Source: Halanaerobiales bacterium (GTDB lineage: Bacteria > Bacillota > Halanaerobiia > Halanaerobiales > Halanaerobiaceae). From it: a stretch of 64,000 nucleotides of DNA. Position numbers and translations under genes: made by a program. Below, one piece after another: positions 1 to 64,000 of this stretch. The notes below the pieces were generated by a model, which had not been told where the DNA came from, did not search any database, and saw only the letters and a program-made list of their open reading frames with translations. The stretch is from contig JADQBT010000008.1 of NCBI GenBank assembly GCA_016278485.1, positions 62,001-126,000 of the forward strand, read 5' to 3'. Position 1 is the first letter of the stretch, and the number at the start of each line of letters is the position of its first letter.

Positions 1-705
1 GGAGTGAATTTTGTTGATCTCATTGATGCAGGTGATCCTGTTGAAACAGCTCGAACATATTATGAGATGGGTGCAGATGAATTAGTTTTTCTTGATATTA
101 CAGCCACCAATGAAAAAAGAAAGACGATTGCAGAGTTGGTGCAAAAGGTAGCAGCAGAAATATTTATTCCACTTACCGTTGGTGGAGGAATTAGGACAAT
201 AGATGATATGCGCAAAATCCTGCGGGCTGGTGCTGATAAAGTTGCTGTTAATACTGCAGCTGTAAAAAACCCTGAACTTGTTACAAACGGGGCAGGAATA
301 TTTGGTAGTCAATGTATTGTTGGAGCAGTTGATGCTGCCAAAAAAGAGAGTGGGACTGGCTGGGAAGTATATATTCATGCCGGGACTGAGGCAACTGGGC
401 TTGATCTATTAGATTGGGTCAAAGGATTGGCAAGTCTTGGTGCTGGTGAAATATTACTAACTAGCATTAATACAGATGGAACTAAAGATGGTTTTGATAT
501 AGAGATGCTAAAAGCAGTAGCTAGCACTGTGCAAATACCTGTTATTGCATCAGGTGGAGCAGGTTCTAGTCAGCACTTTTTTGATGTTTTTCAGCAGACC
601 GAGGTCAGTGCAGCTTTGGCAGCTTCTATATTTCATTTTGGTGAGATTCCTATCCCAGATTTAAAGGCAGAACTAAATAAACAGCAGATACCAGTAAGAG
701 TTTAA
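1..705 (+). CDS. hisF: Imidazole glycerol phosphate synthase cyclase subunit HisF (5' end outside window)
   Basis: HisF, with HisH, turns PRFAR plus ammonia into imidazole glycerol phosphate and AICAR in cytoplasmic histidine synthesis. The frame is open from base 1 (Gly-Val-Asn-Phe). The GTG at 4 aligns with the family's internal GVNFV segment, so about 18 N-terminal residues, including the first catalytic Asp of the CLDV motif, lie upstream of the window. Visible family motifs are GADELVFLDITA, the phosphate-binding TVGGGIRTI loop, GADKVAVNT, the second catalytic Asp in GAVDAAK, and the late phosphate loop ASGGAGSS. The barrel then runs to a normal C-terminus. hisIE follows after a 28-bp gap with its own ribosome binding site, the usual end of a his operon. 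The N-terminal truncation is only an effect of the window edge. Confidence 0.97.
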   Translation, partial: GVNFVDLIDAGDPVETARTYYEMGADELVFLDITATNEKRKTIAELVQKVAAEIFIPLTVGGGIRTIDDMRKILRAGADKVAVNTAAVKNPELVTNGAGIFGSQCIVGAVDAAKKESGTGWEVYIHAGTEATGLDLLDWVKGLASLGAGEILLTSINTDGTKDGFDIEMLKAVASTVQIPVIASGGAGSSQHFFDVFQQTEVSAALAASIFHFGEIPIPDLKAELNKQQIPVRV

Positions 706-733
706 GATGAAATGAAAAAAGGAGTAGATATAG

Positions 734-1423
734 ATGATAAATTTGCGTCTTGATAAACTTAAATATAATGAAAAAGGTCTGATTCCTGCAGTAGTACAGG
801 ATTTAAATACTGAACAAATATTAATGCTTGCCTATATGAATAAAGAATCTCTAAAAAAGTCTATTGAATCAGGTGAAACTTGGTTTTACAGCCGTAGCCG
901 TCAAAAATTATGGCATAAAGGAGCTACTTCTGGTAATAGACAAAAGATTGATGAGATTTATTATGATTGTGATGCAGATGCTTTGTTAGTTAGAGTAAGG
1001 CCGGTCGGCCCTGCCTGTCATACTGGTGAACAAAGTTGTTTTTATCGTAAACTTATAGCTAATAATAAAACTAATAATAAAATTAAAAATAAGACTAAAA
1101 ATACAAATGAAAAGTTTAATGAAGAATCTTTATTAATAAATAGTTTACATAATATAATTTTGGCAAGAAAAAAGGAAATGCCAGAAGGATCATATACAAC
1201 TTATCTTTTTGAAAAAGGAATAGATAAGATACTCAAAAAAGTTGGGGAAGAAGCCACAGAAGTTATTATTGCCGCTAAAAATGAGGCAAAAGCAGAATTA
1301 ATTTATGAAACAGCTGATTTAATCTATCATCTTTTAGTATTAATGGTAGAAAAAGAAACAACACCTCGTGAAATTGCGATTGAGTTGGCAGGTCGTCTTC
1401 CAAATGATCTACCTAAAAATTAG
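734..1423 (+). CDS. hisIE: Bifunctional phosphoribosyl-AMP cyclohydrolase / phosphoribosyl-ATP pyrophosphatase HisIE
   Basis: This enzyme carries out steps 2 and 3 of histidine synthesis: hydrolysis of PR-ATP to PR-AMP, then ring opening of PR-AMP. The N-terminal HisI domain (about residues 1-107) has the [17 protein letters not shown] motif, metal-binding DCDADA and the conserved CHTG and SCFY cysteines. The C-terminal HisE domain (about 135-229) has the GSYT and [16 protein letters not shown] motifs of the MazG-like fold. The two are joined by an unusually Asn/Lys-rich linker (about 108-132) that looks disordered. The ATG at 734 sits behind AAAAGGAG. It is the last recognisable gene of the his operon here; the next gene is convergent. 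Confidence 0.97.
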
Positions 1424-1480
1424 CAGCCGCCAGCTATTGAAAAAAAGACAGAAGCAGATTATTTGCAGATTAAGTAGTAG

Positions 1481-3106
1481 TCAATCTATATTTTTAATCG
1501 CCTTTTTGGTTGCTTCAAAAAATCCTTTTTCTGGTTGGTATAAATTATCGTCGCCAATCTTTTCAGCTAAGCCATAATTAATAAACATTTGATAGATACG
1601 ATTATTGAGACCAGTGAATTTAATGCTACCGCCAGAATTAATAACCGTGTCGGTAAACTCAGAAAAGACTTTTAAAATAGTTATATCTATTCGCTTAACC
1701 TTCCTAATTCTAATGATATAGGAAGAATTAGGTGTATATAGATCATTTAGTTTATCAGTTAGGTTTTGGGCAGCACTAAAGTGAATATCACCTGAAATAT
1801 CTATTACCTTGCAGGAAGTCAGGTCAGCTTGACCTGGCTTTATTTCATGCAAGTAATAATCATCATTTTTTCTTTGGTAGTGCAATAATTCTACTTGTGG
1901 TTCTTTTGAAATTTTGATTACAACAAATAAAGAGATGAGTACTCCTAGATAGACTGCTTGATCTAAATTGGGTAAGATAATTGTAGCCAGGAAAGTTGTC
2001 CAGAAAATTAGAGCGTCTCCTTTAGTTGTTTTTAAATTAGGAATGATATCTTTTATATCAATAATTCCTATGGCAGCGGTAATAACCAGTCCAGCTAACC
2101 CGGCAATTGGAATATATTGAATGGCTGGTCGCAAGAAAATACTAAAGATAATAATTGCAAATGCACAAAAGAGTTGTGATAGTTTACTCCGCGCACCAGC
2201 TTGATAATTAGCGAAAGTATTAGAAAATGAGCCTGAGATAGCAAAACCACTGAAAAATGAAGTTGTTAGATTGGCAAGACCCTGTGCTTTAAATTCCTGT
2301 TCATATGAAATATTTTCTTTTGTTTTTAAGGCAACAGATTGTAGAACTGTCATTGTTTGAATTAGACCCAAAATTGCAAATGAAAAAGCTTGTGGATAGA
2401 CTTGTCTAATTACACTCCACTTAAAAGAAATCAAATTAAAATCAATAAAGCTTTCCGGTAATTTACCTACCATTAATATTTTATCTGTCAACCCTGTCAA
2501 AGTAGTTAAAATAGTAACCAAAACGATACTTAACAAAAAATTAGGTAGTTTAGGGTTAATTTTATTTAAAGAGTATATAAATAGAATTGTTAAAAAACCT
2601 ACACTTAGATTCAAATAATTAACTTCACCCAAGTTAATAAAAAAATACCATAATTTAGCTAATATATTAGCACCTGTAATTTCAACTCCAGTTAAGTTTT
2701 TAAGTTGACTTGTTATAATTAATATGGATACACCTGTTGAAAGGCCAACTATGACTGGATGAGAAATATATTGAACCAGATCACTTAGTTTAAAAACAAC
2801 AAATAAATATTGAAAAAGACCAATCATAAAAGTAGTCAGAAAAATTACTTCCAGATAATTTGATCCTTTAAAGGTATCTAAACCACTAGCTAGTGCAACT
2901 GCCATCATATTAGTAGGTCCTACAATTAAAAAACTTGAACCTCCAAAAATAGTTGCTGTAAGCATCGAAATAATCGAGGCATAGATTCCATAGACAGGAT
3001 TTATGTCTAAAATTAAAGCATAGGCCATATTCTGAGGTAAGGCAATAGCTGCTGTTGAAAAACCGCTCATTATATCGTATTTCATATTTTTAAGTTTTAA
3101 CTTCAT
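1481..3106 (-). CDS. SulP family inorganic anion transporter with C-terminal STAS domain
   Basis: A membrane permease of the SulP/SLC26 family, which moves sulfate, bicarbonate or other anions. The N-terminal two thirds is highly hydrophobic and includes the family segment IALPQNMAYALI with PVYGIYAS and a GPTNMMA segment. A soluble STAS domain follows (about residue 420 to the end, with DISGDIHFSAA). The start is set at 3106 because AAGGAG lies 6 bases upstream; the longer reading from 3130 would run through that binding site. It converges on hisIE, with only 57 bp between the stops and no clear terminator. Substrate cannot be read from the sequence. Confidence 0.9.
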   Translation of the reverse strand: MKLKLKNMKYDIMSGFSTAAIALPQNMAYALILDINPVYGIYASIISMLTATIFGGSSFLIVGPTNMMAVALASGLDTFKGSNYLEVIFLTTFMIGLFQYLFVVFKLSDLVQYISHPVIVGLSTGVSILIITSQLKNLTGVEITGANILAKLWYFFINLGEVNYLNLSVGFLTILFIYSLNKINPKLPNFLLSIVLVTILTTLTGLTDKILMVGKLPESFIDFNLISFKWSVIRQVYPQAFSFAILGLIQTMTVLQSVALKTKENISYEQEFKAQGLANLTTSFFSGFAISGSFSNTFANYQAGARSKLSQLFCAFAIIIFSIFLRPAIQYIPIAGLAGLVITAAIGIIDIKDIIPNLKTTKGDALIFWTTFLATIILPNLDQAVYLGVLISLFVVIKISKEPQVELLHYQRKNDDYYLHEIKPGQADLTSCKVIDISGDIHFSAAQNLTDKLNDLYTPNSSYIIRIRKVKRIDITILKVFSEFTDTVINSGGSIKFTGLNNRIYQMFINYGLAEKIGDDNLYQPEKGFFEATKKAIKNID

Positions 3107-3280
3107 GAAAATCTCCTTAATAAATATCATTAATAAATATATTTTAACATAATACCTCTTATAATACTAACTTCTCTTTAGACAAAAAAAGGATTATTTT
3201 AAGTTTTATAAAAATATATTAGTAAGCTAATTAAACAAATAGATATAATAATTTATAGATGATAGTTGGTGGATATAGAT

Positions 3281-5527
3281 ATGAGTCAGATTGGACTTCA
3301 ACAATTGTTTCAAAAGAAACTTAATAAATTATGGATAGCTTTAATTATAGTAGTTGTAATAATATCCCTTTTAATGGCAGTAATTATTTATCGTGATTAT
3401 TATATTAGCGATGTAAAAAAAATTATCTCTAATCTAGAATTCTTTTTGGGAGAAATCAATCAATCTTTTCTATTAATAGAAAACTATTACAATACACAAA
3501 TGGAACGTTTTTTTAATAACATTTATACAGCTCAGCAAAATGGGGCAGATGAAGAGATGCTAATAAAACAGATTGAGTATTGGGAAAATGATTTAATCAA
3601 GCTTAATCTAGATGGCTTAAATATAGAAAAAATAAATTATTATTTTATTGACCAGAAAGGAGTCATAACAGCTACAGATTATCAAAAAGATTTTGGTCTT
3701 GATTTATCAGAATTTGATAATCTTTGGCAGGATCTGTTAGCACTTGATAATGGGGAAGTCTTATTAAGACCGCTTGATAATGAATCAAGTACGGGTCGTA
3801 CCAGACTATATTCTTATTTGAAATTAGCAGATGGTAGTTATTTTGAGTTAGGGATATTGTTTGAAAATTATTATCCTAAATTACAGACTCAAATCAATGA
3901 ACTGACAGGCGGTTATCAGGCGTCATTAAACTTATATTCAAGTGATTTCATGGAAATGTATGGGACTAAACAGACTGTTACAGAAGCTGAAAAGGTATTA
4001 TTTAATAAATCTTTAGATACGGAGCAATTATTATCTCAGAATAGATCATTTTTCGAAAAAGATTTTTACTTTGCTTATAATGGCAGAACTGGTACAAGAT
4101 ATATTAAATTATCTCTTGTTAATAACCGGATTAAACGCTATTTATACATATTGTTTACTTTTCTACTTGCAGTAGCCTTTGTAATTTTATATTTAAAAGA
4201 TAATTTTAGTTTAGTAATTAAGAATTTGATTGAACCAATTACAATTATTTCTGAAAAAATGGAAGTTTTTGATCCAGGAGATTCAAAGGAAATTAATATT
4301 CAACGGTCAAAGATTAAAGAAATTGATCAGATTAGATGTAGCTTTTTGGAAATGGTTGATGAAATTCAGGCCAGTTATGAACAGATGACTGCTTACAATC
4401 AAGAAATAGAATTAGTCAATAAAAAGTTGAAAAGTTCTTATATTGAAGTTGAAAACCTCTCTACAAACTTGGAGCGGATGATAAGTTTGATTACTAATCT
4501 AGGTCGGACAGAAAGTATTAATGAAGATGATTTTCTGACTCAACTATTAAAAACAGCAGCCCGAGTAGTACCAGAAACTGATTATGGTAGTATCTATCTT
4601 TATGAAGAGAAGTATGTAAGATTTGTTCATACTATTGGTCATAACAAAGAAAAACTTAATCAGGTTAAACTACCTAAACATAAGTTTATTTCCGAAAATC
4701 ATCAAATAGAGATTGTCAAACATATTGAAGAAACTTCTTTAGAAGGATTCGAAAAAGAGAAAAGAGATATTTTCATGGAGGCCACTAAGCCAATTCAGGC
4801 TACTCTGTCTTTTGATTTATATATGGAAAATGTGGCAGTGTTTGGTATTAGCCTTGATATAGCAAATGAAAGCAGCAAACAATTTTCTAGTAATGCTATC
4901 AAAACAATAAGTTCATTTAAAGAAATTGCTAGTTCATTTTATCTTTTACGAAAATATAAGAGCTTACAGAAGCAGTTTACCAGAGATATTATTCTTTCTA
5001 TTACAAAAATGTTGGAAATTCATGATCAATATACTAAGGGTCATTCTGAATCAGTGGCTGATCTGTCAGAAAAGATAGCTCTTGAGTTGGGACTTTCAGT
5101 AGAAATGGGAGAAAAAGCTTATTGGGCAGGTTTAGTCCATGATATTGGCAAAATTAATATTCCAGACTATATTTTAAATAAAAAAGCTGAATTAACTAAT
5201 AAAGAATATGACATTATAAAAAAACATCCTAGTTGGGGTTATGAAACACTTAAATCTTCCGAAGAATTAGATGAAATTGCTAAATATGTTCTGTATCATC
5301 ATGAACGTTGGGATGGAGCAGGTTATCCTTTTGGGCTGGCCAGGAAAGAGATACCACTTATTTCACAGATTATTATGGCGGCTGATGCTTGGGATGCTAT
5401 GACAACAACCCGATCTTATCGAAAGGCATTGGATAAGGAAGAGGCTATTAGAGAATTAAAAGACAACATAGGTAGTCAATTTTCTCCTAAGGTAGCAAAA
5501 GCTCTGCTAAGGGTAATCGACAAATAA
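3281..5527 (+). CDS. Membrane sensor c-di-GMP phosphodiesterase (extracytoplasmic sensor, GAF, HD-GYP)
   Basis: Predicted to hydrolyse c-di-GMP in response to an external and possibly a cytoplasmic signal. Order: transmembrane helix (about 18-40), extracytoplasmic domain (about 41-285), second helix (about 287-306), HAMP-like and coiled region, GAF-like domain (about 415-560), HD-GYP domain (about 570-745). Catalytic residues are intact: HDIGK from His620, HHE from His673, DGAGYP with GYP at 681-683. The extracytoplasmic domain resembles that of the GGDEF protein at 43299-44774 (shared GLDLSEF/GLDFSQY and TTGR/TTGK-type stretches). ATG 3281 follows a GGTGG; a TTG at 3266 and a GTG at 3269 are in-frame alternatives. 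The EamA gene begins 6 bp after the stop, so the two are probably cotranscribed. Confidence 0.9.
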   Translation: MSQIGLQQLFQKKLNKLWIALIIVVVIISLLMAVIIYRDYYISDVKKIISNLEFFLGEINQSFLLIENYYNTQMERFFNNIYTAQQNGADEEMLIKQIEYWENDLIKLNLDGLNIEKINYYFIDQKGVITATDYQKDFGLDLSEFDNLWQDLLALDNGEVLLRPLDNESSTGRTRLYSYLKLADGSYFELGILFENYYPKLQTQINELTGGYQASLNLYSSDFMEMYGTKQTVTEAEKVLFNKSLDTEQLLSQNRSFFEKDFYFAYNGRTGTRYIKLSLVNNRIKRYLYILFTFLLAVAFVILYLKDNFSLVIKNLIEPITIISEKMEVFDPGDSKEINIQRSKIKEIDQIRCSFLEMVDEIQASYEQMTAYNQEIELVNKKLKSSYIEVENLSTNLERMISLITNLGRTESINEDDFLTQLLKTAARVVPETDYGSIYLYEEKYVRFVHTIGHNKEKLNQVKLPKHKFISENHQIEIVKHIEETSLEGFEKEKRDIFMEATKPIQATLSFDLYMENVAVFGISLDIANESSKQFSSNAIKTISSFKEIASSFYLLRKYKSLQKQFTRDIILSITKMLEIHDQYTKGHSESVADLSEKIALELGLSVEMGEKAYWAGLVHDIGKINIPDYILNKKAELTNKEYDIIKKHPSWGYETLKSSEELDEIAKYVLYHHERWDGAGYPFGLARKEIPLISQIIMAADAWDAMTTTRSYRKALDKEEAIRELKDNIGSQFSPKVAKALLRVIDK

Positions 5528-5532
5528 AAGGT

Positions 5533-6438
5533 GTGAATATAATAGATATGAAACAAATTACAGCCCGACTATTCATTTTAGCAGGGGCAATATTTTGGGG
5601 TACGACAGGTACCGTGCAAATTTTTGCACCTCTAACTGCTTCTCCACTTACAATTGGTGCTATGCGTGTAATTATGGGAGGAGTAATATTAACTTTATTA
5701 TTATTTTCAAGTGGTAACTATGATTTTAAAAAGAAATGGTCTAAAAAAGACCTGATTATGGCAGCAGTATTTATGTCTTCATTTCAACCTTTTTTCTTTA
5801 TGGGTGTCAAAAAGACTGGAGTGGCAGTCGGTACAGTTGTCGCAATTGCAAGTGCACCTATCTTTGCGGGTATTTTTAGTTATCTTTTAATGCAGAAGAA
5901 ACCAGAACGAAGTTGGTATCCAGCTACATTTCTGGCAGTCAGTGGTTGTATTTTACTTTTTACTAATAATGACCTGAGTGTTGATTTACTTGGGATAATC
6001 TTTTCCTTAGGTGCAGGTGTCTCTTATGCATTCTTTTCGCTTTATAATAAGAAACTTCTTAAAAATCATGCACCACTTGAAGTAGTCACTTTGGTTTTTG
6101 TAATTGGTAGTTTATTCTTTTTACCAGTATTTTTTTTAGCTGATTTGAATTGGGTTTTTAACTTACGAGGAATAACAACAGTTCTGTATTTGGGTGGAGT
6201 AACAGCAGCACTTGCTTTTTTATTTTATGCAATTGGGTTAAGATATACGACTACTGCTACAGCAGTAACATTAACATTGGCAGAACCATTAACAGCTTCA
6301 TTATTAGGGATTTTTTTAATAGGAGAGAAGTTAAGTCTATTATCATTACTCGGTCTTTTATTATTAATTTCAGGAATTATAATTTTATTTATTAATAAAG
6401 GAGAATCAGCAAATGGAAGAATATCAAATGGTAAATGA
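5533..6438 (+). CDS. EamA/DMT-family transporter, 10 transmembrane helices
   Basis: Drug/metabolite transporter superfamily protein, probably an exporter of a small metabolite or amino acid. About 300 residues arranged as two EamA repeats of five helices, with the typical first-helix stretch LAGAIFWGTTGT, a Gly/Ala-rich segment GVAVGTVVAIASAPIFAG in the first repeat, and the corresponding TATAVTLTLAEPLTA near the end of the second. The start is uncertain: GTG 5533 is almost on top of AAAAGG, while ATG 5548 (MKQITARLF) is about 14 bases from it. It sits between two c-di-GMP genes and its 3' end overlaps the next gene by 26 bp. Substrate unknown. Confidence 0.85.
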   Translation: MNIIDMKQITARLFILAGAIFWGTTGTVQIFAPLTASPLTIGAMRVIMGGVILTLLLFSSGNYDFKKKWSKKDLIMAAVFMSSFQPFFFMGVKKTGVAVGTVVAIASAPIFAGIFSYLLMQKKPERSWYPATFLAVSGCILLFTNNDLSVDLLGIIFSLGAGVSYAFFSLYNKKLLKNHAPLEVVTLVFVIGSLFFLPVFFLADLNWVFNLRGITTVLYLGGVTAALAFLFYAIGLRYTTTATAVTLTLAEPLTASLLGIFLIGEKLSLLSLLGLLLLISGIIILFINKGESANGRISNGK

Positions 6439-8215
6439 TAATCAATTTTCAAGTTATAAATATTTGATTAATAGTGCTCCTATTGGAATTTTTACTTCTA
6501 GGTCAGATGGGAAACCGCTTTCTATTAATCCTGAACTTGCTAAAATGCTTGGTTATGCTAATGGTGAAGAAGTTTTAAATAATTATCAGGATTTGGCTAA
6601 AGACCTTTATGCAAATTTTGAGCGGAGAGAAGAACTTATTAAACAGTTAGAAGAACATGGTGAGGTATTAAATTTTGAGTTCCGGGCAACAAAAGCAGAA
6701 GGGGAACTCATCTGGTTATCAATGAATGCCAGAATGAGCAAGAAAAACTCAGATGGTACATTTTTAATTAGTGGTTTCACTACTGATATTACTAAAGAAA
6801 AAATAGCAGAGCAAGAATTAATAGATAGCGAAAAAAAGTATAGGCAATTAGCGGAAACAGTCCATGCTATATTATGGGAATATAATATTGTTAATGATAG
6901 TTGGGATTATGTTGCACCTCAATCAGAAGAAATACTTGGTTATAAACCACAAGAGTGGAAAGATTATAATTTTTGGAAAAGCAAAATTCACCCTGATGAT
7001 CGGGATTGGGCGGTTAAATATTGTGCAAACTGTCTAGCAAAAGGGGAAGACCATGTTTTAGAATATCGATTTATTAAAAAAAATGGTGAGATAGCCTGGT
7101 TAAGAGATGAAGTAAATGTGGAAGTGATAGATGGTGAAGCAAGGTTTATGCGTGGTTTTATGTTAGACATTACTGAACAAAAAGAGCAGGAATATCAGAT
7201 TAATTTTATAAGAAACCATGATCCTCTGACTGAATTATATAATCGGACTTATTTAGAAGAAAAGATTTTACTTCTTGATGTTAAAGAGGAGCTACCTATT
7301 AGTATCATTATGGCTGATTTAAATGGTCTTAAAATGATTAATGATACTTATGGACATTCAGTTGGAGATGAAATATTAGTTGAAACTGCCAAGATATTAA
7401 AAAACGGATGTGATAAAACAGATTTAATCGCCCGTTGGGGTGGTGATGAATTTTTGATTCTTCTACCACAGACTAATTATGTTGAAACTCAAAAAATAAT
7501 TAGACAGATTAAAAATCTCTGCAAAACAACAGCTAATAGTAAAATACCTATCTCTATTGCAATGGGTATTGGGATAAAAGTGATTGCTAATCAAAAGATG
7601 CATACTGTTTTAAATAAAGCAGAAGCAAATATGAATCAGAATAAGTTGATTGAAATTAGAAGTACTAAAAACCATATCTTAAAAGAATTGCTTAAAAATT
7701 TAGATAAAAAAACCTTTGAGACAGAAGAACATACCTGGCGTATGCAAAAACTAGCTTTTGCTATAGCTGAAAAGATAAGTATTTCACCTAAAGAACTCGA
7801 GCGATTATCATTATTAGTTACCTTACATGATATTGGGATGACAATTGTACCAGAAGGAATTTTATATAAAGATACTAGTCTAACTCTGGATGAGTGGAAA
7901 ATGGTTAAAAAACATCCTGAGACTGGGGCCCGGATTGCTGCTTCGACAACAGATTTTGCTCATATTAGTAAAGAATTGTTATCTCATCATGAACATTGGA
8001 ATGGGGCAGGTTATCCGCAGGGACTTAAAGGAGATAAGATTCCATATTTAGCTAGAATGTTAGCTATTATAGATGCATATGATGTGATGGTTACTGGAAG
8101 ACCATACAAAAGGGCAGTTAGTAAAAATGAGGCTTTAGAAGAAATTAGTAGCTATGCTGGTAAGCAGTTTGATCCAAAACTAGTTAATAAATTTATGGAA
8201 GTAATGGAGATTTAG
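6413..8215 (+). CDS. PAS-PAS-GGDEF-HD-GYP c-di-GMP signalling protein
   Basis: Cytoplasmic sensor protein with both c-di-GMP synthase and phosphodiesterase modules. Two PAS domains (about 12-125 and 135-255) are followed by GGDEF (about 262-425; GGDEF at 343-347 intact) and HD-GYP (about 430-598). The allosteric I-site is degenerate: DKTD replaces RxxD five residues before GGDEF. In the HD-GYP domain the first motif reads HDIGM (472-476), so the Lys of HDxGK is Met, while HHE (from 525) and GYP (533-535) are kept. Net activity may therefore favour synthesis. AAAGGAG lies 9 bases before ATG 6413. The gene overlaps the end of the EamA gene, pointing to translational coupling. It is a paralogue of 25073-27349. 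Confidence 0.9.
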   Translation: MEEYQMVNDNQFSSYKYLINSAPIGIFTSRSDGKPLSINPELAKMLGYANGEEVLNNYQDLAKDLYANFERREELIKQLEEHGEVLNFEFRATKAEGELIWLSMNARMSKKNSDGTFLISGFTTDITKEKIAEQELIDSEKKYRQLAETVHAILWEYNIVNDSWDYVAPQSEEILGYKPQEWKDYNFWKSKIHPDDRDWAVKYCANCLAKGEDHVLEYRFIKKNGEIAWLRDEVNVEVIDGEARFMRGFMLDITEQKEQEYQINFIRNHDPLTELYNRTYLEEKILLLDVKEELPISIIMADLNGLKMINDTYGHSVGDEILVETAKILKNGCDKTDLIARWGGDEFLILLPQTNYVETQKIIRQIKNLCKTTANSKIPISIAMGIGIKVIANQKMHTVLNKAEANMNQNKLIEIRSTKNHILKELLKNLDKKTFETEEHTWRMQKLAFAIAEKISISPKELERLSLLVTLHDIGMTIVPEGILYKDTSLTLDEWKMVKKHPETGARIAASTTDFAHISKELLSHHEHWNGAGYPQGLKGDKIPYLARMLAIIDAYDVMVTGRPYKRAVSKNEALEEISSYAGKQFDPKLVNKFMEVMEI

Positions 8216-8242
8216 ATGCAATTATTTTTGACAATTAACTAA

Positions 8243-8275
8243 AAAAAGGTGGGCATCATGCCCACCTTTTTAGTA
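8243..8275. terminator. Bidirectional intrinsic terminator
   Basis: GGTGGGCAT and ATGCCCACC form a near-perfect hairpin with A-runs on the left and T-runs on the right, so it can end transcription from both sides. It lies between the convergent stop codons at 8215 and 8293. Confidence 0.9.
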
Positions 8276-8292
8276 TCTTACTTTTTATATAT

Positions 8293-9927
8293 TTACTCTG
8301 CTACAGTACCTTCCCCAAAGCCAACTTCTTCAAGCCATTCAGTTGGATAACCGGCACTATTAATACCGTCTGGTGAGTTTATATAACCATCATTGTATTT
8401 GAAAATCATTTCATCAGAGAAATCCCACCATGCATTAACAACTTTCTGTGCCTGATTATAACTATAATCAGTTACAAAGTCTTTAGCTTTTTCAGCACCA
8501 TAACTTGCATAGATTTCCTGAGCTGCTTTATCAATTGCGGGCTGCATTGCGAAAAATTCATCTTCATATTTGTTCTGCATTGCTTGAATATCTTCAATCA
8601 TGTAAGAATATTTGAGATCTGCCCAATTTGAAACAAAATCAAATGCCCACCAGGCAGATGATCTATCAAACATATCTCTACGACCGGAAGTAAAAGCTTC
8701 TGGTAATTCTTTTGTTCCACTATAAATTGGTACATAACAGGTTGAATGGGGAGCGTCTTCGCCAAACCAGAGAACTGATTTCATTGGCGCAGGTAACCAG
8801 CTACGACTCTGTCCGACAAAACTATAAGAGCATCTGAACATTGAGATTGCTCTTTCCCAATCCATAGACTTTTTATCTTCAGGTTTATTAGCAGAAGGAG
8901 TAGCATATCTATTTGGTGTACCGAAAGGACCAGCTGCTAAGCCTTCAGTTAAGTCAAAACGTGTACCTTCATAGTGATCTCTTTTAATGGCCATTAAATC
9001 TTGCGCAGATACTTTTTTATCAGGTTTTACAGAGAAAGGATAACGATCAGCTTTAGGATCAAAGTTTTGTGAAGGAGCTAAGATAGATAAGACTCTCCAT
9101 TCACGACGTTTCTGATAATATTCTGCTCCATATGGATCTGGATTATAAGCTTCACAGAATACAAATTCTTCTGAAGAATCCCACCAACCCATATCTTTAG
9201 CAAATGACTTAACATTCTTTGAACCTAGTGCGTTTTCTGGATCATCAAGATCGAGAGTATCAATTCTACTTCTGTTTGCTGCTACTGTAATATGTCCATC
9301 AGGCACTCGTTTGGCGGCCCAGATTGCACCTAATTTTTCACTACCTGGAGACCAGAGAGGACCAGGACCTACTATTTCAAACATCCAGGCTTCTTCGCCG
9401 TCAACAACAGTGAGTGTTTCTCCACCATCACCATAGCCATATTTTTCAGCTAAAGATCCCATTATTTGGACAGCTTCTTTTGCAGTTTTAGCACGTTGCA
9501 GAGCAAGTCTTTCTAGTTCTTCAATCATTAAGATAGCGTCACTATTACGTAGATCACGACGACCACTAAATGTAGCTTCACCAATCATTACACCATGCTC
9601 ATTCATAAAAGGATAAGCTATGTGGAAATAAGTATAAGTTTCTTTAACTTGTGGTATTTGACCGGCTTCAGTCATTTCAGAGCCAGGAATACCTTCATGA
9701 CAGCGGCCTTTGTAAACTGTAGTCATTGTACCTTCAGCAAATTTTTGACCTTCAATAATTTGGATTCTAGCATCATAGTTTCCATCACAAGTGTGAGTTG
9801 TCATTACAGAACCGTCAACGGAAGCATCTTTACCTACCATAATTGTGGTACATGCATAAATATTTGAAACAGAGAAGACTAAAATCAATAGCGTCATAAA
9901 AATAATTTGTAAATATCTTTTTCTCAT
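8293..9927 (-). CDS. Secreted C69-family (NtN) dipeptidase
   Basis: Peptidase family C69 enzymes are N-terminal nucleophile hydrolases that cleave dipeptides. The first 25 residues form a Sec signal peptide ending NIYA, and Cys26 begins CTTIMVGKDASVDGS, the family's nucleophile motif. Cleavage by signal peptidase would thus expose the catalytic Cys directly. Further family stretches are HTCDGNYDAR, the GEATFSGRRD segment and DGEEAWMFEI. AAGGAGTG lies about 10 bases before the ATG. It is the last gene of the minus-strand unit that also carries an AspA-like peptidase, a DctM-like permease and DUF6305. Secretion and context suggest it breaks down extracytoplasmic peptides whose products are taken up. 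Preference for a given dipeptide is unknown. Confidence 0.88.
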   Translation of the reverse strand: MRKRYLQIIFMTLLILVFSVSNIYACTTIMVGKDASVDGSVMTTHTCDGNYDARIQIIEGQKFAEGTMTTVYKGRCHEGIPGSEMTEAGQIPQVKETYTYFHIAYPFMNEHGVMIGEATFSGRRDLRNSDAILMIEELERLALQRAKTAKEAVQIMGSLAEKYGYGDGGETLTVVDGEEAWMFEIVGPGPLWSPGSEKLGAIWAAKRVPDGHITVAANRSRIDTLDLDDPENALGSKNVKSFAKDMGWWDSSEEFVFCEAYNPDPYGAEYYQKRREWRVLSILAPSQNFDPKADRYPFSVKPDKKVSAQDLMAIKRDHYEGTRFDLTEGLAAGPFGTPNRYATPSANKPEDKKSMDWERAISMFRCSYSFVGQSRSWLPAPMKSVLWFGEDAPHSTCYVPIYSGTKELPEAFTSGRRDMFDRSSAWWAFDFVSNWADLKYSYMIEDIQAMQNKYEDEFFAMQPAIDKAAQEIYASYGAEKAKDFVTDYSYNQAQKVVNAWWDFSDEMIFKYNDGYINSPDGINSAGYPTEWLEEVGFGEGTVAE

Positions 9928-9984
9928 TAAATTAACACTCCTTAGTTATTATTTAATTGTTGCAATAAATCTTTAGCAAACTGC

Positions 9985-11157
9985 TTATTCATAAAACACT
10001 TTTTCTGCAACTGCCTCATCGGGATTTTTAAAATAATGACCTACACCATTGTCAATAACATCTGCATATTTAGGGATATTCTCGATGATTACCCCCTTTC
10101 CAGGATTTGTTTGATTCCAAATCTGACTAACCATCAGGGTAGTAGAACAATGTCTACCAACTCTTACATCAATAGGCCAGCCGTCTTCATCAATAGATTC
10201 ATATAGCAGACCAAATTTGCCTGCCCGCATTACAAAAGGATCTTTTCCTTCGAGCAATAATCTTTCGTCTGTAACACCTCTAACCCTATCTAAAAATGGT
10301 TCAGGTGTTTCAAATAAGAGTGATACAGCATCTGAATGGTCACCTATCTCACGATGTGATAATCCGTGGAGTGACTTGGGAGAAAATTCTATACCGATTG
10401 GCTCAGCAAATTCCATATCTGTTAACATCATTGATGCCATAGCGGCAATATTTTGGCCAGACTCATGCGCAACTATAGTGCTGATAACTGGATATTCCAA
10501 TTCAGCTTCATGTAAATCAATGAACAGATCAACATTTTCTTCTTTTATAACATTCATAAATCCATAGCAGATTTGTTCTGTTATTGAACCATCTTTCTTT
10601 CCGGGCCAGGTTCGATTTATGTTCCTAATATCCATATAGGCCAGCATTTGTTTACTTGGATAATGGACATATACTTCTGGGTCAGGCCAGGAATCAAGTG
10701 GGTTTGACCAACGATCTCCCATTCTGAATTTTTTTGTTCCCCAATCAGTTTTAATATTATAAAATTGAGGATAAGCATCTCCCGGTCTAGTAACAGTTGA
10801 AGCACTTCTATTTGCTCTAATAGCAATTATTAGTTTGCCTTGTTTTAAGACAGCATTTTCAGCAAAAATTTCAGCAGTAAGATTTGTTGCTGGCTCTTCT
10901 GGGTGTGAACCACCTATTAAAAATATTGTTCCTCCAGGTTTACCGCTGTCCAGGATATATATATTGCAATCAGCAACTGATCCTTTTAAGGGAGCAAAAT
11001 AATCTCCAAGTGTTTTAACTTCAGTTACAGAAGGACCTGCTACAACTGCCTCTTTGTAGTTTCGGTGTGCTAAAAAAGCTTTACCAGAAATAATAAGAGA
11101 AGCAACTATTAAAATCATTGTAATAATTTTAATAATATTTAATCTTTGTTTAGACAT
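9985..11157 (-). CDS. Membrane-anchored AspA/AstE-like zinc carboxypeptidase (M14 superfamily)
   Basis: Resembles the aspartoacylase/succinylglutamate desuccinylase branch of M14 zinc hydrolases. A single hydrophobic helix (about 9-29) anchors or exports it. Zinc ligands are recognisable as His85 and Glu88 in GGSHPEE and His216 in IDLHEAE, with a substrate-arginine region around RANRSAS. GAGGTG lies 5 bases before ATG 11157. It shares the DLHEAE motif with the peptidase half of 15359-16561, so the locus has two related enzymes. Because M14-like enzymes can cut amide bonds to acidic amino acids, a role in trimming a Glu/Asp-containing polymer is plausible, but this is inference. Confidence 0.78.
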   Translation of the reverse strand: MSKQRLNIIKIITMILIVASLIISGKAFLAHRNYKEAVVAGPSVTEVKTLGDYFAPLKGSVADCNIYILDSGKPGGTIFLIGGSHPEEPATNLTAEIFAENAVLKQGKLIIAIRANRSASTVTRPGDAYPQFYNIKTDWGTKKFRMGDRWSNPLDSWPDPEVYVHYPSKQMLAYMDIRNINRTWPGKKDGSITEQICYGFMNVIKEENVDLFIDLHEAELEYPVISTIVAHESGQNIAAMASMMLTDMEFAEPIGIEFSPKSLHGLSHREIGDHSDAVSLLFETPEPFLDRVRGVTDERLLLEGKDPFVMRAGKFGLLYESIDEDGWPIDVRVGRHCSTTLMVSQIWNQTNPGKGVIIENIPKYADVIDNGVGHYFKNPDEAVAEKVFYE

Positions 11158-11166
11158 TTTTTCACC

Positions 11167-11331
11167 TCATTTAATCCTCAGTATTCTTAGAATAAAGGGG
11201 ACTAGAATTACCGAATAAAGAACAGCTTCTTGATAATTTTCTGTTTTATATATTTCTCTGATGAGCACAAAGGCAATAAATGCACTTAATAAATAATAAC
11301 TGAACTCAATAACTGTGTTTAAAATACCCAT
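11167..11331 (-). CDS. Small 54-residue membrane protein, unknown function
   Basis: Two hydrophobic segments (about residues 5-22 and 35-49) are separated by a charged loop (REIYKTENYQE), and the protein ends in a basic tail. ATG 11331 is chosen because AGGAGG lies 7 bases upstream; a longer reading from 11364 would overlap the stop of the permease gene and has no such site. It is squeezed between the DctM-like permease and the AspA-like peptidase in a tight operon. It could be an accessory subunit of the permease, as small proteins are for TRAP-type carriers, but it shows no recognisable DctQ features. No family recognised. Confidence 0.65.
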   Translation of the reverse strand: MGILNTVIEFSYYLLSAFIAFVLIREIYKTENYQEAVLYSVILVPFILRILRIK

Positions 11332-11353
11332 AAAATAACCTCCTGAAAAAATA

Positions 11354-12643
11354 TTATCCTCCAACTAAGAATGAGAGTTGATTACTAAAAATAAGAAATA
11401 TAGTACATAGTCCAAGGATAAATGCCATAGGAACTAGGCATGTTTTAAGAAAATCTCGGTAATAACGCCCCTTATAATTTAATTCAATAACAGTGGCTCT
11501 CCCAACAACTGCAGTAGGAGGGAGGATATCACCTATTGGCCACATAACGGCCATTGCTGATAAAATAATAATTGCATTAAAGCCCTGCATATTAAATAAA
11601 AATATTAATGGCACTCCCAGCAGAGGAGCAACTGCATATTGTAATAAGCCTTCAGAGACAGGGAGGATAAGAAACAGAGTAGCAAATAAAAATCCTATTG
11701 GAAGAGTTACAACAGCAAGGGATATTAATCCACGTGCACCACTTAAAGCCATAACCTGAATTAGAATTCCAACTACAATCATGATCCCAACTAATGGGAT
11801 AAGAGAACGAATTGTTCTGCCAGCAATATCAAGAATATTTAGTTTTTTAGGACTCATAATATACATTGTTATAGCAGAAATAATAAAGATAAACGGTAAG
11901 CCAAGAATAGGCATTGTAAAAGGAAATAGACGACCTGCAACTATTAATAATATTAAGACTAAGAATGGAGTTCCAACTCTAATCCAATTCATTTCAGCAG
12001 GTGGCTCCGGCAATTCCTTTAATATTTTATCAAGATCTGGATTTTCACCTTTAGCACCGAGAAAGAACATTGTAAATAGAGAACCTGTGATTGTAAGAAC
12101 AAATAGTGGCTGCATAAAACCTACATAAGGCATATTAGCACCAGCTGCAGCCATCATAGCCCAAAGATTTATGGGAGGAGCAGCAGCACTCATAGAAGCA
12201 CAGAGAAAAATAATCGCAGCAGTTTTTGTTTTAGAGATTCCCATATAGACTAATACAGTACCAACTAATGTACCCACTGTTAAGACAGTGGCAGCTCCGG
12301 CTCCAGTTAGAGCTCCAGGTATCATTAATATAAAAGTTAAAAAGAGTAGTGTTAAAAACCGATGTTTATGAAAACGAATAATGATTTTGCGTACCATAAA
12401 GACTATGCCACCTGATTCTTTGACAAGATTAATAAATAGGGTAGCAGTGATGAAGATTAAGGAAACATCGTAGTAAGTAAAAGAGCCTTCCACTAAATGT
12501 CTAACAGGAATCCCGCCCGTATGATAAATGGCAGCAGCTATAGCGGCCAGTAACATAGCTAACTCTGTATTAAGTTTAAAATATGTGCCAATAGCGAAAG
12601 TCACTGCTATGATAATAAGTATAATTCCAGCATGTAAGAACAT
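11354..12643 (-). CDS. DctM-like permease of the ion transporter (IT) superfamily
   Basis: A polytopic carrier of about 429 residues with some 11-12 helices, resembling TRAP large subunits (DctM) and related anion carriers. Supporting stretches are the two half-site loops GALTGAGAATVLTVG and SAAAPPINLWAM, and in the second half a matching VMWPIGDILPPTAVVGRA segment. No DctP binding protein or clear DctQ subunit is nearby, so it may work alone or with the 54-residue protein downstream. ATG 12643 follows GAGGTG by 7 bases; the GTG at 12652 overlaps that site. Given the peptidases and the dicarboxylate-type regulator in the locus, uptake of an acidic amino acid or dicarboxylate is the best guess. 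Confidence 0.78.
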   Translation of the reverse strand: MFLHAGIILIIIAVTFAIGTYFKLNTELAMLLAAIAAAIYHTGGIPVRHLVEGSFTYYDVSLIFITATLFINLVKESGGIVFMVRKIIIRFHKHRFLTLLFLTFILMIPGALTGAGAATVLTVGTLVGTVLVYMGISKTKTAAIIFLCASMSAAAPPINLWAMMAAAGANMPYVGFMQPLFVLTITGSLFTMFFLGAKGENPDLDKILKELPEPPAEMNWIRVGTPFLVLILLIVAGRLFPFTMPILGLPFIFIISAITMYIMSPKKLNILDIAGRTIRSLIPLVGIMIVVGILIQVMALSGARGLISLAVVTLPIGFLFATLFLILPVSEGLLQYAVAPLLGVPLIFLFNMQGFNAIIILSAMAVMWPIGDILPPTAVVGRATVIELNYKGRYYRDFLKTCLVPMAFILGLCTIFLIFSNQLSFLVGG

Positions 12644-12676
12644 TAAATTCACCTCATTTCTATGTCTTATATTTCA

Positions 12677-13243
12677 TTATTTAATTTGGAAGAATTCATT
12701 GATAGCTGCTCCCATATCCATATTTTTTTCAAAAAATACGACTGGTATATCTAATTCATTACTTTTTTTAGTAAAATATCCATCTTCATTACTTGAGTTT
12801 TTAATAAGTAAAGCATCAGCATCAGGAATAACAATTTCAATAGATCTTGCGTCATTTTCATCAACTCTTCTTGCCATACCTTCAACATGAGCTCCAATCA
12901 ATTTTATATCTAACTCTTTAGCTGTTTTGATTAGGTCACTGATTCTTTTTTCCTCTTGATTCATATTAGTACCAGCTGCGCCCATACCTTTACCACTGGT
13001 TCCCATTGTAATAATGAGAGTTTTATATTCATTATCTTTTAAATCTTGGGCAGTTAATAAATCTTTTTGAGTACAATCAATATTTGACTGTTGGGAAATC
13101 ATCTTCACCATTAGAGCACCTGGACTTTGTCCACAGGTAGTTACAACAACGGGTTGATTAAATTCCGGAAGATCAGCAGCATGTGCTGAAAAACTTAAAA
13201 TTAAAGTAAAACAGGCTATAACTAATAAAATTTTTAATTTCAA
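12677..13243 (-). CDS. Secreted DUF6305-family protein
   Basis: Function unknown. It has a Sec signal peptide (residues 1-22, ending AHA) followed by one domain with the pattern PVVVTTCGQSPGALMVKM, then TMGTSGKGMGAAG and a VIPDADALLI stretch. The same landmarks (PVVITAPGQNPDGIMIK, AIGHSCKGVGAAG, VPNADYLII) occur in residues 30-150 of the gene at 15359-16561, so the domain is present twice in the locus. The GQS/GxSxKG pattern suggests a nucleotide- or ligand-binding Rossmann-like fold, but that is speculation. The start is TTG 13243 behind AAAAGGAGGAG. It is the first gene of the downstream unit, after the terminator at 13352-13375. Confidence 0.75.
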   Translation of the reverse strand: MKLKILLVIACFTLILSFSAHAADLPEFNQPVVVTTCGQSPGALMVKMISQQSNIDCTQKDLLTAQDLKDNEYKTLIITMGTSGKGMGAAGTNMNQEEKRISDLIKTAKELDIKLIGAHVEGMARRVDENDARSIEIVIPDADALLIKNSSNEDGYFTKKSNELDIPVVFFEKNMDMGAAINEFFQIK

Positions 13244-13341
13244 AAAAATCTCCTCCTTTTAAATTTTAATTAATATATATGCATATTTCTTGACGAAATA
13301 ATTTTCTCCTATTTATTCTCTTATTTCTCTCTGAATATTAT

Positions 13342-13375
13342 AAAAATTTAAAGACCGCTTCGACATAAGCGGTCT
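13342..13375 (-). terminator. Intrinsic terminator of the pgsB-to-regulator operon
   Basis: On the minus strand AGACCGCTT and AAGCGGTCT form a perfect 9-bp stem starting 10 bases after the response-regulator stop, followed by TTTAAATTTTT. It separates the upstream transcription unit from the DUF6305 unit, which must then start in about 13244-13340. I see no consensus promoter there, which fits an activated promoter. Confidence 0.8.
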
Positions 13376-13384
13376 CAAGTCTAA

Positions 13385-14005
13385 TTATTTTAGTATATAT
13401 TTGTGGATAGGCCGGCCGACTTTACCATAATCCATTTGCAGTTTAATAATATTATTCTCTTCTAAAAAATTCAAATATCGATGTACTGTTTGGTAGGCAA
13501 GTTTTGTTCCGGCTGATATTTCCTGAATTGTATGTGGTTTATTAATTTCAGTTAAAAACTGATATACAATTTTCAAGGTATTATCACTCATTCCTTTAGG
13601 AATATTTAAGTCTTCAACTTTTTGTAAGGCAGGATAGAGTTGATCATTATAATTAAGATGAAGTTTAATGCGAGAGATTAGGTCAGCTGTTCTAATCGGC
13701 TTGTTGGCAAAATCATTTGCTCCAGCCTGTAGAAACTTTTCGGCTAAGTCTAGTGATTCATCTACAGTTAACACCAGAATAGGTATTTCAGTATTGATTT
13801 GTCTTACTTGACGAACAAGTTGTAGACCATTTATATCAGGCATGTGATAATCGACCATCAATAAATCATAATTTTTTTTTGTTAAATAATCTAGGGCTTT
13901 TAAACCTCGGTTAGTTGTTTCAATCTGAAAATTGGCAACTTCTGCAACAGCTTTCAATGTAAATAAGATATCAGATTCATCATCAACCGCCAGTATTTTA
14001 CTCAT
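13385..14005 (-). CDS. DpiA/DcuR-like (CitB family) response regulator
   Basis: Two-component response regulator. The receiver domain (1-118) has the acidic pair DDE at 8-10, the phospho-acceptor Asp52 in VDYHMPDING, Thr80 and Lys102 in NKPI. The C-terminal half (about 140-206) is a winged helix of the type seen in citrate/C4-dicarboxylate regulators, with YQTVHRYLNFLEE as recognition region and a basic GKVGRPIHKY end. It overlaps the kinase stop by 8 bases behind a strong GGAGGTGATAAATA site, so partners are certain by position. Likely targets are pgsB and the DUF6305 unit on either side (inference). Confidence 0.88.
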   Translation of the reverse strand: MSKILAVDDESDILFTLKAVAEVANFQIETTNRGLKALDYLTKKNYDLLMVDYHMPDINGLQLVRQVRQINTEIPILVLTVDESLDLAEKFLQAGANDFANKPIRTADLISRIKLHLNYNDQLYPALQKVEDLNIPKGMSDNTLKIVYQFLTEINKPHTIQEISAGTKLAYQTVHRYLNFLEENNIIKLQMDYGKVGRPIHKYILK

Positions 14006-15368
14006 TATTTATCACCTCCGGAAGGATAATAATTGCTTCGGTACCTTGATTTAATTGACTTGAAATTTTAATTGTACCTGCATGGCTTTCAATAACTTCT
14101 TTTACAAAGTGGAGACCTAAGCCAGTGTTTTCTAAACTTGTTGTATAGCCTATTTGCCAGACATTTTCAATTTTATCTGGAGGTATCCCTTTACCATTGT
14201 CTTTGACTAATATTTTAACTTTACCTTGAGCAATTCGGTTGACATATATATTTATTTCTCCAACTTTGTTATCAATGGCCCGAAGTGAATTATCAATTAG
14301 ATTTATTAATGCTCTGGATAATCTTACTTTATTAGCTTGTATAATTATTTCTTCATCATAATGAAAAACAACCTGATCGGCCATTTCTTCTAAAGAGAGT
14401 TGGATTTTTAGAAAATCAAATAACTCTTCAATATTTAGTTCTCTTTTTTTATCTCTATAAAGAATTTCTGAAATCATCTGTGACATTTTATCGGCAGAGT
14501 CTGATATTTTATCAGTGTATCGCGATATTTGCAGGTCATTAATTTTCATATCAATCACCCCACTTAATCCTTGAATAGTAACAAGAGGTGTCTTTAGATC
14601 ATGCACAAGATGTTTTATTTCACTAAAATATCTTGATTTAACAGCTTCTAGTTCTAGTTTCCTTATTTTTTCTTCTTTAGACCGACTTTCTTCTACCAAA
14701 TTAAGTTTACTATAATAATCAATAACTACTCTTGTTAGAATTAAGGCATTAATCATAATAATTATGGAAAAAGTAAATCCAAAGAAATTCATAATGTGAG
14801 TAGCTTCAATAAACTCGGTTACTTCCAGGATAGAGACTGTCATTTCCCCTTTTCCAAATCCAAACTGTGATAGAAATGGAATAATATCAAGCCAATCTAT
14901 ACTGAACAGGAATAGGCTAATAATTATTGTCTTAATGAAATTATGATGAATTTGTCTAGTTAGATAGTGAAGTAAAAAGATCATAATAATTGTCAAATAG
15001 GAAGGACCTGCAAAGACAAAAGCAATATCATAGATCGAACTAATTAACTGATAAGTGATTGGAATAATAATCAAGGTAGTAAGAAAAGCAAAATCCTGAT
15101 AATGAAAAAAATTATCAAGTCCTTCCGCTAATATAAAGGCCCCCACATAGATAGGAAGATGGCGTAAGGTATTCAACATAACAAGTTTGGTTGAAACCAA
15201 GAGAAGGAGACCACTATCTTGTTTGTTAATACTTTGATAAATTTGTTGTAGGATATTATACTGATGATTTTTTGTAAAAGTTGGCAACATAATTGCTCCA
15301 ACAAGGATTAGTAATCCAATAATAACTTTGTTTTTATCTAAGCTATTGATCCTATCTTTTAAGGCCAT
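13998..15368 (-). CDS. Membrane histidine kinase, partner of the DpiA-like regulator
   Basis: Sensor kinase with an N-terminal membrane domain of about six to seven helices (residues 15-215) and no large extracytoplasmic loop, so it probably senses a membrane-associated or transported signal. A coiled linker leads to the dimerisation helix with phospho-accepting His256 in HLVHDLKTP, then an ATPase domain with N-box LINLIDNSLRAID, G1 DNGKGI and G2 GLGLHFVKEVI. The ATG overlaps the last codons of the DUF6305-peptidase gene by 10 bp. The absence of a PAS or Cache sensor differs from standard DcuS/DpiB kinases although the regulator is of that type. Confidence 0.88.
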   Translation of the reverse strand: MALKDRINSLDKNKVIIGLLILVGAIMLPTFTKNHQYNILQQIYQSINKQDSGLLLLVSTKLVMLNTLRHLPIYVGAFILAEGLDNFFHYQDFAFLTTLIIIPITYQLISSIYDIAFVFAGPSYLTIIMIFLLHYLTRQIHHNFIKTIIISLFLFSIDWLDIIPFLSQFGFGKGEMTVSILEVTEFIEATHIMNFFGFTFSIIIMINALILTRVVIDYYSKLNLVEESRSKEEKIRKLELEAVKSRYFSEIKHLVHDLKTPLVTIQGLSGVIDMKINDLQISRYTDKISDSADKMSQMISEILYRDKKRELNIEELFDFLKIQLSLEEMADQVVFHYDEEIIIQANKVRLSRALINLIDNSLRAIDNKVGEINIYVNRIAQGKVKILVKDNGKGIPPDKIENVWQIGYTTSLENTGLGLHFVKEVIESHAGTIKISSQLNQGTEAIIILPEVINNE

Positions 15369-16561
15369 CTTACTTCAACTCCATTTAATGAAAGCAAAGA
15401 AGTGATAATCTTAATCTGATAATCAACTCTTTTATTAAGAGGAAGCTTTCGACATGTTTCTATAGTATAAGCAGGAATGTTTAAGTTTTTTCCTACAGCC
15501 CAGGTGAGACTACCACTGACAGGATAAGTTATTAGGACAAATTTTTCTTTTAGGTCTGTTATTTTCTCATTTAGAGATTCTGTGACCATTGCTCCTTGCC
15601 AGACAGTCTCTTCCTCTTGATAAGCAATTATAGATTGTCCAAGTTGATTTTTATCAAGGTAATTGAATTCCTCAGCTTCATGTAAATCTAAGACAAGATC
15701 AGGAGAAAACTTTTCAATTAAAGTAAATATTTCCGCAGCTCTTTTTTCGCTCTGGGTACCATTAATATTTCCTGGAAAGGCACGATTAAGATTGGCTAAA
15801 CCAGGTGCATTACGTTTAAAGGCAGCGATTGCTGCAGGATTTGCTCTGGGAATAACTATAATACGTCCACCACTAATTACAGGTTCAAGCATCTTTAAAG
15901 CTGTTTGATAACCAGCAATTTCATCCCCATGTGTGCCAGCATTAATAAAAATGGTAGGTTCTTTTTGATCACCATTAATAAAATAGGCCACTTCTTGAGA
16001 TTGGCTTTTAAAAAGCTTAGCTAATATTGGTTTGATACGAGAAAGATTTTCGGCAATTGCCAAGGGAATATTATATTTTTGGGCAGCTTTAGAAAAATAG
16101 TTATCAAAATTACTTTCCTTAGATATGATTAAATAGTCAGCGTTGGGGACAGCAATATTTAATAAATTGTCGGATCGTTCTTCACGGCGACCTGTACCTC
16201 CAAGATGGGTAATGATAATAAACTTACCTTTATTTTTAGCTTCTTGAATTAAATTTTTTGTTCTAGTTAGTTCTTCTGCAAAATTAACTCCGGCAGCACC
16301 AACCCCTTTACAACTATGGCCAATAGCAAGAATTAAGGTAGGATAATTATCAAGTTCATTAGCTTGAAGAAAAGGGAGATAATTATAATCGATTCCTTGT
16401 TGATCTAAAACAACTTTGATCATGATACCATCTGGATTCTGGCCGGGTGCTGTGATTACAACTGGCTGAGCAGGATAAATTTTAATACTTTCAGCTTGTA
16501 TTAAAAATGAAAATGTAAATAAACAGAGTAAAAACAAAAAGATAATTAATAGTTTTTTCAT
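15359..16561 (-). CDS. Secreted fusion of DUF6305 with an AspA/AstE-like zinc peptidase
   Basis: A signal peptide (1-23, ending IQA) precedes a DUF6305 domain (about 30-185; GQNPDGIMIK, GHSCKGVGAAG, VPNADYLII) and an M14-superfamily peptidase domain (about 200-395). Zinc ligands are His211 and Glu214 in GTHGDE and His294 in LDLHEAE; the substrate loop IPRANPAAI and the NLNRAFPG motif are typical of AstE/AspA relatives. AGGAGGG lies 7 bases before the ATG. It follows pgsW closely and precedes the kinase. Polyglutamate hydrolases with an M14-like fold are known, so release of glutamate or oligomers from the product of PgsB/C is a reasonable hypothesis, not shown by sequence alone. Confidence 0.8.
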   Translation of the reverse strand: MKKLLIIFLFLLCLFTFSFLIQAESIKIYPAQPVVITAPGQNPDGIMIKVVLDQQGIDYNYLPFLQANELDNYPTLILAIGHSCKGVGAAGVNFAEELTRTKNLIQEAKNKGKFIIITHLGGTGRREERSDNLLNIAVPNADYLIISKESNFDNYFSKAAQKYNIPLAIAENLSRIKPILAKLFKSQSQEVAYFINGDQKEPTIFINAGTHGDEIAGYQTALKMLEPVISGGRIIVIPRANPAAIAAFKRNAPGLANLNRAFPGNINGTQSEKRAAEIFTLIEKFSPDLVLDLHEAEEFNYLDKNQLGQSIIAYQEEETVWQGAMVTESLNEKITDLKEKFVLITYPVSGSLTWAVGKNLNIPAYTIETCRKLPLNKRVDYQIKIITSLLSLNGVEVRWP

Positions 16562-16581
16562 CGTTGATCCCTCCTGTAATG

Positions 16582-17664
16582 CTATTTTTTAGCTATAAGA
16601 AAGTAGAGAGGTATTATGATCAAAATAAAAATTAAGAATGTTATAATATAATTATTGTATTGAACCTGAAAATAGACATTTGCTTTGCCGGGTTTTGGCA
16701 AGGGTACTGGATCCACTGTGACCCCATTTTTAATTGCCAAATCTTCTAGATTAAGCAGATGGATAACTGGTATATCTTTTTTAAGAAAGCGAAAAATAAG
16801 TCCAATATTATCATATTCTTTTTTTAAATTATGGGGAAGAGTTAATCCATTACTAAAATTTACAGAGGCAGCTGAATTACCAAAGTTAGCTGAGGCTCCT
16901 CCAATATTAATAAAACATTTAATAGGTTTTTCACTATTGGCCTGATAGATTTCCATTCTCCGCTCAATGCTTTCTTCAAGATTATCTTCATAAATTAAAG
17001 GAAGTTCTGATTCTTCAGCTAATTGAAAGAATAGCTTACGGCTATCTTCTAAAAGTAAATTTTCCGCTCGATCATTGTTACCGCCAAGTGAGATGGCACT
17101 TAAATTTGTCTTAATTAGCTGGTTTTTTCTTAAAACATTAAGCATATCAATAAATGTATATTCAACTAAATTGGCTCCATACATTGAAGCACCCAGTGAA
17201 TAGATGATGATAGGTTTTAATTCCATTATCTCAGCAGCACTTAAAACTGCTATTATTAAGCCTGGAAAAGATCCACTGGCACCGATAGCAATTGTGTCAC
17301 CAGCTTTGAGATCAAGTTCATTAAAATATCTAATAAGTAATGCAGCAAAATCAGGATTTGTAGAAGTCCTTTTAGCCTTGAGATCACCAAGAGTTGTAGT
17401 GAGAGGAGTAAATTCTCCGCCAATAAGGCCTGTCATATTTGGATCTAGATTGGAATCTAGAGAAAGTCCTTTCTTAACTTTAGTCTCGTAAATTATTTTT
17501 TCTGCTTTTAACATTAAATTGGCTGCCTCTAGCTGTTTTTGATAAACCGGATATTTAGTTTTATGACTTGTCTGGAATACCAATATTAGTCCTATTATTG
17601 CCAGCAAAGCCGTTAAGATAAGGATTGGCAGAGCCAATTTTCCTTTTACCCAATGTTTATACAT
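16582..17664 (-). CDS. pgsW: Poly-gamma-glutamate system protein PgsW
   Basis: Matches the 'poly-gamma-glutamate system protein' family that accompanies PgsB/PgsC in some anaerobes. It has a helix at the N-terminus (about 13-31) and another at the C-terminus (about 337-357), with a large extracytoplasmic or cytoplasmic domain between that carries a GDTIAIGASGSFPGL stretch, a SLGASMYGAN stretch and an INIGGASANFG stretch. The molecular role is unknown. AAAGGAG lies about 9 bases before the ATG and pgsC ends 14 bp upstream, so pgsB-C-W form one unit. No pgsA/capA gene is present in the window; PgsW may take part in polymer export instead, which is inference. Confidence 0.75.
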   Translation of the reverse strand: MYKHWVKGKLALPILILTALLAIIGLILVFQTSHKTKYPVYQKQLEAANLMLKAEKIIYETKVKKGLSLDSNLDPNMTGLIGGEFTPLTTTLGDLKAKRTSTNPDFAALLIRYFNELDLKAGDTIAIGASGSFPGLIIAVLSAAEIMELKPIIIYSLGASMYGANLVEYTFIDMLNVLRKNQLIKTNLSAISLGGNNDRAENLLLEDSRKLFFQLAEESELPLIYEDNLEESIERRMEIYQANSEKPIKCFINIGGASANFGNSAASVNFSNGLTLPHNLKKEYDNIGLIFRFLKKDIPVIHLLNLEDLAIKNGVTVDPVPLPKPGKANVYFQVQYNNYIITFLIFILIIIPLYFLIAKK

Positions 17665-17677
17665 TTTTAAGTCTCCT

Positions 17678-18106
17678 TTAAATTATTAAAAATGTTATTA
17701 AACGTACAAGAATAGAAACAATAGTTAATGAAGCAAGTGTCGAAAATATACCTTGTCTTAACATGTCATTTGCGAGTAACCCCGCTATGATATAGCCAAT
17801 TACTCTAATATCTTCTGATAAAGGGAGATAATGAATAAAAAGTGTGCGATAATACCAACCAATTAGATAGCCAATAATTACACAAGCGGTAAAACGCCTT
17901 CTGCTATACATAATAACATAGTTTGATAATATATTCACAATAAAATAAGTTAGAAGTGCAGTTATTATAGTTGCCAATATTCGCCAAGGGGCTTCCCAGA
18001 AAAAGGCCAAATAACCAGGAACGATGATTCCTCCTGTATATAATCCTGTCAATTCTGTAAATATAAAACTAAGTAGAATACCTACTCCGACTGATTCTAT
18101 GATCAT
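17678..18106 (-). CDS. pgsC: Poly-gamma-glutamate biosynthesis membrane protein PgsC/CapC
   Basis: A 142-residue polytopic protein (four to five helices) with the CapC signature ELTGLYTGGIIVPGYLA near the N-terminus and a GLLANDMLRQG stretch later. CapC forms the membrane synthase with CapB, which ligates glutamate units. Its ATG overlaps the TGA of pgsB by four bases (ATGA), the classic coupling seen in cap/pgs operons. Length and topology are normal for the family. The polymer could also be made from another amino acid; the sequence does not settle that. Confidence 0.9.
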   Translation of the reverse strand: MIIESVGVGILLSFIFTELTGLYTGGIIVPGYLAFFWEAPWRILATIITALLTYFIVNILSNYVIMYSRRRFTACVIIGYLIGWYYRTLFIHYLPLSEDIRVIGYIIAGLLANDMLRQGIFSTLASLTIVSILVRLITFLII

Positions 18107-19302
18107 AATATTTCCACTCCATTCTCTGCAAAAAATGAAACTATCTTTTCGGCATTACCATGAATATTGCCACAACCAAAAAGAATAAGGTCCTGACCTA
18201 AACTTATTTTACTTAAATTTTTATTTAATTTAAAAAATGGTCTGTTAATATTTAGTAAAAATATTTTATCTTTGGGAATACCATTTTTCATTAGCAGTTT
18301 TTTCTGCTTATATTTAAGTGCACCAGTTAATATATAACCTTGAAATATTTCTGAATCTGTCAAAAAAGAGATAAACTCGTTAAGACGAAAGCTGCGATCA
18401 GAGCGGTGATTAATTAAAGCATAACAGTTTGTTTTATTAAAATTAATGCCAAAATCAATAAAGTTTTTGGATTTTGCCTTATTCCAGACTATTTTGGTAG
18501 AATAACTATCATTGGCGGCAAATGCATTTATAAGTAGATATTTGTTCAGGTCTTGTTTCAGCAAATAGTATTGCAAATTTCCAGGATCTTGTTTTATGGA
18601 ATGCATACCTTGTAAAGCAATTTTTCTATCAATAGATAAGATAGAAGCAATTTTTATAGCACAGGCAATATTATCTGAAAAGACTGGCCACTTGAAATCA
18701 TTAAGTTCTTCTTTTGTTGGTAGAGAATCTAGAGCTGAAATAAATTCATTTCCTTTTTCTAGCGACTTTCTTTTAATAATCTCTACCGATTCCTTAGCAG
18801 TAGAAATTACTTTTTTATTTACTGGCAGACTAAGGGCAATTGTTTCTGCTATCTCTGAAATTGATTCACCCATCACATCAAGATGGTCATGTCTGATATT
18901 AGTAATTACAGTTAAATCAGCTTTTAGAAACTGGTTTTGACTACTCCATTGTATTTCTGGGGAGATGGCCATACATTCAATAACAAGGATATCTACTTTT
19001 TTTTGAGCGGCTAGTTTAACAATTTTCTTCTGTTCAGAAATACTTGGTGGACCATGGCGAATAATTTCTCTTTCACTACCATCTGGATAGATAATTCTTG
19101 GGGAAGTACCTGTCGTTTTTGCCAATACTTTTAATCCGCCTTTTTGTAAAGCACCTGCAATTAATCGGGTAGTTGAAGATTTCCCTCGCGTTCCATTAAC
19201 ATGGATTATGTAGGGAATATTAGCTAAATTTTTTCTATGGTTTTTCTTTTCGAAAACGCCAAAGATAATGAATAATATAAATATTAAAAAAATAATACGC
19301 AT
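18103..19302 (-). CDS. pgsB: Poly-gamma-glutamate synthase ligase subunit PgsB/CapB
   Basis: ATP-dependent amide ligase of the Mur-ligase superfamily that adds glutamate to the growing chain. An N-terminal hydrophobic helix (1-16) anchors it; the P-loop GTRGKSST is at 37-44, followed by TTGTSPRIIYPDG, the ECMAISPE motif, and TNIRHDHLDVMG, all characteristic of CapB. At 399 residues it has normal length. ATG 19302 is preferred because AAAGGTG lies about 6 bases upstream; an ATG at 19317 precedes that site. It is the first gene of the unit, and an inverted repeat lies in its upstream region at 19338-19365. Confidence 0.92.
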   Translation of the reverse strand: MRIIFLIFILFIIFGVFEKKNHRKNLANIPYIIHVNGTRGKSSTTRLIAGALQKGGLKVLAKTTGTSPRIIYPDGSEREIIRHGPPSISEQKKIVKLAAQKKVDILVIECMAISPEIQWSSQNQFLKADLTVITNIRHDHLDVMGESISEIAETIALSLPVNKKVISTAKESVEIIKRKSLEKGNEFISALDSLPTKEELNDFKWPVFSDNIACAIKIASILSIDRKIALQGMHSIKQDPGNLQYYLLKQDLNKYLLINAFAANDSYSTKIVWNKAKSKNFIDFGINFNKTNCYALINHRSDRSFRLNEFISFLTDSEIFQGYILTGALKYKQKKLLMKNGIPKDKIFLLNINRPFFKLNKNLSKISLGQDLILFGCGNIHGNAEKIVSFFAENGVEIL

Positions 19303-19337
19303 AATTTCACCTTTCATAAATCGTATTTCAATCTCAG

Positions 19338-19365
19338 TTTACTATAAAGTAACCTAGATAGTAAA
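19338..19365. promoter_or_regulatory. Inverted repeat upstream of pgsB, candidate operator
   Basis: TTTACTAT and ATAGTAAA are perfect 8-bp inverted repeats separated by 12 bases, 36-63 bp upstream of the pgsB start. On the pgsB strand a TATAGT hexamer in this element could serve as a -10 box, but no good -35 box is present at 17 bp, as expected for an activator-dependent promoter. The response regulator in the same operon is the obvious candidate to bind here; this is inference. Confidence 0.4.
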
Positions 19366-19414
19366 GTTATTTTTTAAGTAAATTTGTGGAATGAATATTT
19401 TTTTATAATTTAAC

Positions 19415-19443
19415 TTGACAAATAATGAGGATTTATATATACT
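19415..19443 (+). promoter_or_regulatory. Strong sigma-A-type promoter of the lysine riboswitch unit
   Basis: TTGACA at 19415-19420, a 17-bp spacer and TATACT at 19438-19443. Transcription would begin near 19450, just ahead of the riboswitch. Confidence 0.8.
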
Positions 19444-19476
19444 AGTAAACAATTAAATAAACTTAATAGAAAAATG

Positions 19477-19745
19477 CCTCATCCAGTCGGGTGAGGTAGA
19501 GGCGCAAAGTTTGAAGAGTAACTTTAGTGATACAGTGGACCTATTGTCTAAAGTGAAAGGCAACTTTGCCGAAGTTTACTCTTAAGGGTTCATTGAGAGT
19601 TTGCTGGGTCTGTATAAAATATATGCAGGACTGTCATTATGAGTCACATCCAGACTCATAATGTTGCGCTATCTCACAAAAGATATGGAAGGGGTGATTT
19701 CTCTGATTATGTATTTTAACTCAGCGATTTCGCTGGGTTTTTTAT
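19477..19745 (+). promoter_or_regulatory. Lysine riboswitch (L box) with terminator platform
   Basis: The conserved core of the lysine aptamer is readable in order: GAGGTAGAGGCGC, AAGAGTA, GTGAAAGGC...GCCGAAG, GCTGGG and ACTGTC. The closing P1 stem pairs GTGAGGTAG (19491-19499) with CTATCTCAC (19669-19677), so the aptamer spans 19491-19677. P4/P5-type hairpins lie between. The expression platform ends in the terminator at 19718-19745, about 80 bp before the binding-protein gene. Known lysine riboswitches turn genes off when lysine is abundant, which predicts lysine-repressed transport here. A hairpin at 19477-19496 pairs CCTCATCC with GGGTGAGG and so competes for the 5' strand of P1. Confidence 0.9.
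19718..19745 (+). terminator. Riboswitch-controlled terminator
   Basis: AACTCAGCG and CGCTGGGTT form a 9-bp stem with a four-base ATTT loop, followed by a T-run. It lies downstream of the aptamer and upstream of the ribosome binding site, the position expected of a transcriptional off-switch. Confidence 0.88.
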
Positions 19746-19824
19746 TTTATTAATAATTTCGTGAGTTAACAAGATAGTGTGATAAAGTAGTGGGTGGACA
19801 AAAAACACTTAAGGAGTGGAAATT

Positions 19825-21435
19825 ATGATAAAAAAAGCAATTTTAATTAGTTTTGTTCTTATATTGGTGATGATGAGTATGCAAGTAATGGCGGCTGATG
19901 GAGACAGATATGGTGGGAATCTTGTTTTTCCTTTACCTTATAATGGTGGTGTAGATACATTGGATCCAATTATGACTAATAGAACACAGTCATTAATTCC
20001 TATTAAAAATATTTTTGCTAGATTAGTTAATATTAATCCAGAAACATTAGAACTTGAACCAGCTATTGCAAGTTCCTGGGATGTTTCTGAAGATGGTAGA
20101 GTATATACGTTCAATCTAAGAGAAGGAGTAAGATTTCATAATGGTGATGAACTAACAGCTTCAGATGTAAAGTTTAGTTATGAGAGAATAATGGACCCTG
20201 AAATAGCATCATCTGTTTCACATTTATTTTTAAATGTAGTTGGGGTTGAAGAATTTAAAGCAGGTAATAGTGTTGGTATTAGTGGCATTGAAGTAATTGA
20301 TCCTTATACTTTGCAGATTACTTTAAATTCACTTGATGTTAATTTTTTATATAATATAGCTCATGTGGAAGCAGGAATTGTACCTCAATCAGTTGTAGAA
20401 GAGGTTGGTGCAGATTTTGCTAATAATCCGGTTGGAGCGGGCCCATTCAAGTTTGTTAGCTGGGTGCGTGGTAGTGAAATAGTTGTGGAAGCATTTGATG
20501 ATTATTATCAAGGCAGACCATATCTTGATCAAGTTAATTTTCGTATTATGACAGAGGCATCTGCGAGAATGGTTGAATTCCAATCTCAGGGTCTTGATAT
20601 TGATATCGTATCTGCTTCACAGTACACACGTTACAAAAATGATCCAACATATAATGATCAGTTAATTGAGGTACCTGAATTATGGACGAGAAATATTCAT
20701 TTTAATATGGATGTAGAAGCATTACAGGATGTAAGGGTAAGACAGGCTTTTAACTATGCAGCAAATGAAGCGTTAATTGTAGAAAGATTGCTAGCAGGTA
20801 AAGCTTATCCAGCAACTGGATGGTTTCCACCTAGCTCAAGTGCTTATAACTCCGAATTAGAAGGTTATGATTATGATTTGGAAAGAGCAAAAGAACTGAT
20901 GGAAGCAGCAGGTTATACTCCAGAAAATCCTTTGCAGTTAGAAATCCTTGGTACTGATAATCCTTCCTGGGGTATCAGAATAGTTGAGGCTATAATGCCA
21001 GATTTAAGGGAAGCTGGTTTTGAACTAAAACCTGTCTTAGTTGATGGAGCAACCTTGATGGATCAGATTACTTCCGGTGAATTTGATGCAGCAATTTATT
21101 CATGGGGTGGATCTGTTTCACCGATCAACTATATTAGTCAATACTTCTGGTCTGAAGTTGATCGTTCTTCTGGAAATTATACTAACTATAGTAATCCTGA
21201 ATTTGATGGATATATTGAGGCAGCCATGCAAACTATTGATGCAGAAGAGAGAATTGAATTATTACAGCAAGCAGAACATGTATTAGTAGAAGATCCACCT
21301 GTTTGGTTCTATAATTATAACAAAGCGGTTGCAGTTACTCAACCATGGGTACATGGTGTAGTAGCTACTGCACAAGAACTAACATTTATACCAATTGAAC
21401 AAGTATGGGTAGATGAAAACAGTCCTAGGAAGTGA
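19825..21435 (+). CDS. Periplasmic substrate-binding protein of a peptide-type ABC transporter (SBP family 5)
   Basis: Family 5 solute-binding protein, 536 residues, with a Sec signal peptide (1-23, ending VMA) and no lipobox Cys. Family features include GGNLVFPLP, TLDPIMTNRTQS, the signature region EDGRVYTFNLREGVRFHNGD and the typical DVRVRQAFNYAANE segment. ATG 19825 has AAGGAG 8 bases upstream. It is the first gene behind the lysine riboswitch, so its ligand is probably lysine or lysine-containing peptides, although family 5 proteins normally bind peptides, nickel or sugars. The 15-bp hairpin after its stop would favour higher levels of this protein than of the permeases. Confidence 0.92.
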   Translation: MIKKAILISFVLILVMMSMQVMAADGDRYGGNLVFPLPYNGGVDTLDPIMTNRTQSLIPIKNIFARLVNINPETLELEPAIASSWDVSEDGRVYTFNLREGVRFHNGDELTASDVKFSYERIMDPEIASSVSHLFLNVVGVEEFKAGNSVGISGIEVIDPYTLQITLNSLDVNFLYNIAHVEAGIVPQSVVEEVGADFANNPVGAGPFKFVSWVRGSEIVVEAFDDYYQGRPYLDQVNFRIMTEASARMVEFQSQGLDIDIVSASQYTRYKNDPTYNDQLIEVPELWTRNIHFNMDVEALQDVRVRQAFNYAANEALIVERLLAGKAYPATGWFPPSSSAYNSELEGYDYDLERAKELMEAAGYTPENPLQLEILGTDNPSWGIRIVEAIMPDLREAGFELKPVLVDGATLMDQITSGEFDAAIYSWGGSVSPINYISQYFWSEVDRSSGNYTNYSNPEFDGYIEAAMQTIDAEERIELLQQAEHVLVEDPPVWFYNYNKAVAVTQPWVHGVVATAQELTFIPIEQVWVDENSPRK

Positions 21436-21446
21436 GGTGTCTAATC

Positions 21447-21486
21447 TAAATGGGGCTGTCTGTCAGCTTGAAGGCAGTCCCATTTA
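21447..21486 (+). promoter_or_regulatory. 15-bp intercistronic hairpin between binding protein and permease genes
   Basis: TAAATGGGGCTGTCT pairs with AGGCAGTCCCATTTA (15 bp, two G-U pairs, 10-base loop). It lacks a T-run, so it looks like a processing or 3'-stabilising element rather than a terminator. It also covers the alternative permease start at 21450. Confidence 0.65.
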
Positions 21487-21494
21487 TTATAATT

Positions 21495-22427
21495 ATGGCT
21501 AATTTTATTTTACAACGATTATTCCGTTCCGTCTTTACAGTTTTAGCAGTTATAACTATTATCTTTTTTTTACTTAATCTATTACCAGGTGATGCTGCCT
21601 TATTAGGTGGTGATCTCAGAAAAAGTCAGAATGAAGAAGCTATGGAAGCGGTTAGAGAAAAATGGGGTTTAGATAAGCCAGTACCACAACGGTATTTTTC
21701 ATATATTATAAATTTATTAAAAGGTGATTTAGGGATTTCTTATCGGACCTCTCTGCCAGTCATTAAATTAATTGGGCAATCAATCTTACCTACTTTAAAA
21801 TTAGCAGCGTTTTCTTTCATCATTTCAGTAGTGATTGGTATATCGGTTGGATATATTGCAGCTCTGCATAAAAATTCTTTGGTAGATTTCTTTTCAATGT
21901 TTTTTTCTATTTTCGGAATTTCTGCTCCAAGGTTTTGGATTGGTTTAATGTTAATGTATCTTTTTGCAGCAACTTTTCGGATTCTACCTGCATCAGGTTA
22001 TGGGGATGGAGCAATTTCATATTTGATATTACCAGCTATTACTTTAAGTTTACCATTGATTTCTTTTTTGGCGCGTACTACTCGTGCTACTGTATTAGAT
22101 GTTATTGATGAGGATTATGTACGTACGGCTAAAGCAAAAGGTCTATCAATGAAAGTTGTAAATTGGAAACATGTTTTGCGAAATTCTTTAATTTCTATTG
22201 TAACAGTAGGTGGTCTTCAATTTGGAAGTTTGCTGGCTAATACGGTCATAGTTGAAAAAGTTTTTTCTTATCCTGGTTTGGGTAGTCTGATTGTAGACTC
22301 AATTCACAGGCGAGATATTCCAGCTGTGCAGGGATGTGTACTTGTTTTTTCATTAAGTTTTATTTTGATTAATCTAATTATTGATGTGCTTTACGGTTAT
22401 ATGGACCCTCGTATTAATTATAGTTAG
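21495..22427 (+). CDS. ABC transporter permease, DppB/OppB type
   Basis: First permease of the lysine-riboswitch transporter. It starts with the family pattern MANFILQRLFRSVFTV, has LPGD, the RTSLPV periplasmic segment and the EAA loop region DYVRTAKAKGLS, with six helices. ATG 21495 matches where DppB proteins normally start, but no binding site lies before it. An in-frame ATG at 21450 is 10 bases from GAGGTG but lies inside the hairpin at 21447-21486. Looping out that hairpin would bring GAGGTG nearer to 21495. The start is thus uncertain; the family assignment is not. Confidence 0.9.
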   Translation: MANFILQRLFRSVFTVLAVITIIFFLLNLLPGDAALLGGDLRKSQNEEAMEAVREKWGLDKPVPQRYFSYIINLLKGDLGISYRTSLPVIKLIGQSILPTLKLAAFSFIISVVIGISVGYIAALHKNSLVDFFSMFFSIFGISAPRFWIGLMLMYLFAATFRILPASGYGDGAISYLILPAITLSLPLISFLARTTRATVLDVIDEDYVRTAKAKGLSMKVVNWKHVLRNSLISIVTVGGLQFGSLLANTVIVEKVFSYPGLGSLIVDSIHRRDIPAVQGCVLVFSLSFILINLIIDVLYGYMDPRINYS

Positions 22428-22440
22428 GGGAGGAATGAAA

Positions 22441-23253
22441 ATGAGAAAGGTATTAAAAAACAAACAACTTGTATTAGGAAGTATGCTAGTGCTTGCTATT
22501 ATAATTTTAGCAGTTTTTGCTCCTTTAATAGCACCATATGATCCAGTAGGAAATAATTTATTATCCTCCTTGCAACCACCGGGTGGTAATCATATATTGG
22601 GTACTGATAGCCTAGGAAGAGATCAGTTAAGTAGAATTATATATGGTTCCAGAATTTCTTTAATGCTTGGTCTCACTACCCAATTAATAAACACATTAAT
22701 TGGTGTTATTTTGGGGGTGCTCGCTGGATATTTTGGTGGTAGAGTTGATAATCTTATTATGGGATTAACAAATGTAATGCTTTCAATACCTGCCATTATA
22801 TTAGGTTTGACTATTATGGCCGTCATGGGACCAGGTCTCATAAATATATTTATTGCATTAGGTTTTACACTCTGGACTTATACATGTAGAGTAGTAAGGG
22901 CACAAACAATGTTAATTAAAGAAAAAGAGTTTGTTAAGGCGGCTGAAGCATTAGGTGCATCAAGTTGGCGGATAGCTATTAAGCATATTATCCCACAAAT
23001 AGTTGGACCTGTGCTCGTGATTGCCACTTTTGGGGCGGCTTCTGCAATTTTACTGGAAGCTAGTTTAAGTTTTTTAGGGATAGGCGTACAACCACCTACA
23101 CCAAGTTGGGGAGCAATGCTGAGTAGAGGCAGAGAATATATTTGGACAGCGCCCTGGCTCATGATATATCCAGGTTTATTCCTGGTAACAACAATCCTGG
23201 GTTTAAATTTAATGGGTGATGGATTGCGTGATTACTGGGATCCTAAAATGTAG
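22441..23253 (+). CDS. ABC transporter permease, DppC/OppC type
   Basis: Second permease, 270 residues, with the DppC hallmarks LIAPYDPVG, HILGTDSLGRDQLSRIIYG, the EAA loop KAAEALGASSWRIAIKHIIP and the closing SLSFLGIGVQPP and GDGLRDYWDPK motifs. ATG 22441 is chosen because GGGGAGG is 7 bases upstream; ATG 22435 would be only one base from it. It ends the operon: a terminator follows and no DppD or DppF ATPase gene is present, so the ATPases must be encoded elsewhere or be shared. Confidence 0.92.
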   Translation: MRKVLKNKQLVLGSMLVLAIIILAVFAPLIAPYDPVGNNLLSSLQPPGGNHILGTDSLGRDQLSRIIYGSRISLMLGLTTQLINTLIGVILGVLAGYFGGRVDNLIMGLTNVMLSIPAIILGLTIMAVMGPGLINIFIALGFTLWTYTCRVVRAQTMLIKEKEFVKAAEALGASSWRIAIKHIIPQIVGPVLVIATFGAASAILLEASLSFLGIGVQPPTPSWGAMLSRGREYIWTAPWLMIYPGLFLVTTILGLNLMGDGLRDYWDPKM

Positions 23254-23302
23254 TAAAAATGTAGTAAAATAAGTAGTATAATTTCCTAGACATTAAAAAA
23301 TG

Positions 23303-23334
23303 AGGTGTCCTAAGTAGGGCACCTTTGTTAGTTT
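23303..23334. terminator. Intrinsic terminator between convergent genes
   Basis: AGGTGTCCT and AGGGCACCT form a 9-bp stem with one G-U pair, preceded by an A-run and followed by a T-rich stretch. It ends the ABC operon and probably also the minus-strand coiled-coil gene. Confidence 0.8.
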
Positions 23335-23584
23335 AATATTCATTTTTGTCTTCTTTAAGTTTATATATTTCTCGCTCATTGTTTGCTTCCTTATTTGTTA
23401 AAAATTCGACATCTTTTTTGAGATCTTCTAAACTTTCATGTGTTTCTTCTTTAAAACTAATTAATTCTCCTTTAATTTCGGAAGTCAGATAATTAGAGTT
23501 ATTAAGTTCAGAGACATCATGTTTAATTGGTGAGACTTCTTCTCGTACAATCTGACGGATAGCAGCAAGTAATTCTTGATCCAT
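23333..23584 (-). CDS. Small coiled-coil protein, unknown function
   Basis: An 83-residue acidic protein, almost wholly helical, with heptad-like spacing from about residue 38 to 78 (EIKGELISFKEETHESLEDL and on). It has no signal peptide or membrane segment. AAAGGAGC lies about 8 bases before the ATG, and the T-rich region 23600-23660 can hold its promoter. No catalytic motif is visible. Small helical proteins of this kind often act as oligomeric scaffolds or regulators, but nothing here identifies a partner. Confidence 0.7.
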   Translation of the reverse strand: MDQELLAAIRQIVREEVSPIKHDVSELNNSNYLTSEIKGELISFKEETHESLEDLKKDVEFLTNKEANNEREIYKLKEDKNEY

Positions 23585-23724
23585 AATAAGCTCCTTTCCT
23601 TAGTAATTTTCTGGTAAATAATATATTGTTTATGTTAATTATATATTATATTTTTATAGTTAACAAGTCAATAATAATCCAGCTTATGCGATGCAGATAA
23701 ACCGCGTGGTAGCATATAAAATAT

Positions 23725-24900
23725 TTAACCAAACAACTGATCAATATCTTTTGTAATCTCTCCGTTAATTTTTTTATTATGAACCATTTTAAACATAATC
23801 TTAACAGCTTGTTGATGTGACATTCTATTACGATAAGGTCTGTGCTCAGTTAGAGCCTGATAGATATCAAGGCAAGCCATTAGTTGTGAATTAAAGTCTA
23901 AATCTGCTTCATCCTTGCCAAATGGGTAGCCGGAACCGTCTAGTTTTTCATGATGGTTTGCTGCCCATTCTGTTATTTCTTTAAAACCATTATTTCCTTC
24001 AAGAGCTCTTCTAGTATAATAGGTATGTTCTTTGATCTTTTCAAACTCATATTTTGTAAGTTTACCACGTTTATTTAAAATCTCATTAGATAGAGCAAGT
24101 TTACCAATATCATGTAGATCAGCTGCAATAATCAACTTATATTTTGTGACATGGTCATAACCATAATAATCAACCATTTTTGCAATCTTTTGACTGAGCC
24201 CTTGTGAATGATTTGCTGTATATGGTGATTTGCCATCAACAATTGTAGAAAAAATTTCGGTTAATTTATGAAGTTCTTGATAAGTTAACTCATGTGTGAA
24301 CTGAGGGCTTTCCTGAGCAAGAGCAGTTAAAATGAACCGGTCATCTAGGTTTAGCCAGAAACTCTTTTGTTGAGCTGCTTTTTGAAAAGAAGTAATAATT
24401 TTTTTAGAATATAATTCTCTATTTGCTAAAATATTTGTTCTAGCTTCTTGCTGATTATCAACACTACTATAAGTGGTTTCTGCTAAATCAGCAAATGAAA
24501 TAATTTCTGCCATCAATGGTATTTCAGATCCTTTTTTGGAAAAAAACCCTGTTCCTTGTTGATTTTCATGATGATATAGTATGATATTTTTTCTTTTTTT
24601 AAAAAAGGGGAACTTATTAATATTAGTTTCACCGATTATACAGTGTGTTTGTATTTTTTCTAGTTCAGCTAATGATTTAGCTTCACTGTTTTGACTCTGT
24701 ACCGCACCATTATCATGTAAAATTGCAAGTGCCATCAGATCAAAAAGATCTTCGCTAGAAAAGCCAAGCTCTTGGCCTATTTTAAATGCCAGATAGCCTA
24801 CTCGACGACTATGATTTGTAATATGATCGATAATACCAAGTTCAGCATAATCAAGAGCAAATGAAATTGAAATCAAGAATTTATTTAAATTAAACTGCAT
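23725..24900 (-). CDS. Tandem HD-domain protein: degenerate HD followed by intact HD-GYP
   Basis: Predicted c-di-GMP phosphodiesterase with a duplicated catalytic module. The C-terminal copy is intact: HDIGK from His263, HHE from His316, DGSGYP with GYP at 324-326. The N-terminal copy keeps the outline but is eroded: HDNGA from His62, HHEN from His110, then GTGFF (116-120) where DGxGYP would be. It may be regulatory or act on another substrate. There is no sensor or membrane domain, so it is cytoplasmic. ATG 24900 has AGGGTG 8 bases upstream; a GTG at 24909 overlaps it. It is divergent from the GGDEF-HD-GYP gene next door, with about 170 bp between them. Confidence 0.85.
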   Translation of the reverse strand: MQFNLNKFLISISFALDYAELGIIDHITNHSRRVGYLAFKIGQELGFSSEDLFDLMALAILHDNGAVQSQNSEAKSLAELEKIQTHCIIGETNINKFPFFKKRKNIILYHHENQQGTGFFSKKGSEIPLMAEIISFADLAETTYSSVDNQQEARTNILANRELYSKKIITSFQKAAQQKSFWLNLDDRFILTALAQESPQFTHELTYQELHKLTEIFSTIVDGKSPYTANHSQGLSQKIAKMVDYYGYDHVTKYKLIIAADLHDIGKLALSNEILNKRGKLTKYEFEKIKEHTYYTRRALEGNNGFKEITEWAANHHEKLDGSGYPFGKDEADLDFNSQLMACLDIYQALTEHRPYRNRMSHQQAVKIMFKMVHNKKINGEITKDIDQLFG

Positions 24901-25072
24901 ATTCTTCACACCCTAACACTTGTTAGTAGTCATAAGTATATCAAAAGACTGGCTATTATAAAAGTAAGAATATATACAACCTTAAATATATTGACTTTTT
25001 AGAAAGGACTATTGCTTTTTTTGCCGAAGATATGATTATACTAAATCAAAGTGTTTGAGAGGGGGTTGTATT

Positions 25073-27349
25073 TTGCAAAAAAATAACTTGTTTTCAAATA
25101 ATTACGAGGCTTTTGTCAATCGAGCTCCAATCGGTATTTTCAAAACAAATTCCAAAGGCGAGATAATAGGTATGAATCCAGAAATGGCCAATATCATGGG
25201 GGGTAATTCTCTTGCAAACGTAAAGGCAAAATACAATAGGCTCCAAGAAGATTTTTATTATCGTCCAGAACGTAGAAAAGAATTTATTGCAGAACTTAAA
25301 AAGAAAAAAGAAGTTAAAAATTTTGTAATTGAAGCTATTCGGGAAGATGGAATACATATCTGGCTGAGGCTTGACGCTAGAATTTGTAATTATAATGCTG
25401 ATGATAGTTTTGAAATTGATGGTTTTGCTGTTGATATCACAGAACTCAAAGAAAAAGAGTTTAAAATCAATAAATTAAATCGACTCTATAAAATATTAAG
25501 TAATATTAATCAAGCAATAGTCCATCTCAAAGAGACAGACCTATTATTAGATAGAGCTTGTCAAATAATTGTTAAAGATGGTGGTTTCAACTTAGCCTGG
25601 ATTGGTAAATTAGTTAATCAAGGAGAAGTAGTTAATAAAGTGGCTGGAGCAGCTCGAAATTCAGATCATCTTTCTGAATTAAAGGAGCGGATTGCTGAAA
25701 ATGAGCATAGTGCTGGACCTGTCTGGCAGGCAATTAATTCAGGTAGCTATGTGATAGATAAAAAAACACCTAATAGCAGTAATACAGTTGCTTCTTTCCC
25801 GATATATTTTTATGGGCAGATTTGGGGAGTTATTAATATTTATGCAGATACACCTGATTCATTTATTGATGAAGTGGTAGACTTATTTGCTGAGTTGGCA
25901 CTTGATATTTCATTTGCACTGGAAACAATTAAAAATGAAAAAATGCGCAAAGAAGTGCAGTTGAAGTTGCGGATGAATGAGAGAAAATATCGATCTTTTT
26001 TTGATAATTATCATTCTATTATGTTAGTAATAAATATTAAAGACGGTAAAATTGTCGATGCAAATCCAGCTGCAGTTAAGTATTATGGTTGGTCACATGC
26101 CGAACTTACTAATATGAAAATAGCAGATATAAATACTTTATCTGAAAATGAAATAAGTATAGAGATGCATAAAGCTCAGACCGAAGAGAGAGATCATTTC
26201 TTTTTTAGACATCGTCTGGCAGATGGTGAGATTAGGGATGTAGAAGTACATAGTGGCCCTGTTTTAATAGATGATAAAGACTATCTTCTTTCCATAATTC
26301 ATGATGTAACAGAGAGAAAGATTGCGGAAGAAAAAATTAAATATATAAGTTTTCATGATGAATTAACTGGTCTTTATAATAGAGCATATTTGGAGGCAGA
26401 AGTTGATCGTCTAGATTCTAAAAGACAATTACCCTTGGGTATTATCATGGGAGATGCAAATGGGCTCAAACTAGTTAATGATACTTATGGTCATCAGCAG
26501 GGTGATAAATTATTGATTAAAACTGCAGAAATATTAAAAAAATATTGCCGCTCAGAAGATATTATAGCCCGGGTTGGTGGAGATGAGTTTGTTATAGTTC
26601 TACCGAAGACTTCTTTTTCGGAAACAGAAATGATTATCTCCAGGATAAAGAGAGCTTGCCATAATTCTTCGGGAAATCCCATACCAGTTTCTATTGCCTT
26701 AGGTGCTGCTGTTAAACAAGATTTAGATCAGGATATCTGGGAGGTATTAAAATCAGCAGAAGAGAGAATGTATAAAAATAAGCTTACTGAGAGTAGAAGC
26801 GCTAAAAGCAATGTTTTAACTGCCTTACTTAATACATTAAACGAAAAATCAAATGAAACCGAAGCACATGCTTGGCGACTGCAAAAACTGGGGATAGAAC
26901 TTGGCACAGAAGTAGAATTGTCGGGTCATGAACTGGATAGACTATCACTGATGGCTACCTTACATGATATTGGTAAAGTTACTGTGCCAGCAAATATATT
27001 AGGCAAAAAAGGTAGGTTAACTGCAGAAGAATATGAAATAGTTAAAAAACATGCTGAAACTGGTTATCGTATAACTTCATCAATTGATACTTTTGCTCAT
27101 ATAGCTGAAGGCATTTTATATCACCATGAATGGTGGGACGGTTCAGGTTATCCAGAGGGTTTAAAAGAAGAAGAGATACCACTATTAGCTCGTATTATAT
27201 CTATTGTGGATGCTTTTGACGTTATGACCCATGATCGACCTTATCGGAGGGCTATGAGTAAAGAAGCTGCGCTAGTTGAAATAAATGCTGGTGCGGGTAG
27301 TCAATTTGATCCTGAATTGGTAAAATTATTTAATAATATTAGTAAATAA
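25073..27349 (+). CDS. PAS-GAF-PAS-GGDEF-HD-GYP c-di-GMP signalling protein
   Basis: Soluble multi-sensor protein: PAS (about 10-130), GAF (about 140-290), PAS (about 300-420), GGDEF (about 425-585), HD-GYP (about 590-755). Both catalytic modules look intact: GGDEF at 502-506, an RSED I-site five residues before it, HDIGK from His631, HHE, and DGSGYP with GYP from 692. It may switch between making and degrading c-di-GMP. The first PAS shares the RAPIGIF/SAPIGIF and YRPERRKEF/ANFERREEL stretches with 6413-8215, so the two are paralogues. The start is probably TTG 25073, 8 bases after a GAGGGGG; the upstream TTG at 25055 overlaps that site. Its 3' end overlaps the convergent gene by 11 bp. Confidence 0.9.
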   Translation: MQKNNLFSNNYEAFVNRAPIGIFKTNSKGEIIGMNPEMANIMGGNSLANVKAKYNRLQEDFYYRPERRKEFIAELKKKKEVKNFVIEAIREDGIHIWLRLDARICNYNADDSFEIDGFAVDITELKEKEFKINKLNRLYKILSNINQAIVHLKETDLLLDRACQIIVKDGGFNLAWIGKLVNQGEVVNKVAGAARNSDHLSELKERIAENEHSAGPVWQAINSGSYVIDKKTPNSSNTVASFPIYFYGQIWGVINIYADTPDSFIDEVVDLFAELALDISFALETIKNEKMRKEVQLKLRMNERKYRSFFDNYHSIMLVINIKDGKIVDANPAAVKYYGWSHAELTNMKIADINTLSENEISIEMHKAQTEERDHFFFRHRLADGEIRDVEVHSGPVLIDDKDYLLSIIHDVTERKIAEEKIKYISFHDELTGLYNRAYLEAEVDRLDSKRQLPLGIIMGDANGLKLVNDTYGHQQGDKLLIKTAEILKKYCRSEDIIARVGGDEFVIVLPKTSFSETEMIISRIKRACHNSSGNPIPVSIALGAAVKQDLDQDIWEVLKSAEERMYKNKLTESRSAKSNVLTALLNTLNEKSNETEAHAWRLQKLGIELGTEVELSGHELDRLSLMATLHDIGKVTVPANILGKKGRLTAEEYEIVKKHAETGYRITSSIDTFAHIAEGILYHHEWWDGSGYPEGLKEEEIPLLARIISIVDAFDVMTHDRPYRRAMSKEAALVEINAGAGSQFDPELVKLFNNISK

Positions 27350-27887
27350 TATCAGTGAGCTTATATGATTGGCCAGCATAGTTTAAATGAAGGCTATGTT
27401 TATCTCTTGATTTTTGATAGGGAAATTTCACAATAACCTTGATCTTCCATTGGAGTGGTTGATCTTGAGGGAAGTCTCGAATAATAGGGACTTCAGCAAC
27501 AGGCATTATTTTTTTATTACCATCAAGCAACCAAATCTCTTCGATTTTATCTTTAGCTAGTGAATTTTTTTCCAGATCTGTTAGATATAGATGATATGCT
27601 GTATGGCTCTGGTTTCCATAGATGACCGAATAAATAATGAAAAATTTATTGACAGCTATTTTTTCTAAATCCAGTCTAATATTATTATTTTTAAATGAGA
27701 TATCAGAAGCTTTTGGTAGTGGTAGTTCTTGTTTGTCATATTGGTTTGACATGACGCTAAGTGAACTGTTAAAAACATAGTGAGTACTTTCAGAACTAAA
27801 GTTTTGTCCAGTTATAAAGCCAGTGAGAACTAAAATTACTATTAACAGACTAAAAATCAGCACAAATTTTCTTTTATTTATGACCAT
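27339..27887 (-). CDS. Exported or membrane-anchored protein of unknown function
   Basis: A 182-residue protein with one N-terminal helix (about 6-26), which can be a signal anchor, and an extracytoplasmic domain with predicted beta structure (alternating hydrophobic stretches such as KFFIIYSVIYG and LQWKIKVIVKFPY). There is no lipobox and no known catalytic motif. AAAGGAG lies 8 bases before the ATG. The coding end overlaps the end of the convergent GGDEF-HD-GYP gene by 11 bp, with no terminator between. I do not recognise a family. Confidence 0.7.
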   Translation of the reverse strand: MVINKRKFVLIFSLLIVILVLTGFITGQNFSSESTHYVFNSSLSVMSNQYDKQELPLPKASDISFKNNNIRLDLEKIAVNKFFIIYSVIYGNQSHTAYHLYLTDLEKNSLAKDKIEEIWLLDGNKKIMPVAEVPIIRDFPQDQPLQWKIKVIVKFPYQKSRDKHSLHLNYAGQSYKLTDIIY

Positions 27888-27988
27888 ATTATCAACTCCT
27901 TTATTATTATTCTATTCTTAATTATCTTCAAATATATTCAGTTAGTCGTTTTTTATGATATAATATATATTAAGAGAGGTGAATTAAA

Positions 27989-28231
27989 ATGTCTGAAGAA
28001 TGTGGAGGTTGCGGTTGTGGCGGTGGAAGTTGCTGTGGAGATAAGTTGGATTATACAGTGGAGTTTAAAAAAGCAATTAATAAATTGTCTGAAAAATCTT
28101 TAGTAGATTTAGAAGAAAGATTAAATAAAGTTCCTGGTGTGGAAAAAATAGAATTCACTGAAAATGACTTAGTTATTTGTTATGATGATAAAATCATATC
28201 ACCAGCAGCGCTAGAAGATTTACTAAATTAG
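27989..28231 (+). CDS. Small protein with Cys/Gly-rich N-terminus and ferredoxin-like C-terminal domain
   Basis: The 80-residue protein starts with CGGCGCGGGSCCG (residues 5-17), a dense cluster of six cysteines suited to metal or Fe-S binding. The rest (about 20-80) looks like a small alpha/beta domain: LEERLNKVPGVEKIEFTEND recalls heavy-metal-associated domains, although the CxxC metal site of those domains is absent from this part. AGAGAGGTG lies before the ATG. A second small gene follows 14 bp later behind GAGGGGG, so they form a short operon closed by the terminator at 28428-28459. Metal storage, delivery or sensing are possible roles. Confidence 0.75.
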   Translation: MSEECGGCGCGGGSCCGDKLDYTVEFKKAINKLSEKSLVDLEERLNKVPGVEKIEFTENDLVICYDDKIISPAALEDLLN

Positions 28232-28245
28232 AGGGGGTATTAGCC

Positions 28246-28410
28246 GTGAAATTTACCGATCTAATAAAAAATTTTCTAGGAGATATCACGATTGAAAGTG
28301 CTTATCAGACAGAAGCAGGTATCTTTGTAGAAACTAAAGATAAGCGAATTTTTCGAATTGCACTTGAAGAAAGAGATCAATTGCCGGAAAATATAAAGAA
28401 GAAACTTTGA
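28246..28410 (+). CDS. 54-residue hypothetical protein
   Basis: A short reading frame beginning GTG 28246, with GAGGGGG 8 bases upstream, and ending TGA at 28408-28410. The product starts MKFTDLIKNFLGD and ends ENIKKKL; it is a small soluble protein with a probable amphipathic N-terminal helix and a beta hairpin (GIFVETKDKRIFRIAL). Position right behind the Cys-rich gene, a good ribosome binding site and a terminator just downstream support a real gene. No family recognised. Confidence 0.6.
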   Translation: MKFTDLIKNFLGDITIESAYQTEAGIFVETKDKRIFRIALEERDQLPENIKKKL

Positions 28411-28427
28411 TTTAATAGAAATGTTAG

Positions 28428-28459
28428 AGGTGCTCCTTTTAAATGGAGCACCTTTTTAA
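28428..28459 (+). terminator. Intrinsic terminator
   Basis: AGGTGCTCC and GGAGCACCT form a perfect 9-bp stem with an 8-base loop, followed by a T-run. It ends the two-gene operon of small proteins. Confidence 0.92.
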
Positions 28460-28540
28460 CTAATCTTTTTTCTTAGAATAATTACTTGTCAACTTAGCCA
28501 AAAAATAATATCATTATATTAACATTATCATGGAACTTAG

Positions 28541-30010
28541 TTGAAAGGTGTGATTGAACTGACTATTAAAAACGAAATAATGTTAATAACATATGCTGAT
28601 AGCTTGGGAGATAATCTTAATGATTTAAATATTGTCTTAAAAAATTATTTTAATGATGCAGTGGGTTCTGTACATATTTTACCGTTTTTTCCTTCATCAG
28701 CAGATCGAGGCTTTGCTCCAATAACTTATCAAAAAGTTGCTGATCAGTTTGGATCGTGGAGAGATATAGCTAGTTTAGAAAAAGATTTTGATTTAATGTT
28801 TGATTTTATGATCAATCATATATCAAGTCAATCAGATTTTTTTCATGATTTTATTGAGAAGAAAAATGATTCAGATTATGCTGATTTCTTTGTCCGCTAT
28901 CAGGATTTTTGGCCTGATAAAGAACCTACTCAGGCAGAAATTGATCTAATATACAAAAGGAAGCCAAGAGCTCCCTTTATTAAAGCAGAGTTTTCTGATG
29001 GAACTACAGAAAAAATTTGGTGCACATTTGCTGAAACACAGATTGATCTAAATATGGAATCAGAAGTTTGTAGAAATTTTATTAAAGATACATTATTGCA
29101 TATGGTAAAAAAAGGTGCTGCGATTATCCGGCTTGATGCTTTTGCCTATGCGACTAAAAAGCCAGGTACAAATTGTTTTTTTGTTGAGCCCGATGTCTGG
29201 GAATTACTCGAGTTCACTAAATCTATTTTGGCCCCTTATGATGTGGAAATTTTGCCTGAGATACATGAACATTATACAATTCAGCATAAACTAGCAGAAA
29301 AAGGTTACTGGATTTATGATTTCGCGCTACCGATGATAATGCTACATACCTTATATAGTGGAAACAATGAGCGCTTAATTAATTGGTTGCAAATGAGTCC
29401 CGCTAAACAGTTCACTACTTTAGACACCCATGATGGGATAGGTGTAGTTGATGTCAAAGGTCTAATGACTGATCAGGAAATTGAGAAGACTAGGGAGACA
29501 CTTTATCAGCAAGGTTCTAATGTGAAAAAAGTATATAGTTCAACTAGTTATGGTAATTTAGATATTTATCAAATTAACTGTACATATTATTCAGCATTGG
29601 GCAATGATGATGCTGCATATCTGCTGGCCCGAGCAATTCAGTTTTTTGCACCTGGTATTCCCCAAGTTTATTATGTTGGTATATTGGCCGGGGAAAATGA
29701 TATTGAATTATTGGAAGAAACAAAAGAAGGAAGAAATATTAATCGGCACTTTTATTCACTTGCAGAGATCGAGCAAGAGATAAAACGGCCGGTTGTACAA
29801 AAATTGATAAAATTGATGGAATTCAGAAATTCTTACCCTGCCTTTGCAGGTGACATTATTATCCATGATGAAAAAAATAAAGATAAGCTAAAAACTTCCA
29901 GAAAAAATGAAAAATATCAGGCCGTCCTGGAAGCTAACCTAAAAGATTATAGCTTCTCAATCCGATATTTTGATTCTAATACAGGTGATGATAAGTTGTT
30001 AATTATTTAG
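28541..30010 (+). CDS. GH13 subfamily 18 glycoside phosphorylase (sucrose phosphorylase-like)
   Basis: Cytoplasmic alpha-glucosyl phosphorylase that releases glucose 1-phosphate from a glucoside. Motifs match sucrose phosphorylase: LITYADSLGDNL, HILPFFPSSADRGFAPI, nucleophile Asp199 in IIRLDAFAY, acid/base Glu240 in LPEIHEHY and transition-state Asp298 in LDTHDGIGVVD (numbered from 28541). The subfamily also contains sucrose-6-phosphate, glucosylglycerol and glucosylglycerate phosphorylases, and in a probable halophile those osmolyte substrates are real options. The start is unclear: TTG 28541 has no binding site, while AAAGGTG at 28544-28550 would best serve a CTG at 28559, which also gives a family-like N-terminus before LITYAD. 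Downstream genes follow in the same direction without a visible terminator. Confidence 0.87.
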   Translation: MKGVIELTIKNEIMLITYADSLGDNLNDLNIVLKNYFNDAVGSVHILPFFPSSADRGFAPITYQKVADQFGSWRDIASLEKDFDLMFDFMINHISSQSDFFHDFIEKKNDSDYADFFVRYQDFWPDKEPTQAEIDLIYKRKPRAPFIKAEFSDGTTEKIWCTFAETQIDLNMESEVCRNFIKDTLLHMVKKGAAIIRLDAFAYATKKPGTNCFFVEPDVWELLEFTKSILAPYDVEILPEIHEHYTIQHKLAEKGYWIYDFALPMIMLHTLYSGNNERLINWLQMSPAKQFTTLDTHDGIGVVDVKGLMTDQEIEKTRETLYQQGSNVKKVYSSTSYGNLDIYQINCTYYSALGNDDAAYLLARAIQFFAPGIPQVYYVGILAGENDIELLEETKEGRNINRHFYSLAEIEQEIKRPVVQKLIKLMEFRNSYPAFAGDIIIHDEKNKDKLKTSRKNEKYQAVLEANLKDYSFSIRYFDSNTGDDKLLII

Positions 30011-30044
30011 TATTTAATTGTAAGTCAATCAGAGGAGGTAATCT

Positions 30045-31682
30045 ATGAAAATTGATAAAATTATTTTTAATGGAAAAATTATTACAGTTAATGAAAACCA
30101 GCCCCGGGCAGAGGCAGTGGCTATCAGTGGAGATCGTTTTTCTGCTGTAGGGAGTGATCAGGAAATTCTGGCCCTGGCAGATAGTAATACAGAGAAAATA
30201 GATCTACAAGGCAAGACGGTTTTACCTGGCTTTAATGATAGTCATCTTCATCTACTCTGGATAGGCAAAGGTCTAGAAGAGGTTAATTTAAATGGCGTTA
30301 AATCTTGTCAGGAGATAATTAATAGAGGAAAAGAATTTCTCGAAGAGAACAAAAACCTCTTTGGTGCTAAGCAAGATATCTGGTTAGCTGGACGTGGATG
30401 GAATGATAGCTTATTTACTGATAGTTCATTACCAAGTCGTGCTGATTTAGATCAAATTTCTACTGAACTACCAATTGTATTTAGAAGAGTATGTGGGCAT
30501 GTATCGGTTGTCAATTCTAAGGCATTGGAATTAGCTGGTATTGATAGCAACTTTGAACAACCACAGGGTGGTAAAATTGATTTTGATCAATCCGGAAAAC
30601 CAACGGGTATATTAAGAGAACAGGCTATGCAATTAGTAAATAAACTACAACCAGTTGAATCAGTAGAAGATTATATGCGTTATTTTGAAAAAGGCCAGGC
30701 AGTTGCTTTACAGTATGGTTTGACAAGTGTTCATAGTGATATCCTGGGCGAAGTTGCAACAGTTGGACCAAAACTTACAGCTCTTGCTAACCTAATCAAG
30801 AAGGATGCCTTACCACTTCGTATTTCAACACAGATCAGGGTCTGGAGTAAAGAGGAAATAGATCATTTTAAAGAGATTTGGCAGAATTTTGATTTCGCTG
30901 AACATACAGTTGAAGCTGGTTTAATTAAAATAATGACAGATGGTTCTTTAGGTGGTCGAACAGCTGCCATGCTTGAACCGTATGCGGATGATCCAAATTC
31001 AACTGGAGTAGAGCAGCTTACACAAAAAGAGGTTAACGATTTATTAACTTATGCTCATCAAGCAGGTTTTCAGGTTGCAGGACATGCAATTGGTGATAAG
31101 GCTATCCAGATGATGCTAAATGGCTTTAAGGAGATGGCTGGTAGCAAGATTGAAGATGATTTACGGCCAAGGATTATTCATGCCCAAATAACAAATAAAG
31201 AGTTATTAGAAGAAATGGCTAGACTGGGAGTTGTTTGTGATATTCAGCCTGTATTTGTGGGAACAGATCTCCATATAGTTGAAGATAGGCTTGGGAAAGA
31301 GCGGGCTAAAGAAACATATGCCTGGAAGACAATGCGAAAAATGGGAATTGTTACAGCTGGTGGATCTGATGCACCAGTGGAAAGTTGTAACCCTCTACTT
31401 GGTATTTATACAGCTGTCACAAGACAAGATCAAGCTGGTTACCCAGCAGAAGGCTGGTTACCAGAAGAAAAGCTGAGTCTGGAAGAAGCAATAGAACTTT
31501 TCACCCTTGGTTCAGCTTATGCTTCTTTTGATGAGAAGGAAAAGGGAAGTATAGAAACTAATAAATTGGCAGACTTTGTGGTACTCGCTGCTGATATTAC
31601 TAGTATTCCTGTTGAAGAAATTAAAGATCTTAATGTTGAAAGTACCTTTGTTGGTGGTAAAGAAGTTTATTGTTCTAAGTAA
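30045..31682 (+). CDS. YtcJ-like metal-dependent amidohydrolase
   Basis: Amidohydrolase family 3 (YtcJ/NfdA-like) enzyme, 545 residues, that hydrolyses C-N bonds of an unknown amide or formamide. The N-terminal beta domain (KIIFNGKIITVNE) leads to the metal site GFNDSHLHLL, then KIMTDGSLGGRTAAM, HAIGDKAIQ, IIHAQI and the metal Asp in AGGSDAPVES. It ends with the usual NKLADFVVL segment. AGGAGG is 8 bases before the ATG. The following gene is a DmpA-like peptidase with a 24-bp gap, so both may act on related amide or peptide substrates. Confidence 0.9.
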   Translation: MKIDKIIFNGKIITVNENQPRAEAVAISGDRFSAVGSDQEILALADSNTEKIDLQGKTVLPGFNDSHLHLLWIGKGLEEVNLNGVKSCQEIINRGKEFLEENKNLFGAKQDIWLAGRGWNDSLFTDSSLPSRADLDQISTELPIVFRRVCGHVSVVNSKALELAGIDSNFEQPQGGKIDFDQSGKPTGILREQAMQLVNKLQPVESVEDYMRYFEKGQAVALQYGLTSVHSDILGEVATVGPKLTALANLIKKDALPLRISTQIRVWSKEEIDHFKEIWQNFDFAEHTVEAGLIKIMTDGSLGGRTAAMLEPYADDPNSTGVEQLTQKEVNDLLTYAHQAGFQVAGHAIGDKAIQMMLNGFKEMAGSKIEDDLRPRIIHAQITNKELLEEMARLGVVCDIQPVFVGTDLHIVEDRLGKERAKETYAWKTMRKMGIVTAGGSDAPVESCNPLLGIYTAVTRQDQAGYPAEGWLPEEKLSLEEAIELFTLGSAYASFDEKEKGSIETNKLADFVVLAADITSIPVEEIKDLNVESTFVGGKEVYCSK

Positions 31683-31706
31683 GCGCTATAAAAATGGAGG
31701 TTTTAG

Positions 31707-32756
31707 ATGAGAAAAAGATTTAGAGAATTAGGCTTTGAAATTGGTGAGTTAAAGACAGGCAAGTATAATGCTATCACAGACGTTGAAGGGGTAGTGGTGG
31801 GCCATAAGACTATTATTAAAAATGATGTATGTTCTGGTCTGACAGTGATTATGCCTAATCAGGGTGAACTAGCTGGGCATCATTTTCCAGCAGGACTTTT
31901 TACTTTTAATGGTACAGGTGAATTTACTGGCAGCCACTGGCTAGAAGAAACAGGCACTCTGGTAACACCGATTGTTTTTACAGGTAGCAACTTACTCGGT
32001 CAGGTACATCATTATCTTTCTTTGGCTACAAGAAGAATTGATAAATTAGAGCCTTTTTCAAATGGTGTTGTTGCAGAAACCTGGGATGGTTGGTTAAGTA
32101 ATCTTGAAAGTTCAACAATTGAGTATCAAGATCTAGAAGAGGCGATTCTAAATGCAAGTTCTGGAGTTGTCGAGGAAGGTAGTGTTGGTGGCGGCACAGC
32201 TATGTTTTGTTTTGAATTTAAAGGTGGTATTGGCACATCTTCCCGGATTGTTGAAGCTGAGTCAGGAAGCTATACAATTGCTGCTCTTGTTCAGACCAAT
32301 TTTGGTAGAAGAGAAGATCTTAATATTAAGCAAAAGCCAGTAGGTAAAATATTAAACGAAAAAGAGGTGCCATTACCTTGGTCAACTCCGGATAATGATG
32401 GTTCTCTTTTAGTTACTATTGCAACTGATGCTCCTTTATTACCTTCACAATGTAAAAGAGTTTCAAAAAGGGCATCACTGGCTATGGCAAAAACCGGTGC
32501 AATTGGGGAAGAAGGTAGTGGTGATTTCTTTTTTACCTTTTCTACTAGTAATGATTTTGCTTATGATAATGAAGAAGTTTATGCAATAAATATGTTTCCT
32601 TCAGAGCAACTTGATGCTCTATTTGAGGGAGCAATCGAGGCAGTACAGGAAGCGATTATTAATTCACTCTGTATGGCAGAAACATTAGAAGGTCAGCAAG
32701 ATAGGAAGATACATGCGCTTCCTTTAGCTAGATTAAAAGAGATCTTAACATCATAA
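31707..32756 (+). CDS. DmpA/P1-family aminopeptidase (S58)
   Basis: S58 enzymes are self-cleaving N-terminal nucleophile hydrolases that remove N-terminal residues, including D- or beta-amino acids. Family features are the N-terminal NAITDVEGVVVGH, the GSVGGGTAMFCF segment and, at the expected self-cleavage site, DNDGSLLVTIATDAPLLP, where the Ser becomes the new N-terminus and nucleophile. It has normal length (349). GGAGG lies before the ATG. It sits between the amidohydrolase and the SbcD-like gene in a same-strand series. Confidence 0.9.
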   Translation: MRKRFRELGFEIGELKTGKYNAITDVEGVVVGHKTIIKNDVCSGLTVIMPNQGELAGHHFPAGLFTFNGTGEFTGSHWLEETGTLVTPIVFTGSNLLGQVHHYLSLATRRIDKLEPFSNGVVAETWDGWLSNLESSTIEYQDLEEAILNASSGVVEEGSVGGGTAMFCFEFKGGIGTSSRIVEAESGSYTIAALVQTNFGRREDLNIKQKPVGKILNEKEVPLPWSTPDNDGSLLVTIATDAPLLPSQCKRVSKRASLAMAKTGAIGEEGSGDFFFTFSTSNDFAYDNEEVYAINMFPSEQLDALFEGAIEAVQEAIINSLCMAETLEGQQDRKIHALPLARLKEILTS

Positions 32757-32783
32757 TCACAAATTTTATAGAGGGTGTAAATA

Positions 32784-33905
32784 ATGAAGCTTAAACTATT
32801 ACATACAGGCGATTTGCATATTGGCATGAAGTTTAATAATTATGCAGAAGAAATTAAGAGGAAATTAGTTGCAGCAAGGTTTAATGTTTTGGCTGAACTT
32901 ATAGAGAAGGCAAATAAAGCACAATGTAATCTTTTTGTTATCAGCGGAGATTTGTTTGATAAGGTAAATATTAAACAGGAAGATATTCTTCGAGTATTAA
33001 ATTTGCTGCAACGGTTTGCTGGTGATGCTGTTCTTGTACTGCCTGGTAACCATGATTATGATAATGGCATGGTTGAACTCTGGCAGAAGTTTGCTGCTAA
33101 TAAGCAAGGAAATATTCTTTTACTTAATGAGTATCGGCCTTATGATTTAGATGAATTTGATCTTGACCTAATCGTCTATCCGGCTCATTGTGATCAAAAA
33201 CATGCTAATGATAATAGATTAAGTTGGATAAAAGATTTAACAGAAAAACCAGCTGGAGCCTGGCAGATTGGGATAGCCCATGGAGCTCTAGTTGGGCTAT
33301 CGCCTGACCTTGATGATCAGTATTTTAATATGAGTGAAAATGAACTAATAGAAATAGGACTTGATCTCTGGCTTTTAGGCCATACACATCTGCCTTATCC
33401 TTTAGGTGAAGAAATTATCAACAGACAGATATTTAATGCAGGGACCCCTGAACCGGATGGGATGGACTGTACAAGGGATGGCTCAGCCTGGTTAATAGAG
33501 TTAGATGAAGATAAATCAGTCAGAGCTGAACTTCTGGAAACAGGCCAGTATCGTTTTTTTGATATTGCTTATCAAATTCAGGCTGAAGATGATTTTGTGC
33601 GGCTAAAAAGAGAACTTTTAGCTGGGGATGCAGCCCGGAAACTAGTTAGAGTAAAACTGAGCGGTAGAGTTTCTGAAGAAGTTTATCAGGCAAAAGAAAA
33701 AATATATACAGATTTACGGAATCAATTGGGGCATTTGCATATTGATGATAGTCAGTTAAAGATGCAGATTAATCAAGAAGTAATAGAAAGAGAGTTTAGT
33801 ACAGGTTCTTTTCCCTATAGTTTATTAAAAGAACTGAGCTTAGACCCAGCTGATGATGATGCATTACAGTTAGCCTATGAACTAATAAAAGAGGTGAGGA
33901 GATGA
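32784..33905 (+). CDS. SbcD/YhaO-like metallophosphoesterase (DNA repair exonuclease subunit)
   Basis: Calcineurin-like nuclease subunit that works with an SMC-like ATPase in double-strand-break processing. Metal-binding motifs appear in order: HTGDLHIG (5' end), SGDLFDK, LPGNHDYDN, AHGAL and GHTHLPYP. The C-terminal part (about 270-373) is the capping region with KLVRVKLSG. It has 373 residues, closer to YhaO than to E. coli SbcD. Its TGA overlaps the ATG of the next gene by four bases, so the two subunits are translationally coupled. Confidence 0.9.
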   Translation: MKLKLLHTGDLHIGMKFNNYAEEIKRKLVAARFNVLAELIEKANKAQCNLFVISGDLFDKVNIKQEDILRVLNLLQRFAGDAVLVLPGNHDYDNGMVELWQKFAANKQGNILLLNEYRPYDLDEFDLDLIVYPAHCDQKHANDNRLSWIKDLTEKPAGAWQIGIAHGALVGLSPDLDDQYFNMSENELIEIGLDLWLLGHTHLPYPLGEEIINRQIFNAGTPEPDGMDCTRDGSAWLIELDEDKSVRAELLETGQYRFFDIAYQIQAEDDFVRLKRELLAGDAARKLVRVKLSGRVSEEVYQAKEKIYTDLRNQLGHLHIDDSQLKMQINQEVIEREFSTGSFPYSLLKELSLDPADDDALQLAYELIKEVRR

Positions 33906-36322
33906 GGCTGAAAAGTTTTAAAACAAATACTTTTGCTGGTATTAGAGAGCAAGAAATAGAGTTTAAGGATGGTATTAATATTCTTTTGGGACCCAATGAA
34001 GCAGGTAAAAGTACTTTGGTTGAAGCTATTTTTGCGACTTTATTTAAAAACGCCAAATTGAGACTAAACCGTAGTGCTGATCTAGATTTCAAAGAACGCT
34101 TTATGCCTTATCCAGATGGTGAATATATAAATGGTAGGGTAGAATTTATAATCGATGAAGATTTATATCGTCTGGAAAAGGAATGGAGTAATGACTATCG
34201 TTCAGAACTTACTAGACCTGATGGACAAAAATTGGTTGGAGAAAAGCAAGTTAGTAAAGAAATGGATGCTCTATTAGATTTAGGAGCGGCAGCTTATGGG
34301 AATATAGTATTTGCCAGACAGAGAGAAATTAAAGAAGCTGTAGCTAAAATTACTAGTGATAAGGAAATTATCAATACAGTTAGTAGTTTTTTGCGTCGGG
34401 CCGTGATGGAATTAGAAGGGATATCTATAGAAAGTCTGCGAAGTAGCCTAGCTGAAAAAATAGATAGATTAACAAAACGCTGGGATCTTAATGAAAATAG
34501 GCCAGAAAATCCGAACAGGGACCTTAACAATCCCTATCAGGTTGGTTGTGGCTTAATCTATGAGGCATATATAGCAAGTGGTCAACAAAAAAGAAAATTA
34601 GAAAAAGCACGAGAATTGGAAGAAAATTATGCTACTACAGGCAGTAAATTGCGAGAATTAAAAAAGTCGCGTGAAGAGATTATTTCAGAGATTAAAAGAT
34701 TATCTGAATTGGAATCCGATATTTATCGACGGGATAAAATCAGGCCTGAGCTGGAACGTTTGCAGGAAAAGGTTGTAGATTTAAAAGAGGTTAATCAACT
34801 TTGGCCAGTTAAAGAAAATGAGTTGGCAAGAAAAGAAAGTGAATTAAAAGAGATTAATGAAAGGTTAATTTCATTGCGGGAAGAAAGGCAGCTGGCAAAA
34901 AAGAAAGTAAAGGCCTGTCAGGCTGCTGACCTTCTAGAAAAAATAGATGAAATTACAGAGAGAATAAATAATGAAAAAGCAAATAAAACTGAGCTAAAAG
35001 AAATTACTGCTAGTCAGATTGAAAAATTAGAGAGTTTTGAGAAAGTTATTAACCGTAATCAAGCAGCATTGGAGGCAGCTACTCTGCTCGGTAATCTCAG
35101 TCAGGCTGCTACTGAAGTTACAATCACCAGAGGTGTAACTGAACCAGAAAAAATCATTGCTGGAGATGAGTTTAAAGCTCAGGGATATCTTAGAGTGGAG
35201 ACAGACCAGCTAGATTTAGAGATACAATCTGGTGAAATTGACTTTCCTAGCTTAAAAGAAGAAATGAATGTTGCACAAACTAAAAGGAAAACTCTTTTAG
35301 AACAACTTTCTGTGGATGATATTGCTACGGCAAAATTAGTACAGAAAAAGTACGCTTCCTTAGAGAGTGAAATAAAGAATCTCACAGCCCAAAAAGATCA
35401 ATTACTCAATGGGAGTGATTATTCTGAGTTAAAAGAGCAAGCTGCAATGAAAGCAGGCTTGAAAAAAGTTAGAGAACAAGAACAGTTAGAAGATATAATT
35501 GATCAGTTCCAGGATCAAAAAACTGATCTTACAGGAGAAGTGAAATCATTGCAGGATCAGTTGTCAAGCTGGAGCAAAAAGTACGAGAGTAAAGATCAAA
35601 TTTTTGATTTAATTATTGACATTAGAGCAGAGCTCAAAAATTATCAAAAAGAACTAAAAAATCTCCAACAACTACCATCAGAATTTGATTCGACAAAAGA
35701 ATTTATGCATAAATTGCAGGATTTACGCAGCACTAAAGATGAGATGGAGGAAAAATATCGGATCACACATAAACAATTAATCGAAATTAATGCAGAACTT
35801 CCAGATGAATCAACTGAAGAAATTGAAAAAAAATATTTACAGTTAGAAAAAGAGTTACAACGTTATCAAAAAAAAGCAAAAAATTTAATGAGAATCAATG
35901 AAGTTGTAGTAGAAAAATTGGCAGAAATGGATGAAAATAGTTTTGCCCCATTAGTAAATTCATTTAGTAATTATTTAACTAAATTAACTGCTGGGCACTA
36001 TGAATTAGGAAATGTTGATGCTAGTTTTGAATTAATGATAGCAGATCAGAATAAGCAGTTACCGGTTGATAGTAGATATCTATCTTATGGTACATATGAT
36101 AGTGCGGCACTTGCTCTCAGATTTGCTCTGCTTGATCAACTATATCAAGAGAATAAAGGGTTTTTGGTCTTAGATGATTGCCTGGTTAACCTTGATCCAG
36201 AGCGTCGTAAAAAGGCAGTAGAATTGATCAAACAATTTGCAAATAAACATCAAGTTATTTTTACTACATGTAGTCCAGCTACTGCAGAAGAATTAGCTGG
36301 CAAAATTATAAATTTGGTCTGA
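33902..36322 (+). CDS. SbcC/YhaN-like AAA ATPase with central coiled coil
   Basis: SMC-like partner of the preceding nuclease. The N-terminal ATPase half has Walker A GPNEAGKST within ILLGPNEAGKSTLVEA and a Q-loop region VFARQREIKE. Long charged helices (about 210-690) form a coiled coil. The C-terminal half has the signature SYGTYDSAALALRFA and Walker B FLVLDDCLVNLD, followed by the H-loop area FTTCSP. No CxxC zinc hook is visible in the coiled coil, and at 806 residues the protein is shorter than classical SbcC, matching the YhaN type. Confidence 0.88.
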   Translation: MRLKSFKTNTFAGIREQEIEFKDGINILLGPNEAGKSTLVEAIFATLFKNAKLRLNRSADLDFKERFMPYPDGEYINGRVEFIIDEDLYRLEKEWSNDYRSELTRPDGQKLVGEKQVSKEMDALLDLGAAAYGNIVFARQREIKEAVAKITSDKEIINTVSSFLRRAVMELEGISIESLRSSLAEKIDRLTKRWDLNENRPENPNRDLNNPYQVGCGLIYEAYIASGQQKRKLEKARELEENYATTGSKLRELKKSREEIISEIKRLSELESDIYRRDKIRPELERLQEKVVDLKEVNQLWPVKENELARKESELKEINERLISLREERQLAKKKVKACQAADLLEKIDEITERINNEKANKTELKEITASQIEKLESFEKVINRNQAALEAATLLGNLSQAATEVTITRGVTEPEKIIAGDEFKAQGYLRVETDQLDLEIQSGEIDFPSLKEEMNVAQTKRKTLLEQLSVDDIATAKLVQKKYASLESEIKNLTAQKDQLLNGSDYSELKEQAAMKAGLKKVREQEQLEDIIDQFQDQKTDLTGEVKSLQDQLSSWSKKYESKDQIFDLIIDIRAELKNYQKELKNLQQLPSEFDSTKEFMHKLQDLRSTKDEMEEKYRITHKQLIEINAELPDESTEEIEKKYLQLEKELQRYQKKAKNLMRINEVVVEKLAEMDENSFAPLVNSFSNYLTKLTAGHYELGNVDASFELMIADQNKQLPVDSRYLSYGTYDSAALALRFALLDQLYQENKGFLVLDDCLVNLDPERRKKAVELIKQFANKHQVIFTTCSPATAEELAGKIINLV

Positions 36323-36352
36323 TTGATAACCATTAGAAAGAAAGGTGAGAAG

Positions 36353-38971
36353 ATGGACTTTTTATATAGTTTTAATACCACTCTTCCTCGATCAAGTGAA
36401 AACCTAGTCAAACGGGAAAAACTATTTAATTTGATTGATGATAAGTTAACTAGTCAGAGTAGTTTTTTACTTGTTTCTGCACCTGCTGGTTATGGTAAAA
36501 CCGCTCTTTTGACAGAGTGGATAAAAACAAATGACTATTTGACTGCCTGGTTTTCAGTTGATGCTAATGTATTAGGGGCGGCATCATTTTTTGCTGGCAT
36601 TGTAGCCAGTCTAGAAAAAGTGGTGGATTTTGACTTTAAAGGCACAAAAAATATTTTACAGATACCTACTTTGCCTGAGCCTGATTCGGTGATTGGTTCA
36701 TTGATTGCTGAAATTAAGCTAGTTTCTGATCAAATAATTTTAGTAATTGATGATTATCATCTAATTGAAAATCAATTTATTCATCAAGGATTGGAAAAAT
36801 TACTTAAATTTACACCTGATAATTTTAAATTAATTATTTTAACTAGAGAAGATCCTCCATTTATGTTACACCGTTATAAAATTGAAGGACGTATGAGTGA
36901 AATAAGGGTAGATGACCTACGTTTTCAGTTAGATGAAGTGGAAGCTTTATTGCAAAAGCAGATGCAATTACAGATAACAAAAGCAGATATTAGACAATTG
37001 CAAAAGAATGCAGAAGGCTGGATTTCTGGCCTCAGACTGGTTGCTATGAAACTAAAAGAAAAAGATAAAAAAACAATTCATGATTTTGTGGTAAATTTTT
37101 CTGGTAGCCATTATTATATTATCGATTATTTGGTTGAAGAGGTATTGAGTGAATTAGATGACACGCTTCAGGAGTTCCTTTTTAAAACTTCAGTTGTAGA
37201 AAGATTAAATGCTGATTTATGCAATTTTTTAACAGATAAGCATGATAGCGCTGCCCTGCTCAAAAATATGGAGGATATGAATCTCTTTATTTTTGCTGTT
37301 GATGCTGAAAAAAAGTGGTTTAGGTATCATAATCTTTTTCGAGATTCACTTATAACAAACTTAACAAAAACAGACAGAAGAAAACTTCACAGCAAAGCAG
37401 CTAATTGGTTTAATAGTCAGGGCATGCACCAGGAAGCGATAAATCAAGCTATTAAAGCAGTTGATTTTAAGTTGGCAGTTATTTATTTAACAGAAGCAAT
37501 TCCTGAACTTCTTGAAAAAGGAAGTATAAAATTAATGGCAGAGTTACTGGACTTAATTCCTGATCAATACCTTAAGGAAAGTGGTCAGTTAATGGTGATG
37601 AAGGCCTGGGTTTTATTTGTAATCGGTAAGAGAAAAGATGTTTTATATTATGTTAATTTATTAAACCATAATCCTGACTTATTAGATAATGATAATCGAG
37701 GACGCTTAATGTCTTTGACTGCTCTTTTGCCAGAAATAAATGTTGAGAGAGATCCAGAGGAGATGGCTATTGATGCATTAACTCTGATTGCTGAAAGAGA
37801 TAAAATATTTAAGATTAATGCACTAATGTCTCTAGGGCAAATACAAGCTTATAAAGGAAAGTTAAAAGAGGCAATTGCTACTTTTAAAAAGAGCTATTAT
37901 TTAGCCAGAGAAGCAGGACAAGTGTTTATGGAAATGAATTCTCTCATGAATTTAGCTTTAAAGCTTAATCAGAGGGGAAGTCTACAGGAAGCGATTACCC
38001 TATGTGAAGAGAATATTATAAGATATAAAAATGATACGGGTTATTTAGAACCACTGGCCAGGCTTATCTATATTCCACTTGGTATTTTGCTTTACCATAA
38101 AGGTGATTATATGCAGGCTAAAGATTATCTTATTAAAGGTGTTGAGATAAGTGAACAATTAAAACTGGTCCATGTTTCCTGGATGCCCAAGATTTTTTAT
38201 GCACAGAGTTGTTATAAATTAGGAGAAAAAAAACTTGCTTATGAGATCATCAATGATACTCTTCAAATAACAAATGAATATAATCTTAAACCAAATTATC
38301 TCTGGGCAGAAAATGTAAAAATTGAATTTGATTTGTATGATAATAAACATAAAATTGGCGATGAAAAAATTCTTCAATATCAAAAAATATGTGAAAATGA
38401 ATTAAATCCGGCTACAGTCAGAACATTTTTTACTTATACTCGAATTTTATTGAGTAAGCAGGAGAATGAAAAAGCAATTGCCTGTTTAGAAAAAATTAAA
38501 AAAGCAAGTAATGATTATCTAAATTATATTTCTGTTAGTATTTTGCTGGCACTTGCATTTTGGCATACTGGGCAAAAAATAAAAACAAAAAAATATTTGT
38601 CTGAAGCAATGACTATGGCTGGCAGAGAAGGTTATTTAACTCCCTTTATAGAAGAAGGAAAGCTTATTATTCCCTTACTGAAAGCAAATCAAGAATTGGC
38701 TCCTGTGTTGGTAAGAAAGATATTAGCTAGATTAGAGATTGATGAAGATGCTAATAAATTAGAAACTGGACTTGTAGACCCCCTTACTGATAGAGAAGTT
38801 GAGATTCTGGCCCTGGTAGGAGAGGGGCTAGCAAATAAAAAGATTGCAGATAAATTATTTATTACACAGGGTACTACCAAATGGCATCTTAGTAATATAT
38901 ATTCTAAGTTGGGAGTAAGAAATCGGACCAAAGCTGCCTTTAAAGCTAGAGAATTAGGTTTAATAGACTAA
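36353..38971 (+). CDS. MalT-type LuxR transcriptional regulator (LAL/STAND ATPase)
   Basis: Large ATP-binding regulator, 872 residues. The N-terminal STAND ATPase has Walker A APAGYGKTAL and Walker B region LVIDDYHLI; a helical TPR-like middle (about 360-780) likely binds an inducer; the C-terminus is a LuxR helix-turn-helix (LTDREVEILALVGEGLANK, then TTKWHLSNIYSKLGVRNRT). ATG 36353 is chosen because AAAGGTG lies 5 bases upstream; a longer reading from 36323 crosses it. Its target is unknown; the GH13 phosphorylase cluster upstream is one candidate since MalT-type regulators often control sugar genes. Confidence 0.9.
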   Translation: MDFLYSFNTTLPRSSENLVKREKLFNLIDDKLTSQSSFLLVSAPAGYGKTALLTEWIKTNDYLTAWFSVDANVLGAASFFAGIVASLEKVVDFDFKGTKNILQIPTLPEPDSVIGSLIAEIKLVSDQIILVIDDYHLIENQFIHQGLEKLLKFTPDNFKLIILTREDPPFMLHRYKIEGRMSEIRVDDLRFQLDEVEALLQKQMQLQITKADIRQLQKNAEGWISGLRLVAMKLKEKDKKTIHDFVVNFSGSHYYIIDYLVEEVLSELDDTLQEFLFKTSVVERLNADLCNFLTDKHDSAALLKNMEDMNLFIFAVDAEKKWFRYHNLFRDSLITNLTKTDRRKLHSKAANWFNSQGMHQEAINQAIKAVDFKLAVIYLTEAIPELLEKGSIKLMAELLDLIPDQYLKESGQLMVMKAWVLFVIGKRKDVLYYVNLLNHNPDLLDNDNRGRLMSLTALLPEINVERDPEEMAIDALTLIAERDKIFKINALMSLGQIQAYKGKLKEAIATFKKSYYLAREAGQVFMEMNSLMNLALKLNQRGSLQEAITLCEENIIRYKNDTGYLEPLARLIYIPLGILLYHKGDYMQAKDYLIKGVEISEQLKLVHVSWMPKIFYAQSCYKLGEKKLAYEIINDTLQITNEYNLKPNYLWAENVKIEFDLYDNKHKIGDEKILQYQKICENELNPATVRTFFTYTRILLSKQENEKAIACLEKIKKASNDYLNYISVSILLALAFWHTGQKIKTKKYLSEAMTMAGREGYLTPFIEEGKLIIPLLKANQELAPVLVRKILARLEIDEDANKLETGLVDPLTDREVEILALVGEGLANKKIADKLFITQGTTKWHLSNIYSKLGVRNRTKAAFKARELGLID

Positions 38972-38991
38972 AGTTATTTCAATAATTATTT

Positions 38992-39055
38992 AAAAGATAC
39001 TTTTTAAAAGTTAGGTTTAGCAAATCCCTAACTTTTGATAGGTGTCTTTTTTTTA
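38992..39055 (+). terminator. Two-tier intrinsic terminator
   Basis: An inner 10-bp stem (AAAAGTTAGG with CCTAACTTTT) is nested in an outer 9-bp stem (AAAAGATAC with GTGTCTTTT), followed by a T-run. It closes the regulator gene. Confidence 0.85.
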
Positions 39056-39100
39056 TTCATACGTTATTATATATTTAGAACTTAAGTAAAGGAGCAGATC

Positions 39101-39307
39101 ATGGAATATTATGAGGTAATTGTTAGAGGTCATTTAAACAAAAAAAGATTTTTAATGTTTGCTGAAATGGATGTTATTTTATTAGATAATGGCAGAACAA
39201 TTTTAACTGGTAAACTTGACCAGGCGGGACTGTTTGCAATTTTAAATTACATTCGCGATATGGGTGTTAAGTTACTGTCAGTTAAAATAATTAACAAAAG
39301 AGGGTGA
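39101..39307 (+). CDS. Small conserved protein (GHLN...LTGxxDQAGLFAIL type), unknown function
   Basis: A 68-residue protein with the layout of a widespread small family: an N-terminal beta strand YEVIVRGHLN, a central ILTGKLDQAGLFAILNYIRDMG and a final strand KLLSVKI. Relatives have a LTGPVxDQAALHGLLxxxRDLGLxLLSV-like pattern and are not characterised. GGAG lies before the ATG. It heads a run of tightly packed genes: the next start falls just behind its stop, and then an alpha/beta hydrolase overlaps. Confidence 0.75.
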   Translation: MEYYEVIVRGHLNKKRFLMFAEMDVILLDNGRTILTGKLDQAGLFAILNYIRDMGVKLLSVKIINKRG

Positions 39308-39312
39308 GAATT

Positions 39313-39882
39313 ATGAAATTAAAATTAATGTTTATAATGGTGTGTTTGTTATTAATTATCATTAGTGGGACCGTAAATGCTTTCCAAGTTGTAGAGTTAG
39401 ATTCTAAAAGTAATGAGTTGACTTTAGATTTTAAGGGATCTCGCATCCGTGTGGAGACCTGGCAGAATGATTATCTAAAGATCGAACCAACTTATTTGGT
39501 TCAGGAGGAGTATTCAATTTCAAAAAATGGTGAAGTTATTTCTTTTGACAAAAGGGAACATTTGCAAAAATATCCTGATGATCTCGAAAATAATGAGATA
39601 TTCTTCATTCCAAATGAAGTCTTCTTTATTATCAAGGTTCCACAAAATACGATACTGAGTATTCAGGCTGAAAGTGTAAATGCAAAAAATGGTTGTCTTT
39701 TAAAAGAAATAACTGCTCGTTATGTAAGGGTTAGAGAAGCAACTTTTTTAAAGGAATTTAAAGGTAAAGGTGAAAAGATATATATTCGAGATTCACATTT
39801 TTTAAATGAAAAACATTTTGATTTTAAGAAAGTGATTATAGATAATCATAAAATAAAGAGGGTGTTAAGATGGATTTTTTGA
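39313..39882 (+). CDS. Secreted protein with adhesin-like beta structure, unknown function
   Basis: About 189 residues with a Sec signal peptide (ending VNA) and a repetitive beta-rich body (strands such as ELTLDFKGSRIRVETW and VFFIIKVPQNT) that recalls DUF4097-type beta-solenoid proteins; a firm family match cannot be claimed. ATG 39313 is preferred because AGAGGGTG ends a few bases upstream; GTG 39304 is inside that site. The coding end overlaps the next gene by 13 bp, implying translational coupling. Confidence 0.65.
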   Translation: MKLKLMFIMVCLLLIIISGTVNAFQVVELDSKSNELTLDFKGSRIRVETWQNDYLKIEPTYLVQEEYSISKNGEVISFDKREHLQKYPDDLENNEIFFIPNEVFFIIKVPQNTILSIQAESVNAKNGCLLKEITARYVRVREATFLKEFKGKGEKIYIRDSHFLNEKHFDFKKVIIDNHKIKRVLRWIF

Positions 39883-40982
39883 GTAAAAGAAGAGTATTTA
39901 TCTTTATGGGTATTATAGCTGCACTTATTGGAATTATGGCATTTATGCCAGGCCAGACTGAGTCAATTATAGATGAAAATGGAAATGATATTTCAGGAAG
40001 TATTGCCAGGATGGAAGAGATTAAATTAGGTGGTGTAAAACAATGGATTGTTGTGAGAGGAAAAAGTGTAAATAAGCCAATATTATTATTATTATCTGGT
40101 GGGCCAGGAGCAACAGAAATGGGACGTTTTCTTAAATATAATAGTAAACTAGAAGAAGAATTTTTAGTTGTCAACTGGGAACAACGTGGCTGTGGGAAAT
40201 CATATGATGGGGAGAACCTGACTGAACTAACAGTAAATCAGTATGTTTCTGATATTAATGAATTAACTAACTATTTAAAAGAAAAGTTTAATAAAGAAAA
40301 AATTTATTTATTAGGTCATTCCTGGGGTACTATCATCGGGACAAAGGCTGTCCAGAAATATCCAGAACAGTTTTATGCCTATATTGGAGCAGCACAAATG
40401 GTTAATATTGAAAAGACTGATAAATATATGTATAATTATGTTTTAACTGCTGCCAAAAATGCAGGAGATAATAAGTTAGTAGAGAAATTGGAGGAAGCAG
40501 GTGAACCTCCATATTATGGAGAAGGTCTACTAAAAAAATATCAACCAATTTTAACTAAATATGCAGTTTATTATAAAAAAGAGAACCCATTTCAGGAAAA
40601 AAATAGAGAATGGTTTAATCCTTTAAGTATTTTCTGGATTCCAGAATATAATCTTGTGGATAAAATTAATGTTGTAAAAGGAATGCTTAATACTTTTGGT
40701 ATAATCTATCCTCAATTACAGGATTTAGACTTTGTAGAGCAAGCAAATAAACTTGAGGTGCCAGTATATTATCTAATCGGTAAACATGATTATACAGCTA
40801 AATATATTGAAGAATACTTTGAAGTATTAGATGCACCAAGTAAAGATTTAATCTGGTTTAATAATTCTGCTCATGGAGAAATATGGACTGAAGCAGATAA
40901 ATTTCATGATATAATGGTAAATAAAGTATTGCCTGAAACTTATTCTAAAGAGGTGAATCATGTCAAAAAAATTTTTAAGTAA
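39870..40982 (+). CDS. Membrane-anchored alpha/beta hydrolase (prolyl aminopeptidase-like)
   Basis: Alpha/beta-hydrolase fold enzyme, 370 residues, with one N-terminal helix (about 8-26) as anchor or signal. The oxyanion segment LSGGPGATEMG, the VNWEQRGCGKS motif, nucleophile Ser in GHSWGT, Asp in GKHDYTA and His in SAHGEIW make a complete triad and resemble proline iminopeptidases. AGAGGGTG lies 5 bases before the ATG. Its neighbours (a secreted beta protein upstream, an acetyltransferase downstream) do not reveal the substrate. Confidence 0.87.
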   Translation: MDFLSKRRVFIFMGIIAALIGIMAFMPGQTESIIDENGNDISGSIARMEEIKLGGVKQWIVVRGKSVNKPILLLLSGGPGATEMGRFLKYNSKLEEEFLVVNWEQRGCGKSYDGENLTELTVNQYVSDINELTNYLKEKFNKEKIYLLGHSWGTIIGTKAVQKYPEQFYAYIGAAQMVNIEKTDKYMYNYVLTAAKNAGDNKLVEKLEEAGEPPYYGEGLLKKYQPILTKYAVYYKKENPFQEKNREWFNPLSIFWIPEYNLVDKINVVKGMLNTFGIIYPQLQDLDFVEQANKLEVPVYYLIGKHDYTAKYIEEYFEVLDAPSKDLIWFNNSAHGEIWTEADKFHDIMVNKVLPETYSKEVNHVKKIFK

Positions 40983-41024
40983 CGGTAAGATAAATTAGAT
41001 AGAACTAGGGAGTGATAGGTAAAT

Positions 41025-42005
41025 ATGGAGAATTGGTCAACTAAGAAAAATAATTATCAAATTTCAAATAAATATAGGCTTGTAAAAGCTGATCCTGAAG
41101 AATTTTCAATTTATGAAACAGTTTATGGGGATCGTATTTATAATAGATTTGCAGTTAAACATTGGGACTTAAGGTTGGCAGTGAGTCAAGATAACCCTTT
41201 TGCTAGTGATGAAAGTTTTTTCTGGATAAAAGTATGTGAAAAAAAGGTCGGTGGTGTTTTAATTGAACCTAATGTACTGGCTCGCATATTTATAATACCA
41301 CCTTTTAATAATTTTTATGAAATACTTAAATTATTAAAAAAGTTGTTACTTAAATGGTCTGATACTAACAAGAATATATATGTCTATCAAATCTCTCCTG
41401 AACAAGCACACTATTTCGAAATGCTTGGATTTTGGCCAGTTAAGAATAGAAGATGGATGATGAGACCTACTGAAGTTTTAGATTTTACTTGGCAAGATAA
41501 TGTGATAGTTAATACGCCGGAACAAAATAAAAATATAGAAATTGCTAGATTATTTTATGAAAGTTTTAAAGGGGGAGTAGACTGGCAAATTGGTGTTAGA
41601 AAAAATGGACAGGGAAGAACTTATGAAGATTATTTAGATGAAGTGGATAATTATTTTAGTAATACAGATGAGCTATTAATGGAAGCGTCTACACTTATAT
41701 ATGATAAAACAAATAATAAATTGATAGGTGCTTGCCTGATATCTTATCTTGAGGAGTGGCCTTTAATACATACTGTTGGAGTTCATCCTTCATATAAAGG
41801 TAGAAATCTTGCAAAAACAATGATAAAAAAGGCATTAACAGTTTTACACAAAGAATATTCTATATTAAGATTATTTGTAACAATTGGGAACCTAGCTGAA
41901 GCCGTTTATTATGAGCTTGGATTTGTTTCAGGTGTCGAATTTAAAAATTATTATCTCCCTGCTAAAAAGAAGGAAACATCTGATTCACTTACCTTTTCTG
42001 ATTGA
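41025..42005 (+). CDS. GNAT-family N-acetyltransferase
   Basis: A 326-residue protein with a C-terminal GNAT domain (about 175-315): VGVHPSYKGRNLAKTMIKKAL is the acetyl-CoA binding region, with the following NLAEAVYYELGF strand-helix. The N-terminal half has a weaker GNAT-like outline (HYFEMLGFWPV), so it is probably a double-domain protein. The acceptor is unknown. Its stop lies just before the strong ribosome binding site discussed at 42018. Confidence 0.82.
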   Translation: MENWSTKKNNYQISNKYRLVKADPEEFSIYETVYGDRIYNRFAVKHWDLRLAVSQDNPFASDESFFWIKVCEKKVGGVLIEPNVLARIFIIPPFNNFYEILKLLKKLLLKWSDTNKNIYVYQISPEQAHYFEMLGFWPVKNRRWMMRPTEVLDFTWQDNVIVNTPEQNKNIEIARLFYESFKGGVDWQIGVRKNGQGRTYEDYLDEVDNYFSNTDELLMEASTLIYDKTNNKLIGACLISYLEEWPLIHTVGVHPSYKGRNLAKTMIKKALTVLHKEYSILRLFVTIGNLAEAVYYELGFVSGVEFKNYYLPAKKKETSDSLTFSD

Positions 42006-42017
42006 ATATAATACTAG

Positions 42018-42052
42018 AAAAGGAGGTGGTTACAATTGTATTTGCATTAATG
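42018..42052 (+). promoter_or_regulatory. Unusual translation start: strong SD followed by four-codon ORF ending at TAATG, or an AUU start
   Basis: AAAAGGAGGTGG ends about 8 bases before 42035, yet no ATG, GTG or TTG of the downstream frame lies at that distance. Two readings fit. TTG 42036 opens TTG-TAT-TTG-CAT-TAA, whose stop overlaps ATG 42050 as TAATG, allowing reinitiation. Alternatively ATT 42035, in frame with the downstream gene, is the start codon, as in infC. Confidence 0.45.
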
Positions 42053-42343
42053 AAAAGGTTAAAAAATAAAATAATTAATAGGTTGAGTAACAGTTGTGAC
42101 TGCCGAAATAAAGATGAAATAATGCTCAATCTTGATGGTCTAGAAATATATTTAGAAAGATGTTTTGCTTATGATATGCCACATGAAGTCTCTATTTTTG
42201 TGCCAAGAGCTGAATTGAGAAAAACAGTACAGACAGGTGACCATACAGAAGAGATAGAGATTTTATTAAATAGTATTACCGTTGTACATTCCCCCCAAAG
42301 ACCAACAAGTGATGGAAATGATATTAAAAGGAGAAATTTATGA
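42050..42343 (+). CDS. Small hypothetical protein
   Basis: About 97 residues from ATG 42050 (MKRLKNKIINRL...). It has a basic N-terminus, a Cys pair in SCDCRNK and a mainly polar body (IYLERCFAYDMPHEVSIF). No signal peptide, membrane helix or known motif is seen. The start is uncertain because the strong ribosome binding site is 23 bases upstream (see 42018-42052); a start at ATT 42035 would add five residues. It overlaps the next gene by ATGA, so it belongs to the same operon as the CPBP protease. Confidence 0.6.
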   Translation: MKRLKNKIINRLSNSCDCRNKDEIMLNLDGLEIYLERCFAYDMPHEVSIFVPRAELRKTVQTGDHTEEIEILLNSITVVHSPQRPTSDGNDIKRRNL

Positions 42344-43188
42344 GAAAAAAATTAAGAGAATTATCATTATCAAAACCTCTTATAGTAGGTATTGGTTTAA
42401 TTTGTTTGGCTATGATTTTTAGACTTATGGATATTTTTGTTTTTAGATTAGATGAGGTATTAGGTGAAATCATATTATCTAAAGTAATAGGATTTATTAT
42501 TGTAATTTTATTTGTAAAGATTATTGGAAATAAAATGAGTGATATTGGCTTTAATTTTAATAATAGATGGTCTATTTTAATAATAGGCGGAGTTATGACA
42601 ATAGGTTTAATGATTTTAGGATATACTGTTGAATTTCTTATATTTTCTTCTGATTCACCACAATTACTAGTGGCGGCCATTGACCCTAAAGCAGGTGTTA
42701 CAGGCGGTATTAGTTTTGCGTTTTTTCTTTTATTGGGTAATGTTGTTAATTGTTTTATGGAAGAAGGACTGTTTAGAGGAATACTAATACCAATGCTTAA
42801 TCGGAAGTATTCTGTTAGAATGACTATTATTCTGCAGGGGATATTGTTTGGTGTATGGCATATTCCATGGGCTTTCAAATGGTACATAAGTGGTTTAGTG
42901 AGTGGAACAAGTGGTTTTATAATGGCATTAGTTATTAATTCTATACCAATGATACTGATGGGGATTGTTTTTGGTATAATGTTTTATTATACTAATTCAA
43001 TATGGACACCATGGATTTCACATTTTCTAATTAATTCAATACTAAATTTAGTTCATATAAATATTAATGGTGCATTGGATCAAGGATTAACCATACGTAT
43101 GGCAGTATTCCAAGCTACATTTATGATACTTATTCCAGTTATCATCAAGCTTAGTGATCAATTAAATAAAGTTGATATTGATAAATAA
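42340..43188 (+). CDS. CPBP-family intramembrane metalloprotease
   Basis: Polytopic membrane protein of about 282 residues with the CPBP (Rce1/Abi) motifs in order: MEEGLFRG (glutamate pair plus Arg), FGVWHIPWAF with the catalytic His, and SHFLINSILN near the end. Such proteases cut within the membrane, for example in bacteriocin self-immunity or signalling; no bacteriocin gene is visible here. AAAGGAG lies before ATG 42340, which overlaps the stop of the upstream small gene. A long terminator overlaps its own stop codon. Confidence 0.88.
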   Translation: MRKKLRELSLSKPLIVGIGLICLAMIFRLMDIFVFRLDEVLGEIILSKVIGFIIVILFVKIIGNKMSDIGFNFNNRWSILIIGGVMTIGLMILGYTVEFLIFSSDSPQLLVAAIDPKAGVTGGISFAFFLLLGNVVNCFMEEGLFRGILIPMLNRKYSVRMTIILQGILFGVWHIPWAFKWYISGLVSGTSGFIMALVINSIPMILMGIVFGIMFYYTNSIWTPWISHFLINSILNLVHININGALDQGLTIRMAVFQATFMILIPVIIKLSDQLNKVDIDK

Positions 43189-43228
43189 AAGGTGCCCTTA
43201 GGTCTTGACCTTAGGGTATCTTTTATTT
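43183..43228 (+). terminator. Intrinsic terminator with 21-bp stem
   Basis: AAATAAAAGGTGCCCTTAGGT pairs with ACCTTAGGGTATCTTTTATTT across a 4-base loop (one mismatch, two G-U pairs). It begins in the CPBP stop region. Confidence 0.85.
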
Positions 43229-43298
43229 ATACTTAAGTTATAAAATAAATAAATGAATTTTTTTACTATTATAACTTAATATTATAAGGGTGATATAT

Positions 43299-44774
43299 AT
43301 GCAAAAGCATTTTAAAAGAAGTGAGTATCTACTTATTATTATTATATTTTTTTCATTTTTATTTATTTCTTATCAAAATTATCAAGAAACCAGAGATATT
43401 ATTGTCAATAAACATAACATAAGACAATCATTTATTGAAAGAAGAATAATTGACACAATCAAACATGCTGATAGTGCTTACAGGATTATTGAGACTGAAT
43501 TAAACCAAACAATGGAAGAATATTCTCAAGAACTATTTGCATATTATCAAAATAATCCAAATATCAAAACCTGGCCTTTAGAAAAATTTAAGGAGCAGTT
43601 TAATGGTTTTGATATATATTTAATAAATAAAGATTTAAAAGTTATTGCAACTACTTTTAAACAAGATCTTGGTCTGGATTTCAGTCAGTATACAATTTTT
43701 GCAAATTTACTTAACCAAAGAATAAAGGGAAATACTTTTCATGCAGACCGGATGGATATCTCAACTACTACTGGTAAGATGACTAAATATAGTTACTTAC
43801 CAACTGAAGACAATCAATATTTAATTGAATTAAGTGTTAATATCAAAGAAAAATACCCGGTTATTAAAGAGTTTAATATTCTGGCTTTAACAGAAGAATT
43901 AACTGATAGTTATCAGAGTATTAAACAGATTGCGATATATAAGTTTAATGAAGATGGAAGTAGGATTGGTCAATTAAAACAAAAGGCTCCAGGTATAACT
44001 GCTATTGATATTTCGGAGAATAGAAGAAAATTAATTCAACAGACATTGCAAAAAAATGAGCAACAAAGTTATGAGGAAAATAAGATTGAGTATAAATATG
44101 CTCCCTATTTGACATTTACTAAGAATGGTGAATTTGATTGGTGGAATTCATATGTTGTTGAGGTTATTTATGATAATCATAATATGTATACAGAAATAGC
44201 AAAACAACGTTATAGTTATTTTTTTAATGGATTCTTATTTTCAGTCTTAATTGTAGCCTTCTTTATAATGAGTTTATCTTATTATAAGAAAAATAATTTT
44301 ATGGTTAACTATGACTTTTTAACCAAACTACCCAATAGAAAGAATTTTACAGAAACAATTAATAAAATTCTTGCTGGTAAAAGAGAAGCTGATAAGAAAA
44401 TTGCAGTACTTTTTTTAGATCTTGATAATTTCAAAGCTATTAATGATAAATATGGTCATAGTTTTGGGGATCAAGTTTTACGGGAAATAGCAAATCGGCT
44501 AAGTAATTCACTCCGCAAAGAAGATTTAGCAGCTAGATTAGGTGGAGATGAGTTTGTAATTTTATTAAAAAATATGTCTAATAAAAGAGAGGTAGAAAGA
44601 GTAAAGATTAAAATAAATGAGTCACTTGCTGAACCTATCAAGATTAAGGATAAGAGCTTAACAATAGATGCCAGTATCGGGGATAGTCTGCATCCACTTG
44701 ATGGTGAAGATGCGGAGGAATTAATACATCACGCTGATCATGTTATGTATCAAGTCAAAGAAAATAAGAAATAA
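43299..44774 (+). CDS. Membrane diguanylate cyclase (extracytoplasmic sensor, GGDEF)
   Basis: Predicted c-di-GMP synthase, 491 residues. A first helix (about 9-27) and a second (about 310-327) flank a large extracytoplasmic domain. The GGDEF domain (about 335-491) has the intact signature GGDEF at 415-419 and an RKED I-site five residues earlier, so feedback inhibition is likely. Its final part reads SIGDSLHPLDG, close to the usual SIGISLYPxDG. The sensor domain resembles that of the HD-GYP protein at 3281-5527. ATG 43299 follows AAGGGTGA; GTG 43290 is inside that site. It is a single gene between two terminators. Confidence 0.9.
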   Translation: MQKHFKRSEYLLIIIIFFSFLFISYQNYQETRDIIVNKHNIRQSFIERRIIDTIKHADSAYRIIETELNQTMEEYSQELFAYYQNNPNIKTWPLEKFKEQFNGFDIYLINKDLKVIATTFKQDLGLDFSQYTIFANLLNQRIKGNTFHADRMDISTTTGKMTKYSYLPTEDNQYLIELSVNIKEKYPVIKEFNILALTEELTDSYQSIKQIAIYKFNEDGSRIGQLKQKAPGITAIDISENRRKLIQQTLQKNEQQSYEENKIEYKYAPYLTFTKNGEFDWWNSYVVEVIYDNHNMYTEIAKQRYSYFFNGFLFSVLIVAFFIMSLSYYKKNNFMVNYDFLTKLPNRKNFTETINKILAGKREADKKIAVLFLDLDNFKAINDKYGHSFGDQVLREIANRLSNSLRKEDLAARLGGDEFVILLKNMSNKREVERVKIKINESLAEPIKIKDKSLTIDASIGDSLHPLDGEDAEELIHHADHVMYQVKENKK

Positions 44775-44786
44775 TAGATGCATGGG

Positions 44787-44828
44787 AAAAACCCTTATCA
44801 ATTGTTAAATGATAAGGGTTTTTTTTTA
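44787..44828. terminator. Bidirectional intrinsic terminator
   Basis: AAAAACCCTTATC and GATAAGGGTTTTT form a 13-bp stem with a 10-base loop and A/T runs on both sides. It separates the GGDEF gene from the convergent ABC permease gene. Confidence 0.9.
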
Positions 44829-45650
44829 TCCTTTCACAGAACCTGATAAAAGACCTTTAATAAAATATTTACCAAAAATAACATAGACAATTAGAGTTGG
44901 TAAAGCAGTGATAATTGCACCACTCATCTGAATATTCCAGTGTACAACTTGACTACCTGCTAAATTTGTTAAAGCCACAGTGATTGGCTGATTAGCAGGT
45001 CGACTAGTTAAAGTAACCGCAAATAAAAATTCATTCCAGATATTTGTAAATTGCCAGATAAATACTACCACAAAAGATGGAATAGAAATAGGAAGAAAGA
45101 TATAACGGTAAATACTGAAGATGCCAGCTCCATCAACTCTGGCTGCTTCCGTTAAGGCAGTAGGAACTTCTGTATAATAATTTCTAAACATAAGAGTTGT
45201 AATCGGTAATCCATAAATAACATGCACCAGGATTAGGCCTGGAATAGAACCATAAAGACCAATAGATTGAAGAAACTGTACTAGTGGAAATAAAATACTT
45301 TGATAAGGGATAAACATGCCAAATAACATTAAGGCAAAAAGGGTGTCTGCACCTTTGAATTTCCAGTGTGATAAAACATAACCATTTAAAGAGCCCATAA
45401 TAGCAGATAAAAGAGTAGCAGGAATGACTAAATAGAAACTATTCATTAGATTAGGGGCTAGTTTTTTTAAGGCAGTTGTAAACCCTGCTAGGGAAAAGGT
45501 GGTCGGTAGGTTCCACATGGTAGTTAAAGATACCTGATCAAAATCTTTAAAACTAGTCACTAGGAGGACATACATAGGAATTAAAAAAAATACTGCAGAT
45601 AAAATAAGTATTAGATATTTTGTTTTTGAATTTTGCTGATTATTATTCAT
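44826..45650 (-). CDS. Sugar ABC transporter permease, MalG type
   Basis: Inner-membrane permease, about 274 residues and six helices, with the MalG EAA loop [22 protein letters not shown]. It forms the channel with the MalF-type protein encoded just upstream and receives sugar from the binding protein at 46637-47896. ATG 45650 (MNNNQQ) is chosen because AAGGAGG lies about 6 bases upstream; a longer reading from 45701 would run through the upstream gene. It is the last gene of the operon; no ATPase gene is present, so a shared MsmK/UgpC-like ATPase is likely. Confidence 0.92.
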
Positions 45651-45651
45651 T

Positions 45652-46569
45652 TTAATCCTCCTTAAAGCTATTGATAAGATAAGGAATAATAAGTAGGCCA
45701 ACCATCATTAATAAGATAATAGCAATACTTGAACCCGTTGAATATCTGTTAGCCCTAAAAGTTGATTCAAACATATAGACAGCTGGTATATCAGTAACAT
45801 TATTAGGACCACTACCAGTCATTGAATAGATTAATGCAAAAGCTTTAAGTGAAACATGAGCTAAAACAATAATTGCTGAAAGTGTGATTGGTTTCTGGAT
45901 TGGAAATATAATTTTAGAAAAAATTTGCCAGTTTGAAGCACCATCTATTTTGGCTGCTTCAATAAGTTGTTCATCAATACCACGTAAACCAGCCAGCCAC
46001 ATGGCCATTGTATACCCGGAAAACTGCCAAACAGCAGCAATAATAACAGGAATTAGAGCTATATTGAAAAATAAAAACGATTCAGTACTTGTAAACCATT
46101 TCCATTGGAAACTAGTCAGACCTATTCTACTAAGTAAGAGGTTAACACCATACGGATCTCCAGGTGTGCCGGGAGAAAAAATCCAGCGCCAGACTGTACC
46201 AGTTACTACAAAAGAGATGGCCATCGGAAAAAGATAAATATTTTGAAATAGATATCCATATTTAGGTTTGTTATTTAATAAAAGTGAAAGAAAAATTCCT
46301 ATTGCAAGACAAGCAATAATGAAAAAAAGTGTAAAATAAAGTGTATTCCAAAGGTCTGTTTGAAATCTAGGATTTTGGAATAATTCAATATAATTTTTTA
46401 AACCAACATAATTTTTTTCCCCTTGCAACAAACGGGAAAAAGTATTCCAGTTCAAAAATGAAATTTGAGCCGTACGACCAATGAATCCATAAACAAAGAT
46501 ACCAATAAACAATAATGAGGGCGAAAGGATAGCAAAAGAAATTAACTTTTCCTTAGCAGTTTTTTTCAT
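45652..46569 (-). CDS. Sugar ABC transporter permease, MalF type
   Basis: Partner permease of about 305 residues with the EAA loop [20 protein letters not shown] and the typical [13 protein letters not shown] periplasmic segment. ATG 46569 (MKKTAK) lies about 9 bases after AGGAGGTG; the GTG at 46581 overlaps that site. Its stop is one base from the start of the MalG-type gene. A hairpin (46602-46630) separates it from the binding-protein gene. Confidence 0.92.
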
Positions 46570-46601
46570 TTTTAAGTACACCTCCTAGGACAGTGAAAAA
46601 G

Positions 46602-46630
46602 CCCCCCCTTTTTAATAAGAGGGGGTTTTA
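46602..46630 (-). terminator. Intercistronic hairpin after the binding-protein gene
   Basis: On the minus strand CCCCCT and AGGGGG form a G/C stem, followed by GCTTTTT. It looks like a weak terminator or 3'-stabiliser placed between binding protein and permeases, which would make the binding protein more abundant. Confidence 0.65.
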
Positions 46631-46636
46631 AATAAT

Positions 46637-47896
46637 TTATAGATATTCGTTTGCAGCTTCTATTAATCTCTGATGTGCGTTATCTACTTCACCAGTAGTA
46701 ACAAACTGATTGATAATATCATTTAAGGCAGTGACAAAACCTTCAGGTGCAGCTGAACCATGCACGATCGAAGGTGTTAAAGTTACTGTAGCAAAGTCAT
46801 GCATAGAATCGGTTAGATATGGATCATATTTGTCTTTATCAGCATCGATGCGAGCAGGAATTGAACCTTTAATTGGATTGAAAGTATCTTGACCTTTTTT
46901 GGAAGCAATTAACTTTAACCAAGCTTTTGCGCCTTCAGGATGAGGTGCACCTTCAGGTAGGCCAAAAGTATCGGTGATTACCATAAAGCTACCGCGAGTA
47001 CCAGGGACAGATACCCAACCGAAATCTTTGTTTGGAGTCCAACCAAGAGTCTTGAAGTAACCTTCTGCCCAATCCCCCATGATTGTAAAGGCTGCTTCAC
47101 TGTTCAATACACGTTGTGCAGCATCCTGCCATGTTAAAGCAGCATGATCTTCATTTACATAATTCATAATTTCTTTAAAGACAACTAGTGATTCCCTAAC
47201 TCCTGGTTCATCAAACGAAGTAGAACCATTCCAGAGACCATTATACTTTACAGGACCTAAAGTTCCAACAAGAATTGTTTCAAAAATATGCCCAGCTGTC
47301 CATTTGTTTTTGTCTCCTAAGGCCAGTGGTGATACATCACTTTCTTCACTAATTTTCTTAAGTGCATTGATAAAGGTATAGATATTTGTTGGAGGAGTAA
47401 TGTTATGTTCTTCTAAGATGGCTTTATTAAAGAAAGCTACATTACCACGGTGTACATTGACTGGTACAGCATAGATTTCACCTTCATGGCTAACCATGTC
47501 TAGAATCTGTTGGTTAAAGTTATTTCTTACGCCCCATTCTTCTAGCAGACCAGTAATTGGTTGCATCATACCTGTTTTTACATAAGTATCTATTAATTCT
47601 GCTCCACCATGAACCTGGAATGAATCGGGTGGGTTACCGCCAACCATTCTTGTCTTTAAAACAGCCTTGGCGTTAGAACCAGCGCCCCCAGCTACTGTAG
47701 CATTGATAATTTCAATATTAGGATTTTGTTCTTTAAAAACTTCAAATAGAGCCTGAAGACCTTCTTCTTCTCCGCCGCCAGTCCACCAACTGAAAATTTC
47801 AACTTTAGTATCTTGGGCTGCTGCCAATGTAACCATAGAAAAAATCAAAACAAATGAAAGTAATAAAGCTATGGAAAATTTAGATTTTAAACTCAT
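46637..47896 (-). CDS. Periplasmic sugar-binding protein, glucose/mannose type (SBP family 1)
   Basis: Extracytoplasmic receptor of the ABC transporter, 419 residues, with a signal peptide ending TLAAA and no lipobox. EIFSWWTGGGEEEGL at the mature N-terminus, FQVHGGAELIDTY and NVHRGNVAFFNK are typical of glucose/mannose-binding proteins of the Thermus/Pseudomonas GtsA type. It is the first gene of the operon and is preceded by 219 bp without a gene (47897-48115) where I see no strong consensus promoter, in line with activation by the YesN-like regulator encoded just upstream. Glucose or a related hexose is the most likely ligand. Confidence 0.88.
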   Translation of the reverse strand: MSLKSKFSIALLLSFVLIFSMVTLAAAQDTKVEIFSWWTGGGEEEGLQALFEVFKEQNPNIEIINATVAGGAGSNAKAVLKTRMVGGNPPDSFQVHGGAELIDTYVKTGMMQPITGLLEEWGVRNNFNQQILDMVSHEGEIYAVPVNVHRGNVAFFNKAILEEHNITPPTNIYTFINALKKISEESDVSPLALGDKNKWTAGHIFETILVGTLGPVKYNGLWNGSTSFDEPGVRESLVVFKEIMNYVNEDHAALTWQDAAQRVLNSEAAFTIMGDWAEGYFKTLGWTPNKDFGWVSVPGTRGSFMVITDTFGLPEGAPHPEGAKAWLKLIASKKGQDTFNPIKGSIPARIDADKDKYDPYLTDSMHDFATVTLTPSIVHGSAAPEGFVTALNDIINQFVTTGEVDNAHQRLIEAANEYL

Positions 47897-48115
47897 TTTT
47901 TTTCCTCCTGTTTTGTATTTTTGACTTATTTGCTAACCAAACATAGCAACAGAAACTGAATAACCACCTCCATAATTGAAAATATATTATTGTTATAATT
48001 AAATCTAATTATATAATTAAGCTAATATATTAAAAAACCTCTAGATTATTTTTAGAAAATACTGAAAAATAGATATATATTTATACTATTAGTAATATTT
48101 TATTATTATATTTTA

Positions 48116-49159
48116 CTAGTATGTCTTTTTTCGAAATTCAGTTGGTGTCTGGCCAGTTATTTTTTTAAAAACTTTACTAAAATAATTAGCATCATGATAG
48201 CCAATTTGATTGGCAATTTCACAGATTGGTTTTGCGGTTTGTTTAAGTAATTCAGCAGCTTGTTCAATTCTTATATAAGTTAAATATTCAATAATAGTAA
48301 CATTATATTTATCTTTAAATAGTTTACTTAAATAACTAGTGCTTACTGACACTTGCTCAGCAATATCATCAAGAGTTAGATCATAATAGTAGTTTTTTTC
48401 TATAAATATTTTTACTTCTTCAAGCAGAGGAGAGCCTCCAATATCTTTGTTTTTGCGTAATAGTTTAGTTGCATGTTCCAAAAAATGATTTATGATATTA
48501 ATCGCCTTATCTTTAGTAGATGTGGCAGCAAGCTGTTCTTGATATTTATGGGTTTGTAACTTTTGAAAAGATTTATCATCAAGGTAACCATAAATTACTC
48601 TTAGTAGTACAGATAACAGTTCGAAAAAATATTGTTGAAACTGAGTGGGGGGTATGTTTTGATCTTTTAGTAGAGCAATTATTTTTTCAAGTGCAAGTTT
48701 AGCCCGCTCTGTATCAGCACTTTCAATAGCTTTAATAAGATTGTTTTCGGCTTGTAAAGGCAAGGATGATATTATTTTTTCTTTTTGGGTGAGTTTATTT
48801 CTAGCAGAATTAAGGAGATTTAAAATATCGTTTTTAGTGACTGGTTTGAGTAAATAATCTTCAACATTTAATCTGATAGCTTTTTGAGCATAATTAAAAT
48901 TATCATAGGCTGAAATAATATAAAATAAAGTATCTGGAGCAAATTTATTAATTTCATGAATTACTTCCAGGCCATTTATAGTCTCTAGTTGAATATCAAT
49001 CAAAATAATATCTGGCTTTTGCTTAATAGCCAGGTTAATTGCTTCTTTACCACTTCCAGTTTGAGCACAGATTATGAAATCTGAAAGTTCTGTTTCGACA
49101 AGGTGACTAATTGCTTTAAGCACTAATGGTTCATCATCTATAATCATCAATTGATACAT
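48116..49159 (-). CDS. YesN-like AraC-family response regulator
   Basis: Receiver plus AraC DNA-binding protein, 347 residues. The receiver (1-120) has IIDDEP, the phospho-acceptor Asp in LIDIQLETINGLE and Lys in LLKPV. The C-terminal AraC domain (about 245-345) has two helix-turn-helix units, DDIAEQVSVSTSYLSKLFK and ICEIANQIGYHDANYFSKVFK, ending TPTEFRK. AAAGGATGA lies before the ATG. It follows the kinase by 6 bp and precedes the sugar transporter, which it probably activates. Confidence 0.92.
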   Translation of the reverse strand: MYQLMIIDDEPLVLKAISHLVETELSDFIICAQTGSGKEAINLAIKQKPDIILIDIQLETINGLEVIHEINKFAPDTLFYIISAYDNFNYAQKAIRLNVEDYLLKPVTKNDILNLLNSARNKLTQKEKIISSLPLQAENNLIKAIESADTERAKLALEKIIALLKDQNIPPTQFQQYFFELLSVLLRVIYGYLDDKSFQKLQTHKYQEQLAATSTKDKAINIINHFLEHATKLLRKNKDIGGSPLLEEVKIFIEKNYYYDLTLDDIAEQVSVSTSYLSKLFKDKYNVTIIEYLTYIRIEQAAELLKQTAKPICEIANQIGYHDANYFSKVFKKITGQTPTEFRKKTY

Positions 49160-49165
49160 GAGAAA

Positions 49166-50596
49166 TCATCCTTTCATAATTGGTAAACTAAGTTTTATTA
49201 TTGTACCAGCATTAGGTCTGCTTTTAATCGTGATTAAATTATCTTCTCTATATTGGAGTTTTAGTCTTTGCACAATATTTTTTAACCCGCTGGCTACTTG
49301 TTCAGTTTTTTGAAAAATATCATCTATGGTAGCTTGATCCATGCCTTGACCATTATCACTTACTTTAATAATTATTCGATCAAGCTCTTTTTTAACTGTA
49401 ACCTTTATCTTTCCCTGACGTTCTTTGAGTTCGTTAATACCGTGTAAGAAAGCATTTTCTAACAGTGGTTGAATAGTCATACCAGGGATTAAATATTCAG
49501 TCAGATCAGGATTATAATTAATTTCGCAGGCTAGTTTTTCTCCGAAACGAATCTCCATAATTTGGCAATAAATCTTTATATGATCTAATTCTTGCTGAAT
49601 CTTAACCATTTTTTTAGATTCTTTTAAATTATAGCGTAGTAGCTCGGCAATTTTTTTTATTAAATTTCCGGTTTGTTCTGCATCCTCAATAATCGCAACC
49701 TGAGAAATTGAGTTTAATGTATTATAAAGAAAATGTGGATTTATTTGAGCTTGAAATTTTCTAATTTCAGCTTCGCGGAGTAAATTGTTGGCTTTTAAAT
49801 GTTCCATTTTTTCTTTTTGCAATTCTTTTTCCAGAGTCATTTTTTCTTTTAATTGATTAAATAGTTTTTTAAGATCGTCTGCCATTTGATTAAAAACGCA
49901 AGCAATAGTTTTAAGTTCATCATGAGATTGAACATTAATAGCATCTATGGCAAAGTTTCCACTGGATATTTTACGAGCGGCAAAAATAATGCGTTTCAGG
50001 GGACGGGTGATACTTGCAGAAAAATACAAGAGAAAAATAAGACTCAATAGACCAGCTAAAAATGCTGACAAGAGTGCTTTGCGATTCATTTGATTCAAAA
50101 AATTCCTGACCATAACATATTGATCATTGCCTGTTTTTATATTAATACTAATCAATTGAGTAATATATTTACCAGTTAGATTGACCTGGTGGTGAAATTC
50201 TGGATAAGATTCAATTGCTTGTTGGTTATCTATTTTTGTTCGTTCAATGATATTTTGAGAAAGGTAGAGTACAGATTGTGTGATTAATAAAAGATTTTCA
50301 TCTAATTGCTGATAATTAGTATTAAGTTCTGTTAGTAGATTAATAGTCTGGTTATAACTATTCTGATAGGCAGCCAGTGTCTCTGGATGTTGTTTGCGAA
50401 CGTATTTTTCGGTATAGTAATCAACAGATTTTAGCCTTTCGGTTAACTGCTGGAGTAGTTGATTTTCAAGCATGATTTTTTCAAAAGTACCAGCAGCTAG
50501 TTGATAACTAAAGATAAGGTAAATACTTGAAAGTAATATTAGTATAAAAAAGATAATGAAAAAGAGGATTAACTTATTGCGAATGGTCCAGGTCAT
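49166..50596 (-). CDS. YesM-like sensor histidine kinase
   Basis: Kinase of the LytS/YesM type, 476 residues: helix (about 9-29), extracytoplasmic domain, helix (about 175-195), HAMP linker (about 195-245), His_kinase domain with phospho-accepting His in INPHFLYNTLNSI, and an ATPase with NAFLHGINE and SDNGQGM. ATG 50596 has GAGGTG upstream and overlaps the end of the periplasmic-binding-like gene, so all three signalling genes are cotranscribed. The external domain is short, which suits reading out the partner binding protein. Confidence 0.92.
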   Translation of the reverse strand: MTWTIRNKLILFFIIFFILILLSSIYLIFSYQLAAGTFEKIMLENQLLQQLTERLKSVDYYTEKYVRKQHPETLAAYQNSYNQTINLLTELNTNYQQLDENLLLITQSVLYLSQNIIERTKIDNQQAIESYPEFHHQVNLTGKYITQLISINIKTGNDQYVMVRNFLNQMNRKALLSAFLAGLLSLIFLLYFSASITRPLKRIIFAARKISSGNFAIDAINVQSHDELKTIACVFNQMADDLKKLFNQLKEKMTLEKELQKEKMEHLKANNLLREAEIRKFQAQINPHFLYNTLNSISQVAIIEDAEQTGNLIKKIAELLRYNLKESKKMVKIQQELDHIKIYCQIMEIRFGEKLACEINYNPDLTEYLIPGMTIQPLLENAFLHGINELKERQGKIKVTVKKELDRIIIKVSDNGQGMDQATIDDIFQKTEQVASGLKNIVQRLKLQYREDNLITIKSRPNAGTIIKLSLPIMKG

Positions 50597-51581
50597 TTTC
50601 TAACACCTCTTTAGTTAAAATTTTAATATCAATACTACTAAAGATATTGACTTTTTTATATTTAAGATAATTTTCAATTTCCAGGACCGCATTTCTGCCA
50701 ACTAGTTGCTGGTCGTTATAGAGTGATGCGTCAATAATATCATGAGTTATATAGTTTCTAATAGTAGTTGTATTCCCAGAACCGATTAAAATCATTTCTT
50801 TGCCATTTTTTCTTCTATCGAGTATACTAGCTGTTACTTCTGTGGTAACTGGTTGTGTTGTGAAGATTCCAATAATATCGGGATGATCGAGTAAGAGTCT
50901 ATTAATTTCTTGCAAATTTTCAACTAGATTAGATCGCAATTTTCGCCAAACTCTTATCTTAGACTCTGGATTACTACTTATAGCTACTCTAAAACCAAAT
51001 ATCTGTAAATACTCGGACATAGAAGATTGACCAGTCTCTAGATGTTCCTTAGAAATAATTGCGAAAACAGGTTTTCTTCCATTAATATTTAAGAGCATTT
51101 TTTTTCCTAGTTTATAGCCAGCTTGAAAATTATTTAAGCCAACATAACTGATGCGAGCTGTTTCGGGAAGGTCTGAATGAATTGTAATTGTAGCAATATT
51201 ATTTTGATAAGCTTTATTAATTAATGGAGCTAGTTTTCGATTTTCTCCATCTACAATAATCCCGTCATAATTTGACAGACTTGCTAGCTGATATTGTTCT
51301 AATAGACTAAGTTGATCAGTCGGTTTGACTCTGATAGTCTTTAAATCTATATTTTTCTTTTGCGCTATTTCTGCTGCTCCTTTAGCTAATTTTTGATCTG
51401 GATAATTTGTTTGATCATAAAGCAAAGCAATTTTAAGTTGATTTTTCGGTTGCTTGGGTTTTTCATCAAATAGTAGAAATTGTTGCATCTGATGTAAGTC
51501 AGTGAACATTAAAAACCCAAGATAGACTATCATTCCAAGTAAGATGAGCATGATAGAGATGTATAAATTCTTTTTTAACAA
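50574..51581 (-). CDS. Membrane-anchored periplasmic-binding-like sensor protein
   Basis: RbsB/XylF-like sugar-binding fold tethered by an N-terminal helix (about 7-27). The body begins LKIALLYDQTNYPD and contains YDGIIVDGEN, ISYVGLNNFQAGYKLGKKML and IIGIFTTQPVTTEVTA, the usual landmarks of this family. Its gene order with a YesM-type kinase and a YesN-type regulator matches three-component systems in which the binding protein presents the sugar to the kinase (XylFII-LytS type). The start is TTG 51581 behind an AAGGA about 11 bases upstream, a weak arrangement. Confidence 0.82.
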   Translation of the reverse strand: MLKKNLYISIMLILLGMIVYLGFLMFTDLHQMQQFLLFDEKPKQPKNQLKIALLYDQTNYPDQKLAKGAAEIAQKKNIDLKTIRVKPTDQLSLLEQYQLASLSNYDGIIVDGENRKLAPLINKAYQNNIATITIHSDLPETARISYVGLNNFQAGYKLGKKMLLNINGRKPVFAIISKEHLETGQSSMSEYLQIFGFRVAISSNPESKIRVWRKLRSNLVENLQEINRLLLDHPDIIGIFTTQPVTTEVTASILDRRKNGKEMILIGSGNTTTIRNYITHDIIDASLYNDQQLVGRNAVLEIENYLKYKKVNIFSSIDIKILTKEVLENDLDHSQ

Positions 51582-51749
51582 GATTAATCAGTCCTTCTTA
51601 ACTTGCATTTATAAAAATTATAACATAAATTTTAAATTGGTGTCCATAAGTATAATTATTATGCAGGAATTATCCTAAGTAATCGATAAGTATAAATTAA
51701 TGGTTTAATTTGTCATAAAAAATTATTTTTTAGAAGAGAGGGATAACTT

Positions 51750-53852
51750 ATGCAAAAAGAAAAAAAGTCAATAATGCAAAAAACAGGAATCAGCCTTTCC
51801 GCTAAGTTGATTGCAATTTTTTTATTAATTGGCTTATTACCACTTGCAATTAGTAGCTATTACATCTTAAATAAAAGCAAAGAAACTATTACTGCAAATA
51901 CTTATAATCAACTAGAAAGTATTAGAGTTAATAAAACAAACCAGATTAAAAGTTTTTTTTCAGGTATTGAAAGTGACATTTTATTATTAGATGATAATAA
52001 AAGGGTTCAGGAAGGTTTAAAAACATTTAGCCAAATCTTTGAGATGGAAGGAACTGAAGGTTCTTTTTATCAAGGCATGAAAAAACAAAGTGATCCTTAT
52101 TTTTTACAATATATGAAGACATATGGATTTAGTGATTTGTATTTAATCGATATGTCAGGTAATGTAGTTTATTCTGCAGTCGGAAAATCTGATCTTGGCA
52201 CAAATTTAAATAAGGGAGAACTTAGTAAAAGTAGTTTAGCAGATGCATTTACAAATGGATTAAATAAGACAACATTGATAGATTATAAACAATATGAACC
52301 AGCAGGAAAGCCAGCTGCATTTATTTCAACACCTGTATTAGATGATAGAAACAATCAGTTAGGTGTTGTTGCTTTACAAATTTCTGAGAAAAAAATTAAT
52401 GAGATAATGAATGAGCAGACAGGGCTTGGTGAGACAGGAGAAAGTTATCTTGTTGGAGCAGACAAGTTAATGCGTTCTCAATCTCGTTTTAGTGATGAAA
52501 AGACGTTGGGGAAAAGAAAGGTTGACACAGTAGCAACAACGCAGGCGTTAAATGGCAAAACTGGTGTGAAAATAATTGAAAACTACCGTGGTATTGAGGT
52601 GCTGAGTGCCTATCAACCCATAAATATTTCTGGCCTTAACTGGGCTATGGTTGTAGAGATTAATCAGGCTGAAGCATTTCAAGCAGTCAATCGGATGCAA
52701 CAGGCTACTATTGTTTTTTCAATAATTTTAGGTTTATTAATAGTTATTGCAGCTTATTATTTTGCCAAAAAATTAATTAAACCTATTAATGGGACAGTTA
52801 ATCAAGCAAAGAGTATTGCTGGAGGAAACCTGACTGCTGATCTTTCTAATAAGTTTATTGAACGAGGTGATGAGTTAGGAGTACTGGCCAGGTCATTTGC
52901 TCTAATGAGCGATAATTTACGGACTATGATTGGCCAAATTGCGAACATTTCTACAAGGGTTGCTGCTTCAAGTGATGAATTATCAACATCTGGGGATGAA
53001 TTAGCAGCATCAGCTGATGAAGTTGGCAAGGCAATCCAGCAAGTAGCTTCTGGCTCAGAAGAACAATTAGCCCAGATTGAAGAGGTGCGGACTAATATTG
53101 ATGAACTAGGCGAATTTGTGGAACAGATTAATCTTGTTTCTGATGAGATAAATAGCTCAGCTGAAAACGTAATGAGCAGCATCAACATCGGTAGTGATTC
53201 TATAGATAAATCTATCAAAAAAATAAAAAAAGTAAAGGTTACCACTGGGGAAGTAGGAAAGACGATAGATTTTCTTGCTAAAAAATCAGAAAAAATAGGA
53301 GATATTATTGAAATAATTAACGGCATAGCTGCTCAAACAAATTTGTTAGCCTTGAATGCAGCGATTGAGGCTGCTCGAGCGGGTGAAGCAGGACGCGGAT
53401 TTAGTGTTGTGGCTGAAGAAATTAGATCTCTGGCTGAAGATTCTTCTGAAGCAACCGAAGAAATAGGTGGGCTAATTAAAGAGATACAAGAAAGTGTAAG
53501 TGGGGCTATTCATAAGATGGAAGAAACCGAAATAGTGGTAGCTGAAAGTGTTGCTGTAATTGAAACTAGCGGGTCTGAATTTAAGGAGATTCAAAATTTA
53601 GCTGAAGGATTACATGGTTTAATTGACAGAATTAATAAGATGGCTGAACTAATGGCTGAAAATAGTGAATTAGTTAAAAATTCTGTTGCAGATATAGCCA
53701 CTGTTAGTGAACAATCTGCAGGAAATGCGGAAGAAGTAGCTGCATCTAGTCAAGAGCAAATTGCTTCTACACAGGAAATTGTTAGTTTTGCAGCAGAGCT
53801 AGCTAATATGGCTACTAAATTGTCTCAGCAAATAGATAATTTTAAAATATAA
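51750..53852 (+). CDS. Methyl-accepting chemotaxis protein with dCache sensor
   Basis: Chemoreceptor of 700 residues: helix (about 23-43), double-Cache extracytoplasmic domain (about 45-310, with [12 protein letters not shown]), helix (about 320-340), HAMP (about 340-400) and a long signalling coiled coil with the invariant tip ending [19 protein letters not shown]. It ends NFKI without a CheR-docking pentapeptide. GAGAGGGAT precedes the ATG. It is a single gene ended by the terminator at 53922-53952. Ligand unknown. Confidence 0.93.
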
Positions 53853-53921
53853 TTATTTTTTATTACAGATTAAAAATCAATTTGTAGCTTAAAATAGTTT
53901 AAATGGGAAGAAGAATATAAA

Positions 53922-53952
53922 AAAGACCTGCAACTTTGATATGCAGGTCTTT
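53922..53952. terminator. Bidirectional intrinsic terminator
   Basis: AAAGACCTGCA and TGCAGGTCTTT form a perfect 11-bp stem with a 9-base loop, between the convergent chemoreceptor and folD genes. Confidence 0.9.
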
Positions 53953-53981
53953 CTATATGTACAATTATTTTTTGTAGTTTA

Positions 53982-54818
53982 CTATGCTTGGACTATATTT
54001 TTAAATGATTCAACTATATTTCGAATTAATACTTTATTAGTTACTGTACCTACCCCGCCTGGTACTGGAGTAATTTGTGAAGCAACTTCTTTTGCCGAAT
54101 CATAGTCAACATCACCAAGTAGTTTACCATCAACAAAATTAGTACCAACGTCAATTACAATGGTATCTTCGCCAACCATTTCACCTGTGATCATTTCGGG
54201 ACGACCAACGGCAGCAATAATAATATCTGCTTGTTCTAATTCCCATTTCAAATCCCGAGTACGTGAATGACACATGGTAACAGTAGCGTGTTTTTGTTGC
54301 AGAAGAATTGATACAGGTTTACCTACAATATTACTTCTTCCTACTACAACAGCTCGTTGTCCTTTAAGTGGAATATCATAGTAATCAATTATTTCCATAC
54401 AGGCTTTTGCTGTACAGGGAACAAGTGTCTCAAAACCTGCAAATAATTTCCCTAGAGAAGAAGAAGTAATACCTTCAATATCTTTAGCAGGGTTAATCAT
54501 TTCCAGTGTATGCTTTAATGAGTCTGGTAATGGTTGTTGGACCATAATAGAAGTAATTTCTTTACTGTCATTAGCTTCTTTAAGGCAATCAATGAAAGCT
54601 TGTTCATCATCACTAAAAATCATATATTCAAATTTAATTCCTATCTTATCGCAATTTTTTTCAATTCTTCTAACATATGCTTTACTTGCTTCATCATCAC
54701 CATATTGAAGCACACGCAAATAGGGAACCTGACCAGTTTTTTCTTTAAGTGATTTTACATCTTCGATACATAGTTGTTCAATTTTTTCTGCTATGGGTTT
54801 TCCAGATAATTCTTTCAT
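53982..54818 (-). CDS. folD: FolD-type methylene-THF dehydrogenase lacking the cyclohydrolase lysine
   Basis: FolD normally oxidises methylene-THF and hydrolyses methenyl-THF to formyl-THF in the cytoplasm. The fold is complete (278 residues): IMVQQPLP, VVVGRSNIVGKP for NADP binding, and ITPVPGGVGTVT. But the two catalytic positions differ: in SKAYVRRIEK the residue four after Tyr48 is Ile52 where E. coli has Lys54, and the DVDG motif is DIEG, so E. coli Asp121 is Glu115. Gln94 (E. coli Gln98) is kept. Loss of the Lys should abolish cyclohydrolase activity while dehydrogenase may remain. An fchA-type cyclohydrolase gene lies immediately upstream and could supply the missing step. Confidence 0.9.
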   Translation of the reverse strand: MKELSGKPIAEKIEQLCIEDVKSLKEKTGQVPYLRVLQYGDDEASKAYVRRIEKNCDKIGIKFEYMIFSDDEQAFIDCLKEANDSKEITSIMVQQPLPDSLKHTLEMINPAKDIEGITSSSLGKLFAGFETLVPCTAKACMEIIDYYDIPLKGQRAVVVGRSNIVGKPVSILLQQKHATVTMCHSRTRDLKWELEQADIIIAAVGRPEMITGEMVGEDTIVIDVGTNFVDGKLLGDVDYDSAKEVASQITPVPGGVGTVTNKVLIRNIVESFKNIVQA

Positions 54819-54843
54819 TTTTCACACTCCTATTAAATAATTG

Positions 54844-55428
54844 TTAGGCGTTTGCCAGAATATCTTTTTTCAGTTGCTGACTTTTTTTCTGTAATATAGT
54901 ATAAGAATTTTTCACTTCAGTTATATGTTTTTCATCTTTTAAATTACCTAAATTAATTTTTACATTAGCAATAGCACTATTAACCGCTGCATCACCTAAG
55001 TGGGCGGCAACTTCAAAATCACTTGCGAGCATTCGATTACCGATTCGACTGATATGTAAAGCAAGTTCCATAATTTCAACACATTTTTTTGTCATATCCA
55101 TAGAGAAATCAACAGCACTTTTAGAAACAGAAAGTAAAGCTTCTTTATCGCCAGTTTTATAAGTTGCTAAAATTTCATCTAAAACTTCACTATCTTTGTC
55201 AATCATTTCAGCTAGTTCATCCATTAGTTTTGTAGATTCAGCTAGTATTTCCTTGGCTTCACCTTCAACATCCTGATACTTTTTCTTGCCAACAGTCAAA
55301 TTTGCAATAAAGCTGACAACAGAAGCAGTAACAGCACCAGTTAAAGCAGCAGCACTACCTCCACCAGGAATAGAATTTTTAGAGCTAAGTTCTGCCAGGA
55401 AATCATTAATACTTTTTTCCGGATACAT
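54844..55428 (-). CDS. fchA: FchA-type methenyl-THF cyclohydrolase / formiminotransferase-cyclodeaminase family protein
   Basis: A 194-residue, all-helical protein of the FTCD_C family, which includes methenyl-THF cyclohydrolase (FchA) and formimino-THF cyclodeaminase. The signature PGGGSAAALTGA is near the N-terminus, followed by TVGKKKY and the later VAAHLGDAAVNSAIANVKIN, typical of the family. It is the first gene of a two-gene unit with folD, 25 bp upstream of it. Together they would convert methylene-THF to formyl-THF in two proteins. A cyclodeaminase role in histidine breakdown is the alternative; no other hut genes are nearby, so the cyclohydrolase is favoured. Confidence 0.85.
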   Translation of the reverse strand: MYPEKSINDFLAELSSKNSIPGGGSAAALTGAVTASVVSFIANLTVGKKKYQDVEGEAKEILAESTKLMDELAEMIDKDSEVLDEILATYKTGDKEALLSVSKSAVDFSMDMTKKCVEIMELALHISRIGNRMLASDFEVAAHLGDAAVNSAIANVKINLGNLKDEKHITEVKNSYTILQKKSQQLKKDILANA

Positions 55429-55532
55429 TATATAACCCCTCTCAAATTTTTTCTTTCAACTATTATTATTCTATAAAAAGTTATTAGTTCCTTTTTATAA
55501 TTCAATTTTTAGATAAGTCATACTATTGTTTA

Positions 55533-55697
55533 ATGATTATTTCCGTAGGGGGTCCACTTTATGCTGTAAACTCTCCATTTACTAAATTAGTGATAGCAGC
55601 TGCATTTGGTGGTAGTATTCTAATTGGTGGGCTATCTTGGTATGTATCTGATTTAAGTGGTGATATTTTAGTATTAGCAGAAAAAATTTCAGCATAA
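55533..55697 (+). pseudogene. Short hydrophobic reading frame, possible gene remnant
   Basis: Within the 364-bp gap 55429-55792, a 54-codon frame from ATG 55533 encodes one or two hydrophobic stretches (KLVIAAAFGGSILIGGLSW) and ends with a TAA at 55695-55697. No ribosome binding site precedes the ATG, and the frame stays open upstream without another start, so it looks like the 3' end of a decayed membrane-protein gene. The source family is not identified. The rest of the gap holds only AT-rich DNA. Confidence 0.3.
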
Positions 55698-55792
55698 TAT
55701 TTAATTTTTGCTAATGTATTTTATTTTCAGGCAGGTATTTGGGTTTTATTAAAGAATTAATTATAAGACTTAAATTAGTTAGAGGTGATTAA

Positions 55793-56110
55793 ATGGCCGA
55801 AATTAAATATGATAAGTTAGTTAGAGATAAGATACCTGAGATTATTCAACAGGCTGGAAAAAGAGCGGAAATTGAAATTTTAGATGAAAATCAATTTGAA
55901 GGTTATCTTAAACAAAAGCTGGAAGAAGAGGTTGCAGAATTTTTAGAGGCTGATGATATAGAAGAATTAGCAGATCTTCTTGAAGTTATTAAAGCAATTC
56001 TAAACATAAAGGGGATCTCATTTTTTGAGTTAGAGGAAATTAGAAAAAATAAAGCAGATGCGCGTGGCGGTTTTTCTCAGAAAATTAAATTGACAAAAGT
56101 GATAGATTAA
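55793..56110 (+). CDS. MazG-like nucleoside triphosphate pyrophosphohydrolase
   Basis: A 105-residue all-helical NTP-PPase with the family start YDKLVRDKIPEII, acidic metal motif LEEEVAEF and second acidic helix EELADLLEVIKAI, then KADARGGFS. Such enzymes clear unusual nucleotides. GAGGTG lies 7 bases before the ATG. The ASCH gene follows after 15 bp, so they are probably cotranscribed. Confidence 0.87.
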   Translation: MAEIKYDKLVRDKIPEIIQQAGKRAEIEILDENQFEGYLKQKLEEEVAEFLEADDIEELADLLEVIKAILNIKGISFFELEEIRKNKADARGGFSQKIKLTKVID

Positions 56111-56125
56111 GGAGAGTTTCTAATT

Positions 56126-56602
56126 ATGAATGAACACCCAACAGTAAAAAAGATGTGGAAAGAATTTTTAAAATCAATAGGTGATAACCATCATATTACA
56201 AATAGATCATATCAGGCTTGGCATTTTTGTGATAATAAAGAAGATGCAAATGAGTTAGCAGAATTAGTTTTACAAGGAAAAAAGAGAGCTACTGCATCTG
56301 CTGTCTGGTGTTATAAAGCTGAAGGAGAATCATTGCCTTCCCCAGGTAATTACAGTATAATTACGGATTTTTCTGGTTCTGCCAAATGCGTGATTGAAAC
56401 TACTTTAATTAATGTAGTACCTTTTAATAAAGTTAGTGCTGAGTTTGCTGCTAAAGAGGGAGAAGGGGATTTATCTTTAGAATATTGGAGGAAAGGTCAT
56501 AGAGATTTCTTTACTAGAGATATGGCTGAAATAGGTAGGGAATTTTCTGAAGATATGCCTGTTGTTTGTGAAGAATTTAAAGTTGTTTATCCCATAAAAT
56601 AG
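56126..56602 (+). CDS. ASCH-domain protein
   Basis: A 158-residue ASCH (PUA-like fold) protein; relatives bind RNA or act on modified nucleosides. The core has the ASCH-type KKRATASAVWCY region, then a beta strand SIITDFSGSAKCVIETT and VVPFNKV, ending with FFTRDM and VVCEEFKVVYP. AAGGAGAG is before the ATG. It is paired with a MazG-like nucleotide enzyme, which hints at nucleotide housekeeping, but its exact role is open. Confidence 0.85.
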   Translation: MNEHPTVKKMWKEFLKSIGDNHHITNRSYQAWHFCDNKEDANELAELVLQGKKRATASAVWCYKAEGESLPSPGNYSIITDFSGSAKCVIETTLINVVPFNKVSAEFAAKEGEGDLSLEYWRKGHRDFFTRDMAEIGREFSEDMPVVCEEFKVVYPIK

Positions 56603-56631
56603 CAAATATAATATTATTTATTTTATTAATA

Positions 56632-56660
56632 TTGACAAAAATATCCTTTTTTGATATACT
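56632..56660 (+). promoter_or_regulatory. Strong sigma-A-type promoter
   Basis: TTGACA at 56632-56637, a 17-bp spacer and TATACT at 56655-56660, giving a start near 56667 and a leader of about 44 bases before the secreted FMN-binding-like gene. Confidence 0.82.
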
Positions 56661-56710
56661 TTTTTTAGATATGTGATTTTTATAACAAAACTTTAAAGGG
56701 GGATTTTTTA

Positions 56711-57265
56711 ATGAAAAAAACTATGGTCTTGGTCATGGCACTGTTGATGGTTGGTTCAGTTTTATTTGCCGGCGTTGCTGCTGCATCTACGCTTGATATT
56801 GTAGGTGATGGTGAAAAATCAACAGAATTTACTACAGGAAGAGATACTGAGGATTATGTTAAAGCTCTTATCGAATTAGCTGGTGCTGACGAAGCTGGTG
56901 ATATTTATTATCCTGAAGAAAACGAATATCGTTATTTATTTGTTCCATTACATAAAGATGGCGAATTAATTGGATATGGTTCCTGGATAAATACTGTTAT
57001 CTATCAACATGCTGAAGATATGATTGCTGTTGTTGCTCCAGACGGAAGTATTATGAAATGGAAACCGATTGATGCAAATGATCATCATCCAGAATTAAGA
57101 CAAGAAAAATATCTTTCTAGATATTATGGTATGACTTTAGAATCAACTTTCGATCCTGCCGTTGATGTAATTTCAGGATCTACTTATTCAAGTAATACTT
57201 TCTTCTTTGAATTAAGAAATATTCTTCTAACATTTGAAATTTATGGTCCCAATAGTGGAGAGTAA
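56711..57265 (+). CDS. Secreted FMN-binding-domain-like protein
   Basis: A 184-residue protein with a Sec signal peptide (ending AAAS) and a small domain ending in DVISGSTYSS (near residues 154-163). That matches the flavinylation pattern D-x-x-S/T-G-A/S-T-x-S/T of RnfG/NqrC-type proteins, in which FMN is attached to the second Thr. YLFVPLHKDGELIGYG precedes it as the flavin-pocket strand. AAAGGGGG is before the ATG; the gene has its own strong promoter and terminator. The flavin could be attached only if an ApbE is encoded elsewhere. It sits just upstream of a chemoreceptor gene. Confidence 0.72.
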   Translation: MKKTMVLVMALLMVGSVLFAGVAAASTLDIVGDGEKSTEFTTGRDTEDYVKALIELAGADEAGDIYYPEENEYRYLFVPLHKDGELIGYGSWINTVIYQHAEDMIAVVAPDGSIMKWKPIDANDHHPELRQEKYLSRYYGMTLESTFDPAVDVISGSTYSSNTFFFELRNILLTFEIYGPNSGE

Positions 57266-57280
57266 TTAAATTACTATCAT

Positions 57281-57312
57281 AGAGCCGCTCCTTCGAGAGT
57301 GGCTTTTTTTTT
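57281..57312 (+). terminator. Intrinsic terminator
   Basis: AGCCGCTC and GAGTGGCT form an 8-bp stem with a 6-base loop and a T-run, ending the FMN-binding-like gene. Confidence 0.9.
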
Positions 57313-57424
57313 GCAAATTTAAAGGATTTTAATTATTAATTGAGAATTAATATATTTAATATTAGTCATAATAAACCAAAAAATACTTTGTTCAAACAAA
57401 ATATGCATTAGGAGGAATTATTTA

Positions 57425-59425
57425 ATGAAAATAAAAAGTATGAAGGTTAAAATGGTTTTGGTTTTTAGTCTTGTAATATTAGTACTGGTTGCAGCTAGTT
57501 CATTTTTCGCTTATCGTCAGTCAAAAAATATATTTAGAGATAATTTATATGAGTCTGCGTTGACGGTAGCCAAGGATAAAGCTGAACTGACTGAAGTCTG
57601 GTTGGAAGGAATCCAAAATGAAATGGTTACACTTGCTAACACTGATGCAATGAAAAGCATGTATTGGATGCAGCAACAGGGAAATTTGCAGAGGGTAGCA
57701 AACAATAGAGAATATATAGAAACTATTTTTGTTGCTGATTTAGCAGGAGATTATAATATTACAGAGGGTGATGGCGGGAATATAAGTGATCGTTCTTATT
57801 TCCAGCAAGTTTTAACCAATAAAGAAACTGTTATTTCACAACCTGTGATTAGTAAAGCTACTGGTAATCAGATTATCGTAATAGCGACTCCCATCTATGG
57901 CTATAGTATGGATGAAAGTAATAAACCGGTAGAAGGTGTATTAGGAGCTACTATTGAATTGACGTATTTACGTCAGTTGGTAGAAGATGTAAAGTTAAAT
58001 AATAAAGGTTATGGATGGATTATTAATAATGAAGGAATAACAGTTGCTCATGTTGATCAAGCTAATATAGGAACTAATCCATTAGAACAAGTAGATGATG
58101 CTAATTTTGAGGAAATTATTAATAAGATGAAAAACTATGAGTCTAATTATGGTTCTTATATGGTTGATAAGGTAGCATATACAACTGCTTTTGCACCAAT
58201 AGAAGTTGCTAATTGGTCATTAGCTATATCTGTACCGACGCAAGAAATACTAAGCGGTCTTGATTCAATTCGCAATAATAGTATTATCATGTCGGTTGTA
58301 GCATTATTGATTGGCACCATATTAGCTTATTCAGTTTCTAGTTATATTACAAAACCACTTGTAAAATTAAATAAAGTAACTGAACAAGTAGCAGCAGGTG
58401 ACCTTTCTATTGATCTTTCTGAATTAGATTTAAAGACTGAAGATGAGTTAGGAGTTCTTAGTAATTCTCTTAAAAAGATGATTGTAAATTTAAAAGAAAT
58501 GATTATAACAATTAGTGATGTAACATCTGAAGTTACTGCTTCTAGTAATGATCTTGCTGACTCGGGAACTCAAATGGACAGTATATCTGATCAAGTAGCT
58601 ACTGCCATTCAAGATGTTGCTTCAGGTGCAGAAGAACAATCAGCTCAGGTTGATCAGATGTCTGATAACATTGAACTATTTATCAACCAGTCGCGGCAGG
58701 TTAATGAAAGTTCTGCAAAAATGGAAAAATCAGCAGCTGATGTAATGAATGATATTAAAACTGGTAATGAAGCGGTATCTGCTTCAATAGATCAAGTAAA
58801 TCAGGTTAAAGACGATACTGAAGTTATATCACAAAAAGTTAAATCACTAGGTGAGACTTCTGATAAAATTGGAGATATTGTTAAGATGATAAGTAATATT
58901 GCTGGTCAGACAAATTTGCTTGCTCTTAATGCAGCTATTGAAGCAGCTAGAGCTGGCGAAGCAGGGCGTGGTTTTAGTGTAGTAGCTGATGAAATTAGAG
59001 AATTGGCCGAGGACTCTTCCAAAGCAACTGATCAGATTACGGGTTTAATTAAAGAGATTAGAATAAATATTGAAGATGTTGTTAAAAAAATGAATACAAA
59101 TGTAATGGCAGTTGAAAATAGTGTAGATAAAATTGAAAGTACAGGTAATATATTTGCAGATATTAATAATCGAGCTGCTGAATTAAAAGGATTAATTCTG
59201 GAAGTAGTAAAAAATTCTGATCAACTAATGTCAGGTAGCGAAAAAATTGAATCGGTAATTAGGGATGTAGCTGAAGTAAGTCAACAAGCGGCAGGTAATG
59301 CAGAGGAAGTTGCTGCTTCAAGTCAAGAACAGAATGCAGCTATTCAAGATATTGTTCAACATGCTCATGATTTAAAAGGTTTGGCAGAGCAGCTTGATAG
59401 TAGTATTGCAAAATTTAAACTTTAA
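57425..59425 (+). CDS. Methyl-accepting chemotaxis protein with dCache sensor
   Basis: Second chemoreceptor, 666 residues: helix (about 10-30), double-Cache domain (about 35-280, with [14 protein letters not shown] and [12 protein letters not shown]), helix (about 285-305), HAMP (about 305-360) and signalling coiled coil with tip ending [19 protein letters not shown]. It ends SIAKFKL without a CheR pentapeptide. Sequence of the sensor differs from the receptor at 51750, so a different ligand is likely. AGGAGG precedes the ATG. It is a single gene with a terminator. Confidence 0.93.
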
Positions 59426-59450
59426 TTGCTTAAAAAAAATTAACATAATT

Positions 59451-59480
59451 AAAAACCGGGCCTGTTTTGGTCCGGTTTTT
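59451..59480 (+). terminator. Intrinsic terminator
   Basis: AAAAACCGGGCC and GGTCCGGTTTTT form a 12-bp stem (one G-U pair) with a 6-base loop and T-run. Confidence 0.92.
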
Positions 59481-59531
59481 CAATTACTCTAAAATTTGTT
59501 GATAAGTTTGAATTGGAAGGAGAATAAGAAA

Positions 59532-60113
59532 ATGAATGAAAAATTAAGTAGATGTGGTTGGTCTGGTGACGATCCTCTATATAATAAGTATCATGATCAA
59601 GAATGGGGTCTACCAGTTTATAATGATCAGAAACAGTTTGAGTTTTTAGTTTTAGAATCAGCTCAGGCTGGTCTAAGCTGGTTAACTATTTTAAAGCGGA
59701 GAGAAAATTACCGACAGGCATATCAAAATTTTAATCCAGAAGTAGTAGCAAATTTTGGTGAGGCTAAGCTAAAAGAACTACTTGAAGATGAAGGTATTAT
59801 CAGAAATAAACTAAAAATTAAATCATCAATTAATAATGCAAAGAGATTTTTAGAGGTTCAGCAGGAGTATGGGAGTTTTTGTAATTATATCTGGGGGTTT
59901 GTAAATGGTGAACCTATTATTAATCACTGGGATTCATTAGAGCAAATTCCAGCTAAGACAGAACTTTCTGCAAAAATTAGCAAGGATATGAAGAAGAGAG
60001 GATTTAAATTTATTGGTCCAGTAATTATATATTCTCATTTACAGGCTACAGGTTTAGTTAACGATCATTTGCTTAGTTGTTTTAGATATCAAGAAATTAT
60101 AAATAATTATTGA
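59532..60113 (+). CDS. tag: 3-methyladenine DNA glycosylase I
   Basis: Removes 3-methyladenine from DNA in base-excision repair. The zinc ligands of Tag are all present: Cys8 in RCGW, His21 in YHDQEWG, and a His and Cys in NDHLLSCFR at the end. The catalytic region FEFLVLESAQAGLSWLTIL and the IWGFVNGEPI stretch match the family. ATG 59532 lies about 9 bases after AAGGAG; a longer reading from 59496 runs through that site. Confidence 0.95.
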   Translation: MNEKLSRCGWSGDDPLYNKYHDQEWGLPVYNDQKQFEFLVLESAQAGLSWLTILKRRENYRQAYQNFNPEVVANFGEAKLKELLEDEGIIRNKLKIKSSINNAKRFLEVQQEYGSFCNYIWGFVNGEPIINHWDSLEQIPAKTELSAKISKDMKKRGFKFIGPVIIYSHLQATGLVNDHLLSCFRYQEIINNY

Positions 60114-60124
60114 ACTATTTTAAA

Positions 60125-60183
60125 CATATGCTTGAAATAAAATTAAAATAGTGGTATATTATATATGAGCAAATGACCATAAT
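60125..60183 (+). promoter_or_regulatory. Promoter and operator-like repeats upstream of the mrp gene
   Basis: A -35 box TTGAAA (60132-60137), 17-bp spacer and TATATT (60155-60160) make the promoter. CATATGCTT (60125-60133) and GAGCAAATG (60167-60175, followed by ACCATAAT) are inverted half-sites flanking the -10 box. The same arrangement occurs at 61522-61577 before the DUF5320 gene, which suggests a common regulator. Confidence 0.65.
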
Positions 60184-60213
60184 ATTAATAAACCAATAAT
60201 AGAGGTGAAAAAT

Positions 60214-61029
60214 ATGGAAGAATTATATGAGATGAAAGAAAAGAAAATAAAACTTGAACAAGGAACAATCAACAAAGGTATAATCGCAGTTGCAAGTGGA
60301 AAGGGTGGAGTTGGTAAATCAACGGTCACTGTTAATTTAGCGACAGCACTGGCAGCATCTGGGTATCAAGTAGGAATTATTGATACAGATGTACGTGGTT
60401 TTAGTGTGCCTCGTATTCTTGGCACCAAAGAACAGCCTAAGGCGAGAGGTGAACATGAGATTATTCCGCCAAAAACTCATGGCATTAAAATGATTTCTAT
60501 GGGTTCATTTGTTGACGAAAATAGTCCTATAATATGGCGGTCACCACTACTTGGCGGTGCATTAGAACAGTTTTTTAAAGATGTCAACTGGGGAGAGCTT
60601 GATTATCTTGTACTTGATTTGCCACCTGGAACAGGAGATATGCCACTAAATATCATGCAAAAAATACCACATGCACATCTGCTTGTTGTGACAACTCCTC
60701 AGATAACAGCCACAAAGGTAGCGGGAAGAATTGGCTCTATGGCAGAAAAAATGGATCTTAATTTATTGGGTGTTGTTGAAAATATGGCTTATTATCAGTG
60801 TAAAGAATGTGGCAATAGGGATTATATCTTTGGTGAAGGCGGAGGATTAGAACTTGCAAAGTTTATGAAAACTGAACTATTAGGTTCACTACCCTTATTA
60901 AGTGAAATTAGGCGAAGAAGTGATAGTGGTAGTCCAATAGTAGTTGATGAACCAGAGGCTGAAATAAGTAAATTATTTATGGATATTGCAGAAAAAATTG
61001 TAGAAAAGTTAGATATGGGAGCTGAGTGA
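60214..61029 (+). CDS. Mrp/NBP35-type iron-sulfur carrier ATPase
   Basis: P-loop ATPase that binds and transfers Fe-S clusters, 271 residues. The deviant Walker A GKGGVGKST, TDVRGFSVPRILG, the DLPPGTGD motif and the cluster-ligating YQCKECG pair are all present. ATG 60214 lies 6 bases after GAGGTG; GTG 60205 overlaps that site. It is cotranscribed with the NifX-like gene and shares an operator motif with the DUF5320 gene. Fe-S or metallocofactor handling is the probable common job. Confidence 0.93.
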   Translation: MEELYEMKEKKIKLEQGTINKGIIAVASGKGGVGKSTVTVNLATALAASGYQVGIIDTDVRGFSVPRILGTKEQPKARGEHEIIPPKTHGIKMISMGSFVDENSPIIWRSPLLGGALEQFFKDVNWGELDYLVLDLPPGTGDMPLNIMQKIPHAHLLVVTTPQITATKVAGRIGSMAEKMDLNLLGVVENMAYYQCKECGNRDYIFGEGGGLELAKFMKTELLGSLPLLSEIRRRSDSGSPIVVDEPEAEISKLFMDIAEKIVEKLDMGAE

Positions 61030-61065
61030 TTTGTTAGTTTCACTAGCTCAGAAAGGATGATAATT

Positions 61066-61428
61066 TTGAAAAAAATAGCAGTGCCAAATAGTAAAGGTCA
61101 AGTTTCTGGTCATTTTGGTCACGCTCCTGAATTTACTATATTTTCTATCCAAGATAAGCAGATTATGAAAACAGAAGTCTTAGATAATCCTGGTCATAAA
61201 ACTGGTTTCTTACCAAAATTTTTAAATAAACATGGAGTTAATGCTGTATTAGCGGGTGGGATGGGACAAAGAGCAGTTGATATTTTTGAAAAGAATGGAA
61301 TAGAAGTTATTTGTGGTGCAACCGGCATTACAGAACAGGTTGTAAAAGATTTTTTAGCTGGAGAACTTGAAGCATCTGCTAATGGTTGTGACCATGATGA
61401 TCACCATGATCATCAATGCCAACATTAA
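61066..61428 (+). CDS. NifX/NifB-like (dinitrogenase iron-molybdenum cofactor family) protein with His-rich tail
   Basis: A small cofactor-binding protein, 120 residues, of the NifX/MTH1175 family: KKIAVPNSKGQVSGHFGHA, VNAVLAGGMGQRAVDIF and IEVICGATG. It ends with a His/Asp/Cys-rich tail CDHDDHHDHQCQH suited to binding metal. The start is most likely TTG 61066, 7 bases after AAAGGATGA; ATG 61057 lies in that site. These proteins bind Fe-Mo or Fe-S clusters; in organisms without nitrogenase genes nearby the role is unsettled. It follows mrp in one unit. Confidence 0.85.
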   Translation: MKKIAVPNSKGQVSGHFGHAPEFTIFSIQDKQIMKTEVLDNPGHKTGFLPKFLNKHGVNAVLAGGMGQRAVDIFEKNGIEVICGATGITEQVVKDFLAGELEASANGCDHDDHHDHQCQH

Positions 61429-61455
61429 TCATTAAATGAAGTTTACTGTGTTAGG

Positions 61456-61513
61456 TAAACCCCATCTAAAAACATTGCCAGTGTCTTGGTGGGGTTTCCT
61501 ATAAATTTTTTTA
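61456..61513 (+). terminator. Intrinsic terminator of the mrp operon
   Basis: AAACCCCATC and GGTGGGGTTT form a 10-bp stem enclosing a small inner hairpin, followed by T-rich sequence. An upstream GTTTAC/GTAAAC hairpin overlaps the first bases of its stem, so the two structures compete. Confidence 0.8.
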
Positions 61514-61521
61514 AATTATTA

Positions 61522-61577
61522 TTGACATATGCTCATAACTAACATATAATATAATTGTTAAGAGCATATGACCAAAA
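61522..61577 (+). promoter_or_regulatory. Consensus promoter with perfect inverted operator repeats
   Basis: TTGACA (61522-61527), 17-bp spacer and TATAAT (61545-61550) form a perfect consensus promoter. CATATGCTC (61526-61534) and GAGCATATG (61562-61570) are exact 9-bp inverted repeats, 27 bases apart, on either side of the -10 box. The right half continues as ACCAAAAT, nearly identical to the site at 60167. Confidence 0.8.
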
Positions 61578-61597
61578 TAAAAAGGAGGTAGATTTTG

Positions 61598-61819
61598 ATG
61601 CCAAGAGGAAATAGGAGAGGACCAAGGGGTCTAGGCCCAAAAACCGGTAGAGGATTAGGTTATTGTAATGGACACCATGAGGCAGGCTATTTAGCTTCAT
61701 TTTCAAATCAGGAAGTAAAAGAATTGGAGTTAACGACGCTTGAAAATGCAGCAAATAGATTAGAAACTGAGCTAAGTATAATTAATAATAAGTTAGCAGA
61801 TCTGAAAGCTAATAAATAA
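61598..61819 (+). CDS. DUF5320-family small protein
   Basis: A 73-residue protein of the DUF5320 type: the N-terminus MPRGNRRGPRGLGPKTGRG is Gly/Arg-rich with the family's repeated GP/GMG pattern and GLGYCNGHHEAGY after it, followed by a C-terminal coiled coil. AAGGAGGTAG is before ATG 61598. Such proteins often sit beside NifX/NifB-type and Mrp genes; here the shared operator ties them together. Function unknown, metal or cofactor related by association. Confidence 0.82.
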   Translation: MPRGNRRGPRGLGPKTGRGLGYCNGHHEAGYLASFSNQEVKELELTTLENAANRLETELSIINNKLADLKANK

Positions 61820-61840
61820 TATTTTAAAAACTACTATGAA

Positions 61841-61866
61841 AGAGTTTCCAATTGGAAACTCTTTTT
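61841..61866 (+). terminator. Intrinsic terminator
   Basis: AGAGTTTCC-AATT-GGAAACTCT is a perfect palindromic hairpin followed by T-run, ending the DUF5320 gene. Confidence 0.92.
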
Positions 61867-62029
61867 TAATGGCATGTTTGCTGGCTTAAGCTATTTAATT
61901 TAAAATAGTAATAATATTCCTTAAAAATTATTTAAATTTTGCAGGAGATTTATAATTTTTGGTCAATTAATATTATTGAACGCAATAAGTTAGTCATCAG
62001 ACAAATTTACAAGGGGGAGATTTTTTATT

Positions 62030-63391
62030 ATGTTAAAAAGAAGAAAAAGTTTATTAGTTTTAAGTTTGTTTATGGTTTTGACAGTAGCATTAACTGTTGG
62101 AGTTCAGGCTGAAGTCAAAAATATAATTTTATTTGTTGGTGATGGAATGGGTATGGGTCAAATTGATATGGCTCGATATATGTCAGGTGGGAAAGACCAC
62201 AAGTTAGAGTTAATGAAAATGCCTAATGTAGGGATCATGATGACCAGTTCTACAGAAGGTGTTACTGATTCAGCTGCAGCAGGGACTGCAATTGCAACTG
62301 GACATAAAACCTATAATGGTGGAGTTGCTATGGATGCCAATGGAGCAGAATTGGATTCCATTTTAGATTATGCAGAAGTACTTAAGAAATCAACTGGAAT
62401 TATTAGTTCAAATACAGTTACTGATGCAACACCTGCTACTTTTGCAGCATCAGTAGAAGATCGTGGTATGGGTGGAGAAATAGCTAAACAGATTTTAAAT
62501 AACGATGTAGATGTTGTACTTGGTGGAGGAGCAGAAGACTTTACTGCAGAAGAGGCAGGGGAAGATCTTGTTGCAAAAGCTAAAGAAATGGGTTATGAAC
62601 ATGTAACTACTGAAGGTGAATTGGCAAAATCATCTGCGCCTAATAATAAGTTGCTAGGTTTATTCAATGATTCTTATATGAATTATCATCTTGACCGTGA
62701 TGATGTTGGTTCTCAAGAACCTTCCTTATTAGCTATGACTAAAAAAGCAATTGAAGTTCTTTCACGTAATGAAAATGGATTTTTCCTTATGAGTGAAGGA
62801 GCTAGAATAGATCATGCTGCACATGCTGCAGATGTTCCTGGTGTAGTTGCAGAAACACTAGAATTTGATAAGAGTGTTAAATATGCTCTTGACTGGGCTA
62901 AAAAACATGGAGATACAATGGTTGTAGTTTTAGCTGATCATGAAACATTGGGCTTTTCTGTTACTGAACCAATTAATAAAGAAGCCTTAATGAATATTCA
63001 AGTTTCACCTGAATATATGGCAGGTCAATTAGAAAAAACAAGTGCAGGTAATGCTTATACAATCAGCAGTATTAAGAATGTATTTAAAAAGTATGCAAAT
63101 ATTGATTTAACCACTGCTGAGGCAGAAAACTTTAATAACAGTATTGTAAATGAAGATGATGGTTCACTTTATTATGCATATAAAGTTGGTTGGGAAATTG
63201 GTTCAATAATTTCAGCTAAAAATAATGTGGGGGTTGTTAGTGCAGCTGTAAGAGCAAAATCAGGTACTGGTGGCCATACTTTAAATTCAATACCAGTTTT
63301 TGCTTATGGTGCAGGCTCAGAAGTATTTAATGGAATTATGCAAAATACAGAGGTATCACAAAAATTATTTAATGCATTTCGTCCAGAGTAA
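62030..63391 (+). CDS. phoA: Secreted alkaline phosphatase
   Basis: Releases phosphate from organic esters outside the inner membrane. A signal peptide (1-28, ending VQA) is followed by NIILFVGDGMGMGQ, the catalytic Ser motif TDSAAAGTAIATG, EGARIDHAAHA and VLADHETLG with the metal-binding Asp/His, and the late GTGGHT His. At 453 residues it has normal length. AAGGGGGAG precedes the ATG. A likely T/A-rich promoter region lies in 61870-62000; I cannot call a Pho box. Confidence 0.94.
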   Translation: MLKRRKSLLVLSLFMVLTVALTVGVQAEVKNIILFVGDGMGMGQIDMARYMSGGKDHKLELMKMPNVGIMMTSSTEGVTDSAAAGTAIATGHKTYNGGVAMDANGAELDSILDYAEVLKKSTGIISSNTVTDATPATFAASVEDRGMGGEIAKQILNNDVDVVLGGGAEDFTAEEAGEDLVAKAKEMGYEHVTTEGELAKSSAPNNKLLGLFNDSYMNYHLDRDDVGSQEPSLLAMTKKAIEVLSRNENGFFLMSEGARIDHAAHAADVPGVVAETLEFDKSVKYALDWAKKHGDTMVVVLADHETLGFSVTEPINKEALMNIQVSPEYMAGQLEKTSAGNAYTISSIKNVFKKYANIDLTTAEAENFNNSIVNEDDGSLYYAYKVGWEIGSIISAKNNVGVVSAAVRAKSGTGGHTLNSIPVFAYGAGSEVFNGIMQNTEVSQKLFNAFRPE

Positions 63392-63423
63392 ATATTTGAG
63401 GAATAACTAAATACCTAAAAGTT

Positions 63424-63454
63424 AAAACAGGTGGGCATTTGCCCTCCTGTTTTT
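63424..63454 (+). terminator. Intrinsic terminator
   Basis: AAAACAGG and CCTGTTTT enclose a GGGC/GCCC inner stem with one T-T mismatch, followed by T-run. It ends phoA. Confidence 0.88.
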
Positions 63455-63551
63455 AATCTTTAAAAAGCTAATATCACACTAATATCTTTAAAGGTGGCTG
63501 GTTTTTCCTTAAAATAAATGTTAAAATATTTAAAGGGAGGTTGATAAGAAG

Positions 63552-64000
63552 ATGCAATATAGAAAATTTGGCAGTCTAGACTGGCAGGTCTCTGCTCTGG
63601 GTTTTGGCGCAATGCGTCTACCTACCATTGACGATGATGATAGTAATATTGATGAGAAGAAGGCAATTGAGATGATCAGATATGCGATTGAACAAGGTGT
63701 TAATTATGTTGATACCGCTTGGCCATATCATCAAAAACAAAGTGAAATATTAGTTGCTAAAGCATTAAAAGATGGTTATAGAGATAAAGTAAGGCTTGCA
63801 ACAAAACTTCCTTCCTGGGAAATTAAAACCAGGGAAGATATGGACTACTATTTAGATAAACAACTTGAAAGATTGGAAACTGACTACATAGATTTTTATC
63901 TGCTACATTCCTTAAATAAGGATTATTGGGAGAATTACATTGATTTAGATATCTTCACCTGGATTGAAAAAGTCAGGAAGGAAGGAAAGATAAAACAGAT
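63552..64000 (+). CDS. Aldo/keto reductase (3' end outside window)
   Basis: Begins ATG 63552 with AGGGAGG about 10 bases upstream and stays open to the window end (about 149 residues). MQYRKFGSLDWQVSALGFGAMRLP, GVNYVDTAWPYH, ATKLP and DYIDFYLLH are aldo/keto reductase motifs, with Asp, Tyr and Lys of the catalytic tetrad visible. NADPH-dependent reduction of a carbonyl compound is the expected activity; the substrate is not readable. The C-terminal part is outside the window; some relatives there carry an Fe-S domain. Confidence 0.9.
   Translation, partial: MQYRKFGSLDWQVSALGFGAMRLPTIDDDDSNIDEKKAIEMIRYAIEQGVNYVDTAWPYHQKQSEILVAKALKDGYRDKVRLATKLPSWEIKTREDMDYYLDKQLERLETDYIDFYLLHSLNKDYWENYIDLDIFTWIEKVRKEGKIKQ

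What the first reader, a model, noticed from the sequence alone, without database searches (positions are those of the whole stretch)
8293..19302. Poly-gamma-glutamate-type synthesis genes joined to a peptidase, permease and two-component locus
pgsB, pgsC and pgsW are followed on the same strand by a DUF6305-AspA peptidase fusion, a kinase/regulator pair, then a second unit with DUF6305, a DctM-like permease, a 54-residue membrane protein, a second AspA-like peptidase and a secreted C69 dipeptidase. Neither capA nor capD is in the window. Taken together it looks like a system that makes a gamma-linked or other amino-acid polymer, trims it outside the inner membrane and re-imports the products, under a dicarboxylate-type regulator. 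In a probable halophile such a polymer could serve osmotic or nitrogen storage. The synthesis core is known; the whole combination may be undescribed.
Basis: partly seen in the sequence, partly recalled or inferred. Interest (0 to 1): 0.85.

Follow-up and report, generated by a model that had tools for sequence, protein, structure and literature searches.

The report
Polyglutamate synthesis with linked recycling genes
A salt-loving bacterium carries genes for a poly-gamma-glutamate-type polymer next to genes that look built to cut such a polymer outside the cell, sense it and re-import the pieces, and this gene partnership recurs in many bacterial phyla but appears undescribed.

Summary
The window encodes PgsB, PgsC and PgsW, then a DUF6305-AspA fusion, histidine kinase and response regulator. 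After a terminator-like hairpin come DUF6305, a DctM-like permease, a 54-aa two-helix membrane protein (sTM), a zinc-peptidase-like AspA protein and a secreted C69 hydrolase. Searches of public genomes gave 84 non-redundant permease modules in many phyla: 81 have sTM, 80 AspA, 70 DUF6305, and 41 are linked to pgsW in different orientations. Among 398 genomes of the phylum, the full-length permease occurs in 22, all with PgsW (24 in total); Fisher p = 4e-34. The hydrolase slot holds GGT, a known poly-gamma-glutamate exo-hydrolase, or C69. All C69-linked permeases lie on one side of a single fully supported branch. DUF6305 splits into a kinase-adjacent and a permease-adjacent type; the window has one of each. 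Myxococcota have PgsBCW without the permease, so it is not needed for synthesis. Best reading: a poly-gamma-glutamate-type polymer is made outside the cell, cut, sensed and re-imported by a TRAP-like transporter with a new kind of binding protein. Conservation is shown; polymer identity, import and sensing are inferred. Nothing in the open-access library describes it.

The parts
18103..19302 (-). pgsB: Mur-ligase-type poly-gamma-glutamate synthase, membrane-anchored, P-loop GTRGKS
   Evidence: TIGR04012 364 bits, cut-off 222.7; PF08245 45 bits; one N-terminal hydrophobic segment
17678..18106 (-). pgsC: membrane partner of the synthase
   Evidence: TIGR04011 127 bits, cut-off 96.5; PF14102 125 bits
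16582..17664 (-). pgsW: hydrophobic segment at each end around a ~270-aa domain, probably extracytoplasmic; invariant GSFP, NIGG and related loops
   Evidence: TIGR04332 369 bits; AlphaFold2 pLDDT 96; no PDB fold match at E<=0.001; alignment A3
15359..16561 (-). Secreted fusion: DUF6305 (residues 32-184) + AspA/M14-like zinc peptidase domain with GTHGDE and DLHE motifs
   Evidence: PF19823 174 bits and PF24827 62 bits; kinase-adjacent DUF6305 type
13998..15368 (-). Histidine kinase with a multi-helix membrane sensor part and no large periplasmic sensor domain
   Evidence: PF00512 and PF02518; hydrophobic segments; in 22 of 42 loci its gene directly follows a DUF6305 gene
13385..14005 (-). Response regulator with winged-helix output
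   Evidence: PF00072 92 bits; DpiA-like HTH below cut-off
13351..13376 (-). Terminator-like hairpin between the two units
   Evidence: 10-bp stem, 5 G-C pairs, T-rich tail; the number of such sites in the region is not above chance
12677..13243 (-). Secreted DUF6305 protein, permease-adjacent type, candidate substrate-binding protein
   Evidence: PF19823 169 bits; AlphaFold2 pLDDT 96, single three-layer alpha/beta domain; no close PDB match; tree
11354..12652 (-). DctM-like (TRAP large subunit-like) permease, about 13 hydrophobic segments
   Evidence: PF06808 below cut-off; family profile matches TRAP DctMQ 9pym over positions 10-412, E=0.0036; limited to PgsW-positive genomes of the phylum sample
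11167..11331 (-). sTM: 54-aa two-helix membrane protein with C-terminal PFxLRxLxIK motif
   Evidence: Alignment A6, invariant Y, P, R; present in 81 of 84 modules, normally between permease and AspA genes
9985..11157 (-). Membrane-anchored AspA/DoeB/M14-like zinc hydrolase with conserved H..E, DLHE and NLNR motifs
   Evidence: PF24827 just below cut-off; family profile matches DoeB/AspA structures (2qj8, 6twm) E<=1e-10; conserved columns
8293..9927 (-). Secreted C69 N-terminal-nucleophile hydrolase; nucleophile Cys follows the signal peptide
   Evidence: PF03577 237 bits; signal peptide and Cys motif
19816..23253 (+). Divergent Opp/Dpp-type binding protein and two permeases; neighbour, membership uncertain
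   Evidence: PF00496, PF00528; not next to pgsB in the closest relatives L009-L011

Best explanation
The locus encodes a poly-gamma-glutamate-type polymer bank. PgsB and PgsC ligate glutamate into a gamma-linked polymer and pass it through the membrane, with PgsW in the place of the usual third component PgsA/CapA. Outside the membrane, two M14/AspA-like zinc hydrolases and a C69 Ntn-hydrolase (GGT in many relatives) cut the polymer to small gamma-glutamyl pieces or glutamate. The secreted permease-type DUF6305 protein binds these pieces and hands them to a TRAP-like importer made of the DctM-like permease and the two-helix sTM protein. The kinase-type DUF6305 (here fused to a hydrolase domain) presents the same pieces to the histidine kinase, so that free fragments set expression through the response regulator. 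Shown: gene content, conserved linkage, phyletic dependence of permease on PgsW, the GGT/C69 alternation, the DUF6305 split and conserved catalytic motifs. Inferred: polymer identity, cutting, binding, import and sensing.
For: PgsB, PgsC and PgsW pass curated cut-offs. Module linked to pgsW in 41 of 84 cases, with pgs upstream, downstream and on the opposite strand. In 398 genomes the full-length permease is in 22, all PgsW+. GGT, a known exo-hydrolase of poly-gamma-glutamate giving glutamate (PMC4497714, PMC4928254), fills the hydrolase slot in 31 modules and C69 in 30, both in 5 (Fisher p 7e-6); the switch maps to one branch, 100/100. The phage poly-gamma-glutamate hydrolase PghP is a zinc carboxypeptidase-like enzyme (PMC4497714), as these AspA proteins are predicted to be. 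DUF6305 separates into kinase-adjacent and permease-adjacent types in one change, as expected for a binding protein used in sensing and transport; its near-invariant GQS motif tolerates N and G at the Ser, so it is unlikely to be a catalytic SGNH hydrolase. Several genomes hold several modules but one pgsW, and Myxococcota make do without the permease, which fits consumption rather than synthesis. PgsA is dispensable for L-rich polymer in Bacillus subtilis (PMC6029982).
Against: No biochemistry. TRAP kinship of the permease is weak (Pfam below cut-off; PDB profile E=0.0036), and neither a canonical DctP nor DctQ is seen. DUF6305 is a single domain, unlike known TRAP binding proteins. Possible counter-examples: G036 (76% complete) has the module but no PgsW or PgsB found, and G378 has a 90-aa permease fragment at a contig end without them. 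C69 proteins are annotated as dipeptidases, not gamma-glutamyl hydrolases. Glutamate mutase is not enriched in PgsW+ genomes, so a link to glutamate fermentation by that route is not seen.
Confidence: 0.62

Rival explanations
1. The second unit serves surface assembly rather than recycling: hydrolases set chain length or, like CapD, attach the polymer to the surface, and the permease/sTM/DUF6305 complex helps export or recovers only a by-product.
For: Strict dependence of the permease on PgsW; GGT-family CapD anchors polymer in the related capsule system (PMC4497714); AspA proteins have an N-terminal hydrophobic segment, possibly a membrane anchor.
Against: PgsBCW genomes of Myxococcota have no such permease; several modules per single pgsW, often unlinked; TRAP-type transporters are importers; DUF6305 also partners sensors of peptide importers in genomes without pgsW.
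Confidence: 0.2
2. The polymer is not gamma-glutamate but another amide-linked amino-acid polymer or a short conjugate; PgsW marks a different chemistry.
For: PgsA/CapA is replaced by PgsW, whose confident model has no known fold; C69 often replaces GGT; the AspA pocket has family-specific invariant arginines.
Against: PgsB and PgsC score well above equivalog cut-offs; GGT sits in the same slot in many relatives; Fusobacterium gastrosuis carries the locus and F. nucleatum of the same named genus makes polyglutamate (Candela 2009, cited in PMC4928254 and PMC3815933), though I could not show that F. nucleatum has this locus.
Confidence: 0.13
3. The module is a general peptide scavenger that merely tends to sit in polymer-making genomes.
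For: DUF6305 with the same kinase family sits beside peptide ABC transporters in PgsW-negative genomes; C69 enzymes are dipeptidases.
Against: The permease type was not found full-length in any of 374 PgsW-negative genomes; physical linkage in many phyla.
Confidence: 0.1
4. Chance adjacency of unrelated operons.
For: A terminator-like site separates the two units.
Against: Recurrence in many phyla and orientations; Fisher p 4e-34.
Confidence: 0.01

Closest known systems
PgsBCA(E)/CapBCA(DE) poly-gamma-glutamate synthesis of Bacillus
   Same: PgsB ligase and PgsC pass the curated models; hydrolases of the GGT kind act on the product outside the cell
   Different: PgsA/CapA replaced by PgsW; M14/AspA-like and C69 hydrolases and a dedicated permease, DUF6305 protein and two-component system are linked; Bacillus has PgdS and an unlinked ggt (PMC4497714)
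TRAP transporters (DctP-DctQ-DctM)
   Same: Large permease resembles DctM over its whole length; gene order secreted protein - permease - small membrane protein
   Different: Single-domain DUF6305 in place of the two-lobed DctP; 54-aa two-helix sTM in place of four-helix DctQ; single-sequence DctM score below cut-off
AspA/AstE/DoeB and M14 zinc hydrolases, including phage PghP
   Same: Conserved H..E, H and NLNR motifs; PghP is a zinc carboxypeptidase-like poly-gamma-glutamate hydrolase (PMC4497714)
   Different: Secreted or anchored, with a family-specific stretch rich in invariant residues; sequence link to PghP was not tested
Gamma-glutamyltransferase (GGT/CapD)
   Same: Occupies the same slot in many homologous modules
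   Different: The window has C69 there; its genome has one GGT on another contig with no hydrophobic N-terminus apparent in the ORF read
Binding-protein-linked two-component systems (such as TRAP or TctC binding protein with a kinase)
   Same: The same protein family serves both a transporter and a histidine kinase
   Different: DUF6305 is unrelated in sequence to known binding proteins and has no close PDB fold

Membership tests
Poly-gamma-glutamate synthase (PgsBCA) | PgsB equivalog (TIGR04012) with P-loop | tested here: met
   364 vs 222.7 bits; GTRGKS present
Poly-gamma-glutamate synthase (PgsBCA) | PgsC equivalog (TIGR04011) | tested here: met
   127 vs 96.5 bits
Poly-gamma-glutamate synthase (PgsBCA) | PgsA/CapA (PF09587) in the operon | tested here: not met
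   None among the locus genes; only weak hits elsewhere in the genome, 36 and 26 bits in 1183- and 515-aa frames; no CapA family recurs around 78 homologous loci
Poly-gamma-glutamate synthase (PgsBCA) | Product is gamma-linked glutamate | not testable with these tools
   Needs chemistry
TRAP transporter | DctM large subunit | tested here: inconclusive
   PF06808 15.9 bits, cut-off 23.8; family profile matches 9pym full length, E=0.0036
TRAP transporter | DctQ four-helix small subunit | tested here: not met
   A 54-aa two-helix protein instead
TRAP transporter | DctP two-lobed binding protein | tested here: not met
   Adjacent secreted protein is single-domain DUF6305; no binding-protein fold hit
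AspA/AstE catalytic domain (PF24827) | Score over cut-off and zinc ligands | tested here: met
   Fusion protein 61.9 bits (cut-off 25), motifs present; the second protein 23.2 bits, just below, but its family profile matches DoeB/AspA structures
Peptidase C69 | PF03577 over cut-off and N-terminal Cys nucleophile | tested here: met
   237 bits; Cys follows the signal peptide. The NCBIfam dipeptidase equivalog cut-off is not reached (212 vs 250)
CitAB/DpiBA-type dicarboxylate two-component system | DpiA-like HTH and periplasmic sensor domain | tested here: not met
   HTH 17.4 vs 27 bits; no sensor domain hit in the kinase

The most novel reading that the evidence does not exclude
DUF6305, the DctM-like permease and the two-helix sTM protein form a new class of binding-protein-dependent importer with a single-domain binding protein and a minimal small subunit, dedicated to gamma-glutamyl oligomers from the cell's own polymer. 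DUF6305 is a new ligand-binding family that also serves a histidine kinase, and PgsW is a new fold that replaces PgsA.
Probability: 0.45. Interest if true: 0.78.

Novelty: new variant of a known kind. Interest (0 to 1): 0.68.

Why it matters
Poly-gamma-glutamate is known mainly as a Bacillus capsule or slime. The data point to a widespread second form, in many phyla, in which synthesis is tied to dedicated cutting, sensing and re-uptake. That would make the polymer a recoverable store of carbon and nitrogen. The locus gives testable roles to DUF6305 and PgsW, which have no literature in the library searched, and a candidate new importer type. It also predicts that some C69 peptidases act on gamma-glutamyl substrates in place of GGT.

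Tried and rejected
Chance adjacency: rejected. Dicarboxylate-type regulator: not supported. A role limited to halophiles: rejected by the taxonomic spread. DUF6305 as an SGNH esterase (best Foldseek hits): low TM-scores and a Ser position that varies. PgsW without PgsB in Atribacterota: full-scoring PgsB was found elsewhere in five of the six genomes tested, not in the 1.1-Mb one. Link to glutamate fermentation: glutamate mutase is no more frequent in PgsW+ genomes (about 5 of 24 against about a fifth overall, my count from the listing). Literature: no paper holds DUF6305 or TIGR04332; 'PgsW' gave only unrelated hits; poly-gamma-glutamate with TRAP transporter gave two incidental papers. A PDB search of PgsW gave no usable fold.
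Full report
Check of the observation. The minus strand of window 8293-19317 holds eleven adjacent genes as described. PgsB, PgsC and PgsW pass their curated NCBIfam cut-offs (364, 127, 369 bits). A secreted protein joins DUF6305 to an AspA/M14-like domain, followed by a histidine kinase and a response regulator, then a second DUF6305 protein, a DctM-like permease, a 54-aa two-helix protein (sTM), a second AspA-like protein and a secreted C69 hydrolase. A terminator-like hairpin lies between regulator and second DUF6305. The DctM and second AspA identities are below Pfam cut-offs for the single sequences; family profiles support both (permease to TRAP DctMQ 9pym over its whole length, E=0.0036; AspA protein to DoeB/AspA structures, E<=1e-10).

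Conserved association. A profile of PgsW scanned over one genome per species of bacteria and archaea returned 78 loci. Blind clustering of 1116 open reading frames around them left, besides pgsBCW and a generic ABC ATPase, just these families in more than seven loci: DUF6305 and AspA proteins, the permease, response regulator, kinase, GGT and C69. CapA did not recur. Gene orders show the DUF6305-permease-sTM-AspA set beside pgsBCW in Bacillota, Fusobacteriota, Thermotogota, Spirochaetes, Gemmatimonadota, Bacteroidota, Aminicenantes, Latescibacterota, KSB1 and Pseudomonadota. Over 84 non-redundant permease modules, sTM is in 81, AspA in 80, DUF6305 in 70, pgsW linked in 41. Relative to the permease, pgs lies upstream on the same strand in 17, downstream in 14, and on the opposite strand in 11, so the linkage was re-made more than once or kept through rearrangement.

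Phyletic test. In one draw of 398 genomes of the window's phylum, PgsW is over cut-off in 24, DUF6305 occurs in 45, and the permease family scores 356 bits or more in 22, with ordinary TRAP permeases at 55 bits or less and one 90-aa contig-end fragment between (G378). All 22 are PgsW-positive. The two PgsW genomes without the permease (G270, G317) have their pgs genes on short contigs, one of which begins inside an AspA gene. Fisher p = 3.6e-34 for permease and PgsW, 1.3e-21 for DUF6305 and PgsW; these treat genomes as independent, which relatedness weakens, but the positives span about a dozen families. The DUF6305 genomes without PgsW were read at 20 of 23 loci: none has the permease, and 17 of 20 carry an Opp/Dpp peptide transporter nearby, most with the same kinase and regulator family. 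Seven such genomes tested for PgsB show only Mur-ligase-level hits. Conversely three Myxococcota genomes with PgsBCW have no such permease. So in this sample the permease needs PgsBCW, but PgsBCW does not need the permease. G036, a 76%-complete genome, has the module without detected PgsW or PgsB and is an open exception.

Two sub-types. The hydrolase slot holds GGT in 31 modules, C69 in 30, both in 5 (mostly two modules side by side), neither in 18. On a tree of 78 permeases all C69-linked rows lie on one side of a single branch with 100/100 support; the label needs one change against 20 in shuffles. Several genomes hold both sub-types. DUF6305 behaves likewise: 22 kinase-adjacent and 67 permease-adjacent copies separate in one change (support 81/71; 19.8 in shuffles). 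The window has one DUF6305 of each type. In 22 of 42 cases the kinase gene directly follows a DUF6305 gene.

Structures. AlphaFold2 models of DUF6305 and PgsW are confident (pLDDT 96 each). DUF6305 is a compact three-layer alpha/beta domain with no close PDB relative (best TM-score about 0.55). PgsW has no PDB match at E<=0.001. Near-invariant residues of DUF6305 include GQ, K, E and R, which could fit binding of an acidic ligand (inference).

Mechanism. GGT removes glutamate from the end of poly-gamma-glutamate, and the phage hydrolase PghP is a zinc carboxypeptidase-like enzyme (PMC4497714; PMC4928254). B. subtilis PgsBC makes L-rich polymer without PgsA (PMC6029982). Fusobacterium nucleatum makes polyglutamate (Candela 2009, cited in PMC4928254 and PMC3815933), and F. 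gastrosuis carries this locus (L065). From these I infer that PgsBCW makes a gamma-glutamate-type polymer; AspA-like and C69 or GGT enzymes cut it outside; permease-type DUF6305 delivers pieces to the permease-sTM importer; kinase-type DUF6305 reports them to the kinase. Conserved gene content and catalytic motifs are shown; cutting, binding, import and signalling are not.

Novelty. The synthase core is known. The library of 5.39 million open-access papers holds no mention of DUF6305 or TIGR04332, no relevant mention of PgsW, and no paper joining poly-gamma-glutamate to a TRAP-type transporter beyond two incidental co-mentions; subscription papers could not be checked. I rate the whole as a new variant of a known kind, with a real chance that the transporter and binding protein are a new class.

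Noticed in passing
L119, L154, L158-L163, L178-L180, L184-L186: DUF6305 directly followed by the same kinase/regulator family, mostly beside an Opp/Dpp peptide ABC transporter, in genomes without PgsW: a second, probably sensory use of DUF6305.
   Followed up: partly
window 19816-23253: Binding protein and two permeases of an Opp/Dpp transporter start divergently from pgsB; no ATPase gene directly follows, and the closest relatives (L009-L011) lack it there.
   Followed up: partly
window 16582-17664 (PgsW): Very confident AlphaFold2 model (pLDDT 96) without any PDB fold match; may be a new fold.
   Followed up: partly
L017, L018, L020, L024, L025, L062: In Atribacterota pgsW stands apart from pgsBC, mostly beside a histidine-phosphatase-family gene and a sodium:solute symporter gene; full-scoring PgsB lies elsewhere in five of these six genomes.
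   Followed up: partly
L056, L061, L066: Myxococcota have PgsBCW but no DctM-like permease anywhere in the genome.
   Followed up: yes
window 3266-8215 and 23725-24909: HD-domain and GGDEF/HD regulatory proteins flank the locus, suggesting cyclic-di-GMP control nearby.
   Followed up: no
G000:C28:33149-34465: The window's genome has a full glutamate mutase epsilon subunit gene; presence is not enriched in PgsW-positive genomes of the phylum.
   Followed up: yes

What the first reader, a model, noticed from the sequence alone, without database searches (positions are those of the whole stretch)
12677..16561. DUF6305 occurs both alone and fused to a zinc peptidase in the same locus
The secreted protein at 12677-13243 and residues 30-185 of 15359-16561 share the same landmarks (PVVxTxxGQxPxGxMxK, GxSxKGxGAAG, VPxADYLII). 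A fusion to an AspA-like peptidase next to a free copy is a Rosetta-stone hint that DUF6305 helps recognise or deliver the peptidase substrate. This could give a first functional lead for the domain.
Basis: partly seen in the sequence, partly recalled or inferred. Interest (0 to 1): 0.7.

Follow-up and report, generated by a model that had tools for sequence, protein, structure and literature searches.

The report
Receptor domain of polyglutamate recycling loci
A small secreted protein domain of unknown function occurs twice in a polyglutamate locus, once fused to a peptidase, and comparison across many bacteria suggests that it is the outside receptor for a glutamate-polymer uptake pump and for a signalling kinase.

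Summary
DUF6305 (PF19823) matches the free protein at 12677-13243 (E 6e-50) and residues 32-184 of 15359-16561 (E 2e-51), followed by an AstE/AspA-type zinc peptidase domain. Both lie in a poly-gamma-glutamate (PGA) locus and are the genome's only copies. The fusion joins two genes that are separate neighbours elsewhere, DUF6305 and a small AspA-like peptidase. The peptidase is not the main partner. In 398 genomes of the phylum, 22 of 22 with one TRAP-M-like permease family also have DUF6305 and the PGA protein TIGR04332; 32 of 37 with one membrane-embedded histidine-kinase family have DUF6305; 42 of 45 DUF6305 genomes have the permease or the kinase. A ~50-residue membrane protein without a Pfam family follows the permease (108 of 136). 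DUF6305 is a secreted Rossmann-like domain with conserved residues at the C-terminal strand edge. Best reading: it is the extracytoplasmic receptor of a tripartite-like glutamyl-compound transporter and of the kinase. Ligand and binding are untested.

The parts
18103..19317 (-). PgsB, poly-gamma-glutamate synthase
   Evidence: TIGR04012 364 bits, cut-off 222.7
17678..18106 (-). PgsC
   Evidence: TIGR04011 127 bits, cut-off 96.45; PF14102
16582..17664 (-). poly-gamma-glutamate system protein TIGR04332 (called PgsW in scripts; own label)
   Evidence: TIGR04332 369 bits, cut-off 100
15359..16561 (-). fusion: signal peptide, DUF6305 (32-184), AstE/AspA-type zinc peptidase domain (about 193-400)
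   Evidence: PF19823 E 2.4e-51; PF24827 E 7.9e-17
13998..15368 (-). histidine kinase; N-terminal ~215 residues are a hydrophobic membrane sensor shared by 53 of 61 kinases in the neighbourhoods
   Evidence: PF02518, PF00512; N-terminal family; no Pfam family for the N-terminus
13385..14005 (-). response regulator with winged-helix-like C-terminus
   Evidence: PF00072 E 4e-26; weak HTH matches
13351..13376 (-). terminator-like hairpin and T tract between the two gene sets
   Evidence: 10 pairs; hairpin in the 13330-13400 fold, z -3.2
12677..13243 (-). free DUF6305, secreted, TTG start after AAAGGAGG
   Evidence: PF19823 E 6.2e-50; model pLDDT 92.9
11354..12652 (-). TRAP-M/DASS-like permease
   Evidence: family A6: 65 of 72 members match DctM PF06808 at E<=0.01; model pLDDT 93.8, Z 21-27 to TRAP SiaQM chains
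11167..11364 (-). small membrane protein of about 50-65 aa, ending ..PFILRILRIK
   Evidence: 128 profile matches; 108 of 108 selected ORFs directly after a permease gene; no Pfam family for this copy
9985..11157 (-). second AstE/AspA-like protein, the ~376 aa class that follows the permease
   Evidence: PF24827 23.2 bits, below the 25-bit cut-off; clade
8293..9927 (-). C69 family dipeptidase
   Evidence: PF03577 E 4e-70

Best explanation
DUF6305 is a secreted, single-domain receptor for small glutamyl compounds, most likely gamma-glutamyl oligomers or (D-)glutamate released from poly-gamma-glutamate. In permease-type loci it acts as the extracytoplasmic component of a transporter made of DUF6305, a TRAP-M-like permease and a ~50-residue membrane protein; peptidases of the locus (AstE/AspA-like, GGT, C69 dipeptidase) supply or trim the cargo. 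In kinase-type loci the same kind of domain reports the ligand to a histidine kinase that has a membrane-embedded sensor and no large outside domain. In the window both forms are present: the free copy belongs to the permease, and the fused copy lies directly before the kinase, so its peptidase domain probably generates or trims the ligand where it is sensed. Shown here: homology, fusion, gene order, co-occurrence, predicted folds, conserved residues. Inferred: ligand, binding, uptake direction, kinase control.
For: Co-occurrence in 398 genomes: permease family in 22, all 22 with DUF6305 and TIGR04332 (Fisher p 5e-24 and 3e-33); kinase sensor family in 37, 32 with DUF6305 (p 2e-31); 42 of 45 DUF6305 genomes have permease or kinase (p values are not corrected for kinship). 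Gene order: permease or kinase within three genes on the same strand for 70 of 81 (family draw) and 71 of 81 (genome contigs) DUF6305 genes. Partner trees: over all pairs of 45 cassettes, DUF6305 and permease identities correlate (0.45) against 0.05, sd 0.05, maximum 0.30 of 300 swaps within genomes. Permease fold: TRAP SiaQM and DASS carriers among the best rows, Z 21-29. DUF6305: hydrophobic N-terminal stretch in 158 of 162; Rossmann-like model, pLDDT 92.9; G38, Q39, E97, R100 in at least 79 of 80 sequences of the family draw, R126 in 68 of 80. Neighbours act on glutamyl bonds: GGT, C69, AspA-like, D-glutamate cyclase-like.
Against: No ligand or interaction is shown. The fold is a generic Rossmann-like one with no solute-binding protein among the rows listed, and a one-lobe receptor of ~160 residues would be unusual. 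One permease copy in some loci has no DUF6305 of its own directly before it (L129, L132, L135, L158). In 11 of 81 and 10 of 81 cases neither permease nor kinase is near. Genus g16 (G003, G155) has the kinase without DUF6305. Within single genomes the DUF6305-permease correlation is only 0.08 and not above chance (559 of 2000 swaps reach it). Three DUF6305 genomes (G004, G051, G148) have neither family at the cut-offs used.
Confidence: 0.55

Rival explanations
1. One reading: DUF6305 is a substrate-recognition module of the peptidase: it binds PGA chains and presents them to the AstE/AspA-like domain; the free copy does the same in trans.
For: Covalent fusion; five loci with DUF6305 directly followed by a small Asp gene; Asp genes within three genes of 47 of 81 and 65 of 81 DUF6305 genes.
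Against: In kinase-type genomes DUF6305 has no Asp neighbour; the fusion is limited to one family in the samples; the Asp gene next to DUF6305 is of different classes in different lineages.
Confidence: 0.2
2. DUF6305 is an enzyme, for instance an SGNH-like hydrolase or amidase acting on glutamyl compounds.
For: Best Foldseek rows are SGNH hydrolases such as TesA (E 2e-5 to 1e-3); the GQS motif after the first strand resembles a nucleophile position (motif comparison recalled).
Against: The serine of GQS is S in only 33 of 80 sequences and N in all three fused copies; TM-scores normalised by the query are at most 0.46 in the rows listed; PatB and TesA rows are close in Z to kinases and CheY.
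Confidence: 0.12
3. DUF6305 is a part of the PGA synthesis or export machine that replaces PgsA.
For: 22 of 25 TIGR04332 genomes carry it; two of the three exceptions have contigs that end where the cassette would lie, and the third has only a fragment of TIGR04332.
Against: 23 of 45 DUF6305 genomes lack TIGR04332, and 22 of these also lack PgsB over its cut-off; there DUF6305 mostly sits with a kinase and often a peptide ABC transporter.
Confidence: 0.08

Closest known systems
TRAP transporters (DctP or TAXI, DctQ, DctM)
   Same: M-like permease with clear fold match; separate secreted protein; further small membrane protein beside it
   Different: The secreted protein is DUF6305 (one Rossmann-like domain of ~160 aa), not DctP or TAXI; the small membrane protein has ~50 aa, not the 4-helix DctQ described in PMC5812351 (passages read)
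Tripartite tricarboxylate transporters with a two-component system (TctCBA, BctCBA/BctDE)
   Same: Binding protein, permease and small subunit linked to a sensor kinase and regulator (PMC5812351, passages read)
   Different: No TctA match among 72 permeases at Pfam E<=0.01; the secreted partner matches DUF6305 and no TctC model
PgsBCA poly-gamma-glutamate synthesis of Bacillus
   Same: PgsB and PgsC over their cut-offs
   Different: TIGR04332 beside PgsBC; CapA-like PF09587 matches in this genome lie on another contig and are weak; 9 of 10 PgsB genomes without TIGR04332 have no DUF6305
PGA hydrolases PghP / YndL
   Same: A zinc peptidase related to carboxypeptidase A acting on gamma-PGA (PMC4497714, passages read) would be the functional parallel of the fused Asp domain
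   Different: The fused domain matches AstE_AspA_cat, M99 and weakly M14; no PGA hydrolase family was matched

Membership tests
DUF6305 (PF19823) | profile score over 25 bits | tested here: met
   169.2 and 173.8 bits
AstE/AspA catalytic domain (PF24827) | profile score over 25 bits and zinc-site motifs | tested here: met
   61.9 bits; H211xxE214 and DLHE from 292
gamma-PGA synthesis locus | PgsB and PgsC over cut-off | tested here: met
   TIGR04012 and TIGR04011; production of PGA not tested
TRAP transporter | DctM-like permease | tested here: inconclusive
   window permease 15.9 bits, below 23.8; 65 of 72 relatives match at E<=0.01; fold Z 21-27 to TRAP SiaQM chains, but DASS and ArsB chains score as well
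TRAP transporter | DctP or TAXI binding protein in the cassette | tested here: not met
   none of the 10 scanned locus proteins matches one; the secreted partner is DUF6305
TRAP transporter | DctQ small subunit | tested here: not met
   the small protein has about 47-65 aa and matches no DctQ model
TTT transporter | TctA permease | tested here: not met
   no TctA model among the families matched by the 72 permeases
SGNH hydrolase | conserved block I serine | tested here: not met
   S in 33 of 80, N in 3 of 3 fused copies
solute-binding protein, functional class | binds ligand outside the membrane and hands it to a permease | not testable with these tools
   only secretion signal, gene order and co-occurrence were tested

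The most novel reading that the evidence does not exclude
A further class of binding-protein-dependent secondary transporter: a one-lobe Rossmann-like receptor (DUF6305), an M-like permease and a ~50-residue membrane protein, recycling poly-gamma-glutamate fragments in many phyla, whose receptor was shared with, or recruited by, a family of histidine kinases with a membrane-embedded sensor, and in Halanaerobiaceae was fused to the peptidase that makes its ligand.
Probability: 0.4. Interest if true: 0.8.

Novelty: new variant of a known kind. Interest (0 to 1): 0.62.

Why it matters
It gives a domain of unknown function, spread over at least nine phyla in the loci fetched, a concrete and testable role. 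It also points to an unannotated small membrane protein and to a kinase sensor family without a Pfam entry, and it ties PGA synthesis of the TIGR04332 type to a dedicated uptake and sensing module, which bears on how anaerobes make, sense and reuse this polymer.

Tried and rejected
Fold comparison of DUF6305 gave no decisive relative: the best VIA rows (Z 7.7-9.4) mix kinases, PatB, TesA, CheY and glycosyltransferases; no solute-binding protein was among the 50 rows shown, which excludes nothing. A profile search of PDB sequences gave only chance-level rows (best E 0.025). The DUF6305-permease fusion in L072 (7429-9183) lacks the middle of the domain and comes from one fragmented genome, so it is not used as evidence. 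A partner-tree test inside single genomes was negative. Alignment A4, fused protein plus small peptidases, was misaligned by MAFFT and was not used for a model. A first alignment was too diverse for the contig scan. The scan pattern (SxKG[LM]GAAG) fixes those columns in L118-L197, so conservation is quoted from the family draw.

My ORF caller is crude and was run twice. In the first round DUF6305 was found in 67 of 80 contig loci, in the second in 78 of 80. Gene-order counts come from the second. Several loci of the two sets are the same DNA (for example L038/L118, L041/L122, L053/L192, L059/L134, L062/L167, L064/L145), so the sets are not independent. L072 was left out. The DUF6305 tree used 109 of 158 domains after removal of near copies; the Asp tree used 36 chosen loci.

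Papers: no paper in the held library has DUF6305; PF19823, TIGR04332 or pgsW gave 4 papers, unrelated by title; 'poly-gamma-glutamate system protein' gave 1, unrelated by title; PGA with TRAP transporter, GGT and operon gave none; PGA with Halanaerobium none; PGA with Treponema and gene cluster gave 1, seen in the listing only. The library holds open-licence papers only.
Full report
What is there. DUF6305 (PF19823) matches the free protein at E 6e-50 and residues 32-184 of the larger one at E 2e-51; they share 41% identity over 143 residues. The rest of the larger protein is an AstE/AspA-type zinc peptidase domain (PF24827, 62 bits) with HxxE and DLHE motifs. The genome has no other DUF6305 match. 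The window's genome is of the same family as Halanaerobium sp. MA284_MarDTE_T2: contig length and locus of G081 agree with NZ_QPJE01000004.1 (inference).

The locus. Read along the - strand: PgsB, PgsC, TIGR04332 protein, DUF6305-peptidase fusion, histidine kinase, response regulator; then a terminator-like hairpin at 13376-13351; then free DUF6305, permease, a 65-residue membrane protein, a second AstE/AspA-like protein and a C69 dipeptidase. So there are probably two transcription units, one for synthesis and sensing and one for uptake and breakdown (inference). No GGT was found among the locus proteins scanned; the genome's one GGT match is on another contig. CapA-like PF09587 matches are weak and elsewhere.

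Spread. In 398 genomes drawn from the phylum, 45 have DUF6305, 25 have TIGR04332 (24 over the cut-off) and 32 have PgsB over its cut-off. 22 genomes have both DUF6305 and TIGR04332; Fisher p 1e-20. Of 10 PgsB genomes without TIGR04332, one has DUF6305. A scan of genome contigs gave 460 confirmed relatives, of which the best 80 were kept; these come from at least nine phyla by record title and taxonomy labels, among them Bacillota, Fusobacteriota, Spirochaetota, Synergistota, Thermotogota, Bacteroidota, Atribacterota, Bipolaricaulota and Thermodesulfobacteriota.

Two gene contexts. I called ORFs in the fetched DNA (window, L038-L197) and labelled them with profiles built from window proteins and a few neighbours. 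In context A, DUF6305 lies by a permease, the small membrane protein and a ~376 aa AspA-like protein, often with GGT or C69 dipeptidases and with pgsB, pgsC and TIGR04332; a frequent order is GGT, DUF6305, permease, small protein, Asp, (small Asp), PgsB, PgsC, TIGR04332, kinase, regulator (for example L125, L192). In context B, DUF6305 lies directly before a kinase and regulator, often with Opp-type peptide transporter genes (for example L092, L094, L106). Counts: permease or kinase within three genes on the same strand for 70 of 81 DUF6305 genes in the family draw and 71 of 81 in the contig set. Eleven and ten cases had neither.

Permease. Its family (72 members) matches DctM PF06808 in 65 members at E<=0.01. 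The model (pLDDT 93.8) aligns with TRAP SiaQM chains and with DASS carriers at Z 21-29 over about 400 residues; ArsB is the top row. In the same 398 genomes this family (E<=1e-50) is found in 22, and these are exactly the 22 with DUF6305 and TIGR04332. Across 45 cassettes, DUF6305 and permease identities correlate at 0.45; swapping permeases among cassettes of the same genome gives 0.05, sd 0.05, maximum 0.30 in 300 swaps. Among pairs within one genome alone the correlation is 0.08 and not significant.

Small membrane protein. A profile built from the window's 65-residue ORF gave 128 matches in ORFs of at least 40 residues. All 108 that were selected as genes under 140 residues lie directly after a permease gene on the same strand; 108 of 136 permease genes with a downstream neighbour are followed by it. 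An alignment of 43 has an invariant LR near the C-terminus and a near-invariant final K. Pfam gives only scattered weak matches.

Kinase. The N-terminal ~215 residues of the window kinase are shared by 53 of 61 kinases in these neighbourhoods, in both contexts; DUF6305 is directly upstream of 24 of them, four of these being fused copies (G081 counted twice as L038 and L118), and TIGR04332 of 10. Pfam has no family for this part. In the 398 genomes it occurs in 37, of which 32 have DUF6305. Of the five others, G218 and G267 have pgs genes on contigs that stop where the cassette would be, G374's contig starts 287 bases before the kinase, and only G003 and G155 (one genus) clearly lack DUF6305 beside it.

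The fusion. In L119, L120, L123, L157 and L187, DUF6305 is a separate gene directly followed by a 236-265 residue Asp gene. In a tree of 64 Asp domains the three fused ones fall with the small Asp proteins (18 rows, SH-aLRT 100), apart from the large class that follows the permease; long branches make the exact sister unsure. In a tree of 109 DUF6305 domains, 15 of 16 kinase-type rows form one starred branch, the window's free copy groups with eight other permease-type rows (98), and the fused copies form a branch of their own (100) outside the kinase group. So the two window copies are old relatives, not a recent duplication.

The domain. The DUF6305 model has pLDDT 92.9 and is a Rossmann-like sheet. 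In 80 sequences of the family draw G38 (80), Q39 (79), E97 (80) and R100 (80) are nearly fixed; R126 is R in 54 of 56 context A, 3 of 3 fused and 11 of 21 context B rows; K85 is K in 54 of 56 context A and 3 of 3 fused rows but is not among the commonest residues in context B. G38/Q39, S83/K85, H119/G122/R125/R126 and D154/F157 follow the ends of strands 32-36, 75-79, 114-119 and 144-148, the usual ligand edge of such folds (general knowledge). The excess of positive residues fits an anionic ligand (inference). 158 of 162 DUF6305 ORFs have a hydrophobic stretch before the domain and 35 a lipobox-like motif, by simple patterns.

Reading. The feature common to most contexts is an outside domain next to a membrane protein that must recognise a solute: a permease or a kinase. 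TRAP and TTT systems offer a parallel, with a binding protein, a large and a small membrane subunit and, for Bct, a two-component system (PMC5812351, passages read). I therefore read DUF6305 as a receptor for glutamyl compounds. The ligand is inferred from neighbours that act on glutamyl bonds: GGT and a D-glutamate cyclase-like protein, C69 and AspA-like proteins, and PGA synthesis. PGA hydrolysis by a zinc peptidase and PGA production by Fusobacterium nucleatum are reported in the literature (PMC4497714 and PMC3815933, passages read); whether F. nucleatum itself has this locus was not tested.

Limits. Co-occurrence p values ignore kinship. The contig set was chosen by a motif of the domain. 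ORFs were called by a simple rule. Nothing here measures binding, transport or signalling.

Noticed in passing
window 11167-11364: Small membrane protein of about 50-65 residues after the permease, without a Pfam family and likely missed by gene callers.
   Followed up: yes
window 14664-15368: Membrane-embedded sensor part of the histidine kinase is a family of its own without a Pfam entry, found in 37 of 398 genomes.
   Followed up: yes
L072:7429-9183: In-frame joining of a DUF6305 domain that lacks its middle to the permease, in one fragmented genome with nine DUF6305 matches.
   Followed up: partly
L066-L072 (G114), L061-L065 (G200): Genomes with nine and seven DUF6305 matches, mostly each with its own permease, as if the cassette had diversified for several substrates.
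   Followed up: partly
L069, L078, L111, L114, L117: D-glutamate cyclase-like genes beside GGT and the DUF6305 cassette, which hints at D-glutamate as a product.
   Followed up: partly
window 19816-23253: Opp-type binding protein (SBP5-like) and two further ORFs diverge from pgsB; Opp-type genes also flank the kinase-type DUF6305 loci.
   Followed up: no
L129, L132, L135, L158: Spirochaete loci with two permease genes around one DUF6305.
   Followed up: no

Follow-up and report, generated by a model that had tools for sequence, protein, structure and literature searches.

FTCD_C-family proteins either deaminate formimino-tetrahydrofolate (formimino-THF), the substrate supplied by the formiminotransferase FTCD_N, or hydrolyze methenyl-THF. 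In Clostridium perfringens, as Aluri and co-workers reportedly described in 2016, FolD is a monofunctional dehydrogenase that is accompanied by a separate FchA; i.e., the pathway is divided between a FolD-family dehydrogenase and an FTCD_C-family cyclohydrolase. The FolD of Escherichia coli is bifunctional, and a PF04961 profile search of the E. coli genome, included as a control, returned no match.

In the mutant data of PMC5688156, the K54N substitution in E. coli FolD renders cyclohydrolase activity undetectable and leaves dehydrogenase activity at ~19%, deletion of K54/R55 gives undetectable cyclohydrolase and ~1% dehydrogenase activity, and Q98H reduces cyclohydrolase activity to ~1%. In human MTHFD1 the equivalent residues, Lys56, Gln100, Asp125 and Tyr52, have been called key to the binding of substrate and to catalysis (PMC3368264). 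A computational study of MTHFD2 sees the lysine as acting chiefly in binding during the dehydrogenase step and leaves open what it does in hydrolysis (PMC9173628).

The window (the whole stretch of DNA that was analyzed, 64,000 nucleotides from a Halanaerobiales bacterium) contains a folD and an adjacent fchA-like gene (Table 1). The split arrangement is already known, and this pair is a further case with its own set of substitutions. As is said of C. perfringens, with which it was compared by arrangement rather than by residues, the window genome (G000) combines a FolD that lacks the cyclohydrolase residue with an FTCD_C gene. A literature search combining Halanaerobium, methylenetetrahydrofolate and cyclohydrolase found no paper.

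Residues of FolD and layout of the locus

The window FolD was aligned with MAFFT to the E. coli MG1655 enzyme (from NC_000913). AYVRRIEKNC of the window protein aligned without a gap to IYVASKRKAC, placing Ile52 at the Lys54 site and Tyr48 at that of Tyr50; AKDIEG aligned to DKDVDG, placing Glu115 at Asp121, and MVQQPLP to LVQLPLP, placing Gln94 at Gln98. An earlier note on this DNA had given Ile52 for Lys54, Glu115 for Asp121 and a retained Gln98, all of which the alignment confirmed. Among the residues that mark a bifunctional FolD, Lys54 and Asp121 are therefore absent and Gln98 is present. The window protein has the fold and domains of E. coli FolD and naturally carries an isoleucine where mutation abolishes cyclohydrolase activity in the E. 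coli enzyme, according to the mutant data (PMC5688156); it differs additionally at E. coli positions 121 (Glu instead of Asp) and 265 (Thr instead of Pro). It passes the Pfam cut-offs (PF00763, 87.2 bits; PF02882, 210.3 bits) and falls below the cut-off of the NCBIfam FolD equivalog (best score 264.7 bits vs 438). As landmarks of the dehydrogenase, 31 positions are conserved both in intact FolDs (those keeping Lys54 and Gln98) and in the clade to which the window FolD belongs, including Tyr50, Gln98 and the PVPGG motif.

Table 1. Features of the fchA-folD locus, with positions in the window.
Feature	Position	Strand	Description and basis
folD	53982..54818	minus	278 aa; open reading frame, PF00763 and PF02882, alignment to E. 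coli FolD; predicted dehydrogenase without cyclohydrolase activity
fchA-like gene, FTCD_C family	54844..55428	minus	194 aa; PF04961; predicted methenyl-THF cyclohydrolase
fchA/folD spacer, 25 bp, with GGAG ribosome-binding site before folD	54819..54843	minus	sequence
Intrinsic terminator hairpin 3' of folD, followed by T-rich run	53920..53954	minus	fold -18.2 kcal/mol, z -6.1
Codon ATT, Ile52 (E. coli Lys54 site)	54663..54665	minus	alignment
Gln94 (E. coli Gln98 site), retained	54537..54539	minus	alignment
Glu115 (E. coli Asp121 site)	54474..54476	minus	alignment
Thr258 (E. coli Pro265 site, GGVGPMT)	54045..54047	minus	alignment

The neighbouring gene had been assigned to the FTCD_C/FchA family, and its product indeed matched PF04961 with 165 bits (cut-off 24.5). 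Its best match in the PDB was 7vg4, ‘Methenyltetrahydrofolate cyclohydrolase’ (E 5e-23). In common with the FchA proteins represented by 7vg4/7vg5 and NCBIfam model NF045657, it is an FTCD_C protein that has the PGGG and GKKKY motifs, and the match extends over residues 5-169; it is, however, shorter near the LPKNT stretch and scored 138.3 bits against NF045657, below the cut-off of 275. This score is indecisive because six other FolD-adjacent FTCD_C proteins also miss the cut-off (130-210 bits); two non-adjacent Hut-type FTCD_C proteins scored 152-166 bits. The window protein has the residues that are invariant in FolD-adjacent FTCD_C proteins (PGGG, T45, D79 and S136-D137), and nearly all of these proteins (53 of 55) retain the GKKxY lysines.

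The fchA gene lies upstream of folD on the same strand, and the genes flanking the pair on both sides are on the opposite strand. Judged by its sequence, the pair is a two-gene operon that would be terminated by the hairpin 3' of folD. The hairpin was missed by a consensus terminator scan because its 9-base loop exceeds the limit of that scan (loop <= 8). Control of the pair by a THF riboswitch was rejected, as an Rfam search found no riboswitch at fchA-folD. Elsewhere, THF riboswitches (RF01831) were seen at an fhs-folT-like locus (L221:9530-9629 and L211:6805-6898), and the window contains a lysine riboswitch at 19489-19679 on the plus strand (107.6 bits, Rfam). The gap upstream of fchA (window 55533-55697, plus strand) holds a 54-aa open reading frame of membrane-like composition, perhaps a gene remnant.

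Gene content and conservation in the Halanaerobiales

Profile searches of the window genome assembly (2.86 Mb, 96.4% complete) gave a single match over the cut-off for each of PF00763 and PF02882. Another full-length folD, which the earlier note had named as evidence that would count against its proposal, was thus not found in this assembly, and the presence of a second folD was rejected. PF04961 had two matches in the genome. The second, L003:1249-2010 on contig C29, is a 253-aa open reading frame that combines an MnmA-type C-terminal barrel (PF20258) with an FTCD_C domain (PF04961); it is an unlikely back-up, because the domain is divergent and lacks several conserved FTCD_C positions.

The formate-THF ligase Fhs (PF01268) was apparently missing from the window genome at the first search. 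The end of contig C15 and the start of contig C26 (L221, L222) share 55 identical bases that encode the last Fhs residues, and the gap is probably an assembly artefact in which two near-identical copies were dropped by the assembler. The proposal that FolD and FchA provide the sole route to 10-formyl-THF was therefore rejected. In the genome G022, fhs remnants likewise lie at four contig ends (L212-L215).

The order was sampled with 38 Halanaerobiales genomes, 35 of which had a FolD match. The FolD variant of the window is confined within them to a clade of 14 genomes, consisting of family f1 (the window genome included) and G032. Position 54 is Ile in 13/13 readable members of this clade (G020 being left out for an in-frame stop in its draft) and position 121 is Glu in 14/14, whereas Lys54, Gln98 and Asp121 are all kept in the other 21 FolDs of the order (21/21). 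As the same residues occur in every readable relative of the clade, sequencing error or chance was rejected as the origin of Ile52 and Glu115. FchA is encoded directly upstream of folD in 13 of the 14 clade genomes. The exception is G014, a single-contig genome that has an Ile54 FolD (L033) without an adjacent FchA and whose only FTCD_C gene (L034) is in a histidine-degradation operon; it is a natural case of fchA loss or replacement. In G020, whose draft is fragmented, folD (L038) is interrupted by an in-frame TGA, which is either an error or the mark of a pseudogene.

FolD residues and FTCD_C neighbours across the Bacillota

A wider sample comprised 199 Bacillota genomes, 197 of them with FolD. 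Residues were read in 194 FolDs, which came from 35 genomes of the order and 141 from elsewhere in the phylum (176 in all). The 141 comprise all 51 genomes with the lowest-scoring FolDs beyond the order, together with 90 of the remaining genomes, so that low-scoring FolDs are over-represented. A neighbour was defined as an FTCD_C gene on the same strand within 400 bp of folD. FTCD_C was present in 50/51 genomes in which every FolD lacks Lys54 and in 62/124 that have a Lys54 FolD (one genome was unreadable). When both residues were considered, it was present in 69/70 genomes without an intact FolD vs 42/104 with one (two of the 176 being unreadable), for which Fisher's test gave p 1e-17 with the genomes treated as independent and their kinship ignored.

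In this sample a FolD beside FchA never has both Lys54 and Gln98: 0/53 readable FolDs with an FTCD_C neighbour were intact (two more were unreadable), and none of the 104 intact FolDs had such a neighbour. The 17 Lys54 FolDs that do have one all carry Glu98. Pro265 follows the same division, being present in 101/104 intact FolDs (the other three have Leu) and in 0/53 of those adjacent to FTCD_C; among non-intact FolDs without the neighbour it is present in 10/34.

The sole exception among the 70 genomes was G185, which has three FolDs (L079, L110, L117) with Gln, Ile and Gln at position 54 and Glu121, and in which no FTCD_C was found; some Lys54-less FolDs may therefore manage without FTCD_C. 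Pairs of FolD genes that lie within a single stretch of DNA, one product being Gln54/Glu121 and the other Lys54/Asp121, were seen at L057, L062, L067, L198, L199, L205 and L206, and some genomes with FolD gene pairs (G091, G130, G157) have no FTCD_C. These paralogues possibly represent a division of labour.

For 20 further, held-out FolDs, the intact or damaged state was predicted from gene positions alone before the sequences were fetched, and the prediction was right for 19/20, in a set that is not evolutionarily independent because its genomes are relatives of those sampled before. All eight held-out FolDs with an FTCD_C neighbour lacked Lys54 or Gln98, and Pro265 was missing in 6/6 readable ones; 11 of the 12 without the neighbour were intact. 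The miss, in G132, was a Lys54/Glu98/Ser265 FolD with FTCD_C elsewhere in the genome.

The phylogeny called for by the earlier note, of FolDs with and without Lys54 against adjacent fchA, was also built. Three FolD-adjacent clades in the FTCD_C tree match three FolD substitution patterns: Ile54/Gln98/Glu121 with fchA upstream (the window clade); Ala, Ile or Val54 with Phe, Met or Leu98 and fchA upstream; and Lys54/Glu98, plus some Leu54, with fchA downstream. Because of this match, the folD/fchA pairs look as if they were inherited together. The intact or damaged state requires no more than four changes on the best tree, and an independent-pairs test yielded 1-2 pairs, too few for any power; the association between FolD and FTCD_C thus rests on few events. 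We consider it somewhat probable that, as a rule in the Bacillota, an FchA-adjacent FolD never keeps the cyclohydrolase site, that at least three patterns exist, each with an FchA lineage and a gene order particular to it, and that Pro265, lost in all of them, may be a residue with an unrecognized part in determining the cyclohydrolase step, its loss perhaps marking FolDs misnamed bifunctional.

Function and origin of the pair

FchA and FolD very probably do jointly what a bifunctional FolD does alone. FolD would oxidize 5,10-methylene-THF to 5,10-methenyl-THF, or catalyze the reverse; its site for methenyl-THF hydrolysis has no lysine and is predicted to be dead; and the FTCD_C neighbour would hydrolyze 5,10-methenyl-THF to 10-formyl-THF, or catalyze the reverse. 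The loss of cyclohydrolase activity in FolD and the function of FchA are here assigned by analogy with homologues. The proposal that this FolD be annotated as a dehydrogenase only appears right in substance, since Lys54 is missing and the E. coli Lys54 mutants described in PMC5688156 are without cyclohydrolase activity. Counted against a split function are the G014 FolD without adjacent FchA, G185 without FTCD_C, the score of the window FchA below the NF045657 cut-off, and the MTHFD2 study, in whose treatment of the lysine the hydrolysis step stays open (PMC9173628).

The neighbour might instead be a cyclodeaminase that acts on formimino-THF in histidine or purine breakdown and lies beside folD by chance, as it shares its Pfam family with Hut-type FTCD_C genes, which exist in the order (G014, L034). 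The G014 gene, unlike that of the window, is in an operon with hutU-like, FTCD_N and hutI-like genes (the hut names given by eye, FTCD_N by profile), and its product lacks the GKKxY segment and groups with non-adjacent FTCD_C proteins in the tree. The FolD-adjacent proteins of the window clade form a clade of their own, apart from the G014 protein and ten other non-adjacent ones, and the conservation of the pair in 13/14 genomes also argues against chance. FTCD_N (PF07837) was present in 14/38 genomes of the order and, within the 13 genomes of f1, only in G014; none was found in the window genome or in the 11 other f1 genomes with a FolD-adjacent FchA, so no formimino-THF substrate is evident in these 12. 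G032 has both FTCD_N and the adjacent FchA. A role in histidine breakdown was rejected on the missing FTCD_N and cyclodeamination by the neighbour is highly improbable; with FTCD_N missing from 12/13 f1 genomes, the neighbour is best read, by analogy, as the methenyl-THF cyclohydrolase FchA. It is also quite unlikely that some other residue leaves the Ile54 FolD with sufficient cyclohydrolase activity, FchA being an accessory that raises flux. Gln98 and the lysine two residues on are kept (the latter present in E. coli too), and G014 and G185 could be accommodated in this way; however, neither K54N nor the deletion of K54/R55, by which the next lysine comes near the site, had detectable activity in the E. 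coli mutant data (PMC5688156), and FTCD_C is present in all but one of the 70 genomes that have no intact FolD.

How the clade came by its FolD is a separate matter. A foreign FolD that was already dehydrogenase-only may have arrived with fchA and replaced the bifunctional enzyme, with no loss in place; this is a real possibility, held a little short of even, and is compatible with a split function. The FolD tree, which has 193 rows, unites the window clade with SH-aLRT 100 and places it at the end of a long stem (1.08), outside the clade formed by the Lys54 FolDs of the order (SH-aLRT 100), and Glu121 is common to FolD paralogues of other families. However, in an AU test (49 rows) a grouping of the window clade with the FolDs of the order was unrejected (p 0.525), as was one with other Glu121 FolDs (p 0.53). 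The claim of the earlier note that the bifunctional enzyme has been split is therefore supported for the division of function, by the fixation in the clade, the missing FTCD_N, the E. coli Lys54 mutants, the absence of intact FolDs beside FTCD_C and the held-out prediction; the support does not extend to the order of events, as neither placement is rejected.

Beyond the known arrangement, the present analysis contributes a substitution pattern particular to the clade, the exclusion of a role in histidine breakdown, the rule within the sample that no intact FolD lies beside FchA, and the Pro265 mark, a correlation that offers a concrete residue for testing the cyclohydrolase step. The default annotation of FolD is that of a bifunctional enzyme, as in 25/25 of the NCBIfam models listed for the window FolD. 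In E. coli FolD carolacton is anchored by Lys54 and the K54N variant is insensitive, as described for that inhibitor in PMC5688156; bacteria that naturally lack Lys54 in FolD should therefore be insensitive to inhibitors that bind the enzyme at this residue. In family f1, and in many Bacillota as judged from the residues at the same positions, FolD probably acts as a dehydrogenase alone and fchA would also be needed; a dehydrogenase-only FolD changes metabolic models and predictions of gene essentiality.
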